A DNA stretch of 64,000 bases from Rhodobacterales bacterium. Its GTDB lineage: Bacteria > Pseudomonadota > Alphaproteobacteria > Rhodobacterales > Rhodobacteraceae. The notes below the pieces were generated by a model that was not told the DNA's origin, ran no database searches, and worked only from the letters and a program-made list of their open reading frames with translations. Shown one piece after another: positions 1 through 64,000 of the stretch; the stretch's first letter is position 1, and each line of letters starts with the position of its first letter. The stretch is from positions 27,831-91,830 of the forward strand of contig PDRW01000034.1 in the NCBI GenBank assembly GCA_002746935.1, read 5' to 3'. Position numbers and translations under genes: made by a program.

Positions 1-738
1 GCCCTTACCGGCGATCTCGGCAAATCCGCCATCCCGCCGCATGAACCGGTGATTTCGGTGATCGGCCCGCGTTTCGTCAACACGCTGTTTCTCGCCGCTT
101 ATGCGGCCGTGATCGCGGTGCCGATCGCCATTACCCTCGGGGTGATCGTCGCGCTGCTGCGCAACACGGTCTTCGACCGGGTCGCCAACGTGCTGACGCT
201 GACCTCCATTTCCAGCCCGGAGTTCTTTCTCGGCTATATCCTGATCCTCTATCTGGCGGTGAAAATGCCCATATTCCCGGCCCTTGCCAGCCTCTCCGAC
301 GACATGACCCTCGGCGACCTCATGTACCGCACCTTCCTGCCGGCGCTGACGCTGGTGCTGGTGGTCACCGCCCACATGATGCGGATGACCCGCGCCGCGA
401 TCATCAACCTGCTGGCCTCGCCCTATATCGAAATGGCACGGCTGAAGGGCGTGCCGCCCTGGCGGGTGATCGTGAAACACGCGCTGCCCAACGCCTGGGC
501 GCCGATCATCAACGTGGTGGCGCTGAACCTCGCCTACCTCGTCACCGGCGTGGTGCTGGTCGAGGTGGTGTTCGTCTATCCGGGCATCGGCCAGCTGCTG
601 GTTGATGCGGTCGCCAAGCGCAACTTTCCGGTGGTACAGGCGGTGAGCCTCATTTTCGCGGCCACCTTCATCCTGCTGAACCTCGCCGCCGATGTCGGCG
701 CGATCATCACCAACCCGCGCCTGCGGCATCCGAAGTAA
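1..738 (+). CDS. ABC transporter permease, DppB/OppB type (5' end outside window)
   Basis: Inner-membrane permease of a peptide/nickel-type (Opp/Dpp) ABC importer. The reading frame is open from base 1, and the residues before the first internal Met (GDLGKS..PV) match the usual family sequence just before TM2, so the true start lies upstream. Five hydrophobic segments remain. The cytoplasmic coupling loop is visible (EMARLKGVPPWRVIVKHALP, the EAA-type motif that contacts the ATPase). The next permease starts 11 bases downstream and the ATPase follows, so these form one operon. The substrate-binding protein must lie upstream of the window, so the substrate cannot be named. Confidence 0.9.
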   Translation, partial: ALTGDLGKSAIPPHEPVISVIGPRFVNTLFLAAYAAVIAVPIAITLGVIVALLRNTVFDRVANVLTLTSISSPEFFLGYILILYLAVKMPIFPALASLSDDMTLGDLMYRTFLPALTLVLVVTAHMMRMTRAAIINLLASPYIEMARLKGVPPWRVIVKHALPNAWAPIINVVALNLAYLVTGVVLVEVVFVYPGIGQLLVDAVAKRNFPVVQAVSLIFAATFILLNLAADVGAIITNPRLRHPK

Positions 739-749
739 GGGGCGATCCC

Positions 750-1814
750 ATGAGTATTTTCGTCATCGGGTTCTATACCCTGCTGATCGCCGCCTCCACC
801 GCGCTGGCCTGGGCGAAACAGGACCGCTGGTTCATGACGGTCTTCGGGCTGACGCTGTTGTCCTTCCTCGCCGGCATCATCGGCGGCGCCGGGGCGCTGC
901 GTGCGATCGCGATCTTCCTCGCGCTGCTGGCGGCGGCAGCGGGCATCTCCTATACGTTCAGGGAATTCCTGATCCGCATCGCCACGCCCAACCTTGCCAG
1001 AGAGCTGCGCACCGCGCCGCTCACCGCCTCCTTCGGCATGTTCGTGATCTTCACCTATGCCATCGCCGGCATCTTCGCCCCCGTCGTCGCCCCCTTCGGC
1101 GAGGCAGAGGTGATTTCCTCCGCCTTTGCCCCCGCCGATGACAAGATGCTGCTCGGCGCCGACCAGCTGGGCCGGGACATGTTTTCGCGGCTGATCTATG
1201 GCGCGCGCAACACCGTTGGGCTGGCGCTTGTCGCCACCACGCTCGCCTTTCTCGCGGGCGCCCTCGCCGGGCTGCTGGCGGCGGTCAAGGGCGGCTGGGT
1301 CGACCAGCTTCTGGGGCGTGCGGCGGATGTCATCATGTCGGTGCCGTCGCTGATCTTCTCGCTGCTGATGCTGTCGATCTTCGGCACCAACCTCGTGGTG
1401 ATCGTGATCGTGGTCGCCATCATCTATTCGCCACGCGTCTTCCGCCTCACCCGGGCGGTGGCGGGCAGCATCGTGGTGATGGATTACATCGAGGCCGCGA
1501 AACTGCGCGGCGAGGGCGACTGGTATCTGATCCGCCGCGAGATCCTGCCCAATTCCACCGCGCCGCTGGTGGCCGAATACGGGCTCGAATTCTGCTTCGT
1601 GTTCCTGCTGATCGCCGGCCTCAGCTTTCTCGGCCTCGGCATCCAGCCGCCCACGGCCGACTGGGGCTCGATGGTGCGTGAAAACGCGACGCTGATTTCC
1701 TTCGGCGACATCACGCCGCTGATCCCCGCCGCGGCAATCGCGCTGCTGACGGTGGCCGTCAACCTCGTGGTCGACTGGATGCTGTTCCGGTCGTCGGGCC
1801 TCAAGGAGCATTGA
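750..1814 (+). CDS. ABC transporter permease, DppC/OppC type, with N-terminal membrane extension
   Basis: Second permease of the same Opp/Dpp-type importer, 354 aa. The C-terminal two thirds match the family: GADQLGRDMFSRLIYGAR near residue 135, and the coupling loop EAAKLRGEGDWYLIRREILP. DppC proteins normally begin about 80 residues later, at the segment seen here as FGMFVIFTYAIAGIFAP. This protein has about 90 extra N-terminal residues with two or three additional hydrophobic segments. The start at 750 is the first ATG after the upstream stop and the extension is in frame throughout. The stop is followed directly by the ATPase start. Function as a permease is secure; the role of the extension is unknown. 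Confidence 0.9.
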   Translation: MSIFVIGFYTLLIAASTALAWAKQDRWFMTVFGLTLLSFLAGIIGGAGALRAIAIFLALLAAAAGISYTFREFLIRIATPNLARELRTAPLTASFGMFVIFTYAIAGIFAPVVAPFGEAEVISSAFAPADDKMLLGADQLGRDMFSRLIYGARNTVGLALVATTLAFLAGALAGLLAAVKGGWVDQLLGRAADVIMSVPSLIFSLLMLSIFGTNLVVIVIVVAIIYSPRVFRLTRAVAGSIVVMDYIEAAKLRGEGDWYLIRREILPNSTAPLVAEYGLEFCFVFLLIAGLSFLGLGIQPPTADWGSMVRENATLISFGDITPLIPAAAIALLTVAVNLVVDWMLFRSSGLKEH

Positions 1815-1816
1815 AA

Positions 1817-3475
1817 ATGGGCAAGTTCAAGCAAAGCGACATTCTGCTCAAGATCAGGGATTTGCAGATCCAGGGCTATTCCGACGAGCAGTGGATCGAC
1901 ATCATCAAGGGCGTCGATCTCACCCTGCACCGCGGCGAGGTGCTCGGGCTGATCGGCGAATCCGGGGCGGGCAAATCCACCATCGGCGCCGCCGCCATGG
2001 GCTATGCCCGCGACGGCACCCGGATCTCGGGCGGCACCATCGAGTTCGACGGCATCGAGCTCACCACCGCCACCCAGGCCGAGAAACGCGCGCTGCGCGG
2101 CTCGCGCATCGCCTATGTGGCGCAATCGGCGGCGGCGAGCTTCAACCCCGCCCACAAGATCATCGACCAGCACACCGAGGCACCGGTGCAATACCGCATC
2201 AAGAAGCGGATGGAAGCCCAGGAAGACGCGATGGAGCTCTACGAGCGCCTGCGTCTGCCGAACCCGACCGAAATCGGCTTCCGCTATCCGCATCAGGTCT
2301 CGGGCGGCCAGTTGCAGCGGGCGATGACCGCCATGGCCATGGCCTGCCGGCCGGATCTGATCATCTTCGACGAGCCCACCACCGCGCTCGACGTCACCAC
2401 CCAGATCGAGGTGCTGGCGGCGATCCGCGACATTGTCGACCAGTTCAACACCGCCGCGATCTACATCACCCATGACCTCGCGGTGGTGGCGCAGATGGCC
2501 GACACCATCAAGGTGCTGCTGCGCGGCGAGGAGGTCGAACAGGCCCCGACCGAGGAGATGCTGGAAAATCCGCAGGAAGACTACACCAAGTCGCTCTGGG
2601 CGGTGCGCAGCTTCAAACGCGAGCAGAAGGCCCGGCCCACCGACGGCACCCTGCCGATCATCTCGGTGAAGAACATCGACGCCGCCTATCCCGGCGGCGA
2701 CAAGGTGCTCGAGGACGTATCCTTCGACATCTACCCCGGCATGACCGTGGCGGTGGTCGGCGAATCGGGCTCCGGCAAATCCACCACCGCGCGCTGCATC
2801 ACCGGGCTGCTGCCGCCCTCAAGCGGGCAGATCTTCCACAACGGCGAGCTTCTGCCGCCGAAATACACCAGCCGCAGCCGCGACCAGCTGCGCCAGGTGC
2901 AGATGATCTATCAGATGGCCGACACCGCGCTGAACCCGAAGGTGCCGATCTTCGAGATCATCGGCCGGCCGGCGCAATTCTATTCCGGCCTCAAGGGCAC
3001 GGCGCTGAAACAGCGGGTGGACGAGCTGCTCGACCTGATCGAGATGGAGCCGTCGCTCTATTATAACCGCTATCCGCCGGAACTGTCCGGCGGCCAGAAA
3101 CAGCGGATCGGCATTGCCCGGGCGCTGGCGGCGGAGCCCGATTTCATCATCTGCGACGAGGTGACCTCGGCGCTCGACCAGCTGGTGGCGGAAGGCATCC
3201 TGAAGCTGCTCGACCGGCTGCAACGCGAACTGGGGCTGGCCTACATGTTCATCACCCACGACCTCGCCACCGTGCGCTCGATCGCAGACGAGGTGGTGGT
3301 GATGCAGAACGGCCGGGTGGTGGAACAGGGCCCGAAAGACGAAATGTTCACCCCGCCGCATCACCCCTATACCGATCTGCTGCTGAGCTCGGTGCCGGAA
3401 ATGGACCCGAACTGGCTCACCACGGTGCTGGAAGAACGCGGGGTCGACAATATCGGCGAGAGCGCCAGGGTCTGA
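1817..3475 (+). CDS. ABC transporter ATP-binding protein, DppD-DppF fusion
   Basis: Energy-coupling subunit carrying both nucleotide-binding domains of the importer in one chain of about 552 aa. Domain 1 has Walker [10 protein letters not shown], signature VSGGQLQR and Walker B LIIFDEPT. Domain 2 has [17 protein letters not shown] and [12 protein letters not shown]. Each domain ends with the C-terminal extension typical of oligopeptide ATPases. The ATG at 1817 is preferred to the TTG at 1811 because AAGGAG at 1803-1808 lies 8 bases before the ATG but only 2 before the TTG. The upstream permease stop (1812-1814) lies between the two, so the genes are probably translationally coupled. Confidence 0.93.
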
Positions 3476-3723
3476 GGCCGGGCCGGCGGGGGCTCATCCT
3501 GCGCGAATGCCAGCGCAGGGTTCCGCGTTGGGCCAGCGTTCTGCAAAGGCCGCACGCACGCACGCGCTCCGAGTGCCGCACCCCTTCCGCCCGGCCCCGG
3601 CCTCGCCCCACCGGCGAGAACTGCCCCGGTCGGCGGCGTATTCGGGCTCGGGCGGCAGCACATTGACGCAGCGCGAGTTCGTCGGGATGGGTTTATCCGG
3701 GCAGGTTTGTCGCGGAAACGCCC

Positions 3724-3846
3724 TCAGACAATTACCGAGGCCGTCACGCCCAGCACGGCGAGGAGAATGGCATAGATGCCGACGAGGGTCGCCAAGCCAC
3801 CGCTGCGGCGCTGGTGCTCCCGGATCAGTTGGTCGCGTGTCAGCAT
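3724..3846 (-). CDS. Small single-pass membrane protein, 40 aa
   Basis: Unrecognised small protein. It starts MLTRDQLIREHQRR, a charged N-terminus, followed by one hydrophobic helix (about residues 19-38) that runs to the C-terminus, suggesting a single-pass inner-membrane protein. A strong ribosome binding site, GGAGGT at 3851-3856 on the minus strand, precedes the ATG at 3846 by 4 bases. This supports translation despite the short length and argues against an upstream in-frame start that would give 71 aa. No partner gene is evident; the neighbouring acetyltransferase on the same strand lies beyond it. It could be a chance ORF, but the SD and the clean helix make a real gene more likely. Confidence 0.5.
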   Translation of the reverse strand: MLTRDQLIREHQRRSGGLATLVGIYAILLAVLGVTASVIV

Positions 3847-4180
3847 GTCCACCTCCATCGGCCCGGAGGGCAAGAGCCCTTGAGCGAAAACCCGTGTTAT
3901 CCGTCCGGCCCCGCTACACGCGGATATTCCCCCGATCAACCGTCATTTTCATGCAGACCGGCGAATGCAGGCGGTTATCCGCCAGCGTTGCAGGGATTCC
4001 TGTTCACGTCTCAGGTTACAGAATACTGCCGCTTTGGAGGGCGAGACCCTCAGGGAACGACACTGGCGCGCCGGAATGCGTCAGATTTTGCCCCAAATCA
4101 CGAGAATCGGCTTCAAGCTTTCGGGGCGTCACCCGCGTTTCACATGACAGACAATGTGTTGTCATTGCGTCAACACTGTC
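3847..4180. other. Intergenic stretch without recognisable gene
   Basis: Leader region of the 40-aa membrane protein and trailer of the acetyltransferase operon. Open frames here lack a ribosome binding site or family resemblance. The part at 4080-4180 is less GC-rich than its surroundings. I see no RNA gene or clear promoter. Confidence 0.4.
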
Positions 4181-4765
4181 TTACCCGGCGTCCGTTCGCC
4201 CCCGGCGGTCGGCGCGCAGGTTGGCGTAGAGCACGTGATTGCGCCAGCGGCCGTTGATCTGCAGATAGCTCTGGGCCACGCCCTCGTATTTGTAGCCGAC
4301 CTTCTCCAGAAGCCCGCGGGAGGCGGCATTTTCCGGCAGGCAGCCGGCTTCGAGCCGCGACAGATCGAGTTCCGTAAAGGCGTAATGCACCACCGCCGCC
4401 AGGGCCTCGCGCATATAGCCCGCCCGCGCATGTGGCGCGCCGATCCAGTAGCCGGTGGTGCCCGCCTGAGCCGGGCCGCGGCGGATATTGTCGAGGGTGA
4501 GCGCGCCGAGCAGGGCATTGTCCGCGCGCCGGATCAGGAACAATGGCAGCGCCGTGCCCTGATTGATCGACCGGTTGGCCCAGAACACCCTGTTGCCGAA
4601 ACTTCTGCGGCTGAGGTGGTCCTTCGCCCAGGTGGGCTCCCAGGGGGTGAGAAAATCCCGGCTGCGGTCGCGCAGTGCCGCCCAGTCGGCATGGTCGCCG
4701 TGCTGGGGGGGGCGCAGGGTCATCCGTTCGGTCTCGATCCGGACCCGTTTTGCCCGTCCGAACAT
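4181..4765 (-). CDS. GNAT family N-acetyltransferase, RimJ/RimL type
   Basis: Acetyl-CoA-dependent N-acetyltransferase of the RimJ family, members of which acetylate N-terminal alanine of ribosomal proteins or other substrates. About 194 aa, the normal length. It begins with the typical strand (ETERMTLRPPQHGDHADW). The acetyl-CoA site and the substrate-facing part (YWIGAPHARAGYMREAL, then ENAASRGLLEKVGYKYEG) are intact. The ATG at 4765 shares one base with the stop of the M16 peptidase gene (TGATG), and a GTG one codon upstream is the alternative start. It is the last gene of the thrC-peptidase operon. The specific substrate is not known. Confidence 0.88.
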   Translation of the reverse strand: MFGRAKRVRIETERMTLRPPQHGDHADWAALRDRSRDFLTPWEPTWAKDHLSRRSFGNRVFWANRSINQGTALPLFLIRRADNALLGALTLDNIRRGPAQAGTTGYWIGAPHARAGYMREALAAVVHYAFTELDLSRLEAGCLPENAASRGLLEKVGYKYEGVAQSYLQINGRWRNHVLYANLRADRRGRTDAG

Positions 4766-6027
4766 CACGCCGCCAGCCTTTCGCGCAGTTCTTCAAGGCC
4801 CGGCGCGGCTTCGGCGGGGCCGTAGAGCGCCAGCGCCGATCCCGCCTGCCCCAGCAGCGTACCGGCGAAGTCGCGCACCTCATGCAGGCCGACCGCGTCG
4901 ATCTGCGCCACGGTCTCTTCGAGCGGGATCACCCGGTTCCAGATCGACACCTGGCGGGCCAGCCGCTCCGCCCGCGCCGAGGCGCCTTCGAGCCCCATGA
5001 ACAGCCCCGCCTTCATCTGCGCCCGGGCCCGGTCGATTTCGGCGGCGCTCAGATCTTCGGCGGCGCGTTTCAGCTCGTCGACGGTGAGCGCCGCGAGATC
5101 GGCGATCTGTTCGGCGGAGGTTCCGGCGTAGATCGTCAGCATCCCGGTGTCGGACCAGGCCCCCGCCTGGGCATGGATCGTGTAGCACAGGCCGCGCGCT
5201 TCGCGGATCTTCTGAAACAGCCGCGACGACATGCCGCCGCCCAGCGCCCCGGCCCAGGTCTGGGCGGTAAACAGCAGCCCCTCGTCGGCATAGGAGGGGC
5301 CTTCGAAGCCGAGGGTGAAATGCACCTGCTCCAGCGTCCTGAATTCGCGCCGCTCGCCGCCGATGAACCCCGCGGGCTCCATCTGCTCCGGCCCGCCGGG
5401 GGTGAGCGCGCCGAACGTGGTTTCGGCGAGCTTCATGATCTGGTTGTGGTCGACCGCCCCGGCGGCCGCGAGGATCATCCGTTCCGGCCGGTAGTGCTCG
5501 GCGACGAAGCCCGCAAGATCGTCGCGGGTGAAGCCCCGCACCCGCTCGGCGGGGCCGAGGATGCTGCGGCCCATGGGCTGGTCGGGGAAGGCCGCCTCCT
5601 GCAACCAGTCGAAGACGATATCGTCCGGCGTGTCGAGCGCCTGGCCGATCTCCTGAAGGATCACCCCGCGTTCCATCTCGATCTCGGCGGGGTCGAACAC
5701 CGGGTTCAGCACGATGTCGGACACCACGTCGAAGGCCAGCGGCACGTCTTCCTTCAGCACCCGGGCATAGAAGGCGGTCACTTCGCGCGAGGTATAGGCG
5801 TTGAGATAGCCGCCGACGTCTTCGATCTCCTCGGCGATCTGCAAGGCCGAGCGCCGTTTGGTGCCCTTGAAGGCCATATGTTCGAGGAAATGCGCGATGC
5901 CGTTCTGCGGCGCGCGCTCGTGGCGGCCGCCGGCGGTGACCCAGAGGCCGAGCGAGGCCGAGGCGAGGCCGGGCATATGTTCGGTGACGACGCGGACGCC
6001 GTTGGGAAGGGTGTCGAAATGGATCAC
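4765..6027 (-). CDS. M16 family zinc metallopeptidase (processing-peptidase-like)
   Basis: Zinc-dependent peptidase related to the mitochondrial processing peptidase beta subunit and PqqL/YmxG, 420 aa. The inverted zinc motif is present as HFLEHMAFKGT near residue 47, with the distal glutamate region in EMERGVILQEI, so the N-terminal domain should be catalytic. The second M16 domain (about residues 190-400) lacks the motif, as usual. No signal peptide is seen. It overlaps thrC by 4 bases (ATGA) and touches the acetyltransferase downstream; thrC-M16-GNAT is a common alphaproteobacterial order. The physiological substrate is unknown. Confidence 0.93.
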   Translation of the reverse strand: MIHFDTLPNGVRVVTEHMPGLASASLGLWVTAGGRHERAPQNGIAHFLEHMAFKGTKRRSALQIAEEIEDVGGYLNAYTSREVTAFYARVLKEDVPLAFDVVSDIVLNPVFDPAEIEMERGVILQEIGQALDTPDDIVFDWLQEAAFPDQPMGRSILGPAERVRGFTRDDLAGFVAEHYRPERMILAAAGAVDHNQIMKLAETTFGALTPGGPEQMEPAGFIGGERREFRTLEQVHFTLGFEGPSYADEGLLFTAQTWAGALGGGMSSRLFQKIREARGLCYTIHAQAGAWSDTGMLTIYAGTSAEQIADLAALTVDELKRAAEDLSAAEIDRARAQMKAGLFMGLEGASARAERLARQVSIWNRVIPLEETVAQIDAVGLHEVRDFAGTLLGQAGSALALYGPAEAAPGLEELRERLAA

Positions 6028-7409
6028 GACCGGCGGCGCTCCCGGATCAGCGCTTCCAGCGCGCCGAGATCGTTCGCCACCCGCGTGAGCCGCTCTTCAC
6101 GGTCGAACAGATCGGCCATGGCGGGCGGAAGCGGCGCCTCGACGCCGCAGGCGTCCTTCACCGCGGCCGGAAACTTCGCCGGATGGGCGGTGGCCAGCGT
6201 GATCATCGGGGTGGCGCCGAGGTGTTCGTCGGCCACTTTCACCGCCACCGCCGAATGCGGACAGATCACCTCGCCAGTGGTCTGGTGGATCCGCCGGATG
6301 GTCGCCATGGTCTCGGCCTCGCTGGCGGAGCCGGACGCGAACTGGTCGCGCAGGAAACCGATGGCGCCCTGAGAGATGGTGAAGCCGCCTTTCGCGAGGT
6401 CGGCCATCTGGCCGGCCACCGCGCTGCCGTCGCGGCCATAGGCGTCGAACAGCACGCGTTCGAAATTGGACGAGACCTGAATATCCATCGACGGCGAGAT
6501 CGAGGGCACCACCTCCGCCGTGGTATAGGCGCCGGTCCGCAGGGTGCGGTGGAGGATGTCGTTCTGGTTCGTGGCGATCACCAGCTTTTCGACCGGCAGG
6601 CCCATCCGGCGGGCGATATAGCCCGCGAAGATGTCGCCGAAATTCCCCGTGGGCACGGTGAAGCTCACGGGGCGCATCGGCGCGCCGAGCGAGGTGGCGG
6701 CGGTGAAGTAATAGACCACCTGCGCCAGCACCCGGGCCCAGTTGATCGAGTTGACCCCGGCAAGCTTCACCTCGTCGCGGAAGGCGAAATGGTTGAACAT
6801 GTCCTTGAGGCGCGCCTGAGCGTCGTCGAAAGTGCCGTCGATGGCCAGCGCATGAACGTTGGCCTCATCGGGCGTGGTCATCTGCCGGCGCTGCACCTCC
6901 GACACCCGGCCGTGCGGGTAGAGGATGAACACATCCACATTGTCGAGCCCGCGAAACGCCTCGATCGCCGCCGACCCGGTATCGCCCGACGTGGCACCGA
7001 CGATGGTGATCCGCTCGCCGCGCTTCGCCAGCGCCGCCTGAAACAGCTGGCCGATCAGCTGCATGGCGAAATCCTTGAACGCCAGCGTCGGCCCGTGGAA
7101 CAGCTCCAGCAGGAAGTGGTTGGGGCCGAGCTGGGTGAGCGGGGCGCGGGCCGGATGGTCGAACCCGGCATAGGCCCGGGCGATGATGCCGCTGAGCTCG
7201 TCATCCGTGAAACTGTCGCCGATGAAGGGCCGCATCACCCGGAAGGCGGCCTCCTCATAGGGCAGACCGGCAAGGGCGGCGATGGCCTCACCGGTCATGG
7301 CCGGAATGCCCTCCGGCACGTAAAGCCCGCCGTCACGGGCAAGCCCGGTGAGCATCGCCTCTTCAAAGCTCAAGACCGGGGCCTGTCCACGGGTCGAGAT
7401 ATAGCGCAT
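6024..7409 (-). CDS. thrC: Threonine synthase
   Basis: PLP enzyme converting O-phospho-L-homoserine to L-threonine and phosphate, the last step of threonine synthesis, in the cytoplasm. 461 aa, normal for the proteobacterial (class II) form. It begins MRYISTRGQAP, the family start. The PLP lysine lies in GPTLAFKDFAMQ near residue 110, and the phosphate-binding loop is FTVPTGNFGDIFAGY. It is the first gene of a three-gene operon, overlapping the M16 peptidase by 4 bases. Confidence 0.97.
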   Translation of the reverse strand: MRYISTRGQAPVLSFEEAMLTGLARDGGLYVPEGIPAMTGEAIAALAGLPYEEAAFRVMRPFIGDSFTDDELSGIIARAYAGFDHPARAPLTQLGPNHFLLELFHGPTLAFKDFAMQLIGQLFQAALAKRGERITIVGATSGDTGSAAIEAFRGLDNVDVFILYPHGRVSEVQRRQMTTPDEANVHALAIDGTFDDAQARLKDMFNHFAFRDEVKLAGVNSINWARVLAQVVYYFTAATSLGAPMRPVSFTVPTGNFGDIFAGYIARRMGLPVEKLVIATNQNDILHRTLRTGAYTTAEVVPSISPSMDIQVSSNFERVLFDAYGRDGSAVAGQMADLAKGGFTISQGAIGFLRDQFASGSASEAETMATIRRIHQTTGEVICPHSAVAVKVADEHLGATPMITLATAHPAKFPAAVKDACGVEAPLPPAMADLFDREERLTRVANDLGALEALIRERRRS

Positions 7410-7561
7410 CGTCCTGTCCTCGTCTGCTCCGGGGCTTCATACGCCAAAGCGCAAAGCCTGTCATCACGATCCATCGGGCCGCGGGCATAATCCCGTGATG
7501 ACAGAACCGGGAGGCCGCCGGGCACAGGTTCATGCCACCGGAAGAGACCGGAAGGGGCGCG

Positions 7562-7585
7562 CTGCTGACAGGATGCTGTCAGCAG
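7562..7585. promoter_or_regulatory. Perfect 10-bp inverted repeat upstream of the GFA gene, probable operator
   Basis: CTGCTGACAG and its exact reverse complement CTGTCAGCAG flank a 4-base centre (GATG). The element ends 50 bases before the ATG of the GFA-family gene. Palindromes built around TGACAGGATGCTGTCA resemble operators I associate with YafY/WYL-type regulators, but no such regulator is encoded here, so the assignment is inference. A transcript hairpin is the alternative, though no T-run follows. Confidence 0.45.
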
Positions 7586-7635
7586 GGCTGTGTCATGGTC
7601 GGACAAGACACAGCAGCACCAGCAGGAGACACCCC

Positions 7636-8043
7636 ATGAAACGCACCGGACACTGCGCCTGTGGCGCGGTTCGCTTCGAAACAACCGCCGAGCCCATGGC
7701 CGTCGGGGCCTGTCATTGCACCGATTGCCAGAAAGCCTCGGGCGGTGGCCCCAATTATGTTGCTTTGATCCCGCGTGACGCCTTCCGTGTCACCCGGGGG
7801 GCGGCAAAAGCCTATGTGGCAAAAGGCGGAAGCGGCAAGGATGTCCGCCGCTGGTTCTGCCCCGATTGCGGCACGCCCCTGTGGAGCGAACCCGCCGACC
7901 AGCCCTTCTACACGGTGAAGCTGGGCGCTTTCGACGGGCAGGATCTGGTTCCGGCGATGCATGTCTTCACCGCATCGGCCCCGGAATGGCACCCGATCGA
8001 CCGCAGCAAACCCTGCTTTGAACGCGGACCGGACGCGATGTGA
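7636..8043 (+). CDS. GFA family protein (glutathione-dependent formaldehyde-activating / CENP-V fold)
   Basis: Small zinc protein of the GFA/CENP-V family, 135 aa. All expected cysteine clusters are present: GHCACGAVRF at the N-terminus, GACHCTDCQKASGG, and FCPDCGTPLW, which together bind two zinc ions. Family members have been linked to S-hydroxymethylglutathione formation, but most uncharacterised paralogues are not proven to do this. The ATG at 7636 is chosen because AGGAG at 7624-7628 precedes it by 7 bases and the family begins with this sequence; the frame continues upstream but without a start context. It appears monocistronic, with a palindromic probable operator upstream. Confidence 0.88.
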   Translation: MKRTGHCACGAVRFETTAEPMAVGACHCTDCQKASGGGPNYVALIPRDAFRVTRGAAKAYVAKGGSGKDVRRWFCPDCGTPLWSEPADQPFYTVKLGAFDGQDLVPAMHVFTASAPEWHPIDRSKPCFERGPDAM

Positions 8044-8291
8044 AACCCGGCGGGTGCCATGCCTGTCCCGCGCTCAGACCGCCCGGGCGTGACAGAGACC
8101 ACGACCCCGCCGCCGCCAAAGCTCTGGCAGGCGCCGCTGCCACCCCCGCGCCGCGCGCGTCTGCCGCCACGGCGGAGGCGCGGGTTTTGCGTTGTCTCCT
8201 CGCGGTTTTGAACCCATATAGTGACGCCAGCCAAGGCATTTCCGCGCGCATCCGCCACCCTTCGTGGCCAGGCCGCAGGTGAAAGGACGTC

Positions 8292-9716
8292 ATGACCGGT
8301 TCCCCCCCCTTCCGCCCGTTCGAAACCCATCTCGACGAGACGCGCAGCCTCGCGATCCTCCGGGCCGCAACAAAGGGGGGGGAAGACGGTGAATTGTTCC
8401 TCGAACGGCGCCGCTCGGAGGCGCTGGTGTTCGACGACGGCCGCCTCAGGACTGCAAGCTACGATGCCTCCGAAGGCTTCGGGCTGCGCGCCGTCAACGG
8501 CGAAACCGCGGGCTATGCCCATTCGACCGAAATCTCCGAAGCGGCGCTGAAACGGGCCGCCGAAACCGCGCGCCTCGCGGTCGGCACCGGGGGCGGTTCC
8601 CTCGCCCCCGCGCCCGCGGGCACCAACCGCAAACTCTATACCGATGCCGACCCGATGGCCGACGCCAGCTTCCCGGTGAAGGTCGAGACCCTGCGCGAGA
8701 TCGACGCCTATGCCCGCGCCAAGGATTCCCGCGTGGTGCAGGTCTCGGCCACCATCGCCGCCAGCCTGCAAGAGGTGCATATCCTGCGTCCCGACGGCAC
8801 GCTGGTCTCCGACACCCGGCCGATGGCGCGGGTCAATGTCTCGGTCATCGTCGAACAGGACGGGCGCCGCGAATCCGGCGGCCATGGCAGCGGCGGCCGC
8901 GCCGGGCTTGCCGATCTGATCCGGCCCGAACACTGGAAGGCCAGCGTCGACGAGGCGCTGCGCATCGCGCTGGTCAATCTCGACGCCGACCCCGCCCCCG
9001 CCGGCCAGTTCGACGTGGTGCTCGGCGCCGGCTGGCCCGGCATCCTGTTGCACGAGGCGGTGGGCCACGGGCTGGAGGGCGATTTCAACCGCAAGGGCAC
9101 CTCGGCCTTCTCCGGGCTGATGGGCAGCCGGGTGGCGGCAAAGGGCGTGACCGTGGTGGACGACGGCACCATCCCCGACCGGCGCGGCTCGATCACGGTG
9201 GACGACGAGGGCACCCCCTCGGGGCGCAATGTGCTGATCGAAGACGGCGTGCTGGTCGGCTACATGCAGGACCGCCAGAACGCCCGCCTGATGGGCGTCG
9301 CCCCCACCGGCAACGGACGGCGCGAAAGCTACGCCCATGCGCCGATGCCGCGGATGACCAACACCATCATGGAGGCCGGGTCCGCCACCCGTGAGGAGGT
9401 GCTGTCCGAGCTGAAGGACGGGCTCTATGCGGTGGGGTTCGGCGGCGGTCAGGTGGATATCACCAACGGCAAGTTCGTGTTCTCCTGCACCGAGGCCTAC
9501 CGGGTGAAAAACGGTGTCATCGGTGCACCGGTGAAGGGCGCGACCCTGATCGGCGACGGCCCGGCGGCGATGAAGCAGATCCGCGCGGTGGCGAACGACA
9601 TGGCGCTCGACCCCGGGATCGGCAATTGCGGCAAGGCCGGACAATGGGTGCCGGTGGGCGTCGGCCAGCCGACGCTGCTGATCGGCGGGCTGACGGTGGG
9701 CGGCTCGGCGGCCTGA
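8292..9716 (+). CDS. tldD: Metalloprotease TldD
   Basis: Zinc metalloprotease subunit that works with TldE (PmbA) in degrading peptides and in processing of peptide antibiotics/modified peptides in the cytoplasm. 474 aa. The metal site HEAVGHGLEGD (HExxxH) is intact near residue 256, and the conserved C-terminal GQWVPVGVGQPTLLIGGLTV is present. No tldE/pmbA lies in the window, which is usual as the partner is often unlinked. The ATG at 8292 gives the standard N-terminus. Confidence 0.95.
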   Translation: MTGSPPFRPFETHLDETRSLAILRAATKGGEDGELFLERRRSEALVFDDGRLRTASYDASEGFGLRAVNGETAGYAHSTEISEAALKRAAETARLAVGTGGGSLAPAPAGTNRKLYTDADPMADASFPVKVETLREIDAYARAKDSRVVQVSATIAASLQEVHILRPDGTLVSDTRPMARVNVSVIVEQDGRRESGGHGSGGRAGLADLIRPEHWKASVDEALRIALVNLDADPAPAGQFDVVLGAGWPGILLHEAVGHGLEGDFNRKGTSAFSGLMGSRVAAKGVTVVDDGTIPDRRGSITVDDEGTPSGRNVLIEDGVLVGYMQDRQNARLMGVAPTGNGRRESYAHAPMPRMTNTIMEAGSATREEVLSELKDGLYAVGFGGGQVDITNGKFVFSCTEAYRVKNGVIGAPVKGATLIGDGPAAMKQIRAVANDMALDPGIGNCGKAGQWVPVGVGQPTLLIGGLTVGGSAA

Positions 9717-9846
9717 GGAGGGGCCCGCCTGCGGGCCATTCCGAAGCCGCTTCAAAGTTGCGGGCACCGGCCACAGGCCCTTTGGCGCGGCTCGGTCTTG
9801 GCTTGCACCCCCAACGTGCATCCCTTCGGAAATTTCCCGTTTCCCG

Positions 9847-9861
9847 GTAACCAAGCGTTAA
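9847..9861. promoter_or_regulatory. CtrA-like box upstream of dprA
   Basis: GTAA-N7-TTAA (spacer CCAAGCG) matches the CtrA consensus TTAA-N7-TTAA with one mismatch and is followed by CC, as in strong sites. If the box overlaps a -35 region, transcription would start near 9890, just ahead of the TTG start of dprA at 9910. CtrA control of competence-type genes including dprA is established in Rhodobacter capsulatus. A one-mismatch box is expected by chance roughly once in a window this size, so position is the main support. Confidence 0.5.
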
Positions 9862-9909
9862 CCCTCATGGGGCATGTTGGCGGGGCAAGAGACGGAATCA
9901 GGTGAGACT

Positions 9910-11190
9910 TTGGATCTTTTCCCTTCCCCCCACCCCCTCACCCCACCCCACTGCGAGGAAGATGTCCTCGCCTGGCTCCGGCTCTTGCGCTCCCGCCGCG
10001 TCGGGATCTCCACCTTTTTCCGGCTGATGCAGGACCATGGCTCGGCGGCGGCCGCGCTCGACGCCCTGCCCGCCATCGCCGCCGCCGCGGGCGTCGAGCG
10101 ATACCGCATCTGCCCGCTGCCCGTGGTCGAACAGGAGCTCCGCGCCGCCCGCCGCGCCGGGGCCACCCTCATCGCCTATGGCTCTCCGGCCTACCCCACC
10201 GCGCTCATGGCGATCCCCGATCCGCCCCCGATCCTCTGGGCGGTGGGCGATCTGTCGCTGTTGCAGCGCTCCCGCGCCGCGCCCCCTGGCGCCTACCCTG
10301 TCGCCCCCCCTGTCGCCCCCCCTGTCGCCCCCCCTGTCGCCCTTGTCGGCGCGCGCAATGCCTCCTCGCTCGGCCTGCGCATGGCACGCAAGCTCGCCGC
10401 CGATCTGGGCGCAAAGGGCCATGTGGTGGTCTCCGGCCTCGCCCGCGGCATCGACACCGCCGCCCACAAGGCCGCGCTCGACACCGGCACCATCGCGGTG
10501 CTCGCCAGCGGTGTCGACGTGATCTACCCGAAGGAAAACACCGCCCTTGGCGAGGAGATCGGCCGCGTGGGGCTCAGGCTCTCCGAAGCGCCGATGGGCA
10601 CCTCGCCGCAGGCGCGCCATTTCCCCGCCCGCAACCGGATCGTCTCCGGGCTGTCGCGGGCGGTCGTGGTGGTCGAGGCGGCGGTGCGCTCGGGCTCGCT
10701 GATCACCGCCCGCTGCGCCCTCGACCAGGGCCGCGACGTGCTCGCCGTGCCCGGCCATCCGTTCGACGCCCGCGCCTCGGGCTGCAACCTCTTGCTCCGC
10801 GACGGCGCCCAGCTGGTGCGCCATGCCGGCGACGTGACCGAGGCGCTGGAGGCGCTGCCGGACGCAGACCCCGACATCGGGCCGGGTTTCGCCGAAGCGG
10901 AAGCCGCCGAACCGGGCCCGACCGTCCCCGCTCCAGCCGCATTCAAGGCCGGACCCGCCGCCGGGGCGCCCGGCCAGGGGCCCAGCCAAGCACCCGGTCA
11001 CCAGCCCGAGGAGACCGCCGTGTTGCACGACATGATCCTCACCCGCCTCGGCCCCTCGCCGCTCGCCGAAGACCAGTTGATCCGCGATCTCGCCCTTCCC
11101 GCCGCCGCGATCACCCCGGCACTGATCAACCTCGAGATCGAAGGCCGCATCCAGCGCCAGCCGGGCGGGATGGTGAACCGGCTCGACTGA
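9910..11190 (+). CDS. dprA: DNA-processing protein DprA
   Basis: Binds incoming single-stranded DNA and loads RecA during natural transformation (and uptake of gene transfer agent DNA in Rhodobacterales). The Rossmann domain is complete: VALVGARNASSLGLRMA, VVSGLARGIDTAAHKAAL, FPARNRIVSGLSRAVVVVEA, VLAVPGHPFDARASGCN. A C-terminal winged helix (about the last 65 residues) follows a Pro/Ala-rich linker. TTG at 9910 is preferred: AGGTGAG lies immediately upstream and the product then begins LDLFPSP, as in relatives. An ATG at 9874 would add 12 residues. Just before VALVGARN lies a short in-frame 12-bp repeat encoding Pro-Val-Ala-Pro units. topA follows on the same strand. Confidence 0.92.
   Translation: MDLFPSPHPLTPPHCEEDVLAWLRLLRSRRVGISTFFRLMQDHGSAAAALDALPAIAAAAGVERYRICPLPVVEQELRAARRAGATLIAYGSPAYPTALMAIPDPPPILWAVGDLSLLQRSRAAPPGAYPVAPPVAPPVAPPVALVGARNASSLGLRMARKLAADLGAKGHVVVSGLARGIDTAAHKAALDTGTIAVLASGVDVIYPKENTALGEEIGRVGLRLSEAPMGTSPQARHFPARNRIVSGLSRAVVVVEAAVRSGSLITARCALDQGRDVLAVPGHPFDARASGCNLLLRDGAQLVRHAGDVTEALEALPDADPDIGPGFAEAEAAEPGPTVPAPAAFKAGPAAGAPGQGPSQAPGHQPEETAVLHDMILTRLGPSPLAEDQLIRDLALPAAAITPALINLEIEGRIQRQPGGMVNRLD
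10297..10344 (+). repeat. 12-bp tandem repeat inside dprA (four units)
   Basis: Three identical units of CCTGTCGCCCCC and a fourth differing at its last two bases. In frame they encode a run of Pro-Val-Ala-Pro immediately before the first strand of the Rossmann fold. Because the period is a multiple of three, copy-number change would not shift the frame. Confidence 0.85.
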
Positions 11191-11500
11191 ACCCCGGGCC
11201 CAGCGCCACCACATCCGCCCCCACTGCATCCGCCCGGCCCGCAGCTCTGTGCCCGGCCGGCCGGCGGATGGGCGCGCCGCGCGACGCCCCCCGCGCGTGG
11301 CAACCGACCCCTCCCGTGGCCGGGCACACTCCACCACGCGCACCCCGGCGCCCGGGTCCAGCCCCCCGCTCCGGCCACGGCGCGCTTCGCGCCGTACACC
11401 GCTCGTCCGGCGCCGGCACGGCGGGCACCATTGACAACCCCCGCCTTCGCCACCCATGTAACGCCCCCATGCCCCCCCGTGGCGAGTCGAAAGGATTTCC
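11191..11500. other. dprA-topA intergenic region
   Basis: About 310 bases of very GC-rich sequence with no convincing ORF or RNA. The only signal noted is a perfect -35-like TTGACA at 11431-11436, annotated separately as a possible topA promoter. AAAGGA just before the topA ATG is the probable ribosome binding site. Confidence 0.4.
11431..11460 (+). promoter_or_regulatory. Possible sigma-70 promoter for topA
   Basis: TTGACA at 11431-11436, then 18 bases, then CATGTA at 11455-11460. The -35 is perfect and the -10 is weak. It sits 40 bases before the topA start. Support is modest. Confidence 0.3.
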
Positions 11501-14281
11501 ATGCCCGTCGTCGTTGTCGAAAGCCCGGCCAAAGCCAGGACCATCAACAAATATCTCGGCCCCGGTTACACCGTGCTGGCGTCTTACGGCCATGTGCGCG
11601 ACCTGCCGCCGAAGGACGGTTCCGTCGACACCGAGCATGATTTCGAGATGAAATGGGAGGTCGGCGCCGACTCGCGCAAGCACGTCAAGGCCATCGCCGA
11701 CGCGCTGAAACACGACAACGAACTCATCCTCGCGACCGACCCCGACCGCGAGGGCGAGGCGATTTCCTGGCATCTGGAAGAGACCCTGCGCAAGCGCCGC
11801 GCCATCAGGAAAGACACCGCCGTCAGCCGCGTGGTGTTCAACGCGATCACCAAATCCGCGGTGACGCAAGCAATGCAGAACCCGCGCGAGGTCGATACCC
11901 CGCTGGTCGACGCCTATCTCGCCCGCCGCGCCCTCGACTACCTCGTGGGCTTCAACCTCTCGCCGGTGCTCTGGCGCAAACTCCCGGGCGCGCGCTCGGC
12001 CGGACGGGTGCAATCGGTCTGCCTGCGGCTGATCGTCGAGCGCGAAATGGAGATCGAAGCCTTCGACCCGCGTGAATACTGGTCGGTCGAGGCCGAACTC
12101 GCCACCCCGCGGGGCCAGGGCTTCACCGCCCGGCTGGTGAGCCTCGCCGGCCGGAAACTCGACCGCTACGGCCTCTCCGACCGGCCGCAGGCCGAAATGG
12201 CGGTGCAGGCGGTGGCCTCGCGCGCCCTCGCGGTCACCGCGGTCGAGGCCAAACCCGCCGCCCGCAACCCGTCGGCGCCGTTCATGACCTCGACGCTGCA
12301 ACAGGAGGCCAGCCGCAAGTTCGGCTTCGGCGCGCGCCAGACGATGAACGCGGCGCAGCGGCTCTACGAGGCGGGGCATATCACCTACATGCGGACCGAC
12401 GGTATCGACATGGCCCCCGAGGCGGTCGCCGCCGCGCGTGACGAGATCGCCAGCCGTTACGGTAAAGACTACGTGCCGGCCAAACCGCGGCTCTACAAGA
12501 ACAAGGCGAAAAACGCCCAGGAAGCCCACGAATGCATCCGTCCGACCGACATGAGCAAGGACGCGGGCGCCCTCGCCCGGCTCGAGGCCGACCAGCGCAA
12601 GCTCTACGATCTGATCTGGAAGCGCACGCTTGCCTGTCAGATGGAGGGCGCCCGGCTCGAACGCACCGCGGTGGAGATCGGTTCCGCCGACGGTCAGGTG
12701 GGCCTGCGCGCCACCGGTCAGGTGGTGCTGTTCGACGGTTTCATGCGGGTCTATGAGGAGGGCCGCGACGATGACGCGAAAGCGGCTTCGGGCGACGACA
12801 GACGCCTGCCGCAGATGGCCACGGGCGAGGCGCTGACCCCGGTCGCGGGCGCGATGCGCGCGGGCTTCGCCAAGACCCTCGACAGCGACGACCCGCTGAT
12901 CGAAACCGCACCCCCCGCCCTCAACCCCCGCGCGGTGCTGAGCGACGACGCCGCCGTGCTCGGCCTCCAGCACCACACCCAGCCGCCGCCGCGCTACACC
13001 GAGGCCTCGCTGGTCAAACGCATGGAAGAGCTCGGCATCGGCCGGCCCTCCACCTATGCCTCGATCGTCTCGACGATCCAGGAGCGCGAATATGTCCGCA
13101 AGGACCAGAACCGCCTCTACCCGGAAGACAAGGGCCGGATCGTCACCATCTTTCTGCTCAATTTCTTCCGCCAATATGTGGGCTACGAGTTTACCGCCAA
13201 TCTCGAGGAGGAGCTCGACGGGATCTCGGCCGGCGAGCTTGATTACAAGGCCGTGCTGGCGCGGTTCTGGCGCGATTTCTCGGCCGCCATCGGCGAGACC
13301 TCGGAGCTGCGGATCTCGGAAGTGCTGTCGCGGCTCGACGAGGCCCTCGCTCCGCAGCTTTACCCGCCAAAGGAAGACGGCTCCGACCCGCGCGCCTGTC
13401 CGCTCTGCGGCACCGGCTCGCTGCATCTGAAAACCTCGCGGACGGGCGGTTTCGTCGGCTGTTCCAACTATCCCGACTGCCGCTACACCCGCCCGATCGG
13501 CGGTGAGGACCAGGGCGGCGACCGGGTGCTGGGCGAGGATGAGGGCGACGAGATTTCGCTCCGCACCGGCCGTTTCGGCCCCTACGTCCAGCGCGGCGAG
13601 GTCACCGAAGACAACAAGAAACCGCCCCGCGCCTCGCTGCCCAAGGGCTGGGATCCGGTCACGCTCGACCTCGAAAAGGCGCTGATGCTGCTGTCGCTGC
13701 CGCGGATCGTCGGGATGCATGACGGCGCCCCGATCAAGGCCAATTTCGGCCGTTTCGGCCCTTACCTCATGCACCAGAAGGAGGGCGAGGCAAAGCCGGT
13801 CTATGCCAATATCAAGGATCCGGCGGATGTGTTCGAGATCGGCATGAACCGGGCGGTGGAGCTCATCGAACACAAGCGCGCCAACCCGGGGCGCGGCCGG
13901 GCCTCGGCGGCGAAACCGCTGCGCGAGCTTGGCGAACACCCCGAAAAGGGCGGTGCGCTCAACGTGATGGACGGGCGTTACGGGCCTTATGTGAAGTGGG
14001 AAAAGGTCAACGCCACCCTGCCGAAGGACATGACCCCCGAGAGCATCACCCTCGATCAGGCGGTGCTGCTGGTCGATGAAAAGGCCGCGAAGGGCAAGGC
14101 GCCCACCCGCCGGAAGGCGGCGGCGAAGAAGCCCGCTGCCAAGAAGGCGCCTGCGAAGAAGCCGGCGGCGAAAAAGGCCCCCGCGAAAAAGGCGGCGGCG
14201 AAGAAGCCGGCAGCAAAGAAGGCACCGGCGAAAACCGCAGCCGCAAAGAAAGCGCCCGCCACGAAACCGGCAGAAGAATAG
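11501..14281 (+). CDS. topA: DNA topoisomerase I
   Basis: Type IA topoisomerase relaxing negative supercoils, 926 aa. The TOPRIM domain begins at VVVVESPAKARTINKYLG and has acidic residues in ATDPDREGEAISWH. The active tyrosine is in ITYMRTDGIDM. One four-cysteine zinc ribbon is seen (CPLCG..GCSNYPDC, near residue 635), followed by repeated GRFGPY motifs. The last 60 residues are a Lys/Ala/Pro tail made of short repeats such as PAAKKAPAKK, encoded by a repetitive stretch at about 14092-14278. It resembles histone H1-like tails and probably binds DNA non-specifically. The start at 11501 gives the canonical MPVVVVESPAK terminus. Confidence 0.97.
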   Translation: MPVVVVESPAKARTINKYLGPGYTVLASYGHVRDLPPKDGSVDTEHDFEMKWEVGADSRKHVKAIADALKHDNELILATDPDREGEAISWHLEETLRKRRAIRKDTAVSRVVFNAITKSAVTQAMQNPREVDTPLVDAYLARRALDYLVGFNLSPVLWRKLPGARSAGRVQSVCLRLIVEREMEIEAFDPREYWSVEAELATPRGQGFTARLVSLAGRKLDRYGLSDRPQAEMAVQAVASRALAVTAVEAKPAARNPSAPFMTSTLQQEASRKFGFGARQTMNAAQRLYEAGHITYMRTDGIDMAPEAVAAARDEIASRYGKDYVPAKPRLYKNKAKNAQEAHECIRPTDMSKDAGALARLEADQRKLYDLIWKRTLACQMEGARLERTAVEIGSADGQVGLRATGQVVLFDGFMRVYEEGRDDDAKAASGDDRRLPQMATGEALTPVAGAMRAGFAKTLDSDDPLIETAPPALNPRAVLSDDAAVLGLQHHTQPPPRYTEASLVKRMEELGIGRPSTYASIVSTIQEREYVRKDQNRLYPEDKGRIVTIFLLNFFRQYVGYEFTANLEEELDGISAGELDYKAVLARFWRDFSAAIGETSELRISEVLSRLDEALAPQLYPPKEDGSDPRACPLCGTGSLHLKTSRTGGFVGCSNYPDCRYTRPIGGEDQGGDRVLGEDEGDEISLRTGRFGPYVQRGEVTEDNKKPPRASLPKGWDPVTLDLEKALMLLSLPRIVGMHDGAPIKANFGRFGPYLMHQKEGEAKPVYANIKDPADVFEIGMNRAVELIEHKRANPGRGRASAAKPLRELGEHPEKGGALNVMDGRYGPYVKWEKVNATLPKDMTPESITLDQAVLLVDEKAAKGKAPTRRKAAAKKPAAKKAPAKKPAAKKAPAKKAAAKKPAAKKAPAKTAAAKKAPATKPAEE

Positions 14282-14392
14282 GCGCTCCGGCCGGAGGCGG
14301 GCGGCGCAAAGCGCTGCCCCCGGCCATCCCGCAGGCCATCTCACGGCCATCCCCTGGGCGACCCCCGGACAAACCCGGACGGCCCCGCCGGT

Positions 14393-15256
14393 CTACTTCA
14401 CAGGTGCCGCCAACGCCGCCTGGGCGGCGCGTTGGGCCTCGATCCAGCCGTACCAGCTTTCCATGCCCTCACCGGTCAGCGCCGAGACCGTGAGCACGCC
14501 GATCTGCGGGTTCACCCGCCGGGCATATTCAACGCATTTCTCCACGTCGAAGGGCACATGGGGCAAGAGATCGGCCTTGTTCAGCACCATCAGCCGGGCG
14601 GCGGCGAACATGTCCGGGTATTTGATCGGCTTGTCGTCGCCTTCGGTGACGCTCAGGATCACCACCTTCGCCGCCTCGCCGAGGTCGAACCCCGCCGGGC
14701 AGACGAGGTTGCCGACATTTTCGATGAACAGCACGCTTTCGGGCTCCGGCGGCAGCGTCTTCAGCGCCCGCGCCACCATGTCGGCGTCGAGGTGACAGCC
14801 CTTGCCGGTGTTGATCTGCACCGCGCGGGCGCCGGTCTCGCGGATGCGCTCGGCATCGTTCGAGGTCTGCTGGTCGCCCTCGATCACCGCGACGGGCAGG
14901 CGTTCGCCGATTTCCCGCGCAGTGCGGGCAAGCAGGGTGGTCTTGCCGGAGCCGGGCGAGGAGACGAGGTTCAGCGCCAGCACACCTTTGGCCGCGAGGT
15001 CTTCGCGGTTGTGCCGGGCGATATGGTCGTTTTTCGCGAGGATGTCGCGCTCGATCTCGACGATCCGGCGGCCCTCCATCCCCGGCGCATGGGCGCCGCC
15101 GAGCGGCCCCCCATCCGGCCCGTGATCATGGTGATGATGGTGGTGGCCGTGGGAATGGGAATGGTCATGGCTGTGGTCATGGCCATTGTGGTGATGGTGC
15201 TGCCCCTCACCCTCGACGGTCACATCAGCCGCCCCACATCCGCAAGTCGTGCACAT
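14393..15256 (-). CDS. hypB: Hydrogenase nickel incorporation protein HypB
   Basis: GTPase that delivers nickel to the large subunit of [NiFe] hydrogenase, normally together with HypA. 287 aa. The N-terminus has the high-affinity site CTTCGCG, then a histidine-rich stretch (residues 20-45) that may store nickel. The G domain is complete: P-loop [11 protein letters not shown] near residue 100, the metal site GKGCHLD (Cys154, His155), and NKAD. AAGGAGAG precedes the ATG by a few bases. It lies downstream of hupK on the same strand with a 117-bp gap. The protein looks fully functional although no hydrogenase structural gene is in the window and hypA, usually its upstream neighbour, is absent. 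Confidence 0.96.
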
Positions 15257-15304
15257 CGCGCCTCTCCTTCTGTTGCCGGGTCACCGCCCGGCGCATCCAA
15301 TCAG

Positions 15305-15391
15305 TCTCTGCCCCGTCCCCGGGGCGCAGGCAGTCTCCGCCCCGTCACCGGGGCGCAAGCAAACTCCACCCCGTCACCGGGGCGCAAGCTC
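15305..15391. repeat. 29-bp tandem repeat, three copies, at the hupK 3' end
   Basis: Three units with a 29-base period; the core CCCCGTCACCGGGGCGCAAG starts at 15311 (with variations in this copy), 15340 and 15369. Each core contains a small hairpin (CCCCG/CGGGG). The last copy includes the end of the hupK coding sequence, so the other two look like duplications of that end. They fill most of the hupK-hypB gap. Confidence 0.8.
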
Positions 15392-16381
15392 CAGCCGGCA
15401 GGCAACACAGGGGTCGATCGCCAGCACATGCAGTTCCGCGGCCACCGGATCGGCCGCCGCCCCCACCAGACCGGCCGCAACCGGGCCGTTCGCGGCAAAA
15501 TTCGGCTCGGTCGGCGCCTCGGTGCGGCAGCGGGTCACGAGGCCGCCGGCGATGGCAACCCGATGGGTGAGCGGGCCGCGGGCGGTCGCCACCGTCGCCT
15601 CGCCGGTGCCGCTGTCGCGCAACGCCGCGCGGGCCGGGGCCGGCCCGGCGGCCGCAAGCGCGGCGGCGATCTCGCCGGGCAGGGTCTCGAGCGCCGCGCG
15701 CGCCGCCGCGAGCCGGGCGGCGAGCCCGGCGCCATGGGCGGCCCGGGCCGCCGCAACCGGGGCAAGGCTCCAGCCGCGGGCGAGCACGCCATGTTCGGGG
15801 GCCATCCCGTCTGGCAGGGCGCCGTAACCTTCGAGCCCGCGCCGGGCGAGCGCCTCGGCCAGCGGGTCCGCCAGCGCCGCCGCGTCGATCACGGGCGCAG
15901 AGGCCCTGCCCCCGGCGATCCCGGCCCCGGGCTGGCGCCAGCCGGACCCGAGCACCGCCGCCTCAAGCCCATGTTCCGCCGCCATTGCCGCCCGCACCGC
16001 TTCGGGCGCCAGCGGCAGACCCAGCACCCGGGGCCAGTGCAGCGCCAGCCGGGTGACGATCTGGGTCAGCATCTCGGCACGCCGCAGGGCATCGCGCGCC
16101 GCGCTCACCCGCGGGTCGGGCGCGATGGCGAGGGCGGTTTCCACGGCCATCAGCGCGGCCACACTCTGGGCGCTGCCACAGAGCGAGAAGATCCGCCCGA
16201 TCCGGGCGCACATCTCCCCGGCCGGTTTGCCCTCGAACACCCGCGCCGCCGCCACCGGCCGGGTGGAGCGGATATCCACCGCGCGGATCCGCGCGTCCTC
16301 CGCCCGCACCCCCACCCTGTCCGCCCCGCCGACCGTGAGACACACCCGGATTTCACCCGCCATGTCGGCCAGATCGCTCAT
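15374..16381 (-). CDS. hupK: Hydrogenase assembly protein HupK-like (degenerate [NiFe] large-subunit relative)
   Basis: Accessory protein for assembly of uptake [NiFe] hydrogenase, related to the hydrogenase large subunit but not catalytic. 335 aa. The two cysteine motifs of the large subunit survive in reduced form: LCGSAQS near residue 68 (in place of RxCGxC) and DPCVAC near the C-terminus. Much of the middle is Ala-rich. In Rhodobacter and Paracoccus hupK is followed by hypA and hypB; here hypB follows directly after a repeat-filled gap. The ATG at 16381 was used; an internal ATG at 16363 is possible. Assignment rests on motifs and the hypB neighbour. Confidence 0.82.
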   Translation of the reverse strand: MSDLADMAGEIRVCLTVGGADRVGVRAEDARIRAVDIRSTRPVAAARVFEGKPAGEMCARIGRIFSLCGSAQSVAALMAVETALAIAPDPRVSAARDALRRAEMLTQIVTRLALHWPRVLGLPLAPEAVRAAMAAEHGLEAAVLGSGWRQPGAGIAGGRASAPVIDAAALADPLAEALARRGLEGYGALPDGMAPEHGVLARGWSLAPVAAARAAHGAGLAARLAAARAALETLPGEIAAALAAAGPAPARAALRDSGTGEATVATARGPLTHRVAIAGGLVTRCRTEAPTEPNFAANGPVAAGLVGAAADPVAAELHVLAIDPCVACRLELAPR

Positions 16382-16534
16382 CGCGCCACCGTTTCATTCA
16401 ACTTCCGTTATATATAGCCCGGGCGCGGCAAAGACCCAATGCGCCGCCCGGTCGCGGGGGCCGAATCGCTTCCTTTGCACCGCCCCGGCCCATATGTTTG
16501 CCGCAACGCCACAGCCACAGCAGGGACGCCGCCG

Positions 16535-18496
16535 ATGACCACCCCGATCTGGACCCCCACGCCCGCGCGCATCGAAGCCAGCGTGCTCACGGATTTCACC
16601 CGCTGGCTCGACGAGACCAGAGGCGTGAAGCTTGACGGCGGCGAAGCGCTGCACGCCTGGTCGGTGGCGGAGCGCGGCGCATTCTGGTCGGCGCTGTGGG
16701 ATTATTTCGGCGTGATCGGCGACAAGGGCACGGGCAGCGAAACCGGCCAGTGGATCACCGGCGAGGGCATTCTGGAGGAGCATTTCTTCCCCGGGGCGAA
16801 ACTCAATTTTGCCGAAAACCTGCTGAAGCTTGGCGGCGCGGCGGATGACGCCGAGGCGCTGGTGTTCCGCGGCGAAGACAAGGTGGCGCTGCGCTGGAGC
16901 TGGGGCGAGCTGAAAGCCCATGTCTCGAAGCTGCAACAGGCGCTGGCGGCCGAGGGCGTGGGGCCGGGCGACCGGGTCGCGGGGCTGCTGCCGAACCGCC
17001 CCGAAAGCATCGCCGCAATGCTCGCCGCCGTCTCGCTCGGGGCCACATGGTCCTGCGCCAGCCCCGATTTCGGCACCCGCGCGGTGCTCGACCGCTTCGC
17101 CCAGATCGAACCCAAGGTGCTGCTGACCACCGATGGCTACTGGTACAACCGCAAGCGCATCGACATTTCCGGCAAGCTGGCCGAGGTGTTGCCCGGCCTG
17201 CCGAGCGTGAAAAAGACGGTGGTGATCGACTATCTCGGCGAGGCCGAAGCGGTGGCGGCGCAGCTGCCCGGCGCGGTGAGCTACGCGGATTTCACCGCCC
17301 CCTTCGAGGCCGGCGAGATCTCCTATACGCGGGTGGATTTCGACCATCCGCTTTTCATCCTGTTCTCTTCGGGCACCACCGGCGCGCCGAAATGTATCGT
17401 CCACCGCACCGGCGGCGTGTTGCTCCAGCACCTCAAGGAACTGGCGCTGCATGGGGACGTGAAGCCCGGCGACCGGCTGTTCTATTTCACCACTCTGGGC
17501 TGGATGATGTGGAACTGGCTCGCCTCCGGCCTCGCCCGCAGCGCCACGCTGATGCTCTACGACGGCTCCCCCTTCGCGCCCGGCCCCCGGGTGCTCTGGG
17601 ATTATGCCGAACAGGAGCGGTTTACCCATTTCGGCACCTCGGCCAAATATATCGACACGCTGCGCAAGTCGGGCTACCGCCCGTCGGACGGGCTGGAGCT
17701 CGCGGCGCTGCGCACCCTCTTCTCCACCGGCTCGCCGCTGCTCGCCCACGGGTTCGAGTTTGTTTACAGCGCCGTGAAGCCCGATCTGCACCTCGCTTCG
17801 ATCTCCGGCGGCACCGATATCGTCTCCTGCTTCGTCGGTGGCGACCCGACCCGGCCGGTTTACGCCGGCGAGATCCAGGGGCCGGGCTTCGGGCTTGATG
17901 TCGATGTCTGGTCGGCCCCGGGCAAGGCCGCCGCGCCGGGCGAAAAGGGCGAACTGGTCTGCGCCGCCGCCTTCCCGGTGATGCCGCTGGGCTTCTGGGG
18001 CGACGAAGATGGCAGCCGCTACCGCGCCGCCTATTTCGAATTCTTCGACGGGGCCTGGTGCCAGGGCGACTACGCCGAACGCACAGAGGCGGGCGGCTTC
18101 ATCATCCATGGCCGGTCGGACGCCACGCTCAACCCCGGCGGGGTGCGCATTGGCACCGCGGAAATCTACGCCGAGGTGGAAAAGTTCGCCGAGGTGCGGG
18201 ATTCGGTGGTGATCGGTCATGATACCGGCGGCGACCAGCGGGTGGTGCTGTTCGTGGCCATGGCCGAGGGGCATGAGCTGGACGAAGAACTGGTCAAACG
18301 CATCAAGGCGGGCATCCGCCAGGGCTCCTCGCCGCGTCACGTTCCGGCGGAAATTCTCGCCGTGCCGGACGTGCCCCATACCAAGTCGGGCAAGATCTCC
18401 GAGCTTGCGGTGAAGGACGTGGTGCACGGGCGCGAGGTGAAGAACAAGGGCGCGCTCGCCAACCCCGAAGCGCTGGACGACTTTCCGGAGCTCTGA
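16535..18496 (+). CDS. Acetoacetyl-CoA synthetase (acetoacetate-CoA ligase)
   Basis: AMP-forming ligase that activates acetoacetate with ATP and CoA, used in ketone-body and poly-3-hydroxybutyrate breakdown. 653 aa, the normal length. Visible motifs are the AMP-binding loop [15 protein letters not shown], the [10 protein letters not shown] region typical of acetoacetyl/propionyl ligases, [12 protein letters not shown], the hinge [15 protein letters not shown], and the catalytic lysine in TKSGKISE. The ATG at 16535 (preceded by AGGGA) begins the usual MTTPIWTPT sequence. It is divergent from hupK and ends at a pair of hairpins. Confidence 0.95.
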
Positions 18497-18505
18497 AACC
18501 TGCCT

Positions 18506-18543
18506 GCGCAAAAGCGGGCACCGGTTTTCGCTGGTTGGCATGC
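18506..18543. repeat. Dispersed palindromic repeat (GCGCAAAA..CCGGTTTT type), degenerate copy
   Basis: GCGCAAAAGCGGGCACCGG followed by TTTTCGC and GGCATGC. It is related to the 58-bp repeat units at 24549-24733 and the inverted copy at 29860-29902. The motif resembles a repeat common in intergenic DNA of alphaproteobacteria. Confidence 0.6.
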
Positions 18544-18625
18544 AAAACAAATGGCAGAGCGCGCGCCGTGTGAATGCCGCCGTGCGCATGCCAATGAACG
18601 CGGGCGCGCTCTGAACGAGCGCGGA

Positions 18626-18671
18626 AACGCCTTCGGGAAAGGCGTTCGGAAGCGGTCTTGAAACCGCTTCC
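18626..18671. terminator. Two tandem hairpins between convergent genes
   Basis: Hairpin 1 has stem AACGCCTT/AAGGCGTT (18626-18646) and hairpin 2 has stem GGAAGCGGT/ACCGCTTCC (18648-18671). They lie between the convergent acetoacetyl-CoA synthetase and glycerate kinase genes, so a bidirectional terminator is likely. No long T-run follows. Confidence 0.6.
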
Positions 18672-18677
18672 GCCTTG

Positions 18678-19988
18678 CTACTCGACCAGAATCGCGCGGA
18701 AATCGTTCACATTGGTGAGCGTCGGCCCGGTGATGACCTGCGCCCCGATCGCCTCGAAGAACCCGTGCCCGTCGTTGTCATCGAGCCGCGCGCGCCCCGA
18801 GATGCCAAGGGCGCGGGCCTTTGCCAGCGTGTCCGGGCCGATCACCGCCCCGGCGACCTCCTCGGTCCCGTCCACCCCGTCGGTATCGCAGGCGATCGCA
18901 TGCACCCCCGCCAAGCCATCCAGCGCCACGGCGAGCGACAGCAGGCATTCCACATTGCGCCCGCCGCGCCCGCTGCCACGGAGGGTTACCGTGGTTTCGC
19001 CTCCGGACAGGATCACGCAGGGCCGCCCGAAAGGCTGGCCCCGCGCCGCCACCTGGCGCGCGATCCCCGCCAGCACGATCCCCACCTCCCGCGCCTCGCC
19101 TTCCAGCGCATCGCCGAGGATATGGGCCGGATAGCCCGCCGCGCGCGCCACCGCCGCCGCCGCTTCGAGCGACGCCTGAGGGGTGGCGACAAGATGGGTC
19201 TCGGTGCCCGCAAGCCGCGGATCGCCCGGTTTGACGCTTTCGAACGCCCCGCTCTCCAACCCCTCGCGGATCGGCTGCGACACGCGCATGCGGTAGCGGT
19301 CCAGCACCGCGAGCGCATCGGTACAGGTGGCCGGGTCGGGCATCGTCGGCCCGGAGGCGATCACGCCCGGATCGTCGCCCGGCACGTCGGAAATGAGCAG
19401 GGTGACCACCCGGGCCGGATGGCAGGCAACCGCGAGACGTCCGCCCTTCACCGCCGACAGATGCCGGCGCAGGGTATTCATCTCGCCAATGGTCGCACCG
19501 CTTTTCAACAGCGCGCGGTTGATCCTGGCCTTTTCGTCGAACGCGATGCCCTTGGCCGGCAGGGACAGCAGCGCCGAACCACCACCGGAGATCAGGCACA
19601 ACGCCGTGTCGCCCTCCCGAAGCTCTTCGGCAAACGAGAGAATGCGCCGCGCCGCATCGCGCCCGGCGGCGTCGGGCACCGGATGCGCCGCCTCGACAAT
19701 TTCGATCCCCTCGCAGTCCACCGCGTGGCCGTAGCGTGTCACCACGATCCCCTCGAGCGGGCGTTGGTAGTGCAACTCCGCCGCGCGGGCCATCGCAGCC
19801 GACGCCTTGCCTGCGCCGATCACCACCAAACGGCCGGTCTTCGGGGACTCCGGCAGGCAGGGGGGGACGCAGGTTTCGGGCCGCGCCGCCAAGACGGCCG
19901 CCGCGAACATCCGGCGAAGGAGCGCTTCGGGCCCGGTTGTGGGATTGGCTGTGGGGTTGAGTGTGGATCCGGTTGCGGAAGGAATCAC
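18678..19988 (-). CDS. Glycerate 2-kinase (GckA/MOFRL family)
   Basis: Phosphorylates D-glycerate to 2-phosphoglycerate, linking glyoxylate/serine metabolism to glycolysis. The N-terminal DUF4147 domain begins at ALLRRMFAAAV, with VVIGAGKASAAMARAAE and LISGGGSALL as the nucleotide-binding loops. The C-terminal MOFRL domain contains LSGGETTVT, GRGGRNVECLLSLA and CDTDGVDGTE. The GTG at 19988 gives a family-length product of 436 aa. The frame stays open to an ATG at 20072, but the extra 28 residues (Arg/Pro-rich) are not family-like. Older annotations of this family say hydroxypyruvate reductase TtuD. Confidence 0.92.
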   Translation of the reverse strand: MIPSATGSTLNPTANPTTGPEALLRRMFAAAVLAARPETCVPPCLPESPKTGRLVVIGAGKASAAMARAAELHYQRPLEGIVVTRYGHAVDCEGIEIVEAAHPVPDAAGRDAARRILSFAEELREGDTALCLISGGGSALLSLPAKGIAFDEKARINRALLKSGATIGEMNTLRRHLSAVKGGRLAVACHPARVVTLLISDVPGDDPGVIASGPTMPDPATCTDALAVLDRYRMRVSQPIREGLESGAFESVKPGDPRLAGTETHLVATPQASLEAAAAVARAAGYPAHILGDALEGEAREVGIVLAGIARQVAARGQPFGRPCVILSGGETTVTLRGSGRGGRNVECLLSLAVALDGLAGVHAIACDTDGVDGTEEVAGAVIGPDTLAKARALGISGRARLDDNDGHGFFEAIGAQVITGPTLTNVNDFRAILVE

Positions 19989-20057
19989 GGGGCGGGCCTG
20001 CTGAGTTGACCGGCGGGCTGTGCGCCGCTTTGTCTTGCGCCATCCGCCCGGACGGCA

Positions 20058-20102
20058 CGGCGGGGCGGGCACAGGTAAACCACCTAGACCACCGCCCCGC
20101 CG
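20058..20102. terminator. GC-rich hairpin downstream of the HNOBA-GGDEF gene
   Basis: Perfect 11-bp stem CGGCGGGGCGG/CCGCCCCGCCG with a 23-base loop. It lies between the end of the minus-strand cyclase gene and the start of the glycerate kinase. No T-run; it could also act as a leader structure of the kinase gene. Confidence 0.35.
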
Positions 20103-20257
20103 CCTGTCCAGCCCTGAAGCATTTCAGGCGTTTCAGGCACGCGACCCACCACAGCAGCAGCGTCAGAGCGGCAGCGGTCCCGGTATCGCCCGTGCCCCGG
20201 CAACACTCCCTTGCCCGGCTGGCAACCGGGACCGCTCCCGCAGGCCTGCCCCGATGC

Positions 20258-21253
20258 TCATCGCACCACCTCGGCCGGCACGCCATGTTGCACGAGGGTG
20301 TAGCACGCCCGGCCACGCCGTTTCGACTCATAGAGCGCGGCGTCGGCATCGCGCTGCATCCGTTCGGGATCGGGGCGGGCGTAGAGCGAGGAGGGCGCAA
20401 TGCCAATGGAGGCGGAAATGCGGGCCTCGCCGTCGCCGCAGGGCACCGGTTCCTCAAGCCGTTCGATCACCCGCCCGGCCAGGGCACCCAGCTGTTCCGC
20501 ATCCATCATGTTTTTGAAAACAATGACGAATTCATCGCCCCCGACCCGCGCGACAACATCTTCCGCACGGGTGAGTTCGTTGAGGACCCGGGCCACGCTC
20601 TCCAGCACGAGATCGCCTGCCGCGTGACCCAGCGTATCGTTTACCGCCTTGAAGAAGTCGAGATCGACATGCATCAGCGTAAACGGGGTGCCCCGGGACA
20701 CAATCCGCGCGAGCGCCTGGTCGAGCGCGCGGCGGTTATAGAGGCCGGTGAGCGTGTCGGTCAGCGCCTCGGCCTGCGCCACCGCCCTGGCCCCCGCAAG
20801 CCGCCCCGCGGTCTTGCTCGCCTCCTCCATCGCCGCGGCATTGGCCTCGACGAGATAGAGCAGTTCGAGCGTCAGGTCGGTGGCGGCGAAATCGGAGCCG
20901 GCAAGGCCGAACCGCGCGACCGCCTCCACCACGGCAATTCCAAAGGAGAGATTCAGCAACACCCCCTCGCCGCCTGCAAGGCAGATCGCGGTCGCGGTGA
21001 GCGGGGTGCGGGCGGCATCGCGCAGACGCAGAGAAATCCTGGTGCCGGAGGCCTCGCAAGCCGCGTTGATGTCGGCCCCGGCCGGCCTGCGCAGTTCAAA
21101 CAATTCGTGGAACCCGGCCCCGGCCAGAACCCTTCCGGGGCAGACCTTGGCCAGCGTCGGCCCGGCATGGAGCATTGTACCGTCCGGCGCGACCAGAACA
21201 TGCATCGGCATCAGAACGTCGAGCCCGTCGGGGGCGAAGGAAACCAGTTTCAT
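20258..21253 (-). CDS. Diguanylate cyclase with N-terminal HNOBA domain (H-NOX partner)
   Basis: Makes the second messenger c-di-GMP. 331 aa. Residues 1-135 resemble the heme-NO-binding-associated (HNOBA) domain (MPMHVLVAPDGTMLHAGPTL and HELFELRRP), which contacts H-NOX proteins. A helical linker (about 136-165) leads into a GGDEF domain with an intact active site, GGDEF at 238-242, and an inhibitory RxxD site (Arg229-Asp232) five residues before it. The gene overlaps the H-NOX gene by 4 bases (ATGA). The pairing matches the H-NOX/HdaC module described in marine Rhodobacterales, in which the H-NOX protein controls cyclase activity. Catalysis is likely; the input signal is uncertain because the partner is atypical. 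Confidence 0.9.
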   Translation of the reverse strand: MKLVSFAPDGLDVLMPMHVLVAPDGTMLHAGPTLAKVCPGRVLAGAGFHELFELRRPAGADINAACEASGTRISLRLRDAARTPLTATAICLAGGEGVLLNLSFGIAVVEAVARFGLAGSDFAATDLTLELLYLVEANAAAMEEASKTAGRLAGARAVAQAEALTDTLTGLYNRRALDQALARIVSRGTPFTLMHVDLDFFKAVNDTLGHAAGDLVLESVARVLNELTRAEDVVARVGGDEFVIVFKNMMDAEQLGALAGRVIERLEEPVPCGDGEARISASIGIAPSSLYARPDPERMQRDADAALYESKRRGRACYTLVQHGVPAEVVR

Positions 21254-21852
21254 TCCACCGCCCTTTCCGCGACCGGCGCGGCAAGGTCAAACTCGCGCCC
21301 CTCGGCAAATTCCGCGTCAGCCAGCTGGATGGTCAGGATCTCCGCCCCGCCGGATTCGCCCTCGTAGTCGATCAGCACCAATGCGCCGTAATCGTCCGCG
21401 AGCGCCCTCAGCAGGCCAAGGTAGACATGGCCGAACCCCTTGTGCGGCGAGTGGCAGGCGAGCCGGTAGGTGCCCCCGCCCTGCTCGCCGACCTCGATCT
21501 GCGGCAGATCGAGATCGGGCACCGCAAGGCGGGCACGGCCGCGCAGATCTTCCAGAGAAGCAAGAAAATCCTCGTAGTCCACGCCCCCGAAACGCAACAG
21601 GCGGCGGATCCGCTCCGCGGTGGGGCTGGCGACAAGGAATGTGCCGAAATCCTCGAGCAGCATGTCGGGCGGTTTGCCAAGCCGCGCGGAGGCGCTTTCA
21701 AGCATCTGGTAAGACAGCGCGTCATCATAGTGGAGCACCGCTTCGAAACTGTCGAACCCTGTGTCCAGATCTTCCACCACCGCCGCCCAGAGCGGCGCGC
21801 CATAGGTAACCTCCAGAAAGCTTTCGAACGATCGGTTGACGAGCCCATGCAT
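21250..21852 (-). CDS. H-NOX (HNOB) domain protein lacking canonical heme ligands
   Basis: Single-domain protein of the heme-nitric oxide/oxygen-binding family, 200 aa. It begins MHGLVNRSFESFLEVTYG, the typical start. Aligned by eye with the Shewanella H-NOX, the proximal histidine position carries Arg104 (in LEDLRGRAR), and the Tyr-x-Ser-x-Arg heme-propionate motif reads Cys133-x-Ser135-x-His137. The helix DMLLEDFGTFLV and the following hydrophobic regions remain intact, so the fold seems kept. The ATG at 21852 is used; an ATG 11 codons earlier adds residues foreign to the family. It is first in an operon with the HNOBA-GGDEF cyclase. Whether it binds heme or NO is open. Confidence 0.88.
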   Translation of the reverse strand: MHGLVNRSFESFLEVTYGAPLWAAVVEDLDTGFDSFEAVLHYDDALSYQMLESASARLGKPPDMLLEDFGTFLVASPTAERIRRLLRFGGVDYEDFLASLEDLRGRARLAVPDLDLPQIEVGEQGGGTYRLACHSPHKGFGHVYLGLLRALADDYGALVLIDYEGESGGAEILTIQLADAEFAEGREFDLAAPVAERAVE

Positions 21853-21900
21853 GATACGCACCCCGGATACCCAAAACAGGATCACCCTAGGACAGAAGTG

Positions 21901-21915
21901 TTAACAGGAGCGTAA
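21901..21915. promoter_or_regulatory. CtrA-like box upstream of the H-NOX operon
   Basis: TTAA-N7-GTAA on the plus strand (TTAC-N7-TTAAC on the minus strand), one mismatch from the CtrA consensus. It is 48 bases before the H-NOX start, so a -35-overlapping activator site would leave a leader of about 20 bases. This is the same geometry as at dprA. Confidence 0.45.
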
Positions 21916-22056
21916 GCCCGGCCGGCGGATTGCGGTTTCTGACACCGTGGTTAGCGGTTGGCTTCAAAACTGCGGAAGATCTGAATTCTTACTTTAACTT
22001 TCAGTTTTACCACATTGATTGCCAGTGCTTTTCCAAACGAAGGCAAGCCCGCTGCA

Positions 22057-22767
22057 TCACAAGCCCTCACAACGCCCTGACAGCCAGTCCGGCAGTTCGC
22101 CAATGTCGCGCAGCACCGCATCCGCCAGCGGCGCGAGAGTTTCGGCCCCCGCAAGCCCGGTCAGCACGCCGACGCAGCGCATCCCCGCTGCCCGGCCCGC
22201 GCGGAGGTCATGGAGACTGTCGCCCACCATCGCGACCCGCTCCGGGGCGACGCCGACCGCCCGCGCGAAGGCGAACAACTGCCCCGGCGCCGGCTTGCCG
22301 CCGTAACCGCTGTCGGAACCTGCAATGAAGTCGAACATGGTGCCGACGCCGGCGGCGGAGAGATGAGCGCGCGCCGGGGCCTCGGCGTCATTGGTGGCAA
22401 CGCCAAGCCGCAGCCCCATCGCCCGGAGGCGGTCGAGCAAAGGCACAAGCGGCACCGCCTCCGCCATCGGCGCGCGGGCGGCCTCGGCGTTCAGCCGCCC
22501 GATCAACTCCTGCGCGGTCAGCCCCAGCACCGGAGCCACGCTGCCCGCCACCTCCTCAGGTGTGCCCGCGATCACCAGTGAGTCAGCGCAGAACCTGTGG
22601 GCCCGCCGATCGAAGCCGAGCACGCCCGCAAGCGCCTCCGCGAGACCCGCGTCACCCCCCGACCAATGCGCCAGCATGGTCTCGACCCAGGCGACCCAGG
22701 TGGCGTTGAAATCAAAAAGCGTGCCGTCCTTGTCAAACAGGATGGCATCGGCGCGCAGCGTCTTCAT
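22057..22767 (-). CDS. HAD-family phosphatase (phosphoglycolate phosphatase-like)
   Basis: Haloacid dehalogenase superfamily hydrolase, 236 aa. Motif I is FDKDGTL (nucleophile Asp and acid/base Asp both present), motif II is VATND, motif III lysine is in GGKPAPGQ, and motif IV is MVGDSLHD. The cap domain (about residues 18-110) is helical, as in the Gph/PGP subfamily. Substrate prediction beyond a small phosphate ester is not possible from sequence. It overlaps the upstream DUF3572 gene by 4 bases. Confidence 0.88.
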   Translation of the reverse strand: MKTLRADAILFDKDGTLFDFNATWVAWVETMLAHWSGGDAGLAEALAGVLGFDRRAHRFCADSLVIAGTPEEVAGSVAPVLGLTAQELIGRLNAEAARAPMAEAVPLVPLLDRLRAMGLRLGVATNDAEAPARAHLSAAGVGTMFDFIAGSDSGYGGKPAPGQLFAFARAVGVAPERVAMVGDSLHDLRAGRAAGMRCVGVLTGLAGAETLAPLADAVLRDIGELPDWLSGRCEGL

Positions 22768-23042
22768 GTCCAGTTCACCTCTCCACCGCCGGGCAGCGCG
22801 TGGCGCGCGCGCATCGGGATGTCATAGGCGAGCCCTGCCGCATCGCAGAACCCGGTAACCCATCTGTCGTCCATCAGGAGAAAATCGAGCACGGCGCCGA
22901 GAAACGCCGGCTCCCCCGCCTGAGCCTTCAGATCTTCCGTTGACGCGCCGGAAGCCCTTAGAAAAACAGGGAAAATCTCGTCGTTCCCGGCCAGCCAGGC
23001 AAGCGCCTGCAAGCCCACGGTTTCGGCAATTTCCTGCTTCAT
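22764..23042 (-). CDS. DUF3572 family protein
   Basis: Small protein of 92 aa of the alphaproteobacterial DUF3572 family, with no known function. Features include AETVGLQALAWLAGNDE near the N-terminus and FLLMDDRWVTGFCDAAGL in the middle. It is predicted soluble and helical. It is divergent from the pleD-like gene and overlaps the HAD phosphatase gene downstream by ATGA. Confidence 0.85.
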   Translation of the reverse strand: MKQEIAETVGLQALAWLAGNDEIFPVFLRASGASTEDLKAQAGEPAFLGAVLDFLLMDDRWVTGFCDAAGLAYDIPMRARHALPGGGEVNWT

Positions 23043-23137
23043 GGTGCGGTTTTCCCCGGGCCCGGAAACCCTTTGTTAACGATTCTCGGGCAACATTAAC
23101 CAAACGACCGCAAATCAACAGAGCGAAGCGCATCTAT

Positions 23138-24529
23138 ATGGTTGGCCGCATCCTCATCGCAGACAGTTCCGCCGCCAACAGGGTGATCCTGAAGGCGAAG
23201 CTCGAAGCGGCGCGCTATGTCATTCTCCAGGCCGCCAGCTGCGAGGAAATGGCGGACTGTGTCGCCAGGCAACGGCCCGACATGGTCATTCTCGATGCCC
23301 GCCTGCCCGGACAGGCGGCGCAGGGGCTGGACTGGCTGCGCGCGGCAAGAGGCGAGGCCGGAATGACCGAACTGCCGGTGATCGTGACCGATGCGGTGCC
23401 CGGCCGTGCCCAGCGGCTTGAGGCACTGGCGGCCGGCGCCGACGTTTATCTCGAAAAGCCCTTCGATGAGGTTACCCTGCTCGCCCTGGTGCGTCACCAG
23501 ATGCGGATGCGGGTGATGCACGAGGAACTGACCCGGCGGCAGGATACCGCCAGAGAGCTGGGCTTCACCGAGATTCTGCCCGACCCCGGGCGAATGCCGC
23601 GCGTGGCGGTGATCGCGCCGGACCCCGCCGAAGGGCTCGCATGGCGCGGCGCGCTGGCGGAGCGGCTTGACGCGCGGGTGCTGGTGATCGACCGCAACGG
23701 CGCGCTCGACCGCTGGGCCGAGGGCGACGCGCCCGACGCTTTCGTCATCGGCGCCGGGCTCGCGCACGACCGCGACGGGCTGATGCTGGTGAGCGAGCTG
23801 CGCTCGCGTCCCGCCACCCGGCACGCGGTGATCGTGATCCACGACAGCGCGGCCAATCCCGACACAATGCCCTCCGCCCTCGACATCGGCGCCAACGCGG
23901 TCACCCAGGGCGGCTTTGACCCCGAAGAAATCGCGGTCCGGCTGACACCGCTGATCGCGCGCAAACGCGAAGTGGACGCGCTGCGCGATTCGGTCGATGC
24001 GCGCCTCAGCCTGGCGGTGCTCGACCCGCTCACCGGGCTTTACAACCGCCGCTATGCCGAGACCTACATGCGCCGGGTAATCGCCCAGGCCTGCCAGACC
24101 GGCCAGCCCTTTGCCCTGATGCTGCTCGACCTCGACCGGTTCAAGCGGGTAAACGACAGCTACGGCCATATCGCCGGCGATGAAGTGCTGATCGAGACCG
24201 CGCGGCGGTTGCAGGCGAATGTGCGCGAGGTGGACATGCTGGTGCGCCACGGTGGCGAGGAATTCCTGATCGCCATGCCGGCGACGGGTTACGACGCCGC
24301 CTCTCAGGCCGCCGAACGGTTGCGGCAGGTCATCGGCGGGGCGCCGATGCGCACGGCGCATGGGCGCGAATTGCCGGTCACCGTTTCGATCGGGGTCACG
24401 GTCTGCACCGGCGCGCCGAACGAGACACATGACCTTCCGGGTCTGATCGAAGCGGCCGACCGGGCACTTTATGCCTCGAAAACCCACGGCCGCAACATGG
24501 TGCGTTTCGCCGGCAGTGCCGCCGCCTGA
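23138..24529 (+). CDS. pleD: PleD-like response regulator diguanylate cyclase (REC-REC-GGDEF)
   Basis: Cytoplasmic diguanylate cyclase controlled by phosphorylation, 463 aa. REC1 (about 1-120) keeps the phospho-acceptor Asp53 (VILDARLPG), Thr84 and Lys107, but the second residue of the usual N-terminal acidic pair is Ser10 (IADSS). REC2 (about 154-270) lacks an acceptor and serves as a dimerisation domain, as in PleD. The GGDEF domain has GGEEF at 372-376 and the RxxD inhibitory site (Arg363-Asp366). The ATG at 23138 is the family start. The upstream intergenic DNA contains two TTAAC half sites, but no correctly spaced CtrA box. It has an intact active site, so c-di-GMP synthesis is expected. 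Confidence 0.92.
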   Translation: MVGRILIADSSAANRVILKAKLEAARYVILQAASCEEMADCVARQRPDMVILDARLPGQAAQGLDWLRAARGEAGMTELPVIVTDAVPGRAQRLEALAAGADVYLEKPFDEVTLLALVRHQMRMRVMHEELTRRQDTARELGFTEILPDPGRMPRVAVIAPDPAEGLAWRGALAERLDARVLVIDRNGALDRWAEGDAPDAFVIGAGLAHDRDGLMLVSELRSRPATRHAVIVIHDSAANPDTMPSALDIGANAVTQGGFDPEEIAVRLTPLIARKREVDALRDSVDARLSLAVLDPLTGLYNRRYAETYMRRVIAQACQTGQPFALMLLDLDRFKRVNDSYGHIAGDEVLIETARRLQANVREVDMLVRHGGEEFLIAMPATGYDAASQAAERLRQVIGGAPMRTAHGRELPVTVSIGVTVCTGAPNETHDLPGLIEAADRALYASKTHGRNMVRFAGSAAA

Positions 24530-24548
24530 CCCGGCGCGCGGATCCAAG

Positions 24549-24733
24549 GCATGTCGCGCAAAAGTGGACACCGGTTTTGCGCTTTCCGACATGCCGCAAC
24601 AAACCGGCATGTCGCGCAAAAGTGGACACCGGTCTTGCGCTTTCCGACATGCCGCAACAAACCGGCATGTCGCGCAAAAGTGGACACCGGTCTTGCGCCT
24701 TCCGACATGCCGCAACAAACCGGCATGTCGCGC
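24549..24733. repeat. 58-bp tandem repeat array, three full copies plus partial
   Basis: Units start at 24549, 24607 and 24665, and a partial copy starts at 24723. Each contains GCATGTCGCGCAAAAG, GTGGACACCGG, a second arm TTTTGCGC (TCTTGCGC in later copies) and CGACATGC. The arms GCATGTCG/CGACATGC and GCGCAAAA/TTTTGCGC are inverted repeats, so each unit can fold into one long hairpin. Units are joined by CGCAACAAACCG. The 58-base period is not a multiple of three and no SD is present, so it is not coding. It has no spacers, so it is not CRISPR. It follows the pleD-like stop and may terminate transcription. Confidence 0.9.
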
Positions 24734-24809
24734 CATGCGGCGGCAAACCCCATTGGGCGTCACCCGCCCCCGAAAGCAGCGCAACGGCGGCTTCGCCTCA
24801 TTGCCCTCT

Positions 24810-25568
24810 CTACGCGGAGGGACCGCCGTAAAATCCACTCACCAGCGCATGCAGGCGCATGTCGTTCCGGCTCTTTTCCTCGACCATCTCACGCACATGC
24901 GGCGGCACATCCGCGGCGGCGGGAGCGGGAATTGTGCCAGCGTTTTCATGGTGTTCGTGCAGCGGACCCTTCAGCCCGTGCGAGATCCGGAAGTGTTCCA
25001 GGCTTGCGCCCAGATGCTCTGTCGTGCCGATGAAGGAATAGTATTTCGTCAGCAGTTCCAGCGCATGATCGAAGTCATAGAACAACCCGATGAGGAGATG
25101 CGTCTGGTAGTCGATCTGCAGATCGCGCGCATAATCCTCGATCGTGGGGAAACGCGCGTTGAAGCTCTCGTTGTCCGGATGTTTGGGCGAGCAATTGTAA
25201 TTGTAGTTCGACAGGAACCGCGCCAAGGGATCGCGGATGACGGTGGCGGACTTGATCGGCAATTCCTGATTGCGCCAGACCTGGATTTCGCCCCAGCCGA
25301 AATGCCCGATCAGCACCTGACGGCATTTGCGGTTGCTGCGTGCATACAGCGCCTGGCGGGATTTGCTGCGGAAAGACTGATGCACGTTCTCCCAACCCAC
25401 GGAGTGAACCACATCAAAAGCCTCTTGCAGCGCCTTGCCGACGGACATGCCGGCCGTCTTCGGAATATGCGCAAACAGGATGATGTCGCTGTCATCGTAA
25501 AACGCATCCGCCGGAACCCGGGCCGGATCGAAACGATCTTCAAAAGCCCGCAGAATATCGCCGCTCAT
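24810..25568 (-). CDS. Sulfotransferase-family protein
   Basis: Probable PAPS-dependent sulfotransferase, 252 aa. The 5'-phosphosulfate-binding loop is seen as FAHIPKTAGMSVGKAL near residue 32, and the 3'-phosphate-binding motif as SATVIRDPLARFLSNYNY. Enzymes of this type (sulfotransferase family 2-like) sulfate carbohydrates or other small acceptors in bacteria; the acceptor cannot be told. The ATG at 25568 is preceded by GGGAG at 6 bases, while the longer frame up to 25829 is Arg/Pro-rich and has no family resemblance. It stands alone, downstream of the 58-bp repeat array (convergent with the PleD-like gene). Confidence 0.78.
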   Translation of the reverse strand: MSGDILRAFEDRFDPARVPADAFYDDSDIILFAHIPKTAGMSVGKALQEAFDVVHSVGWENVHQSFRSKSRQALYARSNRKCRQVLIGHFGWGEIQVWRNQELPIKSATVIRDPLARFLSNYNYNCSPKHPDNESFNARFPTIEDYARDLQIDYQTHLLIGLFYDFDHALELLTKYYSFIGTTEHLGASLEHFRISHGLKGPLHEHHENAGTIPAPAAADVPPHVREMVEEKSRNDMRLHALVSGFYGGPSA

Positions 25569-25841
25569 GTCGTCTCCCGGACCTTTTTGCCGGATCGTTT
25601 GCCGGACCACCTCCCGGGGCAAAACAGCCGCGCCAGCGGTGCGCGCCCCATGTGAGTATGGCCGTAGCTCAGGGCGGGGGCAGCTGTCAATTGCCGAAAC
25701 TGCCGGGCGGCGCCCGTTTGCTGCCGTCCGCTTGCCGTTCCTGTCCCGGGCAAACTCCGGATCTCCCCCGGAGCCACGGCGCGGTGCCATCCGCCACGCC
25801 CTTCTGCGGGGCCGGAAGAGGCCCTGCACCGCCTGGCGGGG

Positions 25842-26408
25842 TCAGGGGTCAGCGTCTTCCCTGCCCGCTTCCGGACCGCGACCGCCCGGTGAACGGGTCA
25901 CGGCACCGGGAAAGCACCGTTCCAGCCGGTCGGCAAAGGCGGCCCGGTCGCCGGCGCTCATCGCGGCGATCTGGTCGACCAGGATCGCCTGACCCGCAGT
26001 GACGCGCGTCTGAACCCGCGCAGTCTGTGCCGCCAGCACCTCGGCCGCAGCGGTGGGATCGAAAGGCTCGGCCCGCACCGCCGCCACGAAAGCACGCAGA
26101 TCGGCAGCCAGCGCCGCCCTGTCCGGCCCCCTGCCCTGGCCGGAGGCACGAAACGCCTCGGCCATGTCCCGGCGCGCCGCAGGCGGCAGCGCGTCGAAGA
26201 AGGGCCCCAGCCCGCCGTCGCGCAGCAGTCTGCGGTCGGAGGATCCCATGTGGCGATGGTCGTGGCCACCGCGCAAGAATGCGCCCGCCACCATCGCCAG
26301 CACCAACATGTTGAGGGTGAGCGATAGTGCAAACAGCCGTTTCGGCCAGCGCCGGGCGGTTTGACGGGCGGGTCGCGGCGCGTTCGGTCTGGTGGTGGTC
26401 CCGGTCAT
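25842..26408 (-). CDS. Periplasmic heavy-metal-sensor-like / CpxP-like membrane-anchored protein
   Basis: Protein of 188 aa with a positively charged N-terminus, one transmembrane helix (about residues 25-45), and a periplasmic helical domain of the heavy-metal resistance/CpxP-like type. The helical domain starts at GLGPFFDALPPAARRDMAEAF; such domains often contain an LTxxQ-like region, which is not obvious here. A short HDHRHM cluster follows the helix. It is the last gene of the ECF sigma operon, overlapping the preceding gene by 4 bases. By context it probably modulates or responds to the sigma factor system. Confidence 0.75.
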   Translation of the reverse strand: MTGTTTRPNAPRPARQTARRWPKRLFALSLTLNMLVLAMVAGAFLRGGHDHRHMGSSDRRLLRDGGLGPFFDALPPAARRDMAEAFRASGQGRGPDRAALAADLRAFVAAVRAEPFDPTAAAEVLAAQTARVQTRVTAGQAILVDQIAAMSAGDRAAFADRLERCFPGAVTRSPGGRGPEAGREDADP

Positions 26409-26818
26409 CCTGTGCTCTCCTCGGCGAGGCCCTCGAAGCCCGAATAGCCTGGCAACAGGTCCTCGAGCTCATAACCCGTGTCGCTCACGGAAAGTCCGGG
26501 CAACAGACGCCCGCCCGCGAGAGTGTTGATCCGGTCGGGTGCGGCAAAGCCGATCCAGACCCCGGCGACCGCGGCCGCGCCAAGGCTTGCCAGCGCCGGC
26601 CAGCCGCCGATCCCGTCCAGAAGACGGGTCCAGACCCCCGGGCTCCGGGGGGCCGGCCGGGGACGGACGGGGTTTGGCATGCGCGCGTCGAGCTCCGCCT
26701 CGGCGTCGGCCACGATCCGGGCCATCACCCCGGCCCCGGGTTCCGGCGGCCGGGCTCGCCCGGCGGCAAAAAACGCCTCGAGCGTTTCGTCCGTAATCTC
26801 GGTCTCAGTCTTCGCCAT
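26405..26818 (-). CDS. Putative anti-sigma factor, single-pass membrane protein
   Basis: 137 aa. The N-terminus is acidic (DETLEAFFAAGRARPPEPG), and one hydrophobic segment lies at about residues 75-93 (WPALASLGAAAVAGVWIGF). It is positioned between an ECF sigma gene (14-base overlap) and a periplasmic sensor-like gene (4-base overlap). No zinc-binding anti-sigma (HxxxCxxC) motif is present. The role is inferred from position, cytoplasmic/periplasmic topology and size. Sequence alone does not identify a family. Confidence 0.7.
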   Translation of the reverse strand: MAKTETEITDETLEAFFAAGRARPPEPGAGVMARIVADAEAELDARMPNPVRPRPAPRSPGVWTRLLDGIGGWPALASLGAAAVAGVWIGFAAPDRINTLAGGRLLPGLSVSDTGYELEDLLPGYSGFEGLAEESTG

Positions 26819-27389
26819 ATCCCAACTCCTCGCGCCGGCCGGCCAGAAGGGCCACCAGCGCCCGTTTGCCCCGGGCGGTCAGGCTTTCCACCGCCTCGAC
26901 GCTGATTTCCAGCACCTCGGCGATCTCCGGATTCGTCAGCCCCTCGAGATGCCGCAGGGTCACCGCGGCCCGCTGGCGTTCCGGCAGCCGGGCCAGCGCC
27001 CGCTCCAGCGCCCGCGCCCGGTCGGCCTCCAGCAGGGTCGCCACCGCGGAAGGCGCGCCGGACGGCGGCTCCGGGATCGCGTCGAGATCGACCGGGCGGC
27101 GTTTGCGCAGACGGTCGATGCAGAGGTTGTGCCCCACATGATACGCCCATGTGCTCACCCTGGCTTCGCCCGGACGCCATTTCGGCGCGGCTTTCCACAG
27201 CCGCAGCATCGTCTCCTGGGTCACGTCCTCGGCCTCGGCCCTGTCACCCAGAAGACGCGCCGCCAGCGCCATGACCCGCGGCGCCAGCCGCGCCGTCAGC
27301 AGTGCCGCCGCCTCGCGGTCGCCCTTGCCATAGGCGATCAGCAAGGCCTCTTCGGGCGGGTCCGGATCCGGGTCGACTGCCATGGCCAT
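26805..27389 (-). CDS. ECF-type RNA polymerase sigma factor
   Basis: Alternative sigma factor with regions 2 and 4 only, 194 aa. Region 2 contains DRAEAEDVTQETMLRLW and VSTWAYHVGHNLCIDRLRKRR. Region 4 contains LPERQRAAVTLRHLEGLTNPEIAEVL and ISVEAVESLTARGKRAL. It is co-transcribed with the two downstream membrane proteins and follows an EF-hand protein gene by 94 bases. The ATG at 27389 was used; one two codons later is equally possible. Target promoters are unknown; ECF genes commonly autoregulate. Confidence 0.93.
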   Translation of the reverse strand: MAMAVDPDPDPPEEALLIAYGKGDREAAALLTARLAPRVMALAARLLGDRAEAEDVTQETMLRLWKAAPKWRPGEARVSTWAYHVGHNLCIDRLRKRRPVDLDAIPEPPSGAPSAVATLLEADRARALERALARLPERQRAAVTLRHLEGLTNPEIAEVLEISVEAVESLTARGKRALVALLAGRREELGYGED

Positions 27390-27483
27390 CGTCTTCGGTT
27401 ACCCTCGACTGTGCGCCGCCGCAACCGGACGGCAGGAAATGCCCGGGCGCGTTTCGAAAGTGGAGGCCCCGCCCGGGCCGGTT

Positions 27484-28110
27484 TCAGCGGTGGCGGCCGG
27501 AGCCGTCATGACCGTCGCCGTCACAGCCTTTGTGGCCTTTCCAGCCGCCATGCCCCCCGTGCCCCCTGTGGGCCACGGCCCTGTCGAACTCCCCCTCCGA
27601 CCAGGCGTTGTCATCATCGGTATCGAAACGGTCGATCAGCGCCGCGACACCCTCCGCCGGCACCAGCTCATCGCCCGACAGCACGCCATCACCGTTGGTA
27701 TCGCGCGCCGAGATCATCCGCCCGGCCCGCTTCGCCGCGATGGCGGCCGGATCGGCATGTTCGCCCTGCCAGCCCCGGCCAAAACGGTGCCGGCCGCGGT
27801 CTTTGAAAGCGGCGGCGAGTTCTTCCGCGCTCACGCGGCCGTCGCCATCGGTATCGACCTCGGCCACCATCCCGGCCACCCGGGCCTCGGCGCGGGCGAG
27901 CAATTCGGCCTCGGTGATCCGGCCATCGCCGTCGGCGTCAAGATCGCCGAACTGCACCTCGAACACGCCCCCCAACGGCCCCGCAAACCCCATGCCGCCC
28001 GGTCGCCCCATGGGCCCCTTGCCGCCAAACCCCATCGCGGGCGCGGAAACGGTGAGCATCACGGCGCCGGCGGCAAGACCGAGGGCAGCAGATCCGATAA
28101 CGTTTTTCAT
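27484..28110 (-). CDS. Exported EF-hand calcium-binding protein
   Basis: 208 aa. A signal peptide is visible (MKNVIGSAALGLAAG then TVSAPAMG), followed by a Gly-rich region. Four EF-hand loops follow: DLDADGDGRITEAEL, DTDGDGRVSAEEL, DTNGDGVLSGDEL and a degenerate DTDDDNAWSEGEF. The last 25 residues are Gly/His-rich (HGGHGGWKGHKG) and could bind metal. The ATG at 28110, with AAGGAAA upstream, begins the signal peptide; the frame continues further 5' but with non-family sequence. It is upstream of, and in line with, the ECF sigma operon. Calcium (or metal) binding in the periplasm is likely; the purpose is unknown. Confidence 0.87.
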   Translation of the reverse strand: MKNVIGSAALGLAAGAVMLTVSAPAMGFGGKGPMGRPGGMGFAGPLGGVFEVQFGDLDADGDGRITEAELLARAEARVAGMVAEVDTDGDGRVSAEELAAAFKDRGRHRFGRGWQGEHADPAAIAAKRAGRMISARDTNGDGVLSGDELVPAEGVAALIDRFDTDDDNAWSEGEFDRAVAHRGHGGHGGWKGHKGCDGDGHDGSGRHR

Positions 28111-28297
28111 GTCATTTTCCTTTTCGCTCAGAGTGGTCCGGGGGCGGCCTCTGCGGTTTCTTTGACCCCACCGCCCCGGTGTCGTATCTCTGAAACGCAA
28201 GCGCCCGGCGGTTCCGTCGCCGGGGATGGTGTTTTTTCGGCCGACCGGCGGTATCCGGCCGCAGGGAAAGCCGGAATGGCAAAGCGAAGGAGGCGAC

Positions 28298-28996
28298 ATG
28301 AGCGGTGAAGAGGTGCGGATGCGCGATGCGGCAACGCTGATCGTGCTGCGCGATCCGGGCGGGGCCGAGCCGCGGGTGCTGATGGGGCAGCGCGGCGCGT
28401 CGGCGGCCTTCATGCCCAACAAGTTCGTCTTCCCCGGCGGCGCACTCGACGCGGCGGATGCCGATGTCACCGTCACCGGCGCCGCCGCCGAACCGCTCGC
28501 CAGCCATCTTGCCGAGGCGTCTGCCGCCGGGACCGGCCCCGCGCTGCTCGCCTGCGCGATCCGCGAGCTCTGGGAGGAGGCCGGGCTGGTGCTCGGCACG
28601 CCCGGCGACTGGCCGGGCGAGGTGCCCCCCGACTGGGTGGATTTCGCCGCCACCGGCCATGTGCCCTCGGCCGCCGGCTTCGCCTTCGTGTTCCGCGCCA
28701 GAACCCCGGTGGGCCGTCCGCGCCGGTTCGACGCCCGCTTCCTGCTGGTCGATGCCGCCCGGCTCGCCGGCGACCCGGACGATTTTTCGCGCGCTTCCGA
28801 CGAACTGTCGCATCTCCACTGGGTGCCGGTCCGCGACGCAACGCGTTACGATCTGCCGTTCATCACCCAGGTGGTGCTGGCCGAGGTCGCCGGACGCCTC
28901 CCCGACCTCTCGCCCCCCGAAACCGTGCCGTTCTTCCGCAACGACGACGAGGCGCTGCATTTCGACCGTTTGGGCGGGATGCCGCCGCCGGGGTGA
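28298..28996 (+). CDS. NUDIX hydrolase
   Basis: Hydrolase of nucleoside-diphosphate-linked compounds (CoA or NADH derivatives are typical for this longer subgroup), 232 aa. The Nudix box is present but split by an insertion: FPGGALD, then about 40 residues, then CAIRELWEEAGLVLG, as in NUDT19/CoA-pyrophosphatase-like relatives. GGAGG lies just before the ATG at 28298; the frame upstream has no such site. It is divergent from the EF-hand protein gene, with 187 bases between. Exact substrate unresolved. Confidence 0.88.
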   Translation: MSGEEVRMRDAATLIVLRDPGGAEPRVLMGQRGASAAFMPNKFVFPGGALDAADADVTVTGAAAEPLASHLAEASAAGTGPALLACAIRELWEEAGLVLGTPGDWPGEVPPDWVDFAATGHVPSAAGFAFVFRARTPVGRPRRFDARFLLVDAARLAGDPDDFSRASDELSHLHWVPVRDATRYDLPFITQVVLAEVAGRLPDLSPPETVPFFRNDDEALHFDRLGGMPPPG

Positions 28997-29130
28997 GACG
29001 GGCCGGGGGCATCGCGCCTGCAAGACAGCCTGAATCCTGAAACCACGAGACTCCCCGGAAACGGGCTCGCGACACCGGCAGAACACTGTGCGCCGCGAAA
29101 CTCGGGCGCTGTCACACCACGGCGCGCCAT

Positions 29131-29160
29131 TCCATTAGTCCGGAATACCGGACTAATGGA
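29131..29160. promoter_or_regulatory. Perfect 13-bp inverted repeat with AATA loop
   Basis: TCCATTAGTCCGG and its exact reverse complement flank AATA. It could be an operator (the AT-rich possible promoter begins 8 bases later), for example of an Rrf2-type regulator, or the stem of a terminator for the NUDIX gene; no immediate T-run favours an operator. Confidence 0.5.
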
Positions 29161-29167
29161 AGCGCTG

Positions 29168-29196
29168 TTTTCACATTATATTTCAATAATTTATAC
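29168..29196 (+). promoter_or_regulatory. Possible promoter of the DUF4177 gene
   Basis: TTTTCA, 17 bases, TTATAC inside an AT-rich stretch. The elements are imperfect but the spacing is standard. It would give a leader of roughly 150 bases. Confidence 0.3.
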
Positions 29197-29352
29197 AAAA
29201 AATTACCCCGATACCCAAAGGCCGCGCGGCCACGCCCTCACCCGCCAACACGCGCATTTCAGCCACAGCCCGCAGCACTATTCGGATCGGGTTTGGACAG
29301 CGCCTTCGCCATGGAGTAAGGTTCAATTTATGCAATTCGAAGGACCAGCCGA

Positions 29353-29808
29353 ATGAGCTATGAATACAAGGTGGTGCCCGCGCCGACCCGCGGCCGAAAG
29401 GCCCGGGGCGTGAAAACCCCCGCCGACCGTTTCGCCCTCGCCCTCGAAACCGCGATCAATGCCCTGGCCGCCGAGGGGTGGGAGTTCCAGCGCAGCGAAA
29501 CGTTGCCGGCCGAAGAGCGCCATGGGCTCGCCAAACGCACCACGGTGGACCAGAACATGCTGGTGTTCCGCCGCCCGGTCGCGGCAGAGGAGACGACCCG
29601 CCCTGAACCCGAAGTCAGGGTCAAGACCCCGGCCCCCTCCGAACCTGCCGCACACCCAGGCCACAACACGCTCGACAGGATGATCGAGCACGAAATCGCC
29701 GCCGCCCGCGCCCCCCGCCTGCCCTCCGCCGGAGAGGCCCAGGAACCCCCCGATGCGCCGATCAAGGCACCGGGCGCCCACCGCGACCAGACCGGCACGA
29801 CCGGCTAG
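29353..29808 (+). CDS. DUF4177 domain protein
   Basis: 151 aa. The N-terminal half (MSYEYKVVPAP, then ALETAINALAAEGWEFQRSETLP and MLVFRRP) is a small DUF4177 domain of unknown function. The C-terminal half is Pro/Ala-rich and probably disordered, with a short helical patch (TLDRMIEHEIAAARAPRLP). No signal peptide is seen. AAGGA lies 8 bases before the ATG. It stands alone. Confidence 0.82.
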   Translation: MSYEYKVVPAPTRGRKARGVKTPADRFALALETAINALAAEGWEFQRSETLPAEERHGLAKRTTVDQNMLVFRRPVAAEETTRPEPEVRVKTPAPSEPAAHPGHNTLDRMIEHEIAAARAPRLPSAGEAQEPPDAPIKAPGAHRDQTGTTG

Positions 29809-29859
29809 CGCGAGCCGCACGCATCCGCATTTGCCCGGCGTGCTCTGTCGCTTTGTTTC

Positions 29860-29902
29860 GCATGTCGAATGCGCAAAACCGGGGCCGATTTGCGCGCGAC
29901 AG
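29860..29902. repeat. Dispersed palindromic repeat, inverted copy
   Basis: GCATGTCGAATGCGCAAAAC then CGGGGCCGATTTGCGCGCGAC. This is a degenerate reverse-orientation relative of the 58-bp units at 24549-24733. It sits between the convergent DUF4177 and bolA genes. Confidence 0.6.
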
Positions 29903-29917
29903 GCTCACATCCGGGCC

Positions 29918-30175
29918 TCAGTCCGAAATCTCCAGCGCCAGGGCGTGAATCCGTGACATGATCCCGTCGCCCAGCGCCTCCTGCACCGCGCGGTGGCGCG
30001 CGATCCGGCTCATCCCGGCAAACCCCGGCGCCGCGATCCGCACCCGGAAATGGCTGTTGCCCGACCCGCTGTGGCCCGCATGACCCGCATGATGGTGGCT
30101 CTCGTCGATCACCTCGAGGACGGTCGGCGCGAAAGCCGCCTCCAGTCTTACGCGGATTTCAGCGTCAAGGCCCAT
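29918..30175 (-). CDS. BolA family protein
   Basis: 85-aa BolA-like protein. Members interact with monothiol glutaredoxins in iron-sulfur/iron homeostasis or act in stress responses. The core helix and class signature are seen in SRIARHRAVQEALGDGI, and the strand SHFRVRIAAPGF precedes it. A His-rich loop (SHHHAGHAGHSG) lies between strands where BolA has a metal-ligand loop; it is longer in His than usual. Divergent from the J-domain gene. Confidence 0.92.
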   Translation of the reverse strand: MGLDAEIRVRLEAAFAPTVLEVIDESHHHAGHAGHSGSGNSHFRVRIAAPGFAGMSRIARHRAVQEALGDGIMSRIHALALEISD

Positions 30176-30249
30176 TTTTCGCCTCCCCCCTCTTCAAAGA
30201 TTCGCCAGATGAATTAAACTCCTGCGTCCGAGTCGAGAAGAGTGAGAGC

Positions 30250-30876
30250 ATGGACAAGCCCGACCCCTTTGGCTTCGACATTTCCGTGTCGGCCTCGAAG
30301 AAAAAAAAGACCCGAGGCAGGCGCGGCATGTCGGGGGCGTTCGAGACGTCGCAGCGGCAATGCGAGCATCCCGGATGCACCGAGATCGGGCAATACCGCG
30401 CCCCCAAAAGCCCCGACGAACTCGACGAGTACAAGTGGTTCTGCAAGGAACATGTCCGCGAATACAACCTGAAGTGGAACTTTTTCGATACCAGCAGTGA
30501 AGAGGCGATCGAAGCGCAGGCACAGAAAGACCGGGTCTGGGAACGCGAGACCAAACCTTTCCGCAAATCCGCCGAACAACGCGCCTGGAGCCGGCTCGGC
30601 GTCGACGATCCGCACCAGGTGCTGGGCGAAAACGCCACCCGGAACCCCGGCCGCGCTGTCACCGGCTCGAAGAAACTGCCGCCCACCGAACGGCGCGCCA
30701 TCGAGATCCTCGAAGCAAAAGACGACTGGACCAAGGCCGAGGTGCGCAGGGCCTACAAGGCGCTGATCAAGGTGCTGCACCCCGACATGAACGGCGGCGA
30801 CCGGAGCCAGGAAGAACAATTGCAGGAAGTGGTCTGGGCCTGGGATCAGATCAAGGACAGCCGCAACTTCAAGTGA
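30250..30876 (+). CDS. J-domain (DnaJ-class) protein
   Basis: Co-chaperone-like protein of 208 aa with a C-terminal J domain. The J domain begins near residue 150 (AIEILEAKDDWTKAEVRRAY) and has the HPD signature in LIKVLHPDMNGGD. The N-terminal part has a four-residue metal-type pattern CEHPGC..WFCKEH, a likely small zinc site. This is the form usually found next to bolA and cobS in Rhodobacterales. It likely stimulates a DnaK-type ATPase; the client is unknown. Confidence 0.9.
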   Translation: MDKPDPFGFDISVSASKKKKTRGRRGMSGAFETSQRQCEHPGCTEIGQYRAPKSPDELDEYKWFCKEHVREYNLKWNFFDTSSEEAIEAQAQKDRVWERETKPFRKSAEQRAWSRLGVDDPHQVLGENATRNPGRAVTGSKKLPPTERRAIEILEAKDDWTKAEVRRAYKALIKVLHPDMNGGDRSQEEQLQEVVWAWDQIKDSRNFK

Positions 30877-30948
30877 CACCGGGGGCCGCAACGGTTCCCG
30901 GCGCGCCACCGCCCAAAAGCCTCACCCGGCCGCAAACCCCGTGCCGTC

Positions 30949-31042
30949 GAGTATTTGACCCAGGAAAACGGCATGAACGCGCCGAGATAGCCCAACGCCC
31001 GGAACCGCCCCGGGCGCCCCTCTTTTCCTGGTACAAATACTC
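30949..31042. terminator. Inverted repeat of a dispersed element between convergent genes
   Basis: GAGTATTTGACCCAGGAAAA at 30949-30968 pairs with TTTTCCTGGTACAAATACTC at 31023-31042 (18 of 20 positions complementary). It lies between the J-domain and channel genes and could fold into a long hairpin that terminates both transcripts. Related TTTTCCT..ATACTC elements are at 34925 and 55570. Confidence 0.5.
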
Positions 31043-31093
31043 ACGACACAGCACCCGCCAGGGCGCCCGGCGCCAGCCTCTCAGCCTCCTCTC

Positions 31094-31852
31094 TCAGACG
31101 CCCTCGGTGTCGATCTTCACCACCGCGCCGCAATGCTTGCAATGCACCGCATCACTGTCATGGCGCGACAACCCGCAGGTCTGACAGGTGTATTTCACCT
31201 TCGAGGGGCGGAACAGCGCCGTCGCCAGTTGCAGAAACAGCGTGATGCCGACGATCATCACCAGCACCGAGATCAGCCGCCCGGAGGTGCCCTGCAGCGT
31301 GATGTCACCAAAGCCGGTGGTGGTCAGGGTGGTGACGGTGAAATAGAGCGCGTCGGCGTAATTCCTGATGTCGTCGTTATGGCCGAATTGCGTGGCGTAG
31401 ATCAGCCCGGTCATCACGAACAGGAAGACCACGAGGTTGATCGTCGCGAGAATCACGTCCTCGTGCTCGCGGAAATACCGGAAGTCCTGCTTCAGGCGGA
31501 GGGTGATCTGGTAAGTGTGCAGCAGCCTCAGGGTGCGCAGCACCCGCAGGAAGCCGAATCCCTCGCCCGTGACCGGGGCAAGAAAGGACACCATCGCAAC
31601 GATATCGGCCCATGTGGTGAGGCGGGTGAAATAGCGGGCCTTGTTGCGCTCGATCGCGAGGCGGATGATGAAATCGGCAAGGATCAGCACCCCGAACACC
31701 GCGTCGGCGATCTCCACCGGTCGGGTGTGCTCGAAGAACGACGTCACCACCACGAAGGCGATGGTGATGATATCGAAAGCCAGCACCCCATAGCGGAAGC
31801 GATACGCCCGCCGGGTGTTGCCGTAATAGAGTTCGCGAAACAGCTTGAGCAT
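31094..31852 (-). CDS. Voltage-gated-type potassium channel protein with C-terminal zinc ribbon
   Basis: Inner-membrane ion channel of 252 aa. It has a voltage-sensor-like S1-S4 region (the S4-like helix LRVLRTLRLLHTYQI is basic), a pore loop with the selectivity filter TTTGFGD, and S6. After the membrane part comes a zinc ribbon, CQTCG then CKHCG. The ATG at 31852 (AGGAG 7 bases before) is preferred to the longer frame starting at 32107. It is divergent from cobS with a 291-base gap. Confidence 0.88.
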   Translation of the reverse strand: MLKLFRELYYGNTRRAYRFRYGVLAFDIITIAFVVVTSFFEHTRPVEIADAVFGVLILADFIIRLAIERNKARYFTRLTTWADIVAMVSFLAPVTGEGFGFLRVLRTLRLLHTYQITLRLKQDFRYFREHEDVILATINLVVFLFVMTGLIYATQFGHNDDIRNYADALYFTVTTLTTTGFGDITLQGTSGRLISVLVMIVGITLFLQLATALFRPSKVKYTCQTCGLSRHDSDAVHCKHCGAVVKIDTEGV

Positions 31853-32143
31853 CTCGGGGCTCCTCTTCCGCAGCCTATGGCGTTTGACGAAATACCTGAC
31901 ACAAAGAGCATCACCTAACGCGTTGAAACCTATGATTTCAGGCAGCGTCAGGTGAGTCAGGTTTTCGCATGACGCTTTATATGAGCAAACCGGAAGCGGA
32001 TTTCCAGACATGTCGTGCCCTGCCGGCCGGCCTCCGGGGCGGCACCGATCCGGCCCCCCCTGCATGGTCCCCGCCCCCTTGCACCGCCTCCGGGATTGGG
32101 GCACCAACAGGTGAAAGGCAAGCGCGGGACGAAGGGATTACCA

Positions 32144-33115
32144 ATGGACAAGGGCATGAAACCGACCGAAGACATCTCGGTCCGCGAGGCTTTCGGCATC
32201 GACACCGGCATGATGGTCAAGGGCTTCGAGGAGCCGGGCGACCGGGTGCCGGAGCTCGACCCGACCTACAAGTTCGACCCCGACACCACCCTCGCCATCC
32301 TCGCCGGCTTCGCCCACAACCGCCGGGTGATGATCCAGGGCTATCACGGCACCGGCAAGTCGACCCATATCGAACAGGTCGCCGCCCGGCTCAACTGGCC
32401 CGCCGTCCGCGTCAACCTCGACAGCCACATCTCGCGCATCGACCTCATCGGCAAGGACGCGATCAAGCTGCGCGACGGCAAGCAGGTGACCGAGTTTCAC
32501 GAGGGCATCCTGCCCTGGGCGCTGCGCAACCCGGTCGCCATCGTGTTCGACGAATACGACGCCGGCCGGGCGGACGTGATGTTCGTGATCCAGCGGGTGC
32601 TGGAGCATGACGGCAAGCTGACCCTGCTGGACCAGAACGAGATCATCACCCCGCACAAATATTTCCGCCTGTTTTCCACCGCCAACACGGTGGGTCTGGG
32701 CGACACCACCGGGCTCTACCACGGGGTGCAGCAGATCAACCAGGCGCAGATGGACCGCTGGTCGCTGGTGGCGACGCTGAACTACCTCAGCCACGACGCG
32801 GAAGTGTCGATCGTGCTGGCCAAGGCGCCGCATTTCAACACCGAGGCCGGGCGGCGCCAGGTGAGCCAGATGGTGTCGGTCGCCGATCTCACCCGCACCG
32901 CCTTCATGAACGGCGACCTCTCGACGGTGATGAGCCCGCGCACGGTGATCAACTGGGCCTGGAACACCGAAATCTTCCGCTCCGTCGGCTATGCCTTCCG
33001 GCTCACCTTCCTCAACAAATGCGACGAGCTCGAACGCCAGACCGTGGCCGAATTCTACCAGCGCTGCTTCGACGAAGAACTGCCGGAAAGCGCGGCCAGC
33101 ATGAGCCTGGGGTGA
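32144..33115 (+). CDS. cobS: Cobaltochelatase subunit CobS
   Basis: AAA+ ATPase of the aerobic CobNST cobalt chelatase, which inserts cobalt into hydrogenobyrinic acid a,c-diamide in cobalamin synthesis. 323 aa. Walker A is [13 protein letters not shown], Walker [10 protein letters not shown], and the sensor region is [11 protein letters not shown]. The ATG at 32144 follows AAGGG. The next gene overlaps its stop (TGATG). CobT is also encoded in the window but far away on the other strand (55.6-57.5 kb); CobN is not in the window. Confidence 0.97.
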
Positions 33116-34077
33116 TGGCACGGATCGACCTCCCGGAGCCGAAAGTCTGGTGGCAAGCCATCCCGGCCTGGCCCGCAGGCCGGCAATCGCAGCCGTATTT
33201 CGCACTGCGGCGGGTCTGGGCCGACCATACCATGGGCGGGGCCAGAGGCATCTGGCGGCCGCGCTCGGAAGACCACCAGACCGTCGTCCTGTTCCAGCCC
33301 TTCGCGGCCTTGCCCGCGCGCGTCTGGTTCCCGGCCCTCTCGCGGGCGCTTGCATTCGATCCGGTCGAACCCGATCAGGTGCGCATCGCCTATCTGCACG
33401 AGGAAACCGTCCCGCCGCACCGCGCCGGCTTTCATGGGCGCGATTTCGTGATCGCCGACATCGTGCTGTATTGGCGCAAGGGCGATGCGGACGGGATCAT
33501 GGCCTTCGAAGTCAAACGTCAGACCGGCCCCGGCCCGACCGAACAGGATTTCGAAAAGGCCAGGACCTATGTCGAATTCGCGTCGATGCAGCAGGTGGCG
33601 CGCCGCGACCCGGTGTTTCTGGTGTCCGACCGCCATGTGACAAAGGTCAGAGGGCAATGGCCGCATGTCGCCTGCTGGTCGGAGGTGCTGGCCGCCCAAC
33701 TTGCCGCCGCCGGGGCCGTCGCGGGCGACCACCCCGCGCTGCGGGCCATGCCCGGCCTGATCGAAGATCTGTTCTCCGCCTACGGCATCGGCCGGGCGCC
33801 CGCCTTGCCGCCACCCGACCCGTCTGCCCTTTTCGCGGCCGCATCCGCCGAGGGCGCCCCGCCAGACCTTGCGGCGCTGGCGGCGGGGCTGGCCTGGACG
33901 GCCCATTGGCGGCGGGGCGAGACGGGAGCGCCCCTTCCCGATGCGCTCGGCTGGTTGCGCGGAGAACCGACAGAAGACCAGCTTCGCCGCGCCAGGTGGC
34001 AAAAGCGGCCAGACCGCCGGGTGAACCGCTGGTCGCCCGGCTGGACCCCGGCACAGGAGCGGAGCTTGCCCCTCTGA
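33115..34077 (+). CDS. Unrecognised protein coupled to cobS, possible PD-(D/E)XK-like fold
   Basis: 320 aa, family not recognised. It starts at an ATG that overlaps the cobS stop (TGATG), so translation is coupled. The middle region (about 130-175) reads FVIADIVLYWRKGDADG then IMAFEVKRQTGPG. The Asp followed by Glu-x-Lys on adjacent strands resembles a PD-(D/E)XK nuclease active site, but this is only a pattern. Trp-rich N-terminus (EPKVWWQAIPAW) and Trp-rich C-terminus (RRVNRWSPGWTPAQ) are unusual. No signal peptide. In other Rhodobacterales cobT often follows in this area; here it does not. Confidence 0.82.
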   Translation: MARIDLPEPKVWWQAIPAWPAGRQSQPYFALRRVWADHTMGGARGIWRPRSEDHQTVVLFQPFAALPARVWFPALSRALAFDPVEPDQVRIAYLHEETVPPHRAGFHGRDFVIADIVLYWRKGDADGIMAFEVKRQTGPGPTEQDFEKARTYVEFASMQQVARRDPVFLVSDRHVTKVRGQWPHVACWSEVLAAQLAAAGAVAGDHPALRAMPGLIEDLFSAYGIGRAPALPPPDPSALFAAASAEGAPPDLAALAAGLAWTAHWRRGETGAPLPDALGWLRGEPTEDQLRRARWQKRPDRRVNRWSPGWTPAQERSLPL

Positions 34078-34415
34078 CAACCGAAACCCCGCCTGCCTGC
34101 GCCCTTTCCCGCGTGGCGACGAACCCTTGCCCGGCCCATGGCCGCATTCCGCCGCTTGCCGCGGACGCGCCCCGCCCCGCAGGAGCCCGCACCAGCCGGA
34201 CCTCGCCGCCCTGCCCCGCCGGTTTCGGGAAGCAGGCCGGCCAGACGGGTTTTCGGTCGCGCCCGGCAGGCCCCCAGGCCGCCAAATCCAGAAAACCCGA
34301 CTTGTACACAGGTTTCGCACGTCCCCCCGTTGTCACTGGCCGGCACTTGCCGCATCCTTCGCATATGAGCCTTCCATCCGACACCGACCGCGGGGGCGCG
34401 GCCAGATCTCGTGTC
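34078..34415. other. Intergenic stretch without recognisable gene
   Basis: About 338 bases between the cobS-coupled gene and a small exported protein. Frames are open through it but have no start context or recognisable sequence. No clear hairpin or promoter was seen. An alternative start of the next gene at 34365 lies within it. Confidence 0.4.
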
Positions 34416-34907
34416 ATGGAGCCCCCGGTGCACAAGTTGAGCGCCCGCAACCCGGCCCGCGCCGCCCTGGCGGCCCTTGCATGCGCGTTCCTCACGAGCG
34501 CCCCGGCGGGCGGTTCGGCCCCGAAAGACGTCGCCTTCGACGCTCCCCCGGACGCGCTTGCCCCTCTCACCCCGGAAATGGCCACGCTCGACCCGCTGGC
34601 GACCGAAGCCCGTTGCCGCTCCTTCCTCGCGGCGCTCTACCACCGCCATCGCGCCCTGCGCTCAAACCCCGCCTGGGCGCCGGACGATCCGGCAACAGGC
34701 CCGCTCGAATGGGTGCTCGAAGCCTTCTTTACCCTGCCCCCCGCCTCCCCGGGCGTGCGCGCCGCAGACGCGGCCGCGGGCGATCTCACCCGCGCCTATC
34801 TTGATGCTTTCGGCCCCGGCAACCAGGCAGACGCCCTGTTCCACGACCCGCTCTACCGCAACGACAAATCGGTCTGCGACGGCGTGCTCGGCCTGCCGCA
34901 GGACTGA
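34416..34907 (+). CDS. Exported protein of unknown function
   Basis: 163 aa from the ATG at 34416. It begins with a signal-peptide-like sequence: basic ends in KLSARNPARA, a hydrophobic core AALAALACAFLTSAP. The mature part is Ala/Pro-rich with helices (EARCRSFLAALYHRHRAL; PLEWVLEAFFTLPP) and two cysteines (one in EARCRSF, one in VCDGVL) that could form a disulfide. No family was recognised. An ATG at 34365 would add 17 residues and is less consistent with a signal peptide. Confidence 0.62.
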   Translation: MEPPVHKLSARNPARAALAALACAFLTSAPAGGSAPKDVAFDAPPDALAPLTPEMATLDPLATEARCRSFLAALYHRHRALRSNPAWAPDDPATGPLEWVLEAFFTLPPASPGVRAADAAAGDLTRAYLDAFGPGNQADALFHDPLYRNDKSVCDGVLGLPQD

Positions 34908-34924
34908 CCGGACCCCGCCCTCCC

Positions 34925-34970
34925 TTTTCCTGGCTCAGATACTCCGGGGGTCCGGGGGCAGCGCCCCCGG
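34925..34970. terminator. Hairpin of the dispersed TTTTCCT..ATACTC element
   Basis: TTTTCCTGG, then ATACTCC, then the stem CCGGGGGC/GCCCCCGG (34952-34970). It lies between a plus-strand gene and the minus-strand ghrA, so a bidirectional terminator is likely. Compare 31023-31042 and 55570-55617. Confidence 0.6.
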
Positions 34971-35000
34971 GCGGTCGCCCGCGCCAGCGGGCGAAACCCC

Positions 35001-35933
35001 TCAATATCCCGCGTCGCGGTCCACCAGATGCAGCAGTGGCTCCCCCGCCTCGCCGCGGCGGATGTTCTCCGCGATCACCTTCACCGCCGTCGCCACCCGG
35101 GTTTCGGAGGCGATATGCGGGGTGACGGTCACCTTCGGGTGGGTCCAGTAGGGGTCGGTTTCGGGCAGCGGTTCGACCCGGAAGGCGTCGAGCGTGGCAT
35201 GGGCAATATGCCCGGCATCGAGCGCCGCCAGCAGCGCCGCGTCGTCGATCAGCGCGCCGCGGCCGGGGTTCAGCACCACCGCGCCTTTAGGCATCCGCGC
35301 AAGCGCCCGCGCGTCGAGGAGGCTTTCGGTGGCCGGGGTGGCGGGCAGCAGCAGCACCAGAATATCGGCGCGGGCGAGGGCTGCATCGAGCCCCTCCGCG
35401 CCCGCGAAACAGGCCACGCCTTCCAGCGCCTTCTGCCGCCGCGACCAGCCGGCCACATCGAAGCCGAGCCCCGCCAGCGCCCTGGCACAAGCCGCGCCAA
35501 GCACGCCAAGGCCGAGGATCGTCACCCGGCGCTCGGCGGCGAGCGGCGGCGCCTCGGGTGCCCAATGCGGGCGCTTGCGACAGATATGGGCATCCATCCC
35601 GAGATGGTGGCGCAGCACGTGGCCGGTGACCCATTCGACCATGCCGCGGGTCAGCCCGTCGTCGACCATCCGGGCAAAGGGCATGGTGAGCGTCGGGTTG
35701 GAGATGATCGTCTCGACCCCGGCCCAGAGCCCGAGTGCCGCCCGCGCGCGGCTGTAGGCCGACAGATCCACCAGGCCTTCGACCGGCGCACAGACGATGT
35801 AATCCACCTCTCCCGGGGGGTGATCCTCGGCGAGATCCGCCGCGATCCCTGCCTCCTCCAGCGCCCGGGCGAGCGGGCCGCGGTAGGCTGCGAACCGCTC
35901 CGGCCCGGCGATGAATTGCACTTTTACGATCAT
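35001..35933 (-). CDS. ghrA: Glyoxylate/hydroxypyruvate reductase A (GhrA-like)
   Basis: NAD(P)H-dependent 2-hydroxyacid dehydrogenase reducing glyoxylate and hydroxypyruvate, 310 aa. The nucleotide-binding loop is LGLGVLGAACARAL. Catalytic residues are in NPGRGALID (Arg), DAFRVEPLP (Glu) and VTPHIAS (His). It overlaps rodA by 4 bases and is the last gene of the cell-shape operon, a placement without obvious functional link. Its product, D-glycerate, is the substrate of the glycerate 2-kinase encoded at 18.7-20 kb. Confidence 0.93.
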   Translation of the reverse strand: MIVKVQFIAGPERFAAYRGPLARALEEAGIAADLAEDHPPGEVDYIVCAPVEGLVDLSAYSRARAALGLWAGVETIISNPTLTMPFARMVDDGLTRGMVEWVTGHVLRHHLGMDAHICRKRPHWAPEAPPLAAERRVTILGLGVLGAACARALAGLGFDVAGWSRRQKALEGVACFAGAEGLDAALARADILVLLLPATPATESLLDARALARMPKGAVVLNPGRGALIDDAALLAALDAGHIAHATLDAFRVEPLPETDPYWTHPKVTVTPHIASETRVATAVKVIAENIRRGEAGEPLLHLVDRDAGY

Positions 35934-37075
35934 TTTGACCGTGCCCGGTGAATATGTGCCGATTGAACCAGTCCAAATCCAACCATCAGCACCAGCATCG
36001 CCGATCCACCATAGCTCACCAGCGGCAGTGGCACCCCAACCACCGGCGCAAGCCCCATGACCATCGACATGTTGACCGCGAAGAACAGGAAGAAGGTCGC
36101 CGCGATCCCCCAGGTGACCAGCGCCGCGTAGCGATCCTGGTTGCGCAGCGCCGAAGCCACCGCCACCACGATGATGCCCATATAAAGCGCCAGCAGCGAT
36201 GCCGCGCCGACAAAACCGAATTCCTCGGCCAGAGAAGTGAAGATGAAGTCGGTGTGTTTCTCCGGCACGAAGTTGAGCCGCGACTGGGTGCCTTGCAGGA
36301 AACCGCGTCCGGTCCAGCCGCCGGAGCCCAGCGCGATCTTCGACTGGGTGATGTGGTAGCCGTCGCCGAGCGGATCGCGGCCCGGGTCGAGAAAGGTGTC
36401 GATCCGGCTATACTGATAGTCGTTGAGAAGCTGCCAGGGCTGCCCCCGCGACACAAACACCGCCGCCACCGCGCCCACCCCGCCGGCGCCGACGGCCAGG
36501 AAGTAAAGCCAGTGCACCCCGGCGAGAAACATCACCACCGCGCCGCCCGCGACCAGAAGCAGCGCGGTGCCAAGGTCCGGCTGCATCAGGGTAAGACCGG
36601 CGGGAAGCAGGATCATCGCCAGTGGCAGGAGCACCCAGAAGGGCCGCGAGACCTTTGCCGTGTCAAGCCAGTCGTAATAGGCGGCGAGCGCCATGATCAG
36701 GGTGATCTTGGTGAGCTCCGAGGGTTGCAGCCGCAAGGGCCCGATCTGGATCCAGCGCTGCGCCCCCATCCGCGCGTCGCCGAAGACGGCCACCGCGACC
36801 AGCAGCGCAAGCGAGATCAGAAAGGCGAGCCCCGAGACATTGCGCCAGAACCAGACCGGCACGAAGCCGATGGCAAACATCAGCCCCAGCCCGAGGGCGA
36901 AACGCTGCATCTGCGGTTCGGCCCAGCGCGACAGATCCCCCCCCGCGACCGAATAGAGCATGCCGAAGCCGATCCCCGCCACCGCCGAGAGCAGCAGGAC
37001 CAGCGCCCAGTTGACATAAAGCACCTTCCGCAAGCCCGTCGGGGTCCACTTCAGGTTGTACTCCAGAAAGCTCAC
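35930..37075 (-). CDS. rodA: Rod shape-determining protein RodA (SEDS glycosyltransferase)
   Basis: SEDS-family peptidoglycan glycosyltransferase of the elongasome, with about ten membrane helices, 381 aa. Typical segments are MRFALGLGLMFAIGF-like TM regions, LQPSELTKI after TM4, PDLGTALLL, and the long extracellular loop with ITQSKIALGSGGWTGRGF and EKHTDFIFTSLAEEFGF. It acts with the transpeptidase MrdA encoded immediately upstream (4-base overlap). Confidence 0.97.
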   Translation of the reverse strand: MSFLEYNLKWTPTGLRKVLYVNWALVLLLSAVAGIGFGMLYSVAGGDLSRWAEPQMQRFALGLGLMFAIGFVPVWFWRNVSGLAFLISLALLVAVAVFGDARMGAQRWIQIGPLRLQPSELTKITLIMALAAYYDWLDTAKVSRPFWVLLPLAMILLPAGLTLMQPDLGTALLLVAGGAVVMFLAGVHWLYFLAVGAGGVGAVAAVFVSRGQPWQLLNDYQYSRIDTFLDPGRDPLGDGYHITQSKIALGSGGWTGRGFLQGTQSRLNFVPEKHTDFIFTSLAEEFGFVGAASLLALYMGIIVVAVASALRNQDRYAALVTWGIAATFFLFFAVNMSMVMGLAPVVGVPLPLVSYGGSAMLVLMVGFGLVQSAHIHRARSK

Positions 37076-39015
37076 ACCCGGCTCCTCCCCTGCGACGGCG
37101 CCTGCGGCGGGCGCAGGACGAGCGCGTCAAACCGGGCGCGGATGGTGTTGCGCTGCGACGGCGGATAGGCCTCGAGCGGCGGCACATCGTCGTAATAGGC
37201 GGCGAGCAGCAGATCGCGGGCGATCGGGGCGGCCACGGCCGAGCCGCCGCCGCCATGTTCCACCACCACCGCCACGGCGACTTCGGGGGCCTCTGCCGGC
37301 GCATAGCCTACAAACAGCGCGTGGTCGCGCCGTTCCCAGGGCAGATCCGCGTTGGAGGTCACCCCGGCCGCGCGTTCCTCCGCGGTGATGTTGCGCACCT
37401 GGCTGGTGCCGGTCTTGCCGGCGATGCGCAGCCCCTCCGCCACCACCCGCGAGGAGATCGCGGTGCCCCTCTGGTGATTGGTCACCTCGTACATCCCCTG
37501 GCGGACAGCGGCGAGGTGGCGCGGGTCGATCCCGAGACTTTCGCGCCCGCGCACCGGTTGCTCCACCCCGTCGACCGCGCGCACCAGCCGCGGCGCGATC
37601 GCGGTGCCGGCACCGATCCGCGCCGTCATCACCGCCAGTTGCAACGGCGAGGCGAGCACGAAACCCTGGCCGATGGTGGCGTTGAGCGTGTCGCCGATGA
37701 CCCAGTCGGCGCCGCGCACCTCGCGTTTCCAGGCCTTGGTCGGCACCCGGCCCGCCGCCACCGAAAGCAGCGGCAGATCATGCGCCACCCCGAGCCCGAG
37801 GCGGCGCGCCATCGCCGAGATCCGCTTGATCCCCACCAGCTGGCTGAGCTCGTAATAATAGACGTCGCAGCTCTCGCGCAGCGAACGCACCAGATCGACC
37901 TTGCCATGACCGCCGCGCCGCCAGCAGTGGAACCGCCGCCCCGACACTTCCACATGGCCATTGCACCGGAAGGTGTCGTCCACGGTGATCAGCCCCGCCT
38001 CCAGCGCCGCCAGCGCGGTCACCATCTTGAAGGTGGAGCCCGGCGGGTAGACACCCTGGGCCGCCTTGTCGGGCAGCGGGCGGTAGGGGTCGTCGAGCAG
38101 CGCCTGGTAATCGGCGCTGGAAATGCCGCGGACAAACTTGTTGGGGTCGAAGGCCGGGGCCGAGGCCATGGCCAGGAGATCGCCGTTCCGCGGGTTCAGC
38201 ACCACCGCGGCGGCGCTTTCGCCGGCAAGCCGGGCCTGGGCAAAATTCTGAAGCGCATGGTTGACCGTAAGCTGCACATCCGCTCCCGGAGTACCCTCCC
38301 CGCGGTCAAGCTCGCGCATCACCCGGCCGGCGGCATTGACCTCGATCCGGCTGGTGCCCGCCTTGCCCCGGAGCCGGTCTTCGAGCTGCGCCTCGACGCC
38401 GAACTTGCCGATCTCGAAGCGCGGGATCTGGAACAGCGGGTCGGGGTCGGCGATCCGGGAAAGGTCGTGGTCCGACACCGGGCCGACATAGCCGACGATA
38501 TGGGCGAAATCCGCGTCCAGCGGATAGTTGCGGCTGAGCCCCATCTCCGGATAGACGCCGGGAAGCGCAGGCGCGTTGACCGCCACCCCGGCCACATCCT
38601 TCCAGCTCACCCGGTCGGCCACGGTGACCGCCACGAAAGGGCTCACCTTGCGCATTTCGGCCAGCGCGGCGGCAATGTCCTCCGGGCTCATCGGCACGAT
38701 CTTTGCCAGCCGCGCCAGCACCGCTTCCGGGTCGCCCGCATCCTCGCGCACCATGACGATGCGGTAATTCTGCTCGTTGCCGGCGATCAGCACGCCCTTG
38801 CGGTCGTAGATCAGCCCGCGCGAGGGGGGGATCAGCCGGATGTTGATCCGGTTCTGGTCGGCAAGCATCCGGTAGGCGGCGGCCTGGTCGATCTGCAAGA
38901 ACCGCATCCGCCCCACCAGCACGCCCGAAAAGGCGAGCGCGGCAGTGCCGAGCAACAGACCCCGGCGGGTGAGCCTGCGGGCGGCGCGTTCGCTATCCTG
39001 CTGCGATCGTCTCAT
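37072..39015 (-). CDS. mrdA: Penicillin-binding protein 2 (peptidoglycan transpeptidase MrdA)
   Basis: Class B PBP that cross-links peptidoglycan during elongation, 647 aa. One N-terminal membrane helix (about 20-38), a dimerisation/pedestal domain (NRINIRLIPPSRGLIYDRKG), and the transpeptidase domain. The active serine is in PPGSTFKM (SxxK), the second motif is SCD in RESCDVYYYEL, and the third is KTGT in AGKTGTSQV. The ATG at 39015 lies 7 bases after the mreD stop. The longer frame overlapping mreD is unlikely. Together with RodA it forms the elongasome synthase. Confidence 0.96.
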   Translation of the reverse strand: MRRSQQDSERAARRLTRRGLLLGTAALAFSGVLVGRMRFLQIDQAAAYRMLADQNRINIRLIPPSRGLIYDRKGVLIAGNEQNYRIVMVREDAGDPEAVLARLAKIVPMSPEDIAAALAEMRKVSPFVAVTVADRVSWKDVAGVAVNAPALPGVYPEMGLSRNYPLDADFAHIVGYVGPVSDHDLSRIADPDPLFQIPRFEIGKFGVEAQLEDRLRGKAGTSRIEVNAAGRVMRELDRGEGTPGADVQLTVNHALQNFAQARLAGESAAAVVLNPRNGDLLAMASAPAFDPNKFVRGISSADYQALLDDPYRPLPDKAAQGVYPPGSTFKMVTALAALEAGLITVDDTFRCNGHVEVSGRRFHCWRRGGHGKVDLVRSLRESCDVYYYELSQLVGIKRISAMARRLGLGVAHDLPLLSVAAGRVPTKAWKREVRGADWVIGDTLNATIGQGFVLASPLQLAVMTARIGAGTAIAPRLVRAVDGVEQPVRGRESLGIDPRHLAAVRQGMYEVTNHQRGTAISSRVVAEGLRIAGKTGTSQVRNITAEERAAGVTSNADLPWERRDHALFVGYAPAEAPEVAVAVVVEHGGGGSAVAAPIARDLLLAAYYDDVPPLEAYPPSQRNTIRARFDALVLRPPQAPSQGRSRV

Positions 39016-39022
39016 ACCAGCC

Positions 39023-39562
39023 TCATACCAGCCGCACCTCGCTTGCATGTTTGCCAGGCGCAATCCGGTGCACCCGGAACCCCCAGACCGACAGCGCCGC
39101 CACCGCCGGGTAAGCCGCCACGTTGATCACGAAACCGATGGCCGAAAGCGCAAAGGGCGGCTGGCCGACGAAGAATACCGCAAGCAGCAACCGTTCGGCC
39201 ACCAGCATCAGCCCGAGAACCACCGCGACCGTGAACCACTCGGCCAGAAAGCTGCGTTCACCAAGTCCGGCGGCGCGGGCGCGCAGCGCTTCGAGCCCAA
39301 GCACCGCGAGGCCGGAGGCCACCCCCGGCGGGCGCAGATACAGCAGTTCGCTCACCAGAAGCAAGGCGGCAAACAGCAGCACCGGCACGAAATCGGGGCG
39401 GTGTACCACCCAGGCAAAGCCCGCCAGCACCACCAGATCGGGCGGCGGCCAGCCGCCGGCGCTGCCGCCGGTGGGCAGGATCCGCAGAAACACCACGGCG
39501 CTCGCGAAAACGCCGAACAGGGCGGCATAGGCCCAGCGGTGAAGGGTGACCGGCGAGATCAT
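39023..39562 (-). CDS. mreD: Rod shape-determining protein MreD
   Basis: Inner-membrane protein of the elongasome, 179 aa, with about five hydrophobic helices. Sequence conservation of MreD is low; the assignment rests on length, topology and its place between mreC and mrdA. It overlaps mreC by 4 bases. Confidence 0.9.
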   Translation of the reverse strand: MISPVTLHRWAYAALFGVFASAVVFLRILPTGGSAGGWPPPDLVVLAGFAWVVHRPDFVPVLLFAALLLVSELLYLRPPGVASGLAVLGLEALRARAAGLGERSFLAEWFTVAVVLGLMLVAERLLLAVFFVGQPPFALSAIGFVINVAAYPAVAALSVWGFRVHRIAPGKHASEVRLV

Positions 39563-40623
39563 TCGTCGTCTCCCGTGTCGCCGGGCCCGCTGGTGGTTTC
39601 GTCTGTGGTTTGGCCTGTGGTTTGGCCTGTGGTTTCGTCTGTGGTTTGGCCTGTGGTTTCGTCTGCGGTTTGGCCTGTGGTTTGGTCTGTGGTTTGGTCT
39701 GCGGCCCCGGCCGCTCCCCCCGGCCTCACCGCCGCACGCCCGTCAGCCACCGGCGCCAGCGCCGGGTGCATCACGATCAGCCCGCCCGCCTCGGTCACCG
39801 CCTCGCCCGGATGCGAGCGCAGCACCCGCAGAAACTCGAGCCGCCCGTAATCGGCGGCAAGCTGCACCCGCAGCCGTCCGTCGGCCCCGGCCACCACCGC
39901 GCCCACCAGAAGCCCCGCCGGAAACACCCCGCCGTCGCCCGAGGAAACCACCCTGTCGCCCGGGCGCACCGCCTCGCGGTCGTCGAGAAACTCGAGCGGC
40001 GGGCGGGCGGTGTTGTCGCCCGACAGCAGCGCCTTCTGCCCCGAGGGCTGGACCGTGACCGGAATCCGGCTCGACGAATCGGTCAGCAGGATCACCCGCG
40101 CGGTCTGCTGGCCGACGCCGGAAATCCGCCCCACCAGCCCGAGACCGTCCATCGCCGCCCAGCCGTCGACCAGCCCGTCGCGGGCGCCGACATTGAGCAG
40201 CACCGACTGGCGGAACGGCGAGCCGCTGTCGGTCAGCACCCGGCCGGTAACATAGGAGAGCCGGGCATCGAGCCGGACGTTGTTGAGATCGAGCAGCCGG
40301 GCGTTTTCCTCTTCAAGCTGGACGGCAGCTTCCTTCCACGCCTTCATCCGCTGCAATTCGCGGCGGAGCTCCTGGTTCTGCTCGGCAAGCCGGGCATAGC
40401 TCTGGAAGCCCTCCACCAGCTCCACCGCCCGGGTCACCGGCACCAGCGCCCATTCCATGTTGGGCACCACCGCGTCGACCACCTGGGCGCGGAACCGTTC
40501 TACCCGGGGGCTGTCGATCCGCCACAACAGAAACAGGGCAAACAGCGCAAACACCAGCAAACCCACCAGGATCCGCCTGACGGGGGTCACGAAGTCTTCC
40601 GATTGCCGCCGGGTCTTCGCCAT
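39559..40623 (-). CDS. mreC: Rod shape-determining protein MreC
   Basis: Periplasmic scaffold protein that activates MrdA-RodA, 354 aa. It has an N-terminal membrane helix (ILVGLLVFALFALFLLW), a coiled coil (about 75-110, QNQELRRELQRMKAWKEAA), and the two beta domains (VTGRVLTDSGSPFRQSVLL and GQQTARVILLTDSSSRIPV). After the conserved domain a C-terminal tail of about 50 residues follows, made of Thr-Thr-Asp/Gly-Gln units from a 12-bp tandem repeat. Such a tail is not part of the usual MreC. Confidence 0.95.
   Translation of the reverse strand: MAKTRRQSEDFVTPVRRILVGLLVFALFALFLLWRIDSPRVERFRAQVVDAVVPNMEWALVPVTRAVELVEGFQSYARLAEQNQELRRELQRMKAWKEAAVQLEEENARLLDLNNVRLDARLSYVTGRVLTDSGSPFRQSVLLNVGARDGLVDGWAAMDGLGLVGRISGVGQQTARVILLTDSSSRIPVTVQPSGQKALLSGDNTARPPLEFLDDREAVRPGDRVVSSGDGGVFPAGLLVGAVVAGADGRLRVQLAADYGRLEFLRVLRSHPGEAVTEAGGLIVMHPALAPVADGRAAVRPGGAAGAADQTTDQTTGQTADETTGQTTDETTGQTTGQTTDETTSGPGDTGDDE
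39593..39700 (-). repeat. 12-bp tandem repeat in the mreC 3' end (nine units)
   Basis: Nine 12-base units, variants of GTGGTTTGGCCT and GTGGTTTCGTCT on the plus strand, encode repeated tetrapeptides such as TTGQ and TTDE in the MreC tail. The period is in frame, so expansion or contraction changes tail length without a frameshift. Confidence 0.9.
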
Positions 40624-40663
40624 CGGCCCTCCCGCGCGTCCGCGAGCCGGTCACGGCCCGCGC

Positions 40664-41875
<1,212 letters not shown>

Positions 41876-41914
41876 TCATCGCTCCGGGGGGGCCGCCGCC
41901 AGAGCCGCCGGGCC

Positions 41915-43825
41915 TCAACCGCCCGCCAGCCGCTCCGCCGCCCGGCGGGTGCCGGCGCCGACAACGCCGTCAATCGCGCCTTCATAGACCCCGCGCAGCG
42001 CCAGCGCCTCCTGGAAGGCGCGCGCGGTATCGTAGTTCCAGTCGAAAGGCGCGCCGCGGCGCAGATCCTGAAACGCGACCTCGCCGCTTTCCATCGCCGC
42101 GATATAGGCCGCCGCCGCCTGTTCGGGCGATTGTACCACGCCGCGGCCGGTCTCGAAGAGCACGCCCATTGCCGCGATCGCCGCCGGGTGGCCGGTATCG
42201 GCCACCATCTGGGTGAGCCGCGCCTGTTCGCCGGGGTTTTCGGGCAGGCCGGAGGCCGGATCGCCGTAGAGCCCCGCAAGCTCCAGCGCGGCTTCGACAT
42301 TGCCCGCCTCCGCCGCGCGGGTAAACCACTCGGCGGCGCGGACCGGGTCGGGGATGCCGAGGGCCGGATCTGCCCGCCCGGGAATGCCGTCACCGTTCAG
42401 ATAGGTCTGGGCCAGCCGGTACTGCGCGAAGTGATAGCCCGCCTCGGCTGCCTCTTTAAGCAGGTCGACCATCCGGGTGGAATCCTGGCCCACGCCAGAG
42501 CCCGCACGATAGAGCATCGCCAGCGAGGTCATCGCCGCCGGATCGCCGAGCGCGGCGCCCTTGTCGAGCAATTCCACGGCTTTCGCGATGTCGCGGGTCA
42601 CCGGCTGGGCGCCGAACAGGTAGAAATCGGCCAGCCGCGTGTCAGCCGGCCCCACCCCGCCCCCGGCGGCCTGTTCGAAGAGCGCAAAGGCGGCGGCATA
42701 GTCGCGTTTCGCCATGGCGATCTCGCCGGCGAAAAACAGCACCTCCGGGGCGGGACGCATCCCTTCCGCCGCGGCCTGGCAGGCTTCGGACACCCCGGCG
42801 AGCCGCTCCAGCCTGGCACTCTGCGCGGTCTTCGACACCGGCACGCCGGCATCCGGCGCGCCCAGCGCATCCAGACAGACGATCTGGTTGGGATCGGTCA
42901 TCGTCTTTTCTTCGAAATCCGCCTGGGGGTCGTCGGCCAGCGCCGCCAGCACCGCCGTTTCCTCGCGCGACATCCGCTCCTCGCCGATGCCGGCAAAGGC
43001 GAGGTCCGGTGCGTGCAGAGGCGTGCCCGGCATCAGATCGGCCACCGCCACCGACAGCCCGACGATCCGGGCGACTGTCCGGATTTCGGCCTCGCGCGGC
43101 TCCTCGTGAAGCCCCGGGGCCAGCGGCACCACAAGCTCGAACGCCGCCACATCGCCCGCCACCGATTCGAGAACCGGGGCGAGGCTCAGCGCCGCCCGCG
43201 TCATCGCCTCGCCCAGTTCCGCATGAGACGGCGAAGCCAGCCCGCGCCCGGTGTCTTCGCGGCTGATACGGACGAATTCCTCGCCCGGCCCGTCCGCATC
43301 CGGCAACACCCTGCCACCAAGCTCGGCGCTCGCCACCACCGCATCCGGGTCGGGCACAGCCTGGAGCGGCACCTGGGCCGGGTCCGCCCCCGCCACCTCG
43401 ACAGCAGGCACCGGCTCGGGGGCTTCCGCCTCCGGTTCCGGCGCGATCGCTGGCGTTTCGACGGCGCCGTCGGCGGTATCGCGCGCCAGACCCGCGCCGG
43501 GCGCGCTGGCCGCGCCGGTCGCGTCTTCCGCAACGTCCGGCAGGCCGGCTTCGGGCTGCACCGCGCCACCGGCGCCGGGCGTCTCGGCCACCTCCGGCTC
43601 GGGCATGGCAACGATCCCCGGCTCCGCGGTCTTGGGATCGGTTCCGGCCATGGACGACGCCGCCAGCGGCGCCGCCGGTTCGGGCAGGCTCACCGAGCCT
43701 TTCTCGGGGGCGGATCCAAGCCCCGTTCCGCCCGCCGTTCCGCCAAGACCGGCCCCGCCCTGGGCCACCATAATCGTCGGCCATGCAACCGCCGCCGCCG
43801 CGATCACGAACTGGAAGATTCTCAC
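41915..43825 (-). CDS. Exported Sel1-repeat protein with C-terminal peptidoglycan-binding-like domain
   Basis: 636 aa. A signal peptide (MRIFQFVIAAAAVAW) is followed by about 130 residues rich in Ala/Pro/Glu (disordered spacer). A middle domain comes next, then several Sel1/TPR-like repeats from about residue 370 (e.g. AKAVELLDKGAALGDPAAMTS and AAEWFTRAAEAGNVEAALE). The last 40 residues (FQEALALRGVYEGAIDGVVG) resemble a peptidoglycan-binding helix bundle. Likely a periplasmic or wall-associated adaptor. It lies next to the cell-shape operon, which may be relevant. Confidence 0.82.
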   Translation of the reverse strand: MRIFQFVIAAAAVAWPTIMVAQGGAGLGGTAGGTGLGSAPEKGSVSLPEPAAPLAASSMAGTDPKTAEPGIVAMPEPEVAETPGAGGAVQPEAGLPDVAEDATGAASAPGAGLARDTADGAVETPAIAPEPEAEAPEPVPAVEVAGADPAQVPLQAVPDPDAVVASAELGGRVLPDADGPGEEFVRISREDTGRGLASPSHAELGEAMTRAALSLAPVLESVAGDVAAFELVVPLAPGLHEEPREAEIRTVARIVGLSVAVADLMPGTPLHAPDLAFAGIGEERMSREETAVLAALADDPQADFEEKTMTDPNQIVCLDALGAPDAGVPVSKTAQSARLERLAGVSEACQAAAEGMRPAPEVLFFAGEIAMAKRDYAAAFALFEQAAGGGVGPADTRLADFYLFGAQPVTRDIAKAVELLDKGAALGDPAAMTSLAMLYRAGSGVGQDSTRMVDLLKEAAEAGYHFAQYRLAQTYLNGDGIPGRADPALGIPDPVRAAEWFTRAAEAGNVEAALELAGLYGDPASGLPENPGEQARLTQMVADTGHPAAIAAMGVLFETGRGVVQSPEQAAAAYIAAMESGEVAFQDLRRGAPFDWNYDTARAFQEALALRGVYEGAIDGVVGAGTRRAAERLAGG

Positions 43826-44002
43826 CGGGGATACCCCATTTTGGAAAGCGCTGCGTCATGGGTATCGCGGCAGACCCGCTATGTCCATGAAAAGAGGGCT
43901 TTGGGCGGTCTTTCGCCGTTGCCCCGGGAAAACCCCGCCGCTACGCTTCGGCAATTGCAAATGCAGCAGATCTGGGGCCGGAAAGGTCCGAAAGGGGCAG
44001 GT

Positions 44003-45307
44003 TTGACGTCTGAAGCTCACAGCGATCCACCCGCCGTGCCAGACCTCCGGGTCTCGCTCGAGGGCGATCTCACGGGCGGCACGCTCGCGCTCGAAGCCTT
44101 CTGGCACGGGCTGCGCGACGACTGGCGCATGATCGCCCTCGCGCCCGCGGCGCTGGCCGGCACCCCCGGCACGGCGGCCAGGATCCTCGCGCGTGCCCGC
44201 CCGCCCGCCGCCGAGGCGCTTCCCCTCGCCAGCCATGTCATCGCGCGGATGCAGGCCGCCCGCGCCGAAGGCCGGCGGGTGGTGCTGACCGCCACCGGCC
44301 CGCGGGAATTCGCCGAAGCCGTCGCCGCCCGGCTGGACTGCGTCGACGCGGTGGAGATCGTCGGCACGGCGCAACCGGCCATGCCGCCAACATCGCCGCC
44401 ACCCGCCGGCCCCGGCGCCGGCGCCGCGCGCCTCGCCACGGTCCTGCGCGCCATGCGGCCGCACCAATGGGTCAAGAACCTCCTCGTCTTCCTGCCGATG
44501 ATCGCCAGCCACGGCATCGGGCCCGCCAATGCCGGCCGGACCCTTCTGGCCTTTGTCTCCTTCTGCCTCGTGGCCTCCGCGGTCTATGTGCTCAACGACC
44601 TGCTCGATCTGCGCGCCGACCGTCGCCACCCGACCAAGCGGCACCGTCCCTTCGCCTCCGGTGCCCTGCCGCTTTCGGCCGCGAGATGGCTGCTGCCGGG
44701 ATTGCTCGGCGCGGGGCTGGCGCTGGCCGCTCTCGGCGGACCCGCCCTTCTCGGGGTGATGCTGGTCTATGCGGCGGCCACCAGCGCCTATTCGCTGAAG
44801 ATCAAGGGGACGCTCGGGGCCGATGTCATCTTTCTCGCGCTGCTCTATACGTTGCGCATCGTCGCCGGTGCCGCGGTGACCGGCATCCCGCTGTCGATGT
44901 GGCTGCTGAGCTTTTCGGTATTCCTCTTTCTGTCACTGGCGGCGGTGAAGCGGCTGTCGGAACTGGTCTGTCTCGAGAACGACGGCGGAAACGGACGCGC
45001 CTCGGGGCGGGCCTACCGGGTCGAAGACCGCCCGGTGATGGCGATGATCGCCACCAGCGCGGGCTTTCTTTCGGTGCTGGTGCTGGCGCTCTATATCGAC
45101 AGCCCCGAAGTCACCGCACTCTATGCCAACCCGCAGATCCTGTGGGGGCTCGGCATCGGGCTGCTCTACTGGATCAGCCGGACGGTCCTGTTCGCCCATC
45201 GCGGCGCGATGGATCAGGATCCGGTGGTGTTCGCCCTGACCGACCGGATCAGCCGCTACACGGCGCTGGCCTTCGGGCTCATCTTCATCGCGGCGATTCT
45301 CGGGTAG
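44003..45307 (+). CDS. UbiA-family prenyltransferase with degenerate HAD-like N-terminal domain
   Basis: 434 aa. The C-terminal 300 residues form an eight- to nine-helix UbiA domain with NDLLDLRADRRHPTKRHRP (first Asp-rich motif) and SLKIKGTLGADVIF. Relatives carry an N-terminal HAD phosphatase domain whose nucleophile motif is DxDGT. Here the corresponding sequence reads VSLEGDLTGG, without the nucleophile, and the domain is only about 110 residues. TTG at 44003 (AAGGGG 6 bases before) is preferred; an ATG at 43961 lacks an SD. Such proteins are often linked to decaprenyl-phosphate ribose/arabinose or polysaccharide lipids. The substrate is not resolved. Confidence 0.83.
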   Translation: MTSEAHSDPPAVPDLRVSLEGDLTGGTLALEAFWHGLRDDWRMIALAPAALAGTPGTAARILARARPPAAEALPLASHVIARMQAARAEGRRVVLTATGPREFAEAVAARLDCVDAVEIVGTAQPAMPPTSPPPAGPGAGAARLATVLRAMRPHQWVKNLLVFLPMIASHGIGPANAGRTLLAFVSFCLVASAVYVLNDLLDLRADRRHPTKRHRPFASGALPLSAARWLLPGLLGAGLALAALGGPALLGVMLVYAAATSAYSLKIKGTLGADVIFLALLYTLRIVAGAAVTGIPLSMWLLSFSVFLFLSLAAVKRLSELVCLENDGGNGRASGRAYRVEDRPVMAMIATSAGFLSVLVLALYIDSPEVTALYANPQILWGLGIGLLYWISRTVLFAHRGAMDQDPVVFALTDRISRYTALAFGLIFIAAILG

Positions 45308-45513
45308 CGGGCGATTCTCTGCCGCCCCGGGCCTGAACCACAGGCCCGCAACCGCCTTGCAGCGGAAAACTGCGGCCTCACGCCGCAGTTGGCGGAGGTT
45401 TCCCGGTGCCGCCGGGAGGATTCCAGCGGAATCTTGCGCAACGCGGCGCAACAGCGGCAAATGGGCGGGTCGGATTATTGTCATCTTAATATTGAATCGC
45501 TACGCCCCCGCGC

Positions 45514-47436
45514 ATGACAGAAAAAACTATCCACAGGGGGCAGGCCGTATCGGGAGATGCCGCGCAGCCTGCCCGCAAGGCGGGTTTTGCGCGCCTTGCC
45601 CTGCTCACAAGCGGTGCCGTCAGCGGTCTTGCCGCCTCCACACTCGCGGGCTTCGGCCTCGTCGGGCTGTTGTTTCCTCATGCCGGCCTTCCCGGAACCG
45701 GTGGCGCCGCCGTGACCGCCGCCGCCTATACCCGTGCCCCCGCCACAGCGCCTGCGGTGGAGGTCGCGCGTCTCGCGCCGACCCCGCTGTACAGGCCGGT
45801 GCCGATGCCGGTCCACAGGCCGCAGCCGGCAGTCACCACGGCTGCCCCTGCCGCAGACGCTGGCGCTGTCCCGGACGCCACCGCGGCTGCCCCTGCCGCC
45901 GCCCCGGACGCCACCGCAGACGCCACCCCCACCTCTGCTCCCGCCGGTTCCCCGGTCAGGATGGTGCTGGCCAATCCCGACCGGATGGCGCTGCCCCCAC
46001 ACAAAACCGCCCGCTTCACCGCCCCCGAGTTTCCCGAGCTTTCCGCGCAAGACCTCACCGTCCCTGCGCCCGAAACCGCTCAAACGATTGTGGCCCAACC
46101 GGTTTTCGACTCGCAACCCGTTGATGTGCCGCCAGTTTCCGGGCCGCTGTCCGCCAGCCCGCCGCCCTTCGAAGACCTTGAGGCCATGATGGCCACCAAC
46201 GCCCGCGGCATTGCCCCGGCTCCCGAAAACCGTTCTGAAAGCTCTGCGCAACCGCAGGTCTTTGCGGCACTCGCCCGGAGCGATGCCGGGATCCGGGACA
46301 GCGCCAGCCTGCTCGCCGCGCCGGAGCCCCCGGCCGAACCTGGCGCCGCGACCGGGATGGCCGCCCCGCCGCGCCCGGCACCCCGCCCCGAGGGCCTTGC
46401 CGAACGCATCGCATCCGCCACCGAGCCCGCCACAACCACTGCCACCGCGACGACCGCCGCGCCGCTTCGCTCGATCCGGCCCAACCGGCGCCCCGCGCAT
46501 ATGGAACAGATCGTTCTCGCTTCAGTCGGCCCGGCCACCCCGGCCCCGCAAGCCGCCACCGACCCCGCCCCGGCTGCGGAGGCGGAAGCGGAGGCGCCCG
46601 CCGGCATCGTGGAGGTTGCCTCCCGCTCCGGCGGGTCCGGCCTCTTCTCCGGCGGCGACACCGGCTGCGGCCGCTCGCTCGCGCGTGCCATGCCCGCGCG
46701 GCGTGGCGGTGCCACCGGCTCGGCCTTTTTCGCCGCGCTCGCCGGGGTCTCCGGCCCCGAGCGCGACACCAGGGCGATCGCCGAACTGGCCCACGGCAAC
46801 ATGCCGGACTTCCTGCGCGACCTTCAGCCGGTTGTCTTCAAAGGCCGGGACGATCGCGGCCAGGAGACCGAGATTGTCATCTGCGTGACGCCGGACTACC
46901 TCGCCCTCGGCTCCGACACGGATTTCGTCCGCGTCCCGCTGGGCCTGCCCGCCGCCGCACATATCGCCGGTGCCTTCGACATGACCCTGCCGACCCCGCG
47001 CATGGTCGATGCGATCTATGCCCAGGCCGGGGTAAAGCTCTCGCCCGCGCCGATGACGCCGGGGGCGCAGATGTCGTCCACCAGCTACTTTGTGACACAT
47101 AACGCCACCATCGAGGGGCAGCTGCGGGGCCGGCGCGGTCTGACCGCCGGCCACAAGAAAGACGTGGTGATGGCGGCCCGCATGGCCTCCGCCCCGGGCC
47201 GGGTGGCGATCTACGGCTGGCACCGCTCGAACGGCGCTCCGATCCAGCCGGTAAGCACCGTCCACGGCGCGAATTATGCCGATTACAGCCATGGAATCCG
47301 GCTGGTGAGCAAAACCGCCTATCTCAACGGCCGCGCGGTCGCCCTCGGCGACTTGCTTGCCTCCAGCCGCTACGCCCACCTGCTCAACAAGGAAGGCCCG
47401 ATGCCGGGACCGGTGATCCGCATTGCCTCCAGATGA
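45514..47436 (+). CDS. Membrane-anchored protein with long Ala/Pro linker and unknown C-terminal domain
   Basis: 640 aa. One hydrophobic segment near residues 26-50 (LALLTSGAVSGLAASTLAG) anchors it or serves as a signal sequence. About 330 residues of Pro/Ala/Thr-rich, low-complexity sequence follow. The C-terminal 230 residues form an ordered domain of unrecognised function with a prominent VAIYGWHRSNGAPIQP and VHGANYADYSHGIRLV. The His, Asn, Ser and Tyr residues in those motifs look conserved-type, suggesting an enzyme or binding site. Hypothetical in all respects beyond topology. Confidence 0.78.
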   Translation: MTEKTIHRGQAVSGDAAQPARKAGFARLALLTSGAVSGLAASTLAGFGLVGLLFPHAGLPGTGGAAVTAAAYTRAPATAPAVEVARLAPTPLYRPVPMPVHRPQPAVTTAAPAADAGAVPDATAAAPAAAPDATADATPTSAPAGSPVRMVLANPDRMALPPHKTARFTAPEFPELSAQDLTVPAPETAQTIVAQPVFDSQPVDVPPVSGPLSASPPPFEDLEAMMATNARGIAPAPENRSESSAQPQVFAALARSDAGIRDSASLLAAPEPPAEPGAATGMAAPPRPAPRPEGLAERIASATEPATTTATATTAAPLRSIRPNRRPAHMEQIVLASVGPATPAPQAATDPAPAAEAEAEAPAGIVEVASRSGGSGLFSGGDTGCGRSLARAMPARRGGATGSAFFAALAGVSGPERDTRAIAELAHGNMPDFLRDLQPVVFKGRDDRGQETEIVICVTPDYLALGSDTDFVRVPLGLPAAAHIAGAFDMTLPTPRMVDAIYAQAGVKLSPAPMTPGAQMSSTSYFVTHNATIEGQLRGRRGLTAGHKKDVVMAARMASAPGRVAIYGWHRSNGAPIQPVSTVHGANYADYSHGIRLVSKTAYLNGRAVALGDLLASSRYAHLLNKEGPMPGPVIRIASR

Positions 47437-47763
47437 GACCGCCCCGGAGGCGCCTCTCATCCACTCGCATTCACCACATACACGGCGACATACACGACGC
47501 TGCGTTGAGGGGCGATCGGGATTCGGCCCTGAAGATTCCCTGGCACCGGGATCTTCGCGATGTCCGAAACCCTCCCCGCCCCTCTGCCGGAAACGGTCCG
47601 GCCACGGTCCGGACCGGGCAAGACGCGGCCAGACAAGCCTCCGGGGCGGAAACCACCTCGGTTGGAAAAGACCGGTCCCGCCGACGCAATGCAACGGAAC
47701 ACCCCTGACGCCATGTGCACTCCCGGTGTTGACGCGAAGGCAAAACACCCCCACTCACGCCCC
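47437..47763. other. Intergenic stretch without recognisable gene
   Basis: About 327 bases between two plus-strand genes. A plus frame open from 47560 continues into the acetyltransferase but has no ribosome binding site or family match. TTGACG near 47731 could be a weak -35. Nothing else seen. Confidence 0.4.
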
Positions 47764-48603
47764 ATGACAAACCCGGCTGCGCGTCCCACGGTCAGCTGCG
47801 AACTGACCCGTTTCGAGGCAGAGCATCTCGAGAGCGCGGTTGCCCTGTCGCAGGCAACCGGATGGGCGCATCGCGCCGAAGACTGGGCAATGCTCCTGTC
47901 CCTGTCGCATGGGCTTGTCGCAATTCACGCGGGGCGGGTTGTCGGCACGGCCCTGCGCGCGGACTTCGGGCACGGAATTTCGACCGTCAGCATGGTGATT
48001 GTCGATGCGGCCCTGCGCGGTCAGGGGTTGGGGCGCAGGATCACAACGGCGGTCATCGGCGATGCGCCGGGGGCGCTCCGGCTGGTGGCAACGGCATCCG
48101 GCAAACCGCTGTATGAGACGCTGGGTTTCGAAACGGTCGGGAGGGTTGCCACGGTCCGGGGGATTGCGCGGGCCGCCGGTGCGCTCCCGGGCATCCGACA
48201 CGCGCGCGCCGAAGACCTGCCCCGGATCGCGGAGCTTGAAAGCGAAAGCTTCGGTGGCGACCGCAGCGCGCTGGTCGCCTGGTTCCGGACCAACGCAAGC
48301 CTTGCGGTGAGCGGGCGCAGCGGTGCTATCAGGGGGTTTGCCGCCAGCCGCCGGTTCGGCAACGGGCATGTGATCGGTCCGGTCGTGGCGCAGAGCGCCG
48401 GTGAGGCGCTGGCTCTGGTCGCCCATCTGGCCGATGCGTTGCAGGGGCAATCCGTGCGTCTGGATGTCAGCGAAGGGTCTGGCCTTTTGCCGGGACTGGA
48501 ACAGATCGGCCTCAGGGCGGGCTGTCCCGCGCCGGTCATGCAGCGCGGAACGGTGTCGGCCACCTCCGCGCGGCACGCTTTGGTCAGCCAGGCACTGGCC
48601 TGA
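47764..48603 (+). CDS. GNAT family acetyltransferase, two-domain
   Basis: 279 aa with two GNAT-type halves. Residues 10-130 carry an acetyl-CoA-binding loop VDAALRGQGLGRRITTAV. The C-terminal half (about 140-270) starts at IRHARAEDLPRIAELESESFGGDR and resembles a second, probably degenerate, GNAT fold as in other Rhodobacterales relatives. The substrate is unknown. The ATG at 47764 gives the typical length; upstream in-frame ATGs are possible. Followed by the cobalamin riboswitch region. Confidence 0.85.
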   Translation: MTNPAARPTVSCELTRFEAEHLESAVALSQATGWAHRAEDWAMLLSLSHGLVAIHAGRVVGTALRADFGHGISTVSMVIVDAALRGQGLGRRITTAVIGDAPGALRLVATASGKPLYETLGFETVGRVATVRGIARAAGALPGIRHARAEDLPRIAELESESFGGDRSALVAWFRTNASLAVSGRSGAIRGFAASRRFGNGHVIGPVVAQSAGEALALVAHLADALQGQSVRLDVSEGSGLLPGLEQIGLRAGCPAPVMQRGTVSATSARHALVSQALA

Positions 48604-48678
48604 CACCGCTGAGCCGCCCCGCGCCCCGCGTATTTCCGGCTTGCCTTGAGATACCCGACAAATTACCTAGAAATGGCT

Positions 48679-48851
48679 TCGGTTCCGGTGTGCGCACCGG
48701 ATGAAAAGGGAACGCAGTGCGGCCTGATGGCCAAGTCTGCGGCTGCCCCCGCAACTGTCAGCGGCGAGCCTGGCGGAAATACCACTGGCGCGGCCCACGC
48801 GCCGGGAAGGTCCGCGCAAGCGATGATCCGCAAGCCAGGAGACCTGCCGGA
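48679..48851 (+). promoter_or_regulatory. Cobalamin (B12) riboswitch
   Basis: The conserved core elements appear in order: AAAAGGGAAC, GCTGCCCCCGCAACTGT, CACTGG, GGGAAGG, GCGATGATCCGCAAGCCAGG and AGACCTGCC. The last is the B12 box, which pairs in adenosylcobalamin-bound RNA. It precedes the substrate-binding protein gene of an Opp/Nik-type ABC transporter by about 230 bases. The remaining leader to 49067 includes several GC-rich stem candidates (possible expression platform), and AAGGAGG at 49068-49074 is the ribosome binding site of the next gene. The expected effect is repression when cobalamin is abundant. Confidence 0.93.
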
Positions 48852-49082
48852 GAGATCATCCTGTCCGGGTGCGGGGCGTGCCCGGGGCAACGGTTCATCC
48901 CGTCGCGGTGGCACAACTCATCGTCTGCGAGGGGCACCCTTCGAAGACAGCTAAAATGCCGTTGACGGTCTGACAGGCGCAGACCGGGCAATGGGCGGTT
49001 GCAAAAGGCGGCCTTGCGCCGGCGCGGAGCGTCGCGCGGGCCCGGCTGCACCGGCACATCGGACACTAAGGAGGAACCCGAG

Positions 49083-50606
49083 ATGTCCCTTTTCTCAAGA
49101 TTTGCAATGACGGCCCTCGTCGCGCTGGCCCCCGCTGTTTCGGCGCTGGCCCAGGAGGGCAGCCTCACGATTGCCTCGAGCTACGGCCCCGAAACTGAAG
49201 TTCCCGATCCGCGCGCCGGGCATAACGGCTGGATCTCGAACCAGGCCGGGGTGACCGAAACCCTGATGGGGATCGACTATGATCTGAACCTCTATCCGCG
49301 CCTGGCCGAAAGCATCGAGCAGGCCGGCCCGACCACGTGGCGGGTGACCCTGCGCGAGGGCCTGAGCTTCCACGATGGCACCCCGGTGACGGCACAGGCC
49401 GTCATTGACGCCTTCGCGCCGGTCTCGCAGGAGGGCAACCCCGCCCACAACGGCCGCGTGGCCAGGCTGCTGGATCTGGCGGGGATGTCCGCCGACGGCG
49501 ACCGCGTGGTGGTGTTTGAAACCAACAGCCCGAACGCGGCCTTCCCCTGGACCCTCTCCGAACCGGGGCTCGCGGTGCTTGGCGCCAGCTCGGACGCCTA
49601 TCCGATCAATGCCACCGGCCCGTTCGTGTTCCGCGAAGCGGTGCCCGAACAGCTCTACCGCGTCGAGGCCAATGCGGATTACCGCCTCGGCGCGCCGGGT
49701 CTGGCAGACGTCAGAATCGTCTATTCGAACGATCCCGCCGCCAATGCGCTGGCTTTCGAGGCCGGCGAGGTGGATATGGTCATCAACTATCCCGAAACCG
49801 ATTTCGCGCGGATACAGGAAACCGGCGCGCTGGGCTTCTCGGCCCCGACCGCGCGGCTGTATTTCTACACGGTGAATGCCGCCAGCGGCCCGATGGCCAA
49901 TCCGCTGATCCGCCGCGCGGTGTCGCTGGCGATCGACCGCCAGGGCATTGTCGAGGCGGCGCTTTCGGGCGTGGCGGGCGTGCCCGCGGGCACGGTCTTC
50001 CCCGCCGGCAAGGCCTGGGCGGCAGACATCCCGGCAGCCCATGACACGGCACAGGCCGAGGCGCTGCTGGCCGAAGCCGGCGCGGTCAAGGAAGCTGGCC
50101 AGTGGATGCTGGATGGCGAACCGCTCGAGATCGACATCGTGACCTATTCCGGCCGCGCGGCGCTCGCCCCGACCGCCGAGTTGACGCAAGCCTTCCTGCA
50201 AGCCCTTGGCATCGCGGCGAATGTGAGCGTGGGCGAATACGGCGCCGGTGCCGATGCGATGGCGGCGGGCGAGGCGGACATGTTCCTGCAAGCCTGGGTG
50301 ATGACCCCGCAGGGCGACCCCGGCGCGGTTCTGGAAACCCTGCTGAAATCCGATGGCGGCTCGAACGCCGGCCACTACGCCAACGCCGAACTCGACGCGC
50401 TGCTGGAAAAGGGCCGGTCGAGTTTCGACCCCGCGGCGCGCGAAGCGATCTATGACCGGATCCAGCAGATCATCGCCGCCGAGGCCGCGTTGATCCCGGT
50501 CTTCCATGTCAGCCAGCTGGTGGTCGCCAGGCCCGGCCTGACCGGCTATGCGGTCCACCCGACCGAGACCTACTGGATCACCCACGAAACGAAGTTCGCT
50601 GAATGA
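49083..50606 (+). CDS. ABC transporter substrate-binding protein, Opp/Nik type, under B12 riboswitch
   Basis: Periplasmic solute-binding protein (cluster C, peptide/nickel family), 507 aa. The signal peptide is MSLFSRFAMTALVALAP with a cleavage site around ALA/QEG. Family segments are RLAESIEQAGPTTWRVTLRE, GLSFHDGTPVTAQAV and IRRAVSLAIDRQGIVE. AAGGAGG at 49068-49074 supports the ATG. It is first gene of a five-gene operon whose members overlap by 1-8 bases. Because the riboswitch controls it, cobalt or a corrinoid (or a precursor) is the likely ligand; the sequence itself does not tell. Confidence 0.93.
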   Translation: MSLFSRFAMTALVALAPAVSALAQEGSLTIASSYGPETEVPDPRAGHNGWISNQAGVTETLMGIDYDLNLYPRLAESIEQAGPTTWRVTLREGLSFHDGTPVTAQAVIDAFAPVSQEGNPAHNGRVARLLDLAGMSADGDRVVVFETNSPNAAFPWTLSEPGLAVLGASSDAYPINATGPFVFREAVPEQLYRVEANADYRLGAPGLADVRIVYSNDPAANALAFEAGEVDMVINYPETDFARIQETGALGFSAPTARLYFYTVNAASGPMANPLIRRAVSLAIDRQGIVEAALSGVAGVPAGTVFPAGKAWAADIPAAHDTAQAEALLAEAGAVKEAGQWMLDGEPLEIDIVTYSGRAALAPTAELTQAFLQALGIAANVSVGEYGAGADAMAAGEADMFLQAWVMTPQGDPGAVLETLLKSDGGSNAGHYANAELDALLEKGRSSFDPAAREAIYDRIQQIIAAEAALIPVFHVSQLVVARPGLTGYAVHPTETYWITHETKFAE

Positions 50607-51286
50607 CGCTTCATGTGTCCGGCCTGAGCGCGGTGCGTTCGGGCCGGACCATTCTTCACCCCACATCGCTGGACATCGCCCCGGCGGCGCGGATCGGGCT
50701 GGTCGGGGCGTCGGGGTCCGGCAAATCCACGCTGGGACATGCGCTGGTGGATGCCCTGCGCGCGCAGGGCAGGCGCGTGGCCCATGTGCCGCAAAGCCCG
50801 GACGAAGCGCTCGACCCGCTGCGCTCGATGCGGTTTCACTGGCGCGAGGCGGAGGCGGCGCTGGGCCTGCGCCATGACGCCACGCGCCAGCAGGATCTGT
50901 TCGGGGCGCTGCGGATCGGCAATGGCGATCTGCGCAAACGCCCCTGGGGCTGGAGCCGCGGGATGCAGCAGCGTTTCGTCATCGCCATGGCGCTGCTGGG
51001 CTCGCCCGAGCTGATTGTGCTGGACGAACCCACCTCGGCGCTCGATCCGGTGGTGGCGGCGCTCACGATGGACCTTCTGGACCGCTTCCTGGCCGGGCGG
51101 GACACGGCGATGCTGCTGATCACCCACGATCTCGGCCTGGCGGCGCGGCGGGTGTCGCGGCTGATGGTCATGGAGGGGGGACGGATCGTCGAGACAGCCG
51201 GGACTGGGACGCTCCTGAACGCCCCCCGAACCGAGGCCGCCCGCGCCCTGTCGGCGCACAGATGCTGGTTGGCGGTCTCATGCTGA
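50603..51286 (+). CDS. ABC transporter ATP-binding protein (B12-regulated importer, first)
   Basis: 227 aa. Walker A is GASGSGKSTLG, Walker B LIVLDEPTSALD, and the H-loop lies in LITHDLG. The signature motif reads WSRGMQQR in place of LSGGQQQR: Ser-Gly-Gly is Ser-Arg-Gly, an unusual change at the ATP-sandwich interface. It overlaps the binding-protein stop by 4 bases (ATGA). It pairs with the next ATPase as a heterodimer. Confidence 0.92.
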   Translation: MTLHVSGLSAVRSGRTILHPTSLDIAPAARIGLVGASGSGKSTLGHALVDALRAQGRRVAHVPQSPDEALDPLRSMRFHWREAEAALGLRHDATRQQDLFGALRIGNGDLRKRPWGWSRGMQQRFVIAMALLGSPELIVLDEPTSALDPVVAALTMDLLDRFLAGRDTAMLLITHDLGLAARRVSRLMVMEGGRIVETAGTGTLLNAPRTEAARALSAHRCWLAVSC

Positions 51287-52005
51287 GGGTGGAAGACATG
51301 ACCGTGCGGCGCGGCACTGTCACCGCGCTGGAAGGCATCTCGCTCGCCATCCCCCCGGGCCGGACGCTGGCCGTGGTCGGCGAAAGCGGCGCCGGCAAGA
51401 CCACGCTGATCGCCGCCATCCTCGGCCTGCTCAGGCCCGCGGCGGGCACGATCCTGTGGAACGGAGCCCCAGCCCCGCGCTGCCGCCCCGCGCTGGTGAT
51501 GCAGGAGCCGCGCGCCGCCTTCAACCCGGGCCTGCCGCTGCGCCGCTCGGTGATGGAGCCGGTGGTTGCGCGCAAACTGCCCCTGCCCGGGGAGCGGCTG
51601 GAGCGGCTTTGCGCCGAACTGGACCTGACGCCCGACCTCCTTGACCGCAAACCCGGTGAAATTTCCATCGGCCAGGCCCAGCGGGTGGGCATCCTGCGGG
51701 CGCTGATCGCCTCGCCACCGCTGATCCTGTTCGACGAACCCCTTTCGGCGCTCGATGCGGTGACGCAGAAACGCACCGCAAGGCTGATTGCCGGGCTGCA
51801 ACGCGAGGAAGGCTTCGCCGCGCTGATCGTCACCCATGATCTGGGATATGCCTGTGCCTTCGCCGATGACATCGCCGTTCTCAGGGCCGGGCGGATCGAG
51901 GAGCTCAGCACCCCGGACGCCTTTGTCGCCGGACCACGGACAGAGTATGGCCGCAGCTTGCGCGACGCGGCCATCGCGCTTGGCGCCCTGGAGGAAGCGG
52001 CATGA
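51280..52005 (+). CDS. ABC transporter ATP-binding protein (B12-regulated importer, second)
   Basis: About 241 aa. Walker A is GESGAGKTTLI, Walker B LILFDEPLSALDA, and the H-loop is in LIVTHDLG. The signature motif is ISIGQAQR rather than LSGGQ. The ATG at 51280 starts the usual MLRVEDMTVRRG, overlapping the previous stop by 7 bases; an upstream in-frame ATG at 51262 is possible. It overlaps the next permease by 4 bases. Confidence 0.92.
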   Translation: MLRVEDMTVRRGTVTALEGISLAIPPGRTLAVVGESGAGKTTLIAAILGLLRPAAGTILWNGAPAPRCRPALVMQEPRAAFNPGLPLRRSVMEPVVARKLPLPGERLERLCAELDLTPDLLDRKPGEISIGQAQRVGILRALIASPPLILFDEPLSALDAVTQKRTARLIAGLQREEGFAALIVTHDLGYACAFADDIAVLRAGRIEELSTPDAFVAGPRTEYGRSLRDAAIALGALEEAA

Positions 52006-52940
52006 TCCGGGCGGTTCTGGCCCTGACCCTGCGCGCGCTCGTGGTGGTCAGCGGCGCGGCGCTGGTGACCTTTGTGCTCTTGTGGAACGCGCCGGGCGAT
52101 CCGGCGCTGGCGATTGCGCTCGCGCGCTTCGATACCATCGTCCCGGCGGATGTGATTGCGCAGGTCCGCGCCGAGGCCGGGCTGGACGCCGGGTTCTGGC
52201 CTGCGTTCAGGGCGTGGATCGGGCCGCTGATGGTCGGGGATCTTGGCCGCTCGTCGGTGACCGGCCGCGAGGTCTGGCCCGACCTGCTGCGGGCGATCTC
52301 CTACACCGTGCCGCTGGCGCTGGCGGGGCTGGCCATTGGCCTGACGATCGCCCTGCCGCTGGCCGTGGTGGCGGCGCGCAAACCGGGCAGTCTTCCGGAC
52401 CGGCTGGCCATCGCGCTGGCCTCGACGGGCGCGGCGATCCCGGCCTATTGGCTGGGGCTGCTGCTCATCCTGCTGTTTGCGGTGCAACTGCGCTGGCTGC
52501 CGGCGATGGGGGCGCGCACGCCGATGCATCTGGTGCTGCCGGCGCTGACGCTGGGGCTTGGCGTGGCGGCATCGCTCACACGGATCATCCGTTCGGGCAT
52601 TCTCGAAGCACGCGGACAACGCTTCCTGCCCGCCTTTCGCCGCCGCGGGGTCGCCCGCGGCGCGATCGAACGCGACCACGTCGCCCCGCACGCGGCCATC
52701 CCGGTGATCACGGTCCTGGGGCTGGAACTGGCCTTCCTGCTGGAAGGCGCGGTCATGGTCGAGGTCATTTTCGGGCGGCCCGGTCTGGGCGGCTTTCTGG
52801 TTCATGCGATCTCGGCCCGGGATTTTCCGAAGGTGCAGGCCGTCGTTTTGCTGACCGCGCTTCTGTTCGTGGTGGTCAACCTCGTCATCGACCTGGCCTA
52901 TCAGCTTCTCGACCCACGGATCGGAGAACACGATGCGTAG
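52002..52940 (+). CDS. ABC transporter permease, DppB/NikB type (B12-regulated importer)
   Basis: 312 aa with about six membrane helices. Family segments are the N-terminal LRALVVVSGAALVTFVLLW, PGDPA, GDLGRSSVTG, and a C-terminal GLELAFLLEGAVMVEVIF then GRPGLGGFLVHAISARDFP. The coupling loop reads LEARGQRFLPAFRRRGVARG; its usual conserved residues (AR.KG) are altered, as R-R-R-G-V. The ATG overlaps the upstream stop by 4 bases. Confidence 0.93.
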   Translation: MIRAVLALTLRALVVVSGAALVTFVLLWNAPGDPALAIALARFDTIVPADVIAQVRAEAGLDAGFWPAFRAWIGPLMVGDLGRSSVTGREVWPDLLRAISYTVPLALAGLAIGLTIALPLAVVAARKPGSLPDRLAIALASTGAAIPAYWLGLLLILLFAVQLRWLPAMGARTPMHLVLPALTLGLGVAASLTRIIRSGILEARGQRFLPAFRRRGVARGAIERDHVAPHAAIPVITVLGLELAFLLEGAVMVEVIFGRPGLGGFLVHAISARDFPKVQAVVLLTALLFVVVNLVIDLAYQLLDPRIGEHDA

Positions 52941-53721
52941 CGTTTTCAGCCTTGCGGCGGTGTTCCTCGCACTGGCACTGTTCGGCCCGGTGCTGGCGCC
53001 GCATGACCCGGCCACCATCGACATCCCGAACCGTCTGAGCGGCCCCACGGCCATATGGCCGCTGGGCACCGATGCGATGGGGCGCGACATCCTCTCGCGC
53101 CTGCTCTGCGGGGCGCGGTGGTCGCTGGGGCTCGCCTTCGTGATCTCGGTCATCGGGCTGGTGCTGGGCACGCTTGCGGGCCTTGCGGCGGCACAGGGCG
53201 GCAGGCTGACCGACTGGATCGTCATGCGCACCACCGATACCTTCCTGGCCTTTCCCGAACTGGTCGCCGCGGTGGTGATCGCCGGGCTTCTGGGCGCCGG
53301 GACCGGCAGCCTGATCCTTGCGCTGAGCACCGTCGGCTGGATGCGCTACGCCCGTGTGGCGCGCGGGATCGGGCTCACGCTGAAAAGCCGCGGCTATGTC
53401 GTGCAGGCAAAGCTCGCGGGCCTTTCGCCGCTTGCCATCCTGCGCTGGCATTACCTGCCCGCGCTCATGCCCTCGCTGACCGTGGTCTGGACCGGCATGT
53501 TCGCCCGCGCCATCCTCGGCATTTCGGCGCTCGGCTTCCTCGGCTTCGGCGTGCAGCCGCCGCTGCCGGAATGGGGAACGATGCTGCTGGATGCGCGCAT
53601 CCACATGCGCTCGACACCGTTGCAAATGATCTGGCCGGGCCTCGCGGTGGCGCTCAGCGTGCTGGCCATCAACCTCGCCGGAGATGCGCTGCGCGACAGC
53701 CTGGCGGAGCATCCGGGCTGA
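52933..53721 (+). CDS. ABC transporter permease, DppC/NikC type (B12-regulated importer)
   Basis: 262 aa with five to six membrane helices. Conserved parts are PLGTDAMGRDILSRLLCGAR and the coupling loop VVQAKLAGLSPLAILRWHYLP. The C-terminus is GFGVQPPLPEWGTMLLDA. It overlaps the preceding permease by 8 bases and ends the operon, 15 bases before the convergent M24 peptidase gene. Confidence 0.93.
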   Translation: MRSVFSLAAVFLALALFGPVLAPHDPATIDIPNRLSGPTAIWPLGTDAMGRDILSRLLCGARWSLGLAFVISVIGLVLGTLAGLAAAQGGRLTDWIVMRTTDTFLAFPELVAAVVIAGLLGAGTGSLILALSTVGWMRYARVARGIGLTLKSRGYVVQAKLAGLSPLAILRWHYLPALMPSLTVVWTGMFARAILGISALGFLGFGVQPPLPEWGTMLLDARIHMRSTPLQMIWPGLAVALSVLAINLAGDALRDSLAEHPG

Positions 53722-53736
53722 GGCAGCCCGCCCCCC

Positions 53737-55539
53737 TCAAACCGGTGCGCAGGCCTTCTCGAGCCAGGCCCGCGCAGCATCCGACACCCGCGGCCCGATC
53801 TTCGCCAGAACCTCCGCGTGATAGGCGTCGAGCCAGGCCCGTTCGCCCGTGCTCAGCATCTCCGGCAGGATCAACCGCCGGTCGATCGGCACGAAGCACA
53901 GGGTTTCGAAAGCCAGCATCTCGCGGTCGTCGCCACCGTCGAGCGGCTCCGCCTCCACCACGGCGATCAGGTTCTCGATGCGGATGCCGAAGGCCCCGTC
54001 GCGGTAGTAGCCCGGCTCGTTCGACAGGATCATCCCCGGCTCCAGCGGCACCTCGCCCGCCTTGCTGATCCGCTGGGGCCCCTCGTGGACGCTCAGATAG
54101 CTGCCGACCCCATGGCCGGTGCCGTGGTTGAAATCCCGGTGCGCGAGCCACAGCGGATAGCGCGCCAGAGGGTCGAGATCGCGCCCCGCGAGCCCCTTCG
54201 GAAACCGCACCCGGCTGATCGCGATCATCCCCTGCAACACCCGGGTAAAGGCCTCGCGCTCCACCTCGCCGACCGGCCCCACCGGCAGGGTGCGGGTGAT
54301 GTCGGTGGTGCCGTCGTCATATTGCCCGCCCGAATCGAGCACCACCAGATCGCCGCGGGCGAGGCTGCGGTTGCTCTCGCGGGTCACGCGGTAATGCATG
54401 ATCGCGCCGTTGGGGCCGGTCCCGGCGATGGTCTCGAAGCTGATGTCGCGCAGCTGCCCGGAGGCGCGGCGCTGGCTTTCCAGCTCGGTCACCAGGTCGA
54501 TCTCGGTGAGGGTTCCGGCATGGGCGGTGGCATCATACCATGTGAGAAACTCCACCACCGCGGCGCCGTCGCGCAGATGTGCTTCGCGGGCGCCCTCGAG
54601 CTCGACCGCATTCTTGCAGGCCTTGGGCAGGATGCAGGGGTCGGCCCCCCAGTCCACCGCGATCCCCGCGGCCTCCAGCATCCGCGACAGCGCCAGCGGC
54701 GCGGTGGCCTTGTCGATCCGCACCGGCCCTTCAAGCTCCACCAGCGCGGCGTCGAACCGGTCCTCCGGCAACAGACGCACCTCCGGCCCGAAATGCGCCG
54801 CCAGATCGCCCGGCCGCTCCGGCTGGGTGTAGAAATCCACCCTTCCATCGTCATGCAGCAGGGCAAATCCCTGCACCACCGGGATGTGCGGAATGTCGCG
54901 GCCACGTATGTTCAGCAACCACGCGATCGAATCCGACAGCGTCAGCACCGCCGCCCTCTGCCCGGCCGCCACCAGATCGCGGGCCAGCGCCGCGCGCTTG
55001 TTCGCGTGAGCCTCCCCCGCAAATTCAAGCGGTTGCACCGTGATCTCGCCGGAGGGCGGCCGCGGCCGGTTGTCCCAGACCCGGTCGACCAGATTGTCGG
55101 CGGGCACCAGCTCCACGCCGCTGTCCGCCAGCGCGGCCTCAAGCTTTTCGATCTCGCCCGCGGTGTGAAGCCAGGCGTCGAACCCCACCCGCGCGCCACG
55201 CCCGAGCCGGTCGGCGAGCCACGGCCCGGGCTGGATCTCCGGCCAGTTCACCGGGGTGAAGGCCCCGAGGTCCACCTGACCCCGCACCTGATTGCGGTAA
55301 CGCCCGTCGACGAATACCCCCGCCTCCGCCTCGAGCGCGATGCAGAACCCCGCCGAGCCGGTGAACCCGGTGAGCCATGCCAGCCGCTTGTCGCAATCGG
55401 CCACATATTCGCCCTGATGGACATCGGCCCGCGGCACGATGAAGCCTTGCAGCTTCTCCCGCGCCATCTCGGCGCGCAAGGCCGCGAGCCGCGCGGGCCC
55501 TTTCGACGGGTCTGCCGTGGTCTCGAAACTCTGAAACAT
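53737..55539 (-). CDS. M24 family aminopeptidase P (Xaa-Pro aminopeptidase)
   Basis: 600-aa metallo-aminopeptidase cleaving N-terminal Xaa-Pro bonds. It has two N-terminal creatinase-like domains (to about residue 310) and a C-terminal pita-bread domain. Metal ligands are Asp and Asp in VVLDSGGQYDDGTTDITRT, His in NHGTGHGVGSY, Glu in LSNEPGYYRD and the last Glu in AFETLCFVP. Length and three-domain layout match the long cytosolic bacterial form. It stands alone, convergent with the ABC operon. Confidence 0.95.
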   Translation of the reverse strand: MFQSFETTADPSKGPARLAALRAEMAREKLQGFIVPRADVHQGEYVADCDKRLAWLTGFTGSAGFCIALEAEAGVFVDGRYRNQVRGQVDLGAFTPVNWPEIQPGPWLADRLGRGARVGFDAWLHTAGEIEKLEAALADSGVELVPADNLVDRVWDNRPRPPSGEITVQPLEFAGEAHANKRAALARDLVAAGQRAAVLTLSDSIAWLLNIRGRDIPHIPVVQGFALLHDDGRVDFYTQPERPGDLAAHFGPEVRLLPEDRFDAALVELEGPVRIDKATAPLALSRMLEAAGIAVDWGADPCILPKACKNAVELEGAREAHLRDGAAVVEFLTWYDATAHAGTLTEIDLVTELESQRRASGQLRDISFETIAGTGPNGAIMHYRVTRESNRSLARGDLVVLDSGGQYDDGTTDITRTLPVGPVGEVEREAFTRVLQGMIAISRVRFPKGLAGRDLDPLARYPLWLAHRDFNHGTGHGVGSYLSVHEGPQRISKAGEVPLEPGMILSNEPGYYRDGAFGIRIENLIAVVEAEPLDGGDDREMLAFETLCFVPIDRRLILPEMLSTGERAWLDAYHAEVLAKIGPRVSDAARAWLEKACAPV

Positions 55540-55569
55540 GTGCCTCTCCTTCGCAGCCCCGCCTCCCCC

Positions 55570-55617
55570 TTTTCCTCGGGGGAAATACTCCGGGGGGTCC
55601 GGGGGGAGACCCCCCGG
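55570..55617. terminator. Hairpin of the dispersed TTTTCCT..ATACTC element downstream of cobT
   Basis: TTTTCC, AATACTC and the 10-bp stem CCGGGGGGTC/GACCCCCCGG (55590-55617). It lies between the cobT stop and the start of the aminopeptidase gene (both minus strand), so it probably ends cobT transcription. Confidence 0.6.
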
Positions 55618-55632
55618 CGCCTGTTTACCAGA

Positions 55633-57501
55633 TTATCCCGCCTTGCGGATCCCGAACACCCGCGCCCGCGCCCGCGGGTCGGGGTCGAACAGCCCGGCGA
55701 GCTGTTCGGTGATCGCGCCCGCGAGCTGCTCGGCGTCGGTGATCGTCACCGCCCGGTCGTAATAGCGCGTCACGTCATGGCCGATGCCGATGGCGAGCAG
55801 TTCCACCTGACGGCGGCGTTCGACGAGGTCGATCACGTCGCGCAGGTGTTTTTCGAGAAAATTGGCCGGGTTCACGCTGAGGGTCGAATCGTCCACCGGG
55901 GCGCCGTCGGAAATCACCATCAGGATCTTGCGCGCCTCCGGCCGGGCCACCAGACGCCGGTGCGCCCATTCCAGCGCCTCGCCGTCGATGTTTTCCTTCA
56001 ACAGCCCCTCCTTCATCATCAACCCGAGGTTCGCGCGGGTCCGGCGCATCGGCGCGTCGGCGGACTTGTAGATGATATGGCGCAGATCGTTGAGCCGGCC
56101 CGGGGTTTGCGGGCGGCCTTCGGAGAGCCAGCGTTCACGGGCGCTGCCGCCCTTCCAGGCGCGTGTGGTGAAGCCGAGGATCTCGGCCTTCACGTCGACA
56201 CGCTCCAGCGTGCGCGCCAGCACATCCGCGGTGATCGCGGCAATGGAGATCGGGCGGCCGCGCATCGAGCCGGAATTGTCGATCAAGAGCGTCACCACGG
56301 TGTCGCGGAACTCGGTGTCCTTCTCGATCTTGAAGCTCAGCGGCGTGGTCGGGTTCGCCACCACCCGCGCCAGCCGCCCGGCGTCGAGAATGCCTTCCTC
56401 GCGGTCGAATTCCCAGGAGCGGTTCTGCTGTGCCTGCAACCGGCGCTGGAGCTTGTTGGCCAGCCGCGACACCGCGCCCTTGAGCGGTTCGAGCTGCTGG
56501 TCGAGATATTTGCGCAGCCGTTCGAGCTCGGCGGGGTCGGCGAGCTCTTCGGCGCAGATTTCCTCGTCATTGGTGGTGTCGAAGATGGTGTAATTCGGGT
56601 CGGCCTCCGAAGGCGGCGGGGGCGCGGGGAGTTCGGCATCGGGCGCGGCTTCGGGCAGATCGGCCTCTTCGTCCGATTCGCTCTCGGCGAGATCGTCCAT
56701 GGTGACCCTGGCTTCGGCCTGATCCTGCTGCTCGTCCCGGGCCTGTTCGGCCTCGGCCTCCATGTCGTCGGCGCTGTCGGCGCCATCGTCCTGCTGGTCC
56801 TGTTCCTGCTCTTCGGGTTCGGCCTCCTGGTCTTCGGCCTCGTCGGCGGCGTCCGGGTCGTCGCCGAGCTGGTCGCCATAGCCGAGATCGGCGATCACCT
56901 GGCGGGCGAGACGGGCGAAGGCGGCCTGATCGGCGAGGGCGTTGCTCGCACGGGCGAAGGTGGCGCCGGCCTGGGTCTCGATGAAGCCGCGCCAGAGGGC
57001 GAGCAGATTGTCGGCCCCGGCGGGCGCCGGCCGGCCGGAGACGGTTTCGCGCAGAAACAATGCCGCGGCCTCGGCGAGCGGCGCCTCTTCGGTGGAGGTC
57101 ATCCTGTCCCAGCCGCGTTTGGTGGCCTCGTCGGCGATCTTGTGGTCGATATTGGAGGCAGTGCCCGGCATCAGCCTGGCCCCCACCGCCTCGCAGCGTG
57201 CCCGTTCCATCGCGTCGTAGAGCGCCAGCGCGGTGTCGCCGGCGGGGGCGAAACGGGCGTGGGTTGCGGCATCGTGGTGCTTGTGGCGCAGCGCCAGCGC
57301 GTCGGCAACACCGCGCGCCAGCAGCACCTCGTCGCGCGCCATGCGCCGGGTGATCTGCGGCAGACGCAGGGTTTCGCCCGACAGGCCGGACGGGTCGACC
57401 GTATAGGTGACGCTCAACTCGCGGTCGTCGGCGATCACCCGTGTCGCCTCGGCCAGGGCCTTCTTGAACGGGTCGGCGGGGTTGTCGGCGGCTTTGCTCA
57501 T
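55633..57501 (-). CDS. cobT: Cobaltochelatase subunit CobT
   Basis: Partner of CobS in the aerobic cobalt chelatase, 622 aa. N-terminal helical domain (to about 210), a strongly acidic Glu/Asp/Gln-rich linker (about 213-290, e.g. [18 protein letters not shown]), and a C-terminal von Willebrand factor A domain with the metal-ion site [15 protein letters not shown]. The ATG at 57501 gives [12 protein letters not shown], the known start; the frame running further upstream reads through a gene remnant. It is not next to cobS, as it often is in relatives, and no cobN is in the window. Confidence 0.96.
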
Positions 57502-57962
57502 GGGCGTGAAGATGGGCGAAACCCAAGGGAAGGGCAAGCGGGCCCGGCATTCCCGGCATGAAACGGTGCAAACAGGATGCTGCTGCCGATCAGCCCCGCC
57601 AGAAGGCCGGATTTCACGCTGATTTCGGGCAGAAGAAAACCGCGAAACGCCACTTCTTCGCTCAGACCCTGCACGAAGAACAGGCCGAAAATGGCGAGCC
57701 ACATGCCCCAGGCTAAGCTCTGATCGTTCAGCGACACGGCCTGGGTGCCCGGAAGCACGCCCACCAGCACGCAAAAGGAAACCATCGCCAGCCCGATGAC
57801 GATCCCCTTGCCGTAATGCGCCAGCAGGTTTTGCACCGAAAACCCAGGACTGCCAAAGGCATGCCCAAGCAGAAACCGCGCCCTTGGCAGCACCACCAAC
57901 AGGCTGAAGCGATCCGCCGGTGAGTCCATCCCCGATCGCCTGGAGACTGGCGATCGCCGCAA
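57498..57962 (-). pseudogene. CPBP-family intramembrane protease remnant
   Basis: 154-aa frame with membrane helices and the CPBP motifs: the first, EEVAFRGF, near residue 100, and the second FAPFHAGN. Intact family members are about 220-300 aa with further helices on both sides. Here the C-terminal helices after the second motif are missing where cobT begins (ATGA overlap), and hydrophobic sequence that fits an N-terminal helix ([14 protein letters not shown]) lies in a different frame just upstream (about 57940-57996). A truncated and frameshifted gene is therefore most likely, though a short functional product cannot be excluded. Confidence 0.6.
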
Positions 57963-58099
57963 TGCCGGCGAACAGCCCGGCGATGCGGCACGGCACGGTC
58001 AGGCCCGGCCCCGGGGCGCGGGTGCCGTGGTCAGCCGGTCCAGCGCCCGGGTCAGGGGCCTGACGTCATCGCCTTGGGGGCTGTCCGGCGTGTTTCGCC

Positions 58100-59311
58100 T
58101 TACCCTGCCGGAATGCCGAACACCGCGACAGCCAGTGCCACGGCTCCCAGCCCTCCGAACCAGACTGCGCGGCGGTCCTCCCCGCGGTGGCGGGCCATCA
58201 TCATCGCCACCCCGCATTGCAGGGCGTAGAACAGCGCAAAGGCGCGGCTCGCCAGGGCCACGATCGACACCACATCCGTGCCCCAGATCACCATCACCGC
58301 CACCGCGCCGATCAGCAGATAGGCGTGTTTGGGGGTGACGTGCTTATGGGTGGTGTCGCTCACCAGCCCGCTGGCGCCGATACTGTCGGCCACCGAGGCG
58401 CTGAACTGGCTGGCCACCGCGCCCGCCGTGACAACATAGGGCAGCCAGGGCGACACGCGGCCGATCACGTCGATGAACCCGGCCACGTCGGCCTCGGAGG
58501 TGAAGAACGGAAACAGCGGCACCATCAGCACGAAGAACACCACATAGACGACGGTCGAGGTGATCTGGGCGCGGCGCATGGCCCTGATCCGCTGGTCCGC
58601 ACCATACATCTGCCCCATGAAGCGTGTGGTCTCGAAGCCCTGCACGATGATCACCAGCCCCATCAGGAAGCGGATCGTGTCCCAGTCGAAGCTGTGGCTT
58701 TCGTGAGCCGCCGCACTCCAGCTATAGTCGGCAGGCAGCGCCACGCCGAAGATCATCAGCGCCACCAGAAGCGCCGCAATCGCCGCGAGGTTGGCGCTGA
58801 CGGTGAACTCCTCGGCCCGCTCGACGCCCCCCAGACCCTTTGTCGCCCCAACCCCGCAGATGCCCGTGATCATCACCGTCGCAATCACCTTGCCCAGCAG
58901 CGGGTCGTCCCAGCCGACCAGCTTGAGCCCGAAGGCCGACAGCAGCACGAGGTAGTAGGCGACCGAGATGAAATAGGCCCCGATCAGCACCATATGCGAG
59001 GTGGTCTCGATGGATTTGACCGTGTGCCCGGCCTCGGCCTCTTCCAGTACCGGCTCGGCATGGGCGATGTTGTAGCGGATCGCCCCGCCAAAGAGATAGG
59101 CCAGCGCCGTCAGCCCGACCACCGCCGCCACGGCCCAGACCCCCAGCGCACTGGCCAGGAGCGGCACCGACACCAGAAACCCGCTGCCGATGATCGAGGC
59201 CAGCGGCGTGACCATCGCCGACCAGCCCCTGTTGCGGCGCACCCGCCCGCTGATCAGGATCGCAAAGGCAACAACCAGAACGGCGACAATGACGAAATCC
59301 AGCGTGTTCAT
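58100..59311 (-). CDS. Integral membrane transporter, APC-superfamily-like
   Basis: 403 aa with about ten to eleven hydrophobic helices. The glycine-rich stretch SIIGSGFLVSVPLL near the N-terminus resembles the unwound first helix of APC/LeuT-fold transporters. Substrate unknown. The ATG at 59311 has AAGGAGG about 8 bases before it and overlaps the mechanosensitive channel stop by 4 bases; the longer frame to 59563 is out of context. Last gene of the cls-mscS-transporter operon. Confidence 0.82.
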   Translation of the reverse strand: MNTLDFVIVAVLVVAFAILISGRVRRNRGWSAMVTPLASIIGSGFLVSVPLLASALGVWAVAAVVGLTALAYLFGGAIRYNIAHAEPVLEEAEAGHTVKSIETTSHMVLIGAYFISVAYYLVLLSAFGLKLVGWDDPLLGKVIATVMITGICGVGATKGLGGVERAEEFTVSANLAAIAALLVALMIFGVALPADYSWSAAAHESHSFDWDTIRFLMGLVIIVQGFETTRFMGQMYGADQRIRAMRRAQITSTVVYVVFFVLMVPLFPFFTSEADVAGFIDVIGRVSPWLPYVVTAGAVASQFSASVADSIGASGLVSDTTHKHVTPKHAYLLIGAVAVMVIWGTDVVSIVALASRAFALFYALQCGVAMMMARHRGEDRRAVWFGGLGAVALAVAVFGIPAG

Positions 59312-60438
59312 CCTGCGGCCTCCTTGAGGGGGGTGACATCTTCGGGCGGGTCGATCTGTGTCAGGTAGACCGAACGCGACGGGAAGGCAAAGCCGGAGCC
59401 TGCGCCCTGCACGATCGGGATCAGCGCGAGGGCGAAATCTTCCTTGATTTTCAACCACTCCTCCCAGACGGTGGTTTTGGTGAAGCAGTAGATCATCAGG
59501 TTGATCGCGCTTTCCCCGAAACTGTCGATGCGCACGAACAGGGTGGCTTCCGGCGGCAGGCAAAAGCGTCCGTCCTCGCGCAGCCAGGTTTCAACCCCGG
59601 CGCGGATCTGCTCCAGCGCCTCGGGGGGCGTGGCGTAATCCAGCCCGACGGTCCAGTAAATCCGGCGGTAGGTCATGCGCGAAAAATTGGTCATGGCGTT
59701 GTCGGACAGGGCGGAATTGGGCACATAAACCGGGCTGAGATCGAAACGGCGGATGCGGGTCGAGCGGAAGTCGATCTGTTCGACCGTGCCTTCGACCACC
59801 CCGTCGACCTTGATCCATTCGCCCGGCGTGAAGCGCTTTTCGGTCATGATCAGCAGGCCGGAAATCAGGTTGGTGAACAGATCCTTCGCCGCGAGGCCGA
59901 CCGCGATGCCGAACACGCCGAGGCTGCCGATCAGCGGCGCCACGGGAACGCCCCAGACGTCGAGGATAATCGCGCCGCCGGAGAGCAGCACCAGCACCCA
60001 GATGGCCATGCTGATCCAGTGCTGCACCGAGGTTTGCAGCCCGAAATCGAGCTTTTCCCAGATCGCTTCGCTGCGCGCCGCCAGCCGCGCCAGCCCCCAG
60101 AACAGCAAGGCAATCACCCCGGTTTTCACCAGCCTGCCCGCCAGTTCCGAGGCGCTGCCGCTCAGGTGTAGAATATGCAGTGCCACATACAGCCCGACGA
60201 TCAGCGGCAACAGGCGCAGCGGCGGCACGATCGCATCCACCAAAGCCTTGCCGACGGCCCCGCGATGTTCCTTGCCACGCCGCGCCAGCCAGTTGGCCAC
60301 GGGCCGCACCATCCAGAACAGCAGCAGCGAGGCCAGCATGACGAGGGTCGCATTGATGTAGTTCCCCCATGTCGCCCCGAAAGGCGCCGGACCGAACAGG
60401 GTTTCAAGTTCGGACGCAAACGTGTTCAGCAACTGCAT
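59308..60438 (-). CDS. MscS-family mechanosensitive ion channel
   Basis: Small-conductance mechanosensitive channel that protects against hypo-osmotic shock, 376 aa. N-terminal helices span about 25-160. The pore-lining helix is GSLGVFGIAVGLAAKDLFTN. The beta domain has GEWIKVDGVVEGTVEQIDFRS and ending VYVPNSALSDN. The C-terminal alpha-beta domain follows. It lies between a cardiolipin synthase gene (6-base gap upstream) and a transporter gene (ATGA overlap), a grouping that suggests a membrane-stress response. Confidence 0.94.
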   Translation of the reverse strand: MQLLNTFASELETLFGPAPFGATWGNYINATLVMLASLLLFWMVRPVANWLARRGKEHRGAVGKALVDAIVPPLRLLPLIVGLYVALHILHLSGSASELAGRLVKTGVIALLFWGLARLAARSEAIWEKLDFGLQTSVQHWISMAIWVLVLLSGGAIILDVWGVPVAPLIGSLGVFGIAVGLAAKDLFTNLISGLLIMTEKRFTPGEWIKVDGVVEGTVEQIDFRSTRIRRFDLSPVYVPNSALSDNAMTNFSRMTYRRIYWTVGLDYATPPEALEQIRAGVETWLREDGRFCLPPEATLFVRIDSFGESAINLMIYCFTKTTVWEEWLKIKEDFALALIPIVQGAGSGFAFPSRSVYLTQIDPPEDVTPLKEAAG

Positions 60439-60444
60439 ATTCCC

Positions 60445-61872
60445 TCACAAGACCGGGCCGATGGTAGCGATGACGTTGTTCCAGATGCGCCGGAGGTAAG
60501 ACCAGCCGCGCACGTCTTCCAGCGTCACTCTCCGGGCGCTGGCGATATAGTCCGCCTGCCGGGCCCGGATCGCTTCGGTGGTCTCCGTATCCTGCAACAG
60601 GATGTTGTTTTCGTAATTCAGATCAAAACTGCGCAGGTCGAGATTGGTGGAGCCGATCAGGCTGAGCCTGCCGTCCACCGTCAGGGTCTTGGCGTGGAGC
60701 AAACCGCCCTCGAACTCGTGAATCTCACACCCCGCCTCCAGAAGCCTGCGGTAGTAGCTGCGGCTGGCGGCGGCAACGATCCAGCTGTCGTTGCGCGCCG
60801 GAAAGATCAGCGTGACCTTCACGCCCCGCAGCGCCGCAGCGCAGAGCGATTCCAGCACCGTCGCGTCGGGCACGAAATAGGGGGTGGACAGGGTCAGGTC
60901 GCGGGCGGCACAGGCGATCAGAGTGGCAAAAAGCTGCGGCGTGGCGCCCTTGCGCTCGGTCGGACCATCGCCCATCACCTGCGCCGGGAAACCGCCCCCG
61001 GCGGGCTGCTCGGGCAGCGGGATCACATCGAGGCTCTCGCCGGTCGCCTGCATCCAGTCGCTGGCAAACAGGATCTGGTTTTGCGTCACCACCGGGCCGG
61101 TGAAGCGCAGCATGATGTCCACCCAGGGGGCGAATTTCGGCTTCACGCGAAATTCCGGGTCGGCCGAGTTCTGACTGCCGCACCAGGTGACCCGCCCATC
61201 CACCACGGTGATCTTGCGGTGGTTGCGCAGGTCGATCCGGCTGGTCAGGAGGGTGCGCAGCAGGTTGTCGAGCGGCAGCGCCACGGCCAGTTGCACCCCC
61301 GCCGTCTCCATCCGTTTCCAAAGGTCGGATTTCAGCAACGCCCGCGAGCCCAGCCCGTCGGCCATGGCGCGGCAGCTCACGCCGCGTTCTGCCGCGCGGA
61401 TCAGCGCCTCGGCCAGCGCGGTGCCGGTCGTGTCGGTCAGCCAGATGTAATACAGCACATGCACATGGTCGGTGGCCGCATCAATGTCGGCCACCAGCCG
61501 CTCAAGCGTTTCACTGGCGTCCGCCATCAGCTCCGCCCGGTTGCCGGTGACCGGATGAAAGCCGTTGATCGACGCGGCATAGCGCGAGGCCGGGCGGAAA
61601 TGCGGGTCCATCATGTCGTGATCCCCGCTGCCCATGAGCTGCACCGCCCTGGCGCGGATTTCGGCAAACACCTCATCATGGCGCTTGTCGGCCTTGTGGC
61701 CGAGGTCGATCTCGCCAAACAGGAAATAGACCACGCTGCCAAGAAAGGGCAGCACGTTCAGCACGATGAACCATGCCAGCCGGGCCGGAGGCGACAGGTC
61801 GTCGCGGATCAGGATGCGCAGGGTAAAGCCCAGCACCAGAAGGAAATGCCCAAGGGCGATCAGGAAAAGCAC
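60445..61872 (-). CDS. cls: Cardiolipin synthase
   Basis: Phospholipase D-family enzyme forming cardiolipin from two phosphatidylglycerol molecules, 475 aa, inner membrane. It has two N-terminal helices (FLIALGHFLLVLGFTL; IVLNVLPFLGSVVYFLFG). Both HKD motifs are intact: HRKITVVDG near residue 215 and HAKTLTVDG near 395. First gene of the operon with an MscS channel and a transporter. Confidence 0.95.
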   Translation of the reverse strand: MLFLIALGHFLLVLGFTLRILIRDDLSPPARLAWFIVLNVLPFLGSVVYFLFGEIDLGHKADKRHDEVFAEIRARAVQLMGSGDHDMMDPHFRPASRYAASINGFHPVTGNRAELMADASETLERLVADIDAATDHVHVLYYIWLTDTTGTALAEALIRAAERGVSCRAMADGLGSRALLKSDLWKRMETAGVQLAVALPLDNLLRTLLTSRIDLRNHRKITVVDGRVTWCGSQNSADPEFRVKPKFAPWVDIMLRFTGPVVTQNQILFASDWMQATGESLDVIPLPEQPAGGGFPAQVMGDGPTERKGATPQLFATLIACAARDLTLSTPYFVPDATVLESLCAAALRGVKVTLIFPARNDSWIVAAASRSYYRRLLEAGCEIHEFEGGLLHAKTLTVDGRLSLIGSTNLDLRSFDLNYENNILLQDTETTEAIRARQADYIASARRVTLEDVRGWSYLRRIWNNVIATIGPVL

Positions 61873-62039
61873 GGGATATCCTCTCTCGCGCCAAACACGG
61901 CGTCGTCACATTCCAGCACCACGGGCAGGTGACCGGATGCCCGCGCGGCAAGGGGGAATGAAGCACATGAGATGTGAAAGTGTCGAGGCCCGCAACGATA
62001 AACCGGCCCGGCATTGCAACGCGGCGTGAGGCACGAAAC

Positions 62040-62457
62040 TGAACCGCGTCGGGTTTGCCGGAGCCGATCTGCAAACACCTGCCGATTGCCCCGTCCATGT
62101 TCCACGATCACATGGCCATGCGGGCGAACCCTGACCTGCTGTCGGATCGGGCCAGGCGCGACAAGGTCTGTGGCGTTCGCAAGGTCTGGCACCAGATGAA
62201 GCGGGAAGGTTTCGATGTCGCCAGATGCGCCGCGTGACGCGGCTGATGACGGATTCGGGCCTGTAGGGTGGGATCCGTGGCAAGAAAGCCAGGACAACGA
62301 TAGCTGACAAGGCGCAGCCATGCCCGCTCGGCAAGGTGAACCCATCGGAAACATCCCGCCAGCAGAGGCCGAGGCAAACCACCACGCAACTCTGGAAACC
62401 CAGACCATGGCGGCGTAACTTGAAGCAACCAGCCTCCGGCAAACCCGGCGCGGTTCA
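62040..62457 (+). mobile_element. Internally deleted IS3-family element remnant with both terminal repeats
   Basis: Ends TGAACCGCGTCGGGTTTGCC (62040) and the inverted counterpart CTCCGGCAAACCCGGCGCGG (62434-62453, ending TTCA at 62457) match over 24 bases with one mismatch. Between them are pieces of orfB in different frames: PICKHLPIAPS and DLLSDRARRDK..YGVRKVW-like (here VCGVRKVWHQMKREGFDVAR, 62058-62237), then GIRGKKARTTIADKAQ with an in-frame stop (to about 62335), then PIGNIPPAEAEANHHATLE ending TAA at 62418. orfA and most of orfB, with the catalytic DDE region, are gone. No clear target duplication flanks the ends. Confidence 0.8.
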
Positions 62458-62587
62458 GTCGGATCGTCAAAGGCCTGGTCACAAGGGATCGTGTTATAGT
62501 GAGATCGGCCACCGTCTTCGCATGAGGCCTGAACGGATACAGAGCGGCATCAGAGCCCTCTACGACAAGCATGGGACAGCGAGGACG

Positions 62588-63118
62588 ATGAACGATTGCA
62601 TAGGGATTGATATTTCCAAAAGCACTTTGGACTGCCACCGGTTGAGCGACGGGGCGTTTGACACGTTCGCCAACACCAAAACCGGGTTTGCGCAGCCGCG
62701 CCGCTGGATTGGAGCGACCGCACCGGCGCGCGTGATCTACGAGGCAACCGGCCCCTATCATGGCGCGTTTGAACGCAGGCTCGCCGGGCATCTGCCTTTG
62801 GTCAAGGTCAACCCGTTGCAAGCCCGCCGCTTTGCCCAGGCGCTCGGAACGCGTGCCAGTGATGAAGGCGCTTTGGCCCATGACATCCTGTGCCCGATCC
62901 CCGGCATCGGTGAACCGACCGCCGCCGCCATTTTGATCGAATGCCCCGAAACCGGGACGCTCGGGCGCAAACAGATCGCCAGCCTTGCAGGCCTCGCCCC
63001 GATGACCCGGCAATCGGGCCAATGGCGCGGGCAGGCGTTCATCCAGGGCGGGCGTAAATTCCTGCGCGATGCGCTCTGCATGCCGGCATTGGTCGCATGG
63101 TCACCAAAACGGGCTTGA
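62588..63118 (+). pseudogene. IS110-family transposase, internally deleted
   Basis: 176-aa frame. The N-terminus MNDCIGIDISKSTLDCHRL and VIYEATGPYHGAFE is the DEDD domain start of IS110. After RFAQALGTRASDEGALAHD the sequence jumps to DILCPIPGIGEPTAAAIL, the C-terminal Transposase_20 domain (GLAPMTRQSGQWRG). Intact members are about 300-350 aa, so roughly half is missing, including part of the catalytic domain. Lies directly after the IS3 remnant. Confidence 0.85.
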
Positions 63119-63162
63119 GAAAGACGGATACTGTAACCTGAGGGCGAAGAAGCACAAGGCAA

Positions 63163-63188
63163 AACAGGCGGTCCGAGGACCGTCTGTT
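63163..63188 (-). terminator. Rho-independent terminator of the FecCD-type gene
   Basis: On the minus strand the stem AACAGACGGTCC/GGACCGCCTGTT (one G-T-type mismatch, 2-base loop) is followed by TTGCC, so the stem ends in a T-rich stretch TTTT. It is 22 bases after the permease stop. Confidence 0.75.
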
Positions 63189-63210
63189 CGTGCGGGGGGC
63201 GGCCCCAAGG

Positions 63211-64000
63211 TTACCGCCGCCGCAGCATCCAGATGAAGAACAACCCGCCGACCAGCCCGGTGACGATGCCGATCGGCATGTCTTCCGGCGCCATGATCGT
63301 GCGCGCGGCGATGTCGGCCCAGAGCAGAAACACCCCGCCCGCCAGCGCCGACGCCGGCAACACCCGGATATAATCGCCACCGACCAGCATCCGCACGATA
63401 TGCGGCACCATCAGCCCGACAAAACCGATCATCCCCGAAAACGCCACCATCACCCCGGTGATGATCGCCCCGGCAACAAAGACCGTCAGCCGGAATTTCC
63501 CCACTTCGATGCCAAGCGTCGAGGCGGTCTCGTCGCCGATGGTCATGGCGTTGAGATCGGCCGCGTGGCGCCAGAGCCACAGCCCGACCAGCACCAGCAC
63601 CACCAGCGGGTAGGCAAGATGTGACCATTGCGCGAGGCCGAGCCCACCCAGCATCCAGAACACCACCGTATGGGTGGCCCGCGGATCGCCGAGGAAAATC
63701 AGGATGTTGGCCCCCGCCATGATGACAAAGGACACCGCCACCCCGGCGAGCACCAGCCGGTCGGCGCTGGTGGCGTCGGCCATGCGGGACACGCCGAGCA
63801 CGATCAGCGTCGCCGCCAGCGCGCCGACAAAGGCCAGCAGCGGCACCGTCAGCAGCCCGAGGAACAGCCCGGTGTGCAACAGCGCCAGCACCGCGCCGAA
63901 AGCCCCGCCCGAGGAGATGCCGAGCAGATGCGGATCGGCCAGCGGGTTGCGCGTCACCGCCTGCAAGGCCGCCCCGACCACCGCCAGCCCCGCGCCCACC
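63211..64000 (-). CDS. FecCD-type ABC transporter permease (5' end outside window)
   Basis: Inner-membrane permease of an iron-siderophore/heme/cobalamin-type ABC importer, with the start beyond base 64000. About 262 residues are visible. Typical parts are NPLADPHLLGISSGGAFGAVLAL, VLAGVAVSF, LGIEVGKFRL and GFVGLMVPHIVRMLVGGDY, and it ends FFIWMLRRR. The ligand cannot be told from the permease. Its downstream side faces decayed insertion sequences. Confidence 0.93.
   Translation of the reverse strand, partial: VGAGLAVVGAALQAVTRNPLADPHLLGISSGGAFGAVLALLHTGLFLGLLTVPLLAFVGALAATLIVLGVSRMADATSADRLVLAGVAVSFVIMAGANILIFLGDPRATHTVVFWMLGGLGLAQWSHLAYPLVVLVLVGLWLWRHAADLNAMTIGDETASTLGIEVGKFRLTVFVAGAIITGVMVAFSGMIGFVGLMVPHIVRMLVGGDYIRVLPASALAGGVFLLWADIAARTIMAPEDMPIGIVTGLVGGLFFIWMLRRR

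Follow-up and report, generated by a model that had tools for sequence, protein, structure and literature searches.

The window, a 64,000-nucleotide (64 kb) stretch of DNA from a Rhodobacterales bacterium, contains five genes on the forward strand that together encode what is predicted to be an intact ABC importer of the nickel/peptide class (cluster C). The first gene (49083..50606), starting at an ATG, encodes a 507-residue periplasmic binding protein of the SBP_bac_5 family (PF00496, 231 bits) with a signal peptide recognizable by eye. Two ABC ATPases follow, a NikD/NikE-like protein of 227 residues (50603..51286; PF00005, 58.5 bits), whose Walker motifs were located by eye, and a NikE-like protein of 247 residues (51262..52005; PF00005, 86.4 bits), for which an internal ATG at 51280 offers an alternative start. 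The operon is completed by two permeases, one NikB/OppB-like (52002..52940; PF00528, 113.2 bits) and one NikC/OppC-like (52933..53721; PF00528, 75.2 bits). Neighboring genes share 4, 25, 4, and 8 bases, overlaps that depend on the starts chosen. The gene set of a cluster C importer is present in this one operon, with one SBP_bac_5, two ABC_tran, and two BPD_transp_1 domain proteins above their Pfam cut-offs; the open reading frames and domains agree with the five overlapping genes reported in the initial annotation.

Upstream on the same strand, the Rfam covariance model for the cobalamin riboswitch (RF00174) matches positions 48663..48865 at 139.3 bits (E 4.7e-35), relative to a gathering score of 31.5. 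The match is full length, covering model positions 1–189 of 189, and is the only one at the gathering threshold in the 64 kb window. The initial annotation had described a canonical B12 riboswitch ahead of the importer and had proposed a search with the Rfam Cobalamin model; the leader does score as such a riboswitch, with a start 16 bases earlier than the 48679 given there. A GNAT acetyltransferase ORF (47560..48603, forward strand) lies 5′ of the aptamer, and its homologues (47% and 52%) also lie 5′ of the riboswitch in genome G079 and in Tropicibacter R16_0. The leader between the aptamer and the start codon (48866..49082, forward strand) begins near a GC-rich hairpin at approximately 48862–48890 and carries AAGGAGG directly before the ATG. 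The sense strand of this leader shows nothing resembling a terminator, and its predicted fold revealed no clear expression-platform switch, so that control may be translational or Rho-dependent.

For each of the five importer proteins, the top NCBIfam match is to a nickel-labeled model (Nik or Opp2/Opp5). The scores nonetheless lie below the curated cut-offs: the binding protein reaches 214.4 bits with Opp5A_nikA (cut-off 600) and permease 1 reaches 289.4 bits with Opp2B (cut-off 350), whereas the NikABCDE models give 109.9 bits for NikA (393), 252.2 for NikB (447), 254.9 for NikC (358.45), 127 for NikD (318.7), and 140.3 for NikE (332.55). By these cut-offs, we reject a strict nickel importer. 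In a phmmer alignment of low identity, the NikA stretches presumed to carry its metal and chelator residues (Arg137 and His416) fall opposite gaps of the window binding protein. The binding protein also differs from the BtuF-like type (Peripla_BP_2) that characterizes CbtJKL systems, as it matches PF00496 only; the Peripla_BP_2 protein of the same genome sits at another locus (L019).

The host is a relative of the marine roseobacters, and its genome is 83.9% complete. Within the window, cobS (32015–33115, forward strand; TIGR01650, 573.3 bits, cut-off 558.55) and cobT (55633–57996, reverse strand; TIGR01651, 793.5 bits, cut-off 759.05) lie about 22 kb apart, and the presence of both, noted in the initial annotation, is upheld by these scores. 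Beyond the window, a second, different Nik/Opp-type importer stands behind another B12 riboswitch. In all, the genome holds three B12-riboswitch-led transporter operons besides the one in the window, one of them known only from its binding-protein gene; a BtuF-like protein behind a riboswitch of its own is present. For zinc, the genome has a predicted separate Zur/Znu-type locus, comprising a FUR-family gene and a znuA-like gene that has a Zur-type box (znu genes identified by eye); this znuA promoter scores 13.7 with the matrix of published Zur sites described below.

Orthologues of the importer are 69–79% identical and patchily distributed among roseobacter-type genomes. Their neighbors often include a ZigA-like GTPase (583.3 bits, under the cut-off of 600), DUF1826, or DUF6525, plus a divergent Rrf2 gene, and the counts of these labels are lower bounds because short flanks undercount them. 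Some orthologues stand behind a Zur box and few have a riboswitch; at least eight members of the importer family, the window copy included, carry a B12 riboswitch, a number that is itself a lower bound, given that Rfam covered part of the relatives' loci and the loci with Rrf2 hits were mostly screened with a regular expression that missed the G079 riboswitch detected by Rfam. The neighborhood table enters two genes twice (L040 as L104 and L041 as L105) and labels L009 as none although it bears a riboswitch. Three arrangements occur among the relatives: a riboswitch followed by a Zur-type box, a Zur-type box alone, and a divergent Rrf2 gene with ZigA-like, DUF1826, or DUF6525 genes. We reject Zur control as a rule for all orthologues: many of them carry instead a conserved palindrome (TAGTAACT, spacer, AGTTGCGTGA) together with the divergent Rrf2 gene. 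A scan for inverted repeats in one promoter returned nothing. Four more distant homologues (30–35%) have no riboswitch within 1.5 kb, and inspection by eye of the ORF starts compiled for relatives turned up no cobT.

In seven of the eight riboswitch-bearing members, with the window copy as the exception, we observed a Zur-type box between the riboswitch and the start codon. None of 400 dinucleotide shuffles scored as high as the box in any of the seven leaders, and no Zur-type box was found in 11 control riboswitch leaders. The matrix first used was built from ten training boxes picked by a Zur-box pattern, two of which (L114 and L125) belong to DUF1826 loci in which COG0523 gave no match; a Zur-like pattern occurs in 11 of 30 DUF1826 loci. 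A second matrix, built solely from five printed Paracoccus denitrificans Zur sites and independent of those ten boxes, gives 16.7–20.2 for the seven leaders, compared to 19.7–22.2 for its own training sites, at most 7.0 for the controls, and 1.9 for the best site in the window leader, which thus lacks the Zur box expected of a Zur-regulon member. We regard the boxes in the relatives as putative sites, that is, as sequence matches. At locus L159, in the second importer family, the first matrix reaches 12.0, at a site that flanks the riboswitch on its 5′ edge and so is not part of the control leader.

On balance, we favor the view that the operon encodes a transporter that brings chelated Co(II), and possibly chelated Zn(II), across the inner membrane and that is induced by a shortage of B12 or of zinc, with the window copy responding to B12 only. 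Binding of B12 to the leader would lower importer expression, and low B12 would raise the import of cobalt for the aerobic cobaltochelatase CobN, CobS, and CobT; CobN scores above its cut-off in all eight genomes with a riboswitch-bearing member. In the relatives, the Zur box would mark a second promoter 3′ of the riboswitch that escapes riboswitch control, such that a shortage of either B12 or zinc would lead to expression. The window copy would retain the B12 input alone, with zinc handled by the separate Zur/Znu-type locus. Cobalt can substitute for zinc, so a cobalt cargo would account for both inputs. Several points weigh against this explanation: the sub-cut-off Nik scores of all five proteins, the gaps opposite the NikA metal-site stretches, the three other riboswitch-led transporter operons, which may already supply cobalt, the lack of a Zur box in the window, and the lack of a riboswitch in most orthologues and in the four more distant homologues.

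Among the alternatives, a transporter mainly of zinc chelates is unlikely. In such a system, B12 shortage would induce import on behalf of B12-independent replacement enzymes that need zinc, such as MetE, a reading in keeping with the Zur-type boxes and ZigA-like genes of the relatives and with Tropicibacter R16_0, where the importer adjoins a class Ib ribonucleotide reductase operon headed by a B12 riboswitch. The link to MetE is weakened by the finding that MetE (TIGR01371) is above cut-off in none of the eight riboswitch-bearing genomes, the host at its 83.9% completeness among them, with weak partial matches in two; moreover, the host has its Zur/Znu-type locus while its importer lacks a Zur box. 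The initial annotation had proposed cobalt, a cobalt chelate, or a corrinoid as the substrate, and we retain cobalt or its chelate as the best guess and disfavor the corrinoid. Uptake of cobinamide or another B12 precursor in a BtuFCD-like role, which we consider improbable, would suit the common control of corrinoid uptake by B12 riboswitches and the existence of heme binders among family 5 binding proteins, with chains labeled Heme-binding protein A among the matches. However, the Zur-type boxes and ZigA-like or DUF1826 neighbors tie the same importer family to zinc starvation and point to metal shortage, which corrinoid uptake would not relieve, and the BtuF-like protein with its own riboswitch is already present. 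We give equally little credence to an ordinary peptide importer that acquired its riboswitch through a chance rearrangement: the class includes many peptide importers, and the riboswitch is confined to a minority of the orthologues examined, but its combination with a Zur-type box recurs in three groups with a mutual identity of only 34–46%, for which one accident is inadequate. A true NikABCDE nickel importer is very improbable despite the nickel-labeled top matches, as all five proteins fall under the Nik cut-offs and a demand for nickel accounts for neither the B12 riboswitch nor the Zur boxes.

More broadly, and more tentatively, the cobalt-chelate reading extends to an alphaproteobacterial importer family with tandem controls, a proposal whose chances we put at a little less than even. 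Here, the riboswitch would act on the distal transcript and a Zur-repressed promoter would lie downstream of it, zinc shortage would override repression by B12, and the imported cobalt would serve both corrin synthesis and the replacement of zinc in proteins; the window copy would descend from such a form by loss of its zinc control. Cobalt import is usually linked to B12 only, and the regulons induced by zinc shortage to zinc. If the proposal is true, the coupling of one importer to both sensors would be evidence, at the genome level, that cobalt is treated by bacteria as a stand-in for zinc, and culturable roseobacters would offer a test of the idea with one operon, two promoters, and two defined signals. 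Such operons would also caution that annotation as Nik or Opp can conceal another metal function.

Control of Nik-type importers by B12 riboswitches is not in itself new, being in print for Firmicutes; the new part lies in the relatives. Like the window operon, the NikABCDE systems of Clostridium tetani and Desulfitobacterium hafniense, exceptions to nickel in the survey that lists them (PMC2667541), and the riboswitch-led nikA of Sporomusa ovata (PMC9600662) have a B12 riboswitch ahead of an ABC importer of the Nik type. These systems, likened here by description, belong to another phylum and are counted as NikABCDE, whose cut-offs the window proteins miss, and the excerpts describe no Zur input. 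In P. denitrificans (PMC5387054), pden1338-1344 encodes a Ni/dipeptide-type ABC importer along with a COG0523 protein and two hypothetical proteins; zinc depletion of the medium raised the expression of every one of these genes more than 8-fold, and Zur bound the promoter of pden1341, of the cluster C importer, in gel shifts. The likeness to the window is again by description: there, the binding-protein gene is followed by two permease genes and then by a single ATPase gene, in contrast to the two of the window, and the excerpt describes no riboswitch (PMC5387054). CbtJKL of Sinorhizobium meliloti, also an alphaproteobacterium, is a canonical ABC importer of cobalt controlled by a B12 riboswitch, with a binding protein described as BtuF-like (PMC7689651), whereas that of the window is SBP_bac_5. 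In Pseudomonas aeruginosa, Zur-controlled cobalt import is reported to answer zinc shortage (PMC11481552, PMC13083405). Its pyochelin-cobalt importer, PA2911-PA2914, is described as pairing a TonB-dependent receptor with ABC permeases of the inner membrane and, in the abstract, has no B12 riboswitch mentioned, yet it brings cobalt-chelate import under Zur (PMC11481552), as we propose here for the relatives.

The cobalamin riboswitch proposed in the initial annotation was borne out by cmscan, which places it at 48663-48865 over the whole Rfam model (139.3 bits, E 4.7e-35) and calls no other Rfam family above gathering threshold within the window. The five overlapping importer genes described behind it lie on the same strand, the first starting at 49083, and their products match, in order, the Pfam models SBP_bac_5, ABC_tran, ABC_tran, BPD_transp_1 and BPD_transp_1; cobS and cobT are also both within the window, as had been claimed. 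Because the nickel-labelled top NCBIfam matches of the importer proteins are all under their curated cut-offs, the importer is, judged by sequence, a member of the nickel/peptide class outside NikABCDE as defined by NCBI. The closest solved chain to the binding protein by sequence is 3t66, labelled nickel-binding protein (E 1.7e-35), followed at about 1e-24 by chains labelled nickel-binding periplasmic protein, which we take to be E. coli NikA. A GNAT acetyltransferase gene (47560-48603) sits 5' of the riboswitch in the window, in genome G079 and in Tropicibacter R16_0, as if it and the riboswitch-led importer were one unit, moved or inherited together.

Among the loci examined, we found eight members of the importer family whose binding-protein gene is preceded by a riboswitch: those of the window, Tropicibacter R16_0 and genomes G079, G403, G282, G546, G779 and G723. 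Seven of the eight carry a predicted Zur-type box between riboswitch and gene, 65-100 bases before the start codon, and in each of these 0 of 400 dinucleotide shuffles scored as high as the box; for the window leader, 180 of 400 scored at least as high as its best Zur match. A matrix trained on ten Zur-like boxes gives a score of 9 or more at 18 of 82 loci (duplicates included) in the 450 bases preceding the binding-protein gene, compared with a single match among 294,257 positions that lie past the start. The znuA-like promoter of the window's own genome, which was outside the training set and beside which a FUR-family gene was confirmed, is marked by this matrix as well. A second matrix, built only from the five printed Paracoccus denitrificans Zur sites (which themselves score 19.7-22.2), gave 16.7-20.2 for the seven leaders, 13.7 for the own znuA promoter, at most 7.0 for control leaders and only 1.9 for the window leader. 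No Zur-type box was found in the 11 control riboswitch leaders (six other own-genome riboswitches, four of a second importer family and one of a ribonucleotide reductase operon).

The two elements also occur apart. The Ruegeria atlantica locus combines a Zur-type box with what appears by eye to be the 3' end alone of a riboswitch, a remnant not called by Rfam, and Zur-type boxes with no riboswitch found occur, for instance, at L018, L061, L070, L091 and L173. No riboswitch lies within 1.5 kb of four homologues of 30-35% identity. Tropicibacter R16_0 (L046) has another B12 riboswitch, ahead of a class Ib ribonucleotide reductase operon (2059-6075, minus strand) that runs divergently to the importer no more than 3 kb away, forming a small B12-regulon island; NrdE was confirmed and the other genes were assigned by eye. 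In G403 (L104, 9550-9721, minus strand), a short ORF that has a ribosome-binding site of its own comes directly after the riboswitch hairpin, and similar starts are seen in G282, G546 and G723 (all by eye), as though switching acted on a leader peptide.

The eight riboswitch-bearing members fall into three groups with 34-46% identity between them. Because G546 and G779 are congeners and the G079 and Tropicibacter copies are 95% identical, the seven members with a Zur-type box amount to about five independent cases. One seven-row clade (support 97/93) unites the window, the G079/Tropicibacter pair, the Ruegeria copy, two Rrf2-led copies and one with neither, and the tree requires five changes of riboswitch label if the Ruegeria copy is taken as riboswitch-bearing. 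The G079 copy looks decayed from its sequence, its binding protein aligning only up to residue 494 and its first ATPase lacking a match of its own. At E <= 1e-40, the window's binding protein has matches in 8 of 146 genomes, its own among them, and in none of 6 congeners; at E <= 1e-90, it has them in 22 of 394 family genomes, again counting its own. A GTDB contig scan returned 61 loci, 60 at 70-79% identity and one at 27%. Orthologues on two plasmids of roseobacter-type bacteria (CP081100.1, 154845-156365, 73%; NZ_CP123586.1, 145083-146603, 72%) suggest that plasmid carriage may account for this patchy distribution.

Neighbours were counted around 66 distinct importer genes, as lower bounds since flanks were short. 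An Rrf2 match accompanies at least 38, DUF1826 and/or DUF6525 at least 44, and a COG0523 gene more than 60% identical to that of a relative's locus, L017, at least 24. The L017 protein scores 583.3 bits against the model for ZigA, a zinc chaperone GTPase, just short of the cut-off of 600. The uncharacterised Rrf2-family regulator (L017, 7022-7492, minus strand, and 37 further importer-tree rows) comes with a conserved palindrome in place of the relatives' Zur boxes, and may be a metal-responsive substitute for Zur. The palindrome occurs near Rrf2 in 44 of 82 loci, up to 4 kb upstream (duplicates included), with four matches in a control of one mononucleotide shuffle at 4 kb per locus. Of 159 family genomes, 27 have DUF1826, and the own genome lacks it; 11 of the 30 DUF1826 loci fetched show a Zur-like pattern, and in larger stretches the module often lacks an accompanying importer. 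PMC2770081, in a figure legend, names DUF1826 among Zur-regulated COG0523 gene clusters.

The own genome (2.8 Mb, 94 contigs, 83.9% complete) has seven cobalamin riboswitches. They lead the importer in the window, a second importer of Nik/Opp type (contig 91, L021 10306-16245), an ECF-type DUF4198-CbiM operon (its other genes assigned by eye), a BtuF-like binding protein truncated at a contig end (contig 89, L019 17546-18670), a class Ib ribonucleotide reductase and two cobW-cobN loci (contigs 40 and 55; L023, L024); the first four are therefore transporter operons under B12 riboswitches. The second importer (28% identity between its binding protein and that of the window) occurs in 5 of 388 family genomes, own included (E <= 1e-90), and is riboswitch-led in all five; the gene ahead of it in L021 ends in a weak match to 2Fe-2S ferredoxin models (31 bits, under cut-off). 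Of the two cobW-cobN contigs in this draft genome, contig 40, with its lower third-position GC, could be foreign or contaminating. The right end of the window truncates a BtuC/FecCD-type permease (63211-63999, minus strand), which adjoins an IS110-type transposase (62336-63118). The permease and the L019 BtuF-like protein both have putative F420-0 ABC models as top match, under cut-off, and may be a single operon divided over two contigs.

All eight riboswitch-bearing genomes encode CobN above cut-off and none encodes MetE above cut-off (weak partial matches in two), evidence in favour of a demand for cobalt and against a role in supplying MetE with zinc. The abstracts of PMC11481552, PMC13083405 and PMC11340326 describe cobalt being imported and used by zinc-starved bacteria. 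On the basis of regulation and gene neighbourhood, the simplest reading is that cobalt is one cargo answering two alarms, and the class of the binding protein suggests a chelate, not the free ion. Among the literature matches listed (titles and abstract beginnings, open-licence), none shows an importer that has both a B12 riboswitch and a Zur site. A roseobacter metal-transporter survey reports hupE/ureJ, cbiMQ, cbtAB and corA, with nikA in one genome (PMC4771312), CbtJKL is given as the canonical ABC cobalt importer (PMC7689651), a Sporomusa nikA riboswitch is employed (PMC9600662), and two B12-riboswitch-led NikABCDE systems stand as exceptions to nickel (PMC2667541).
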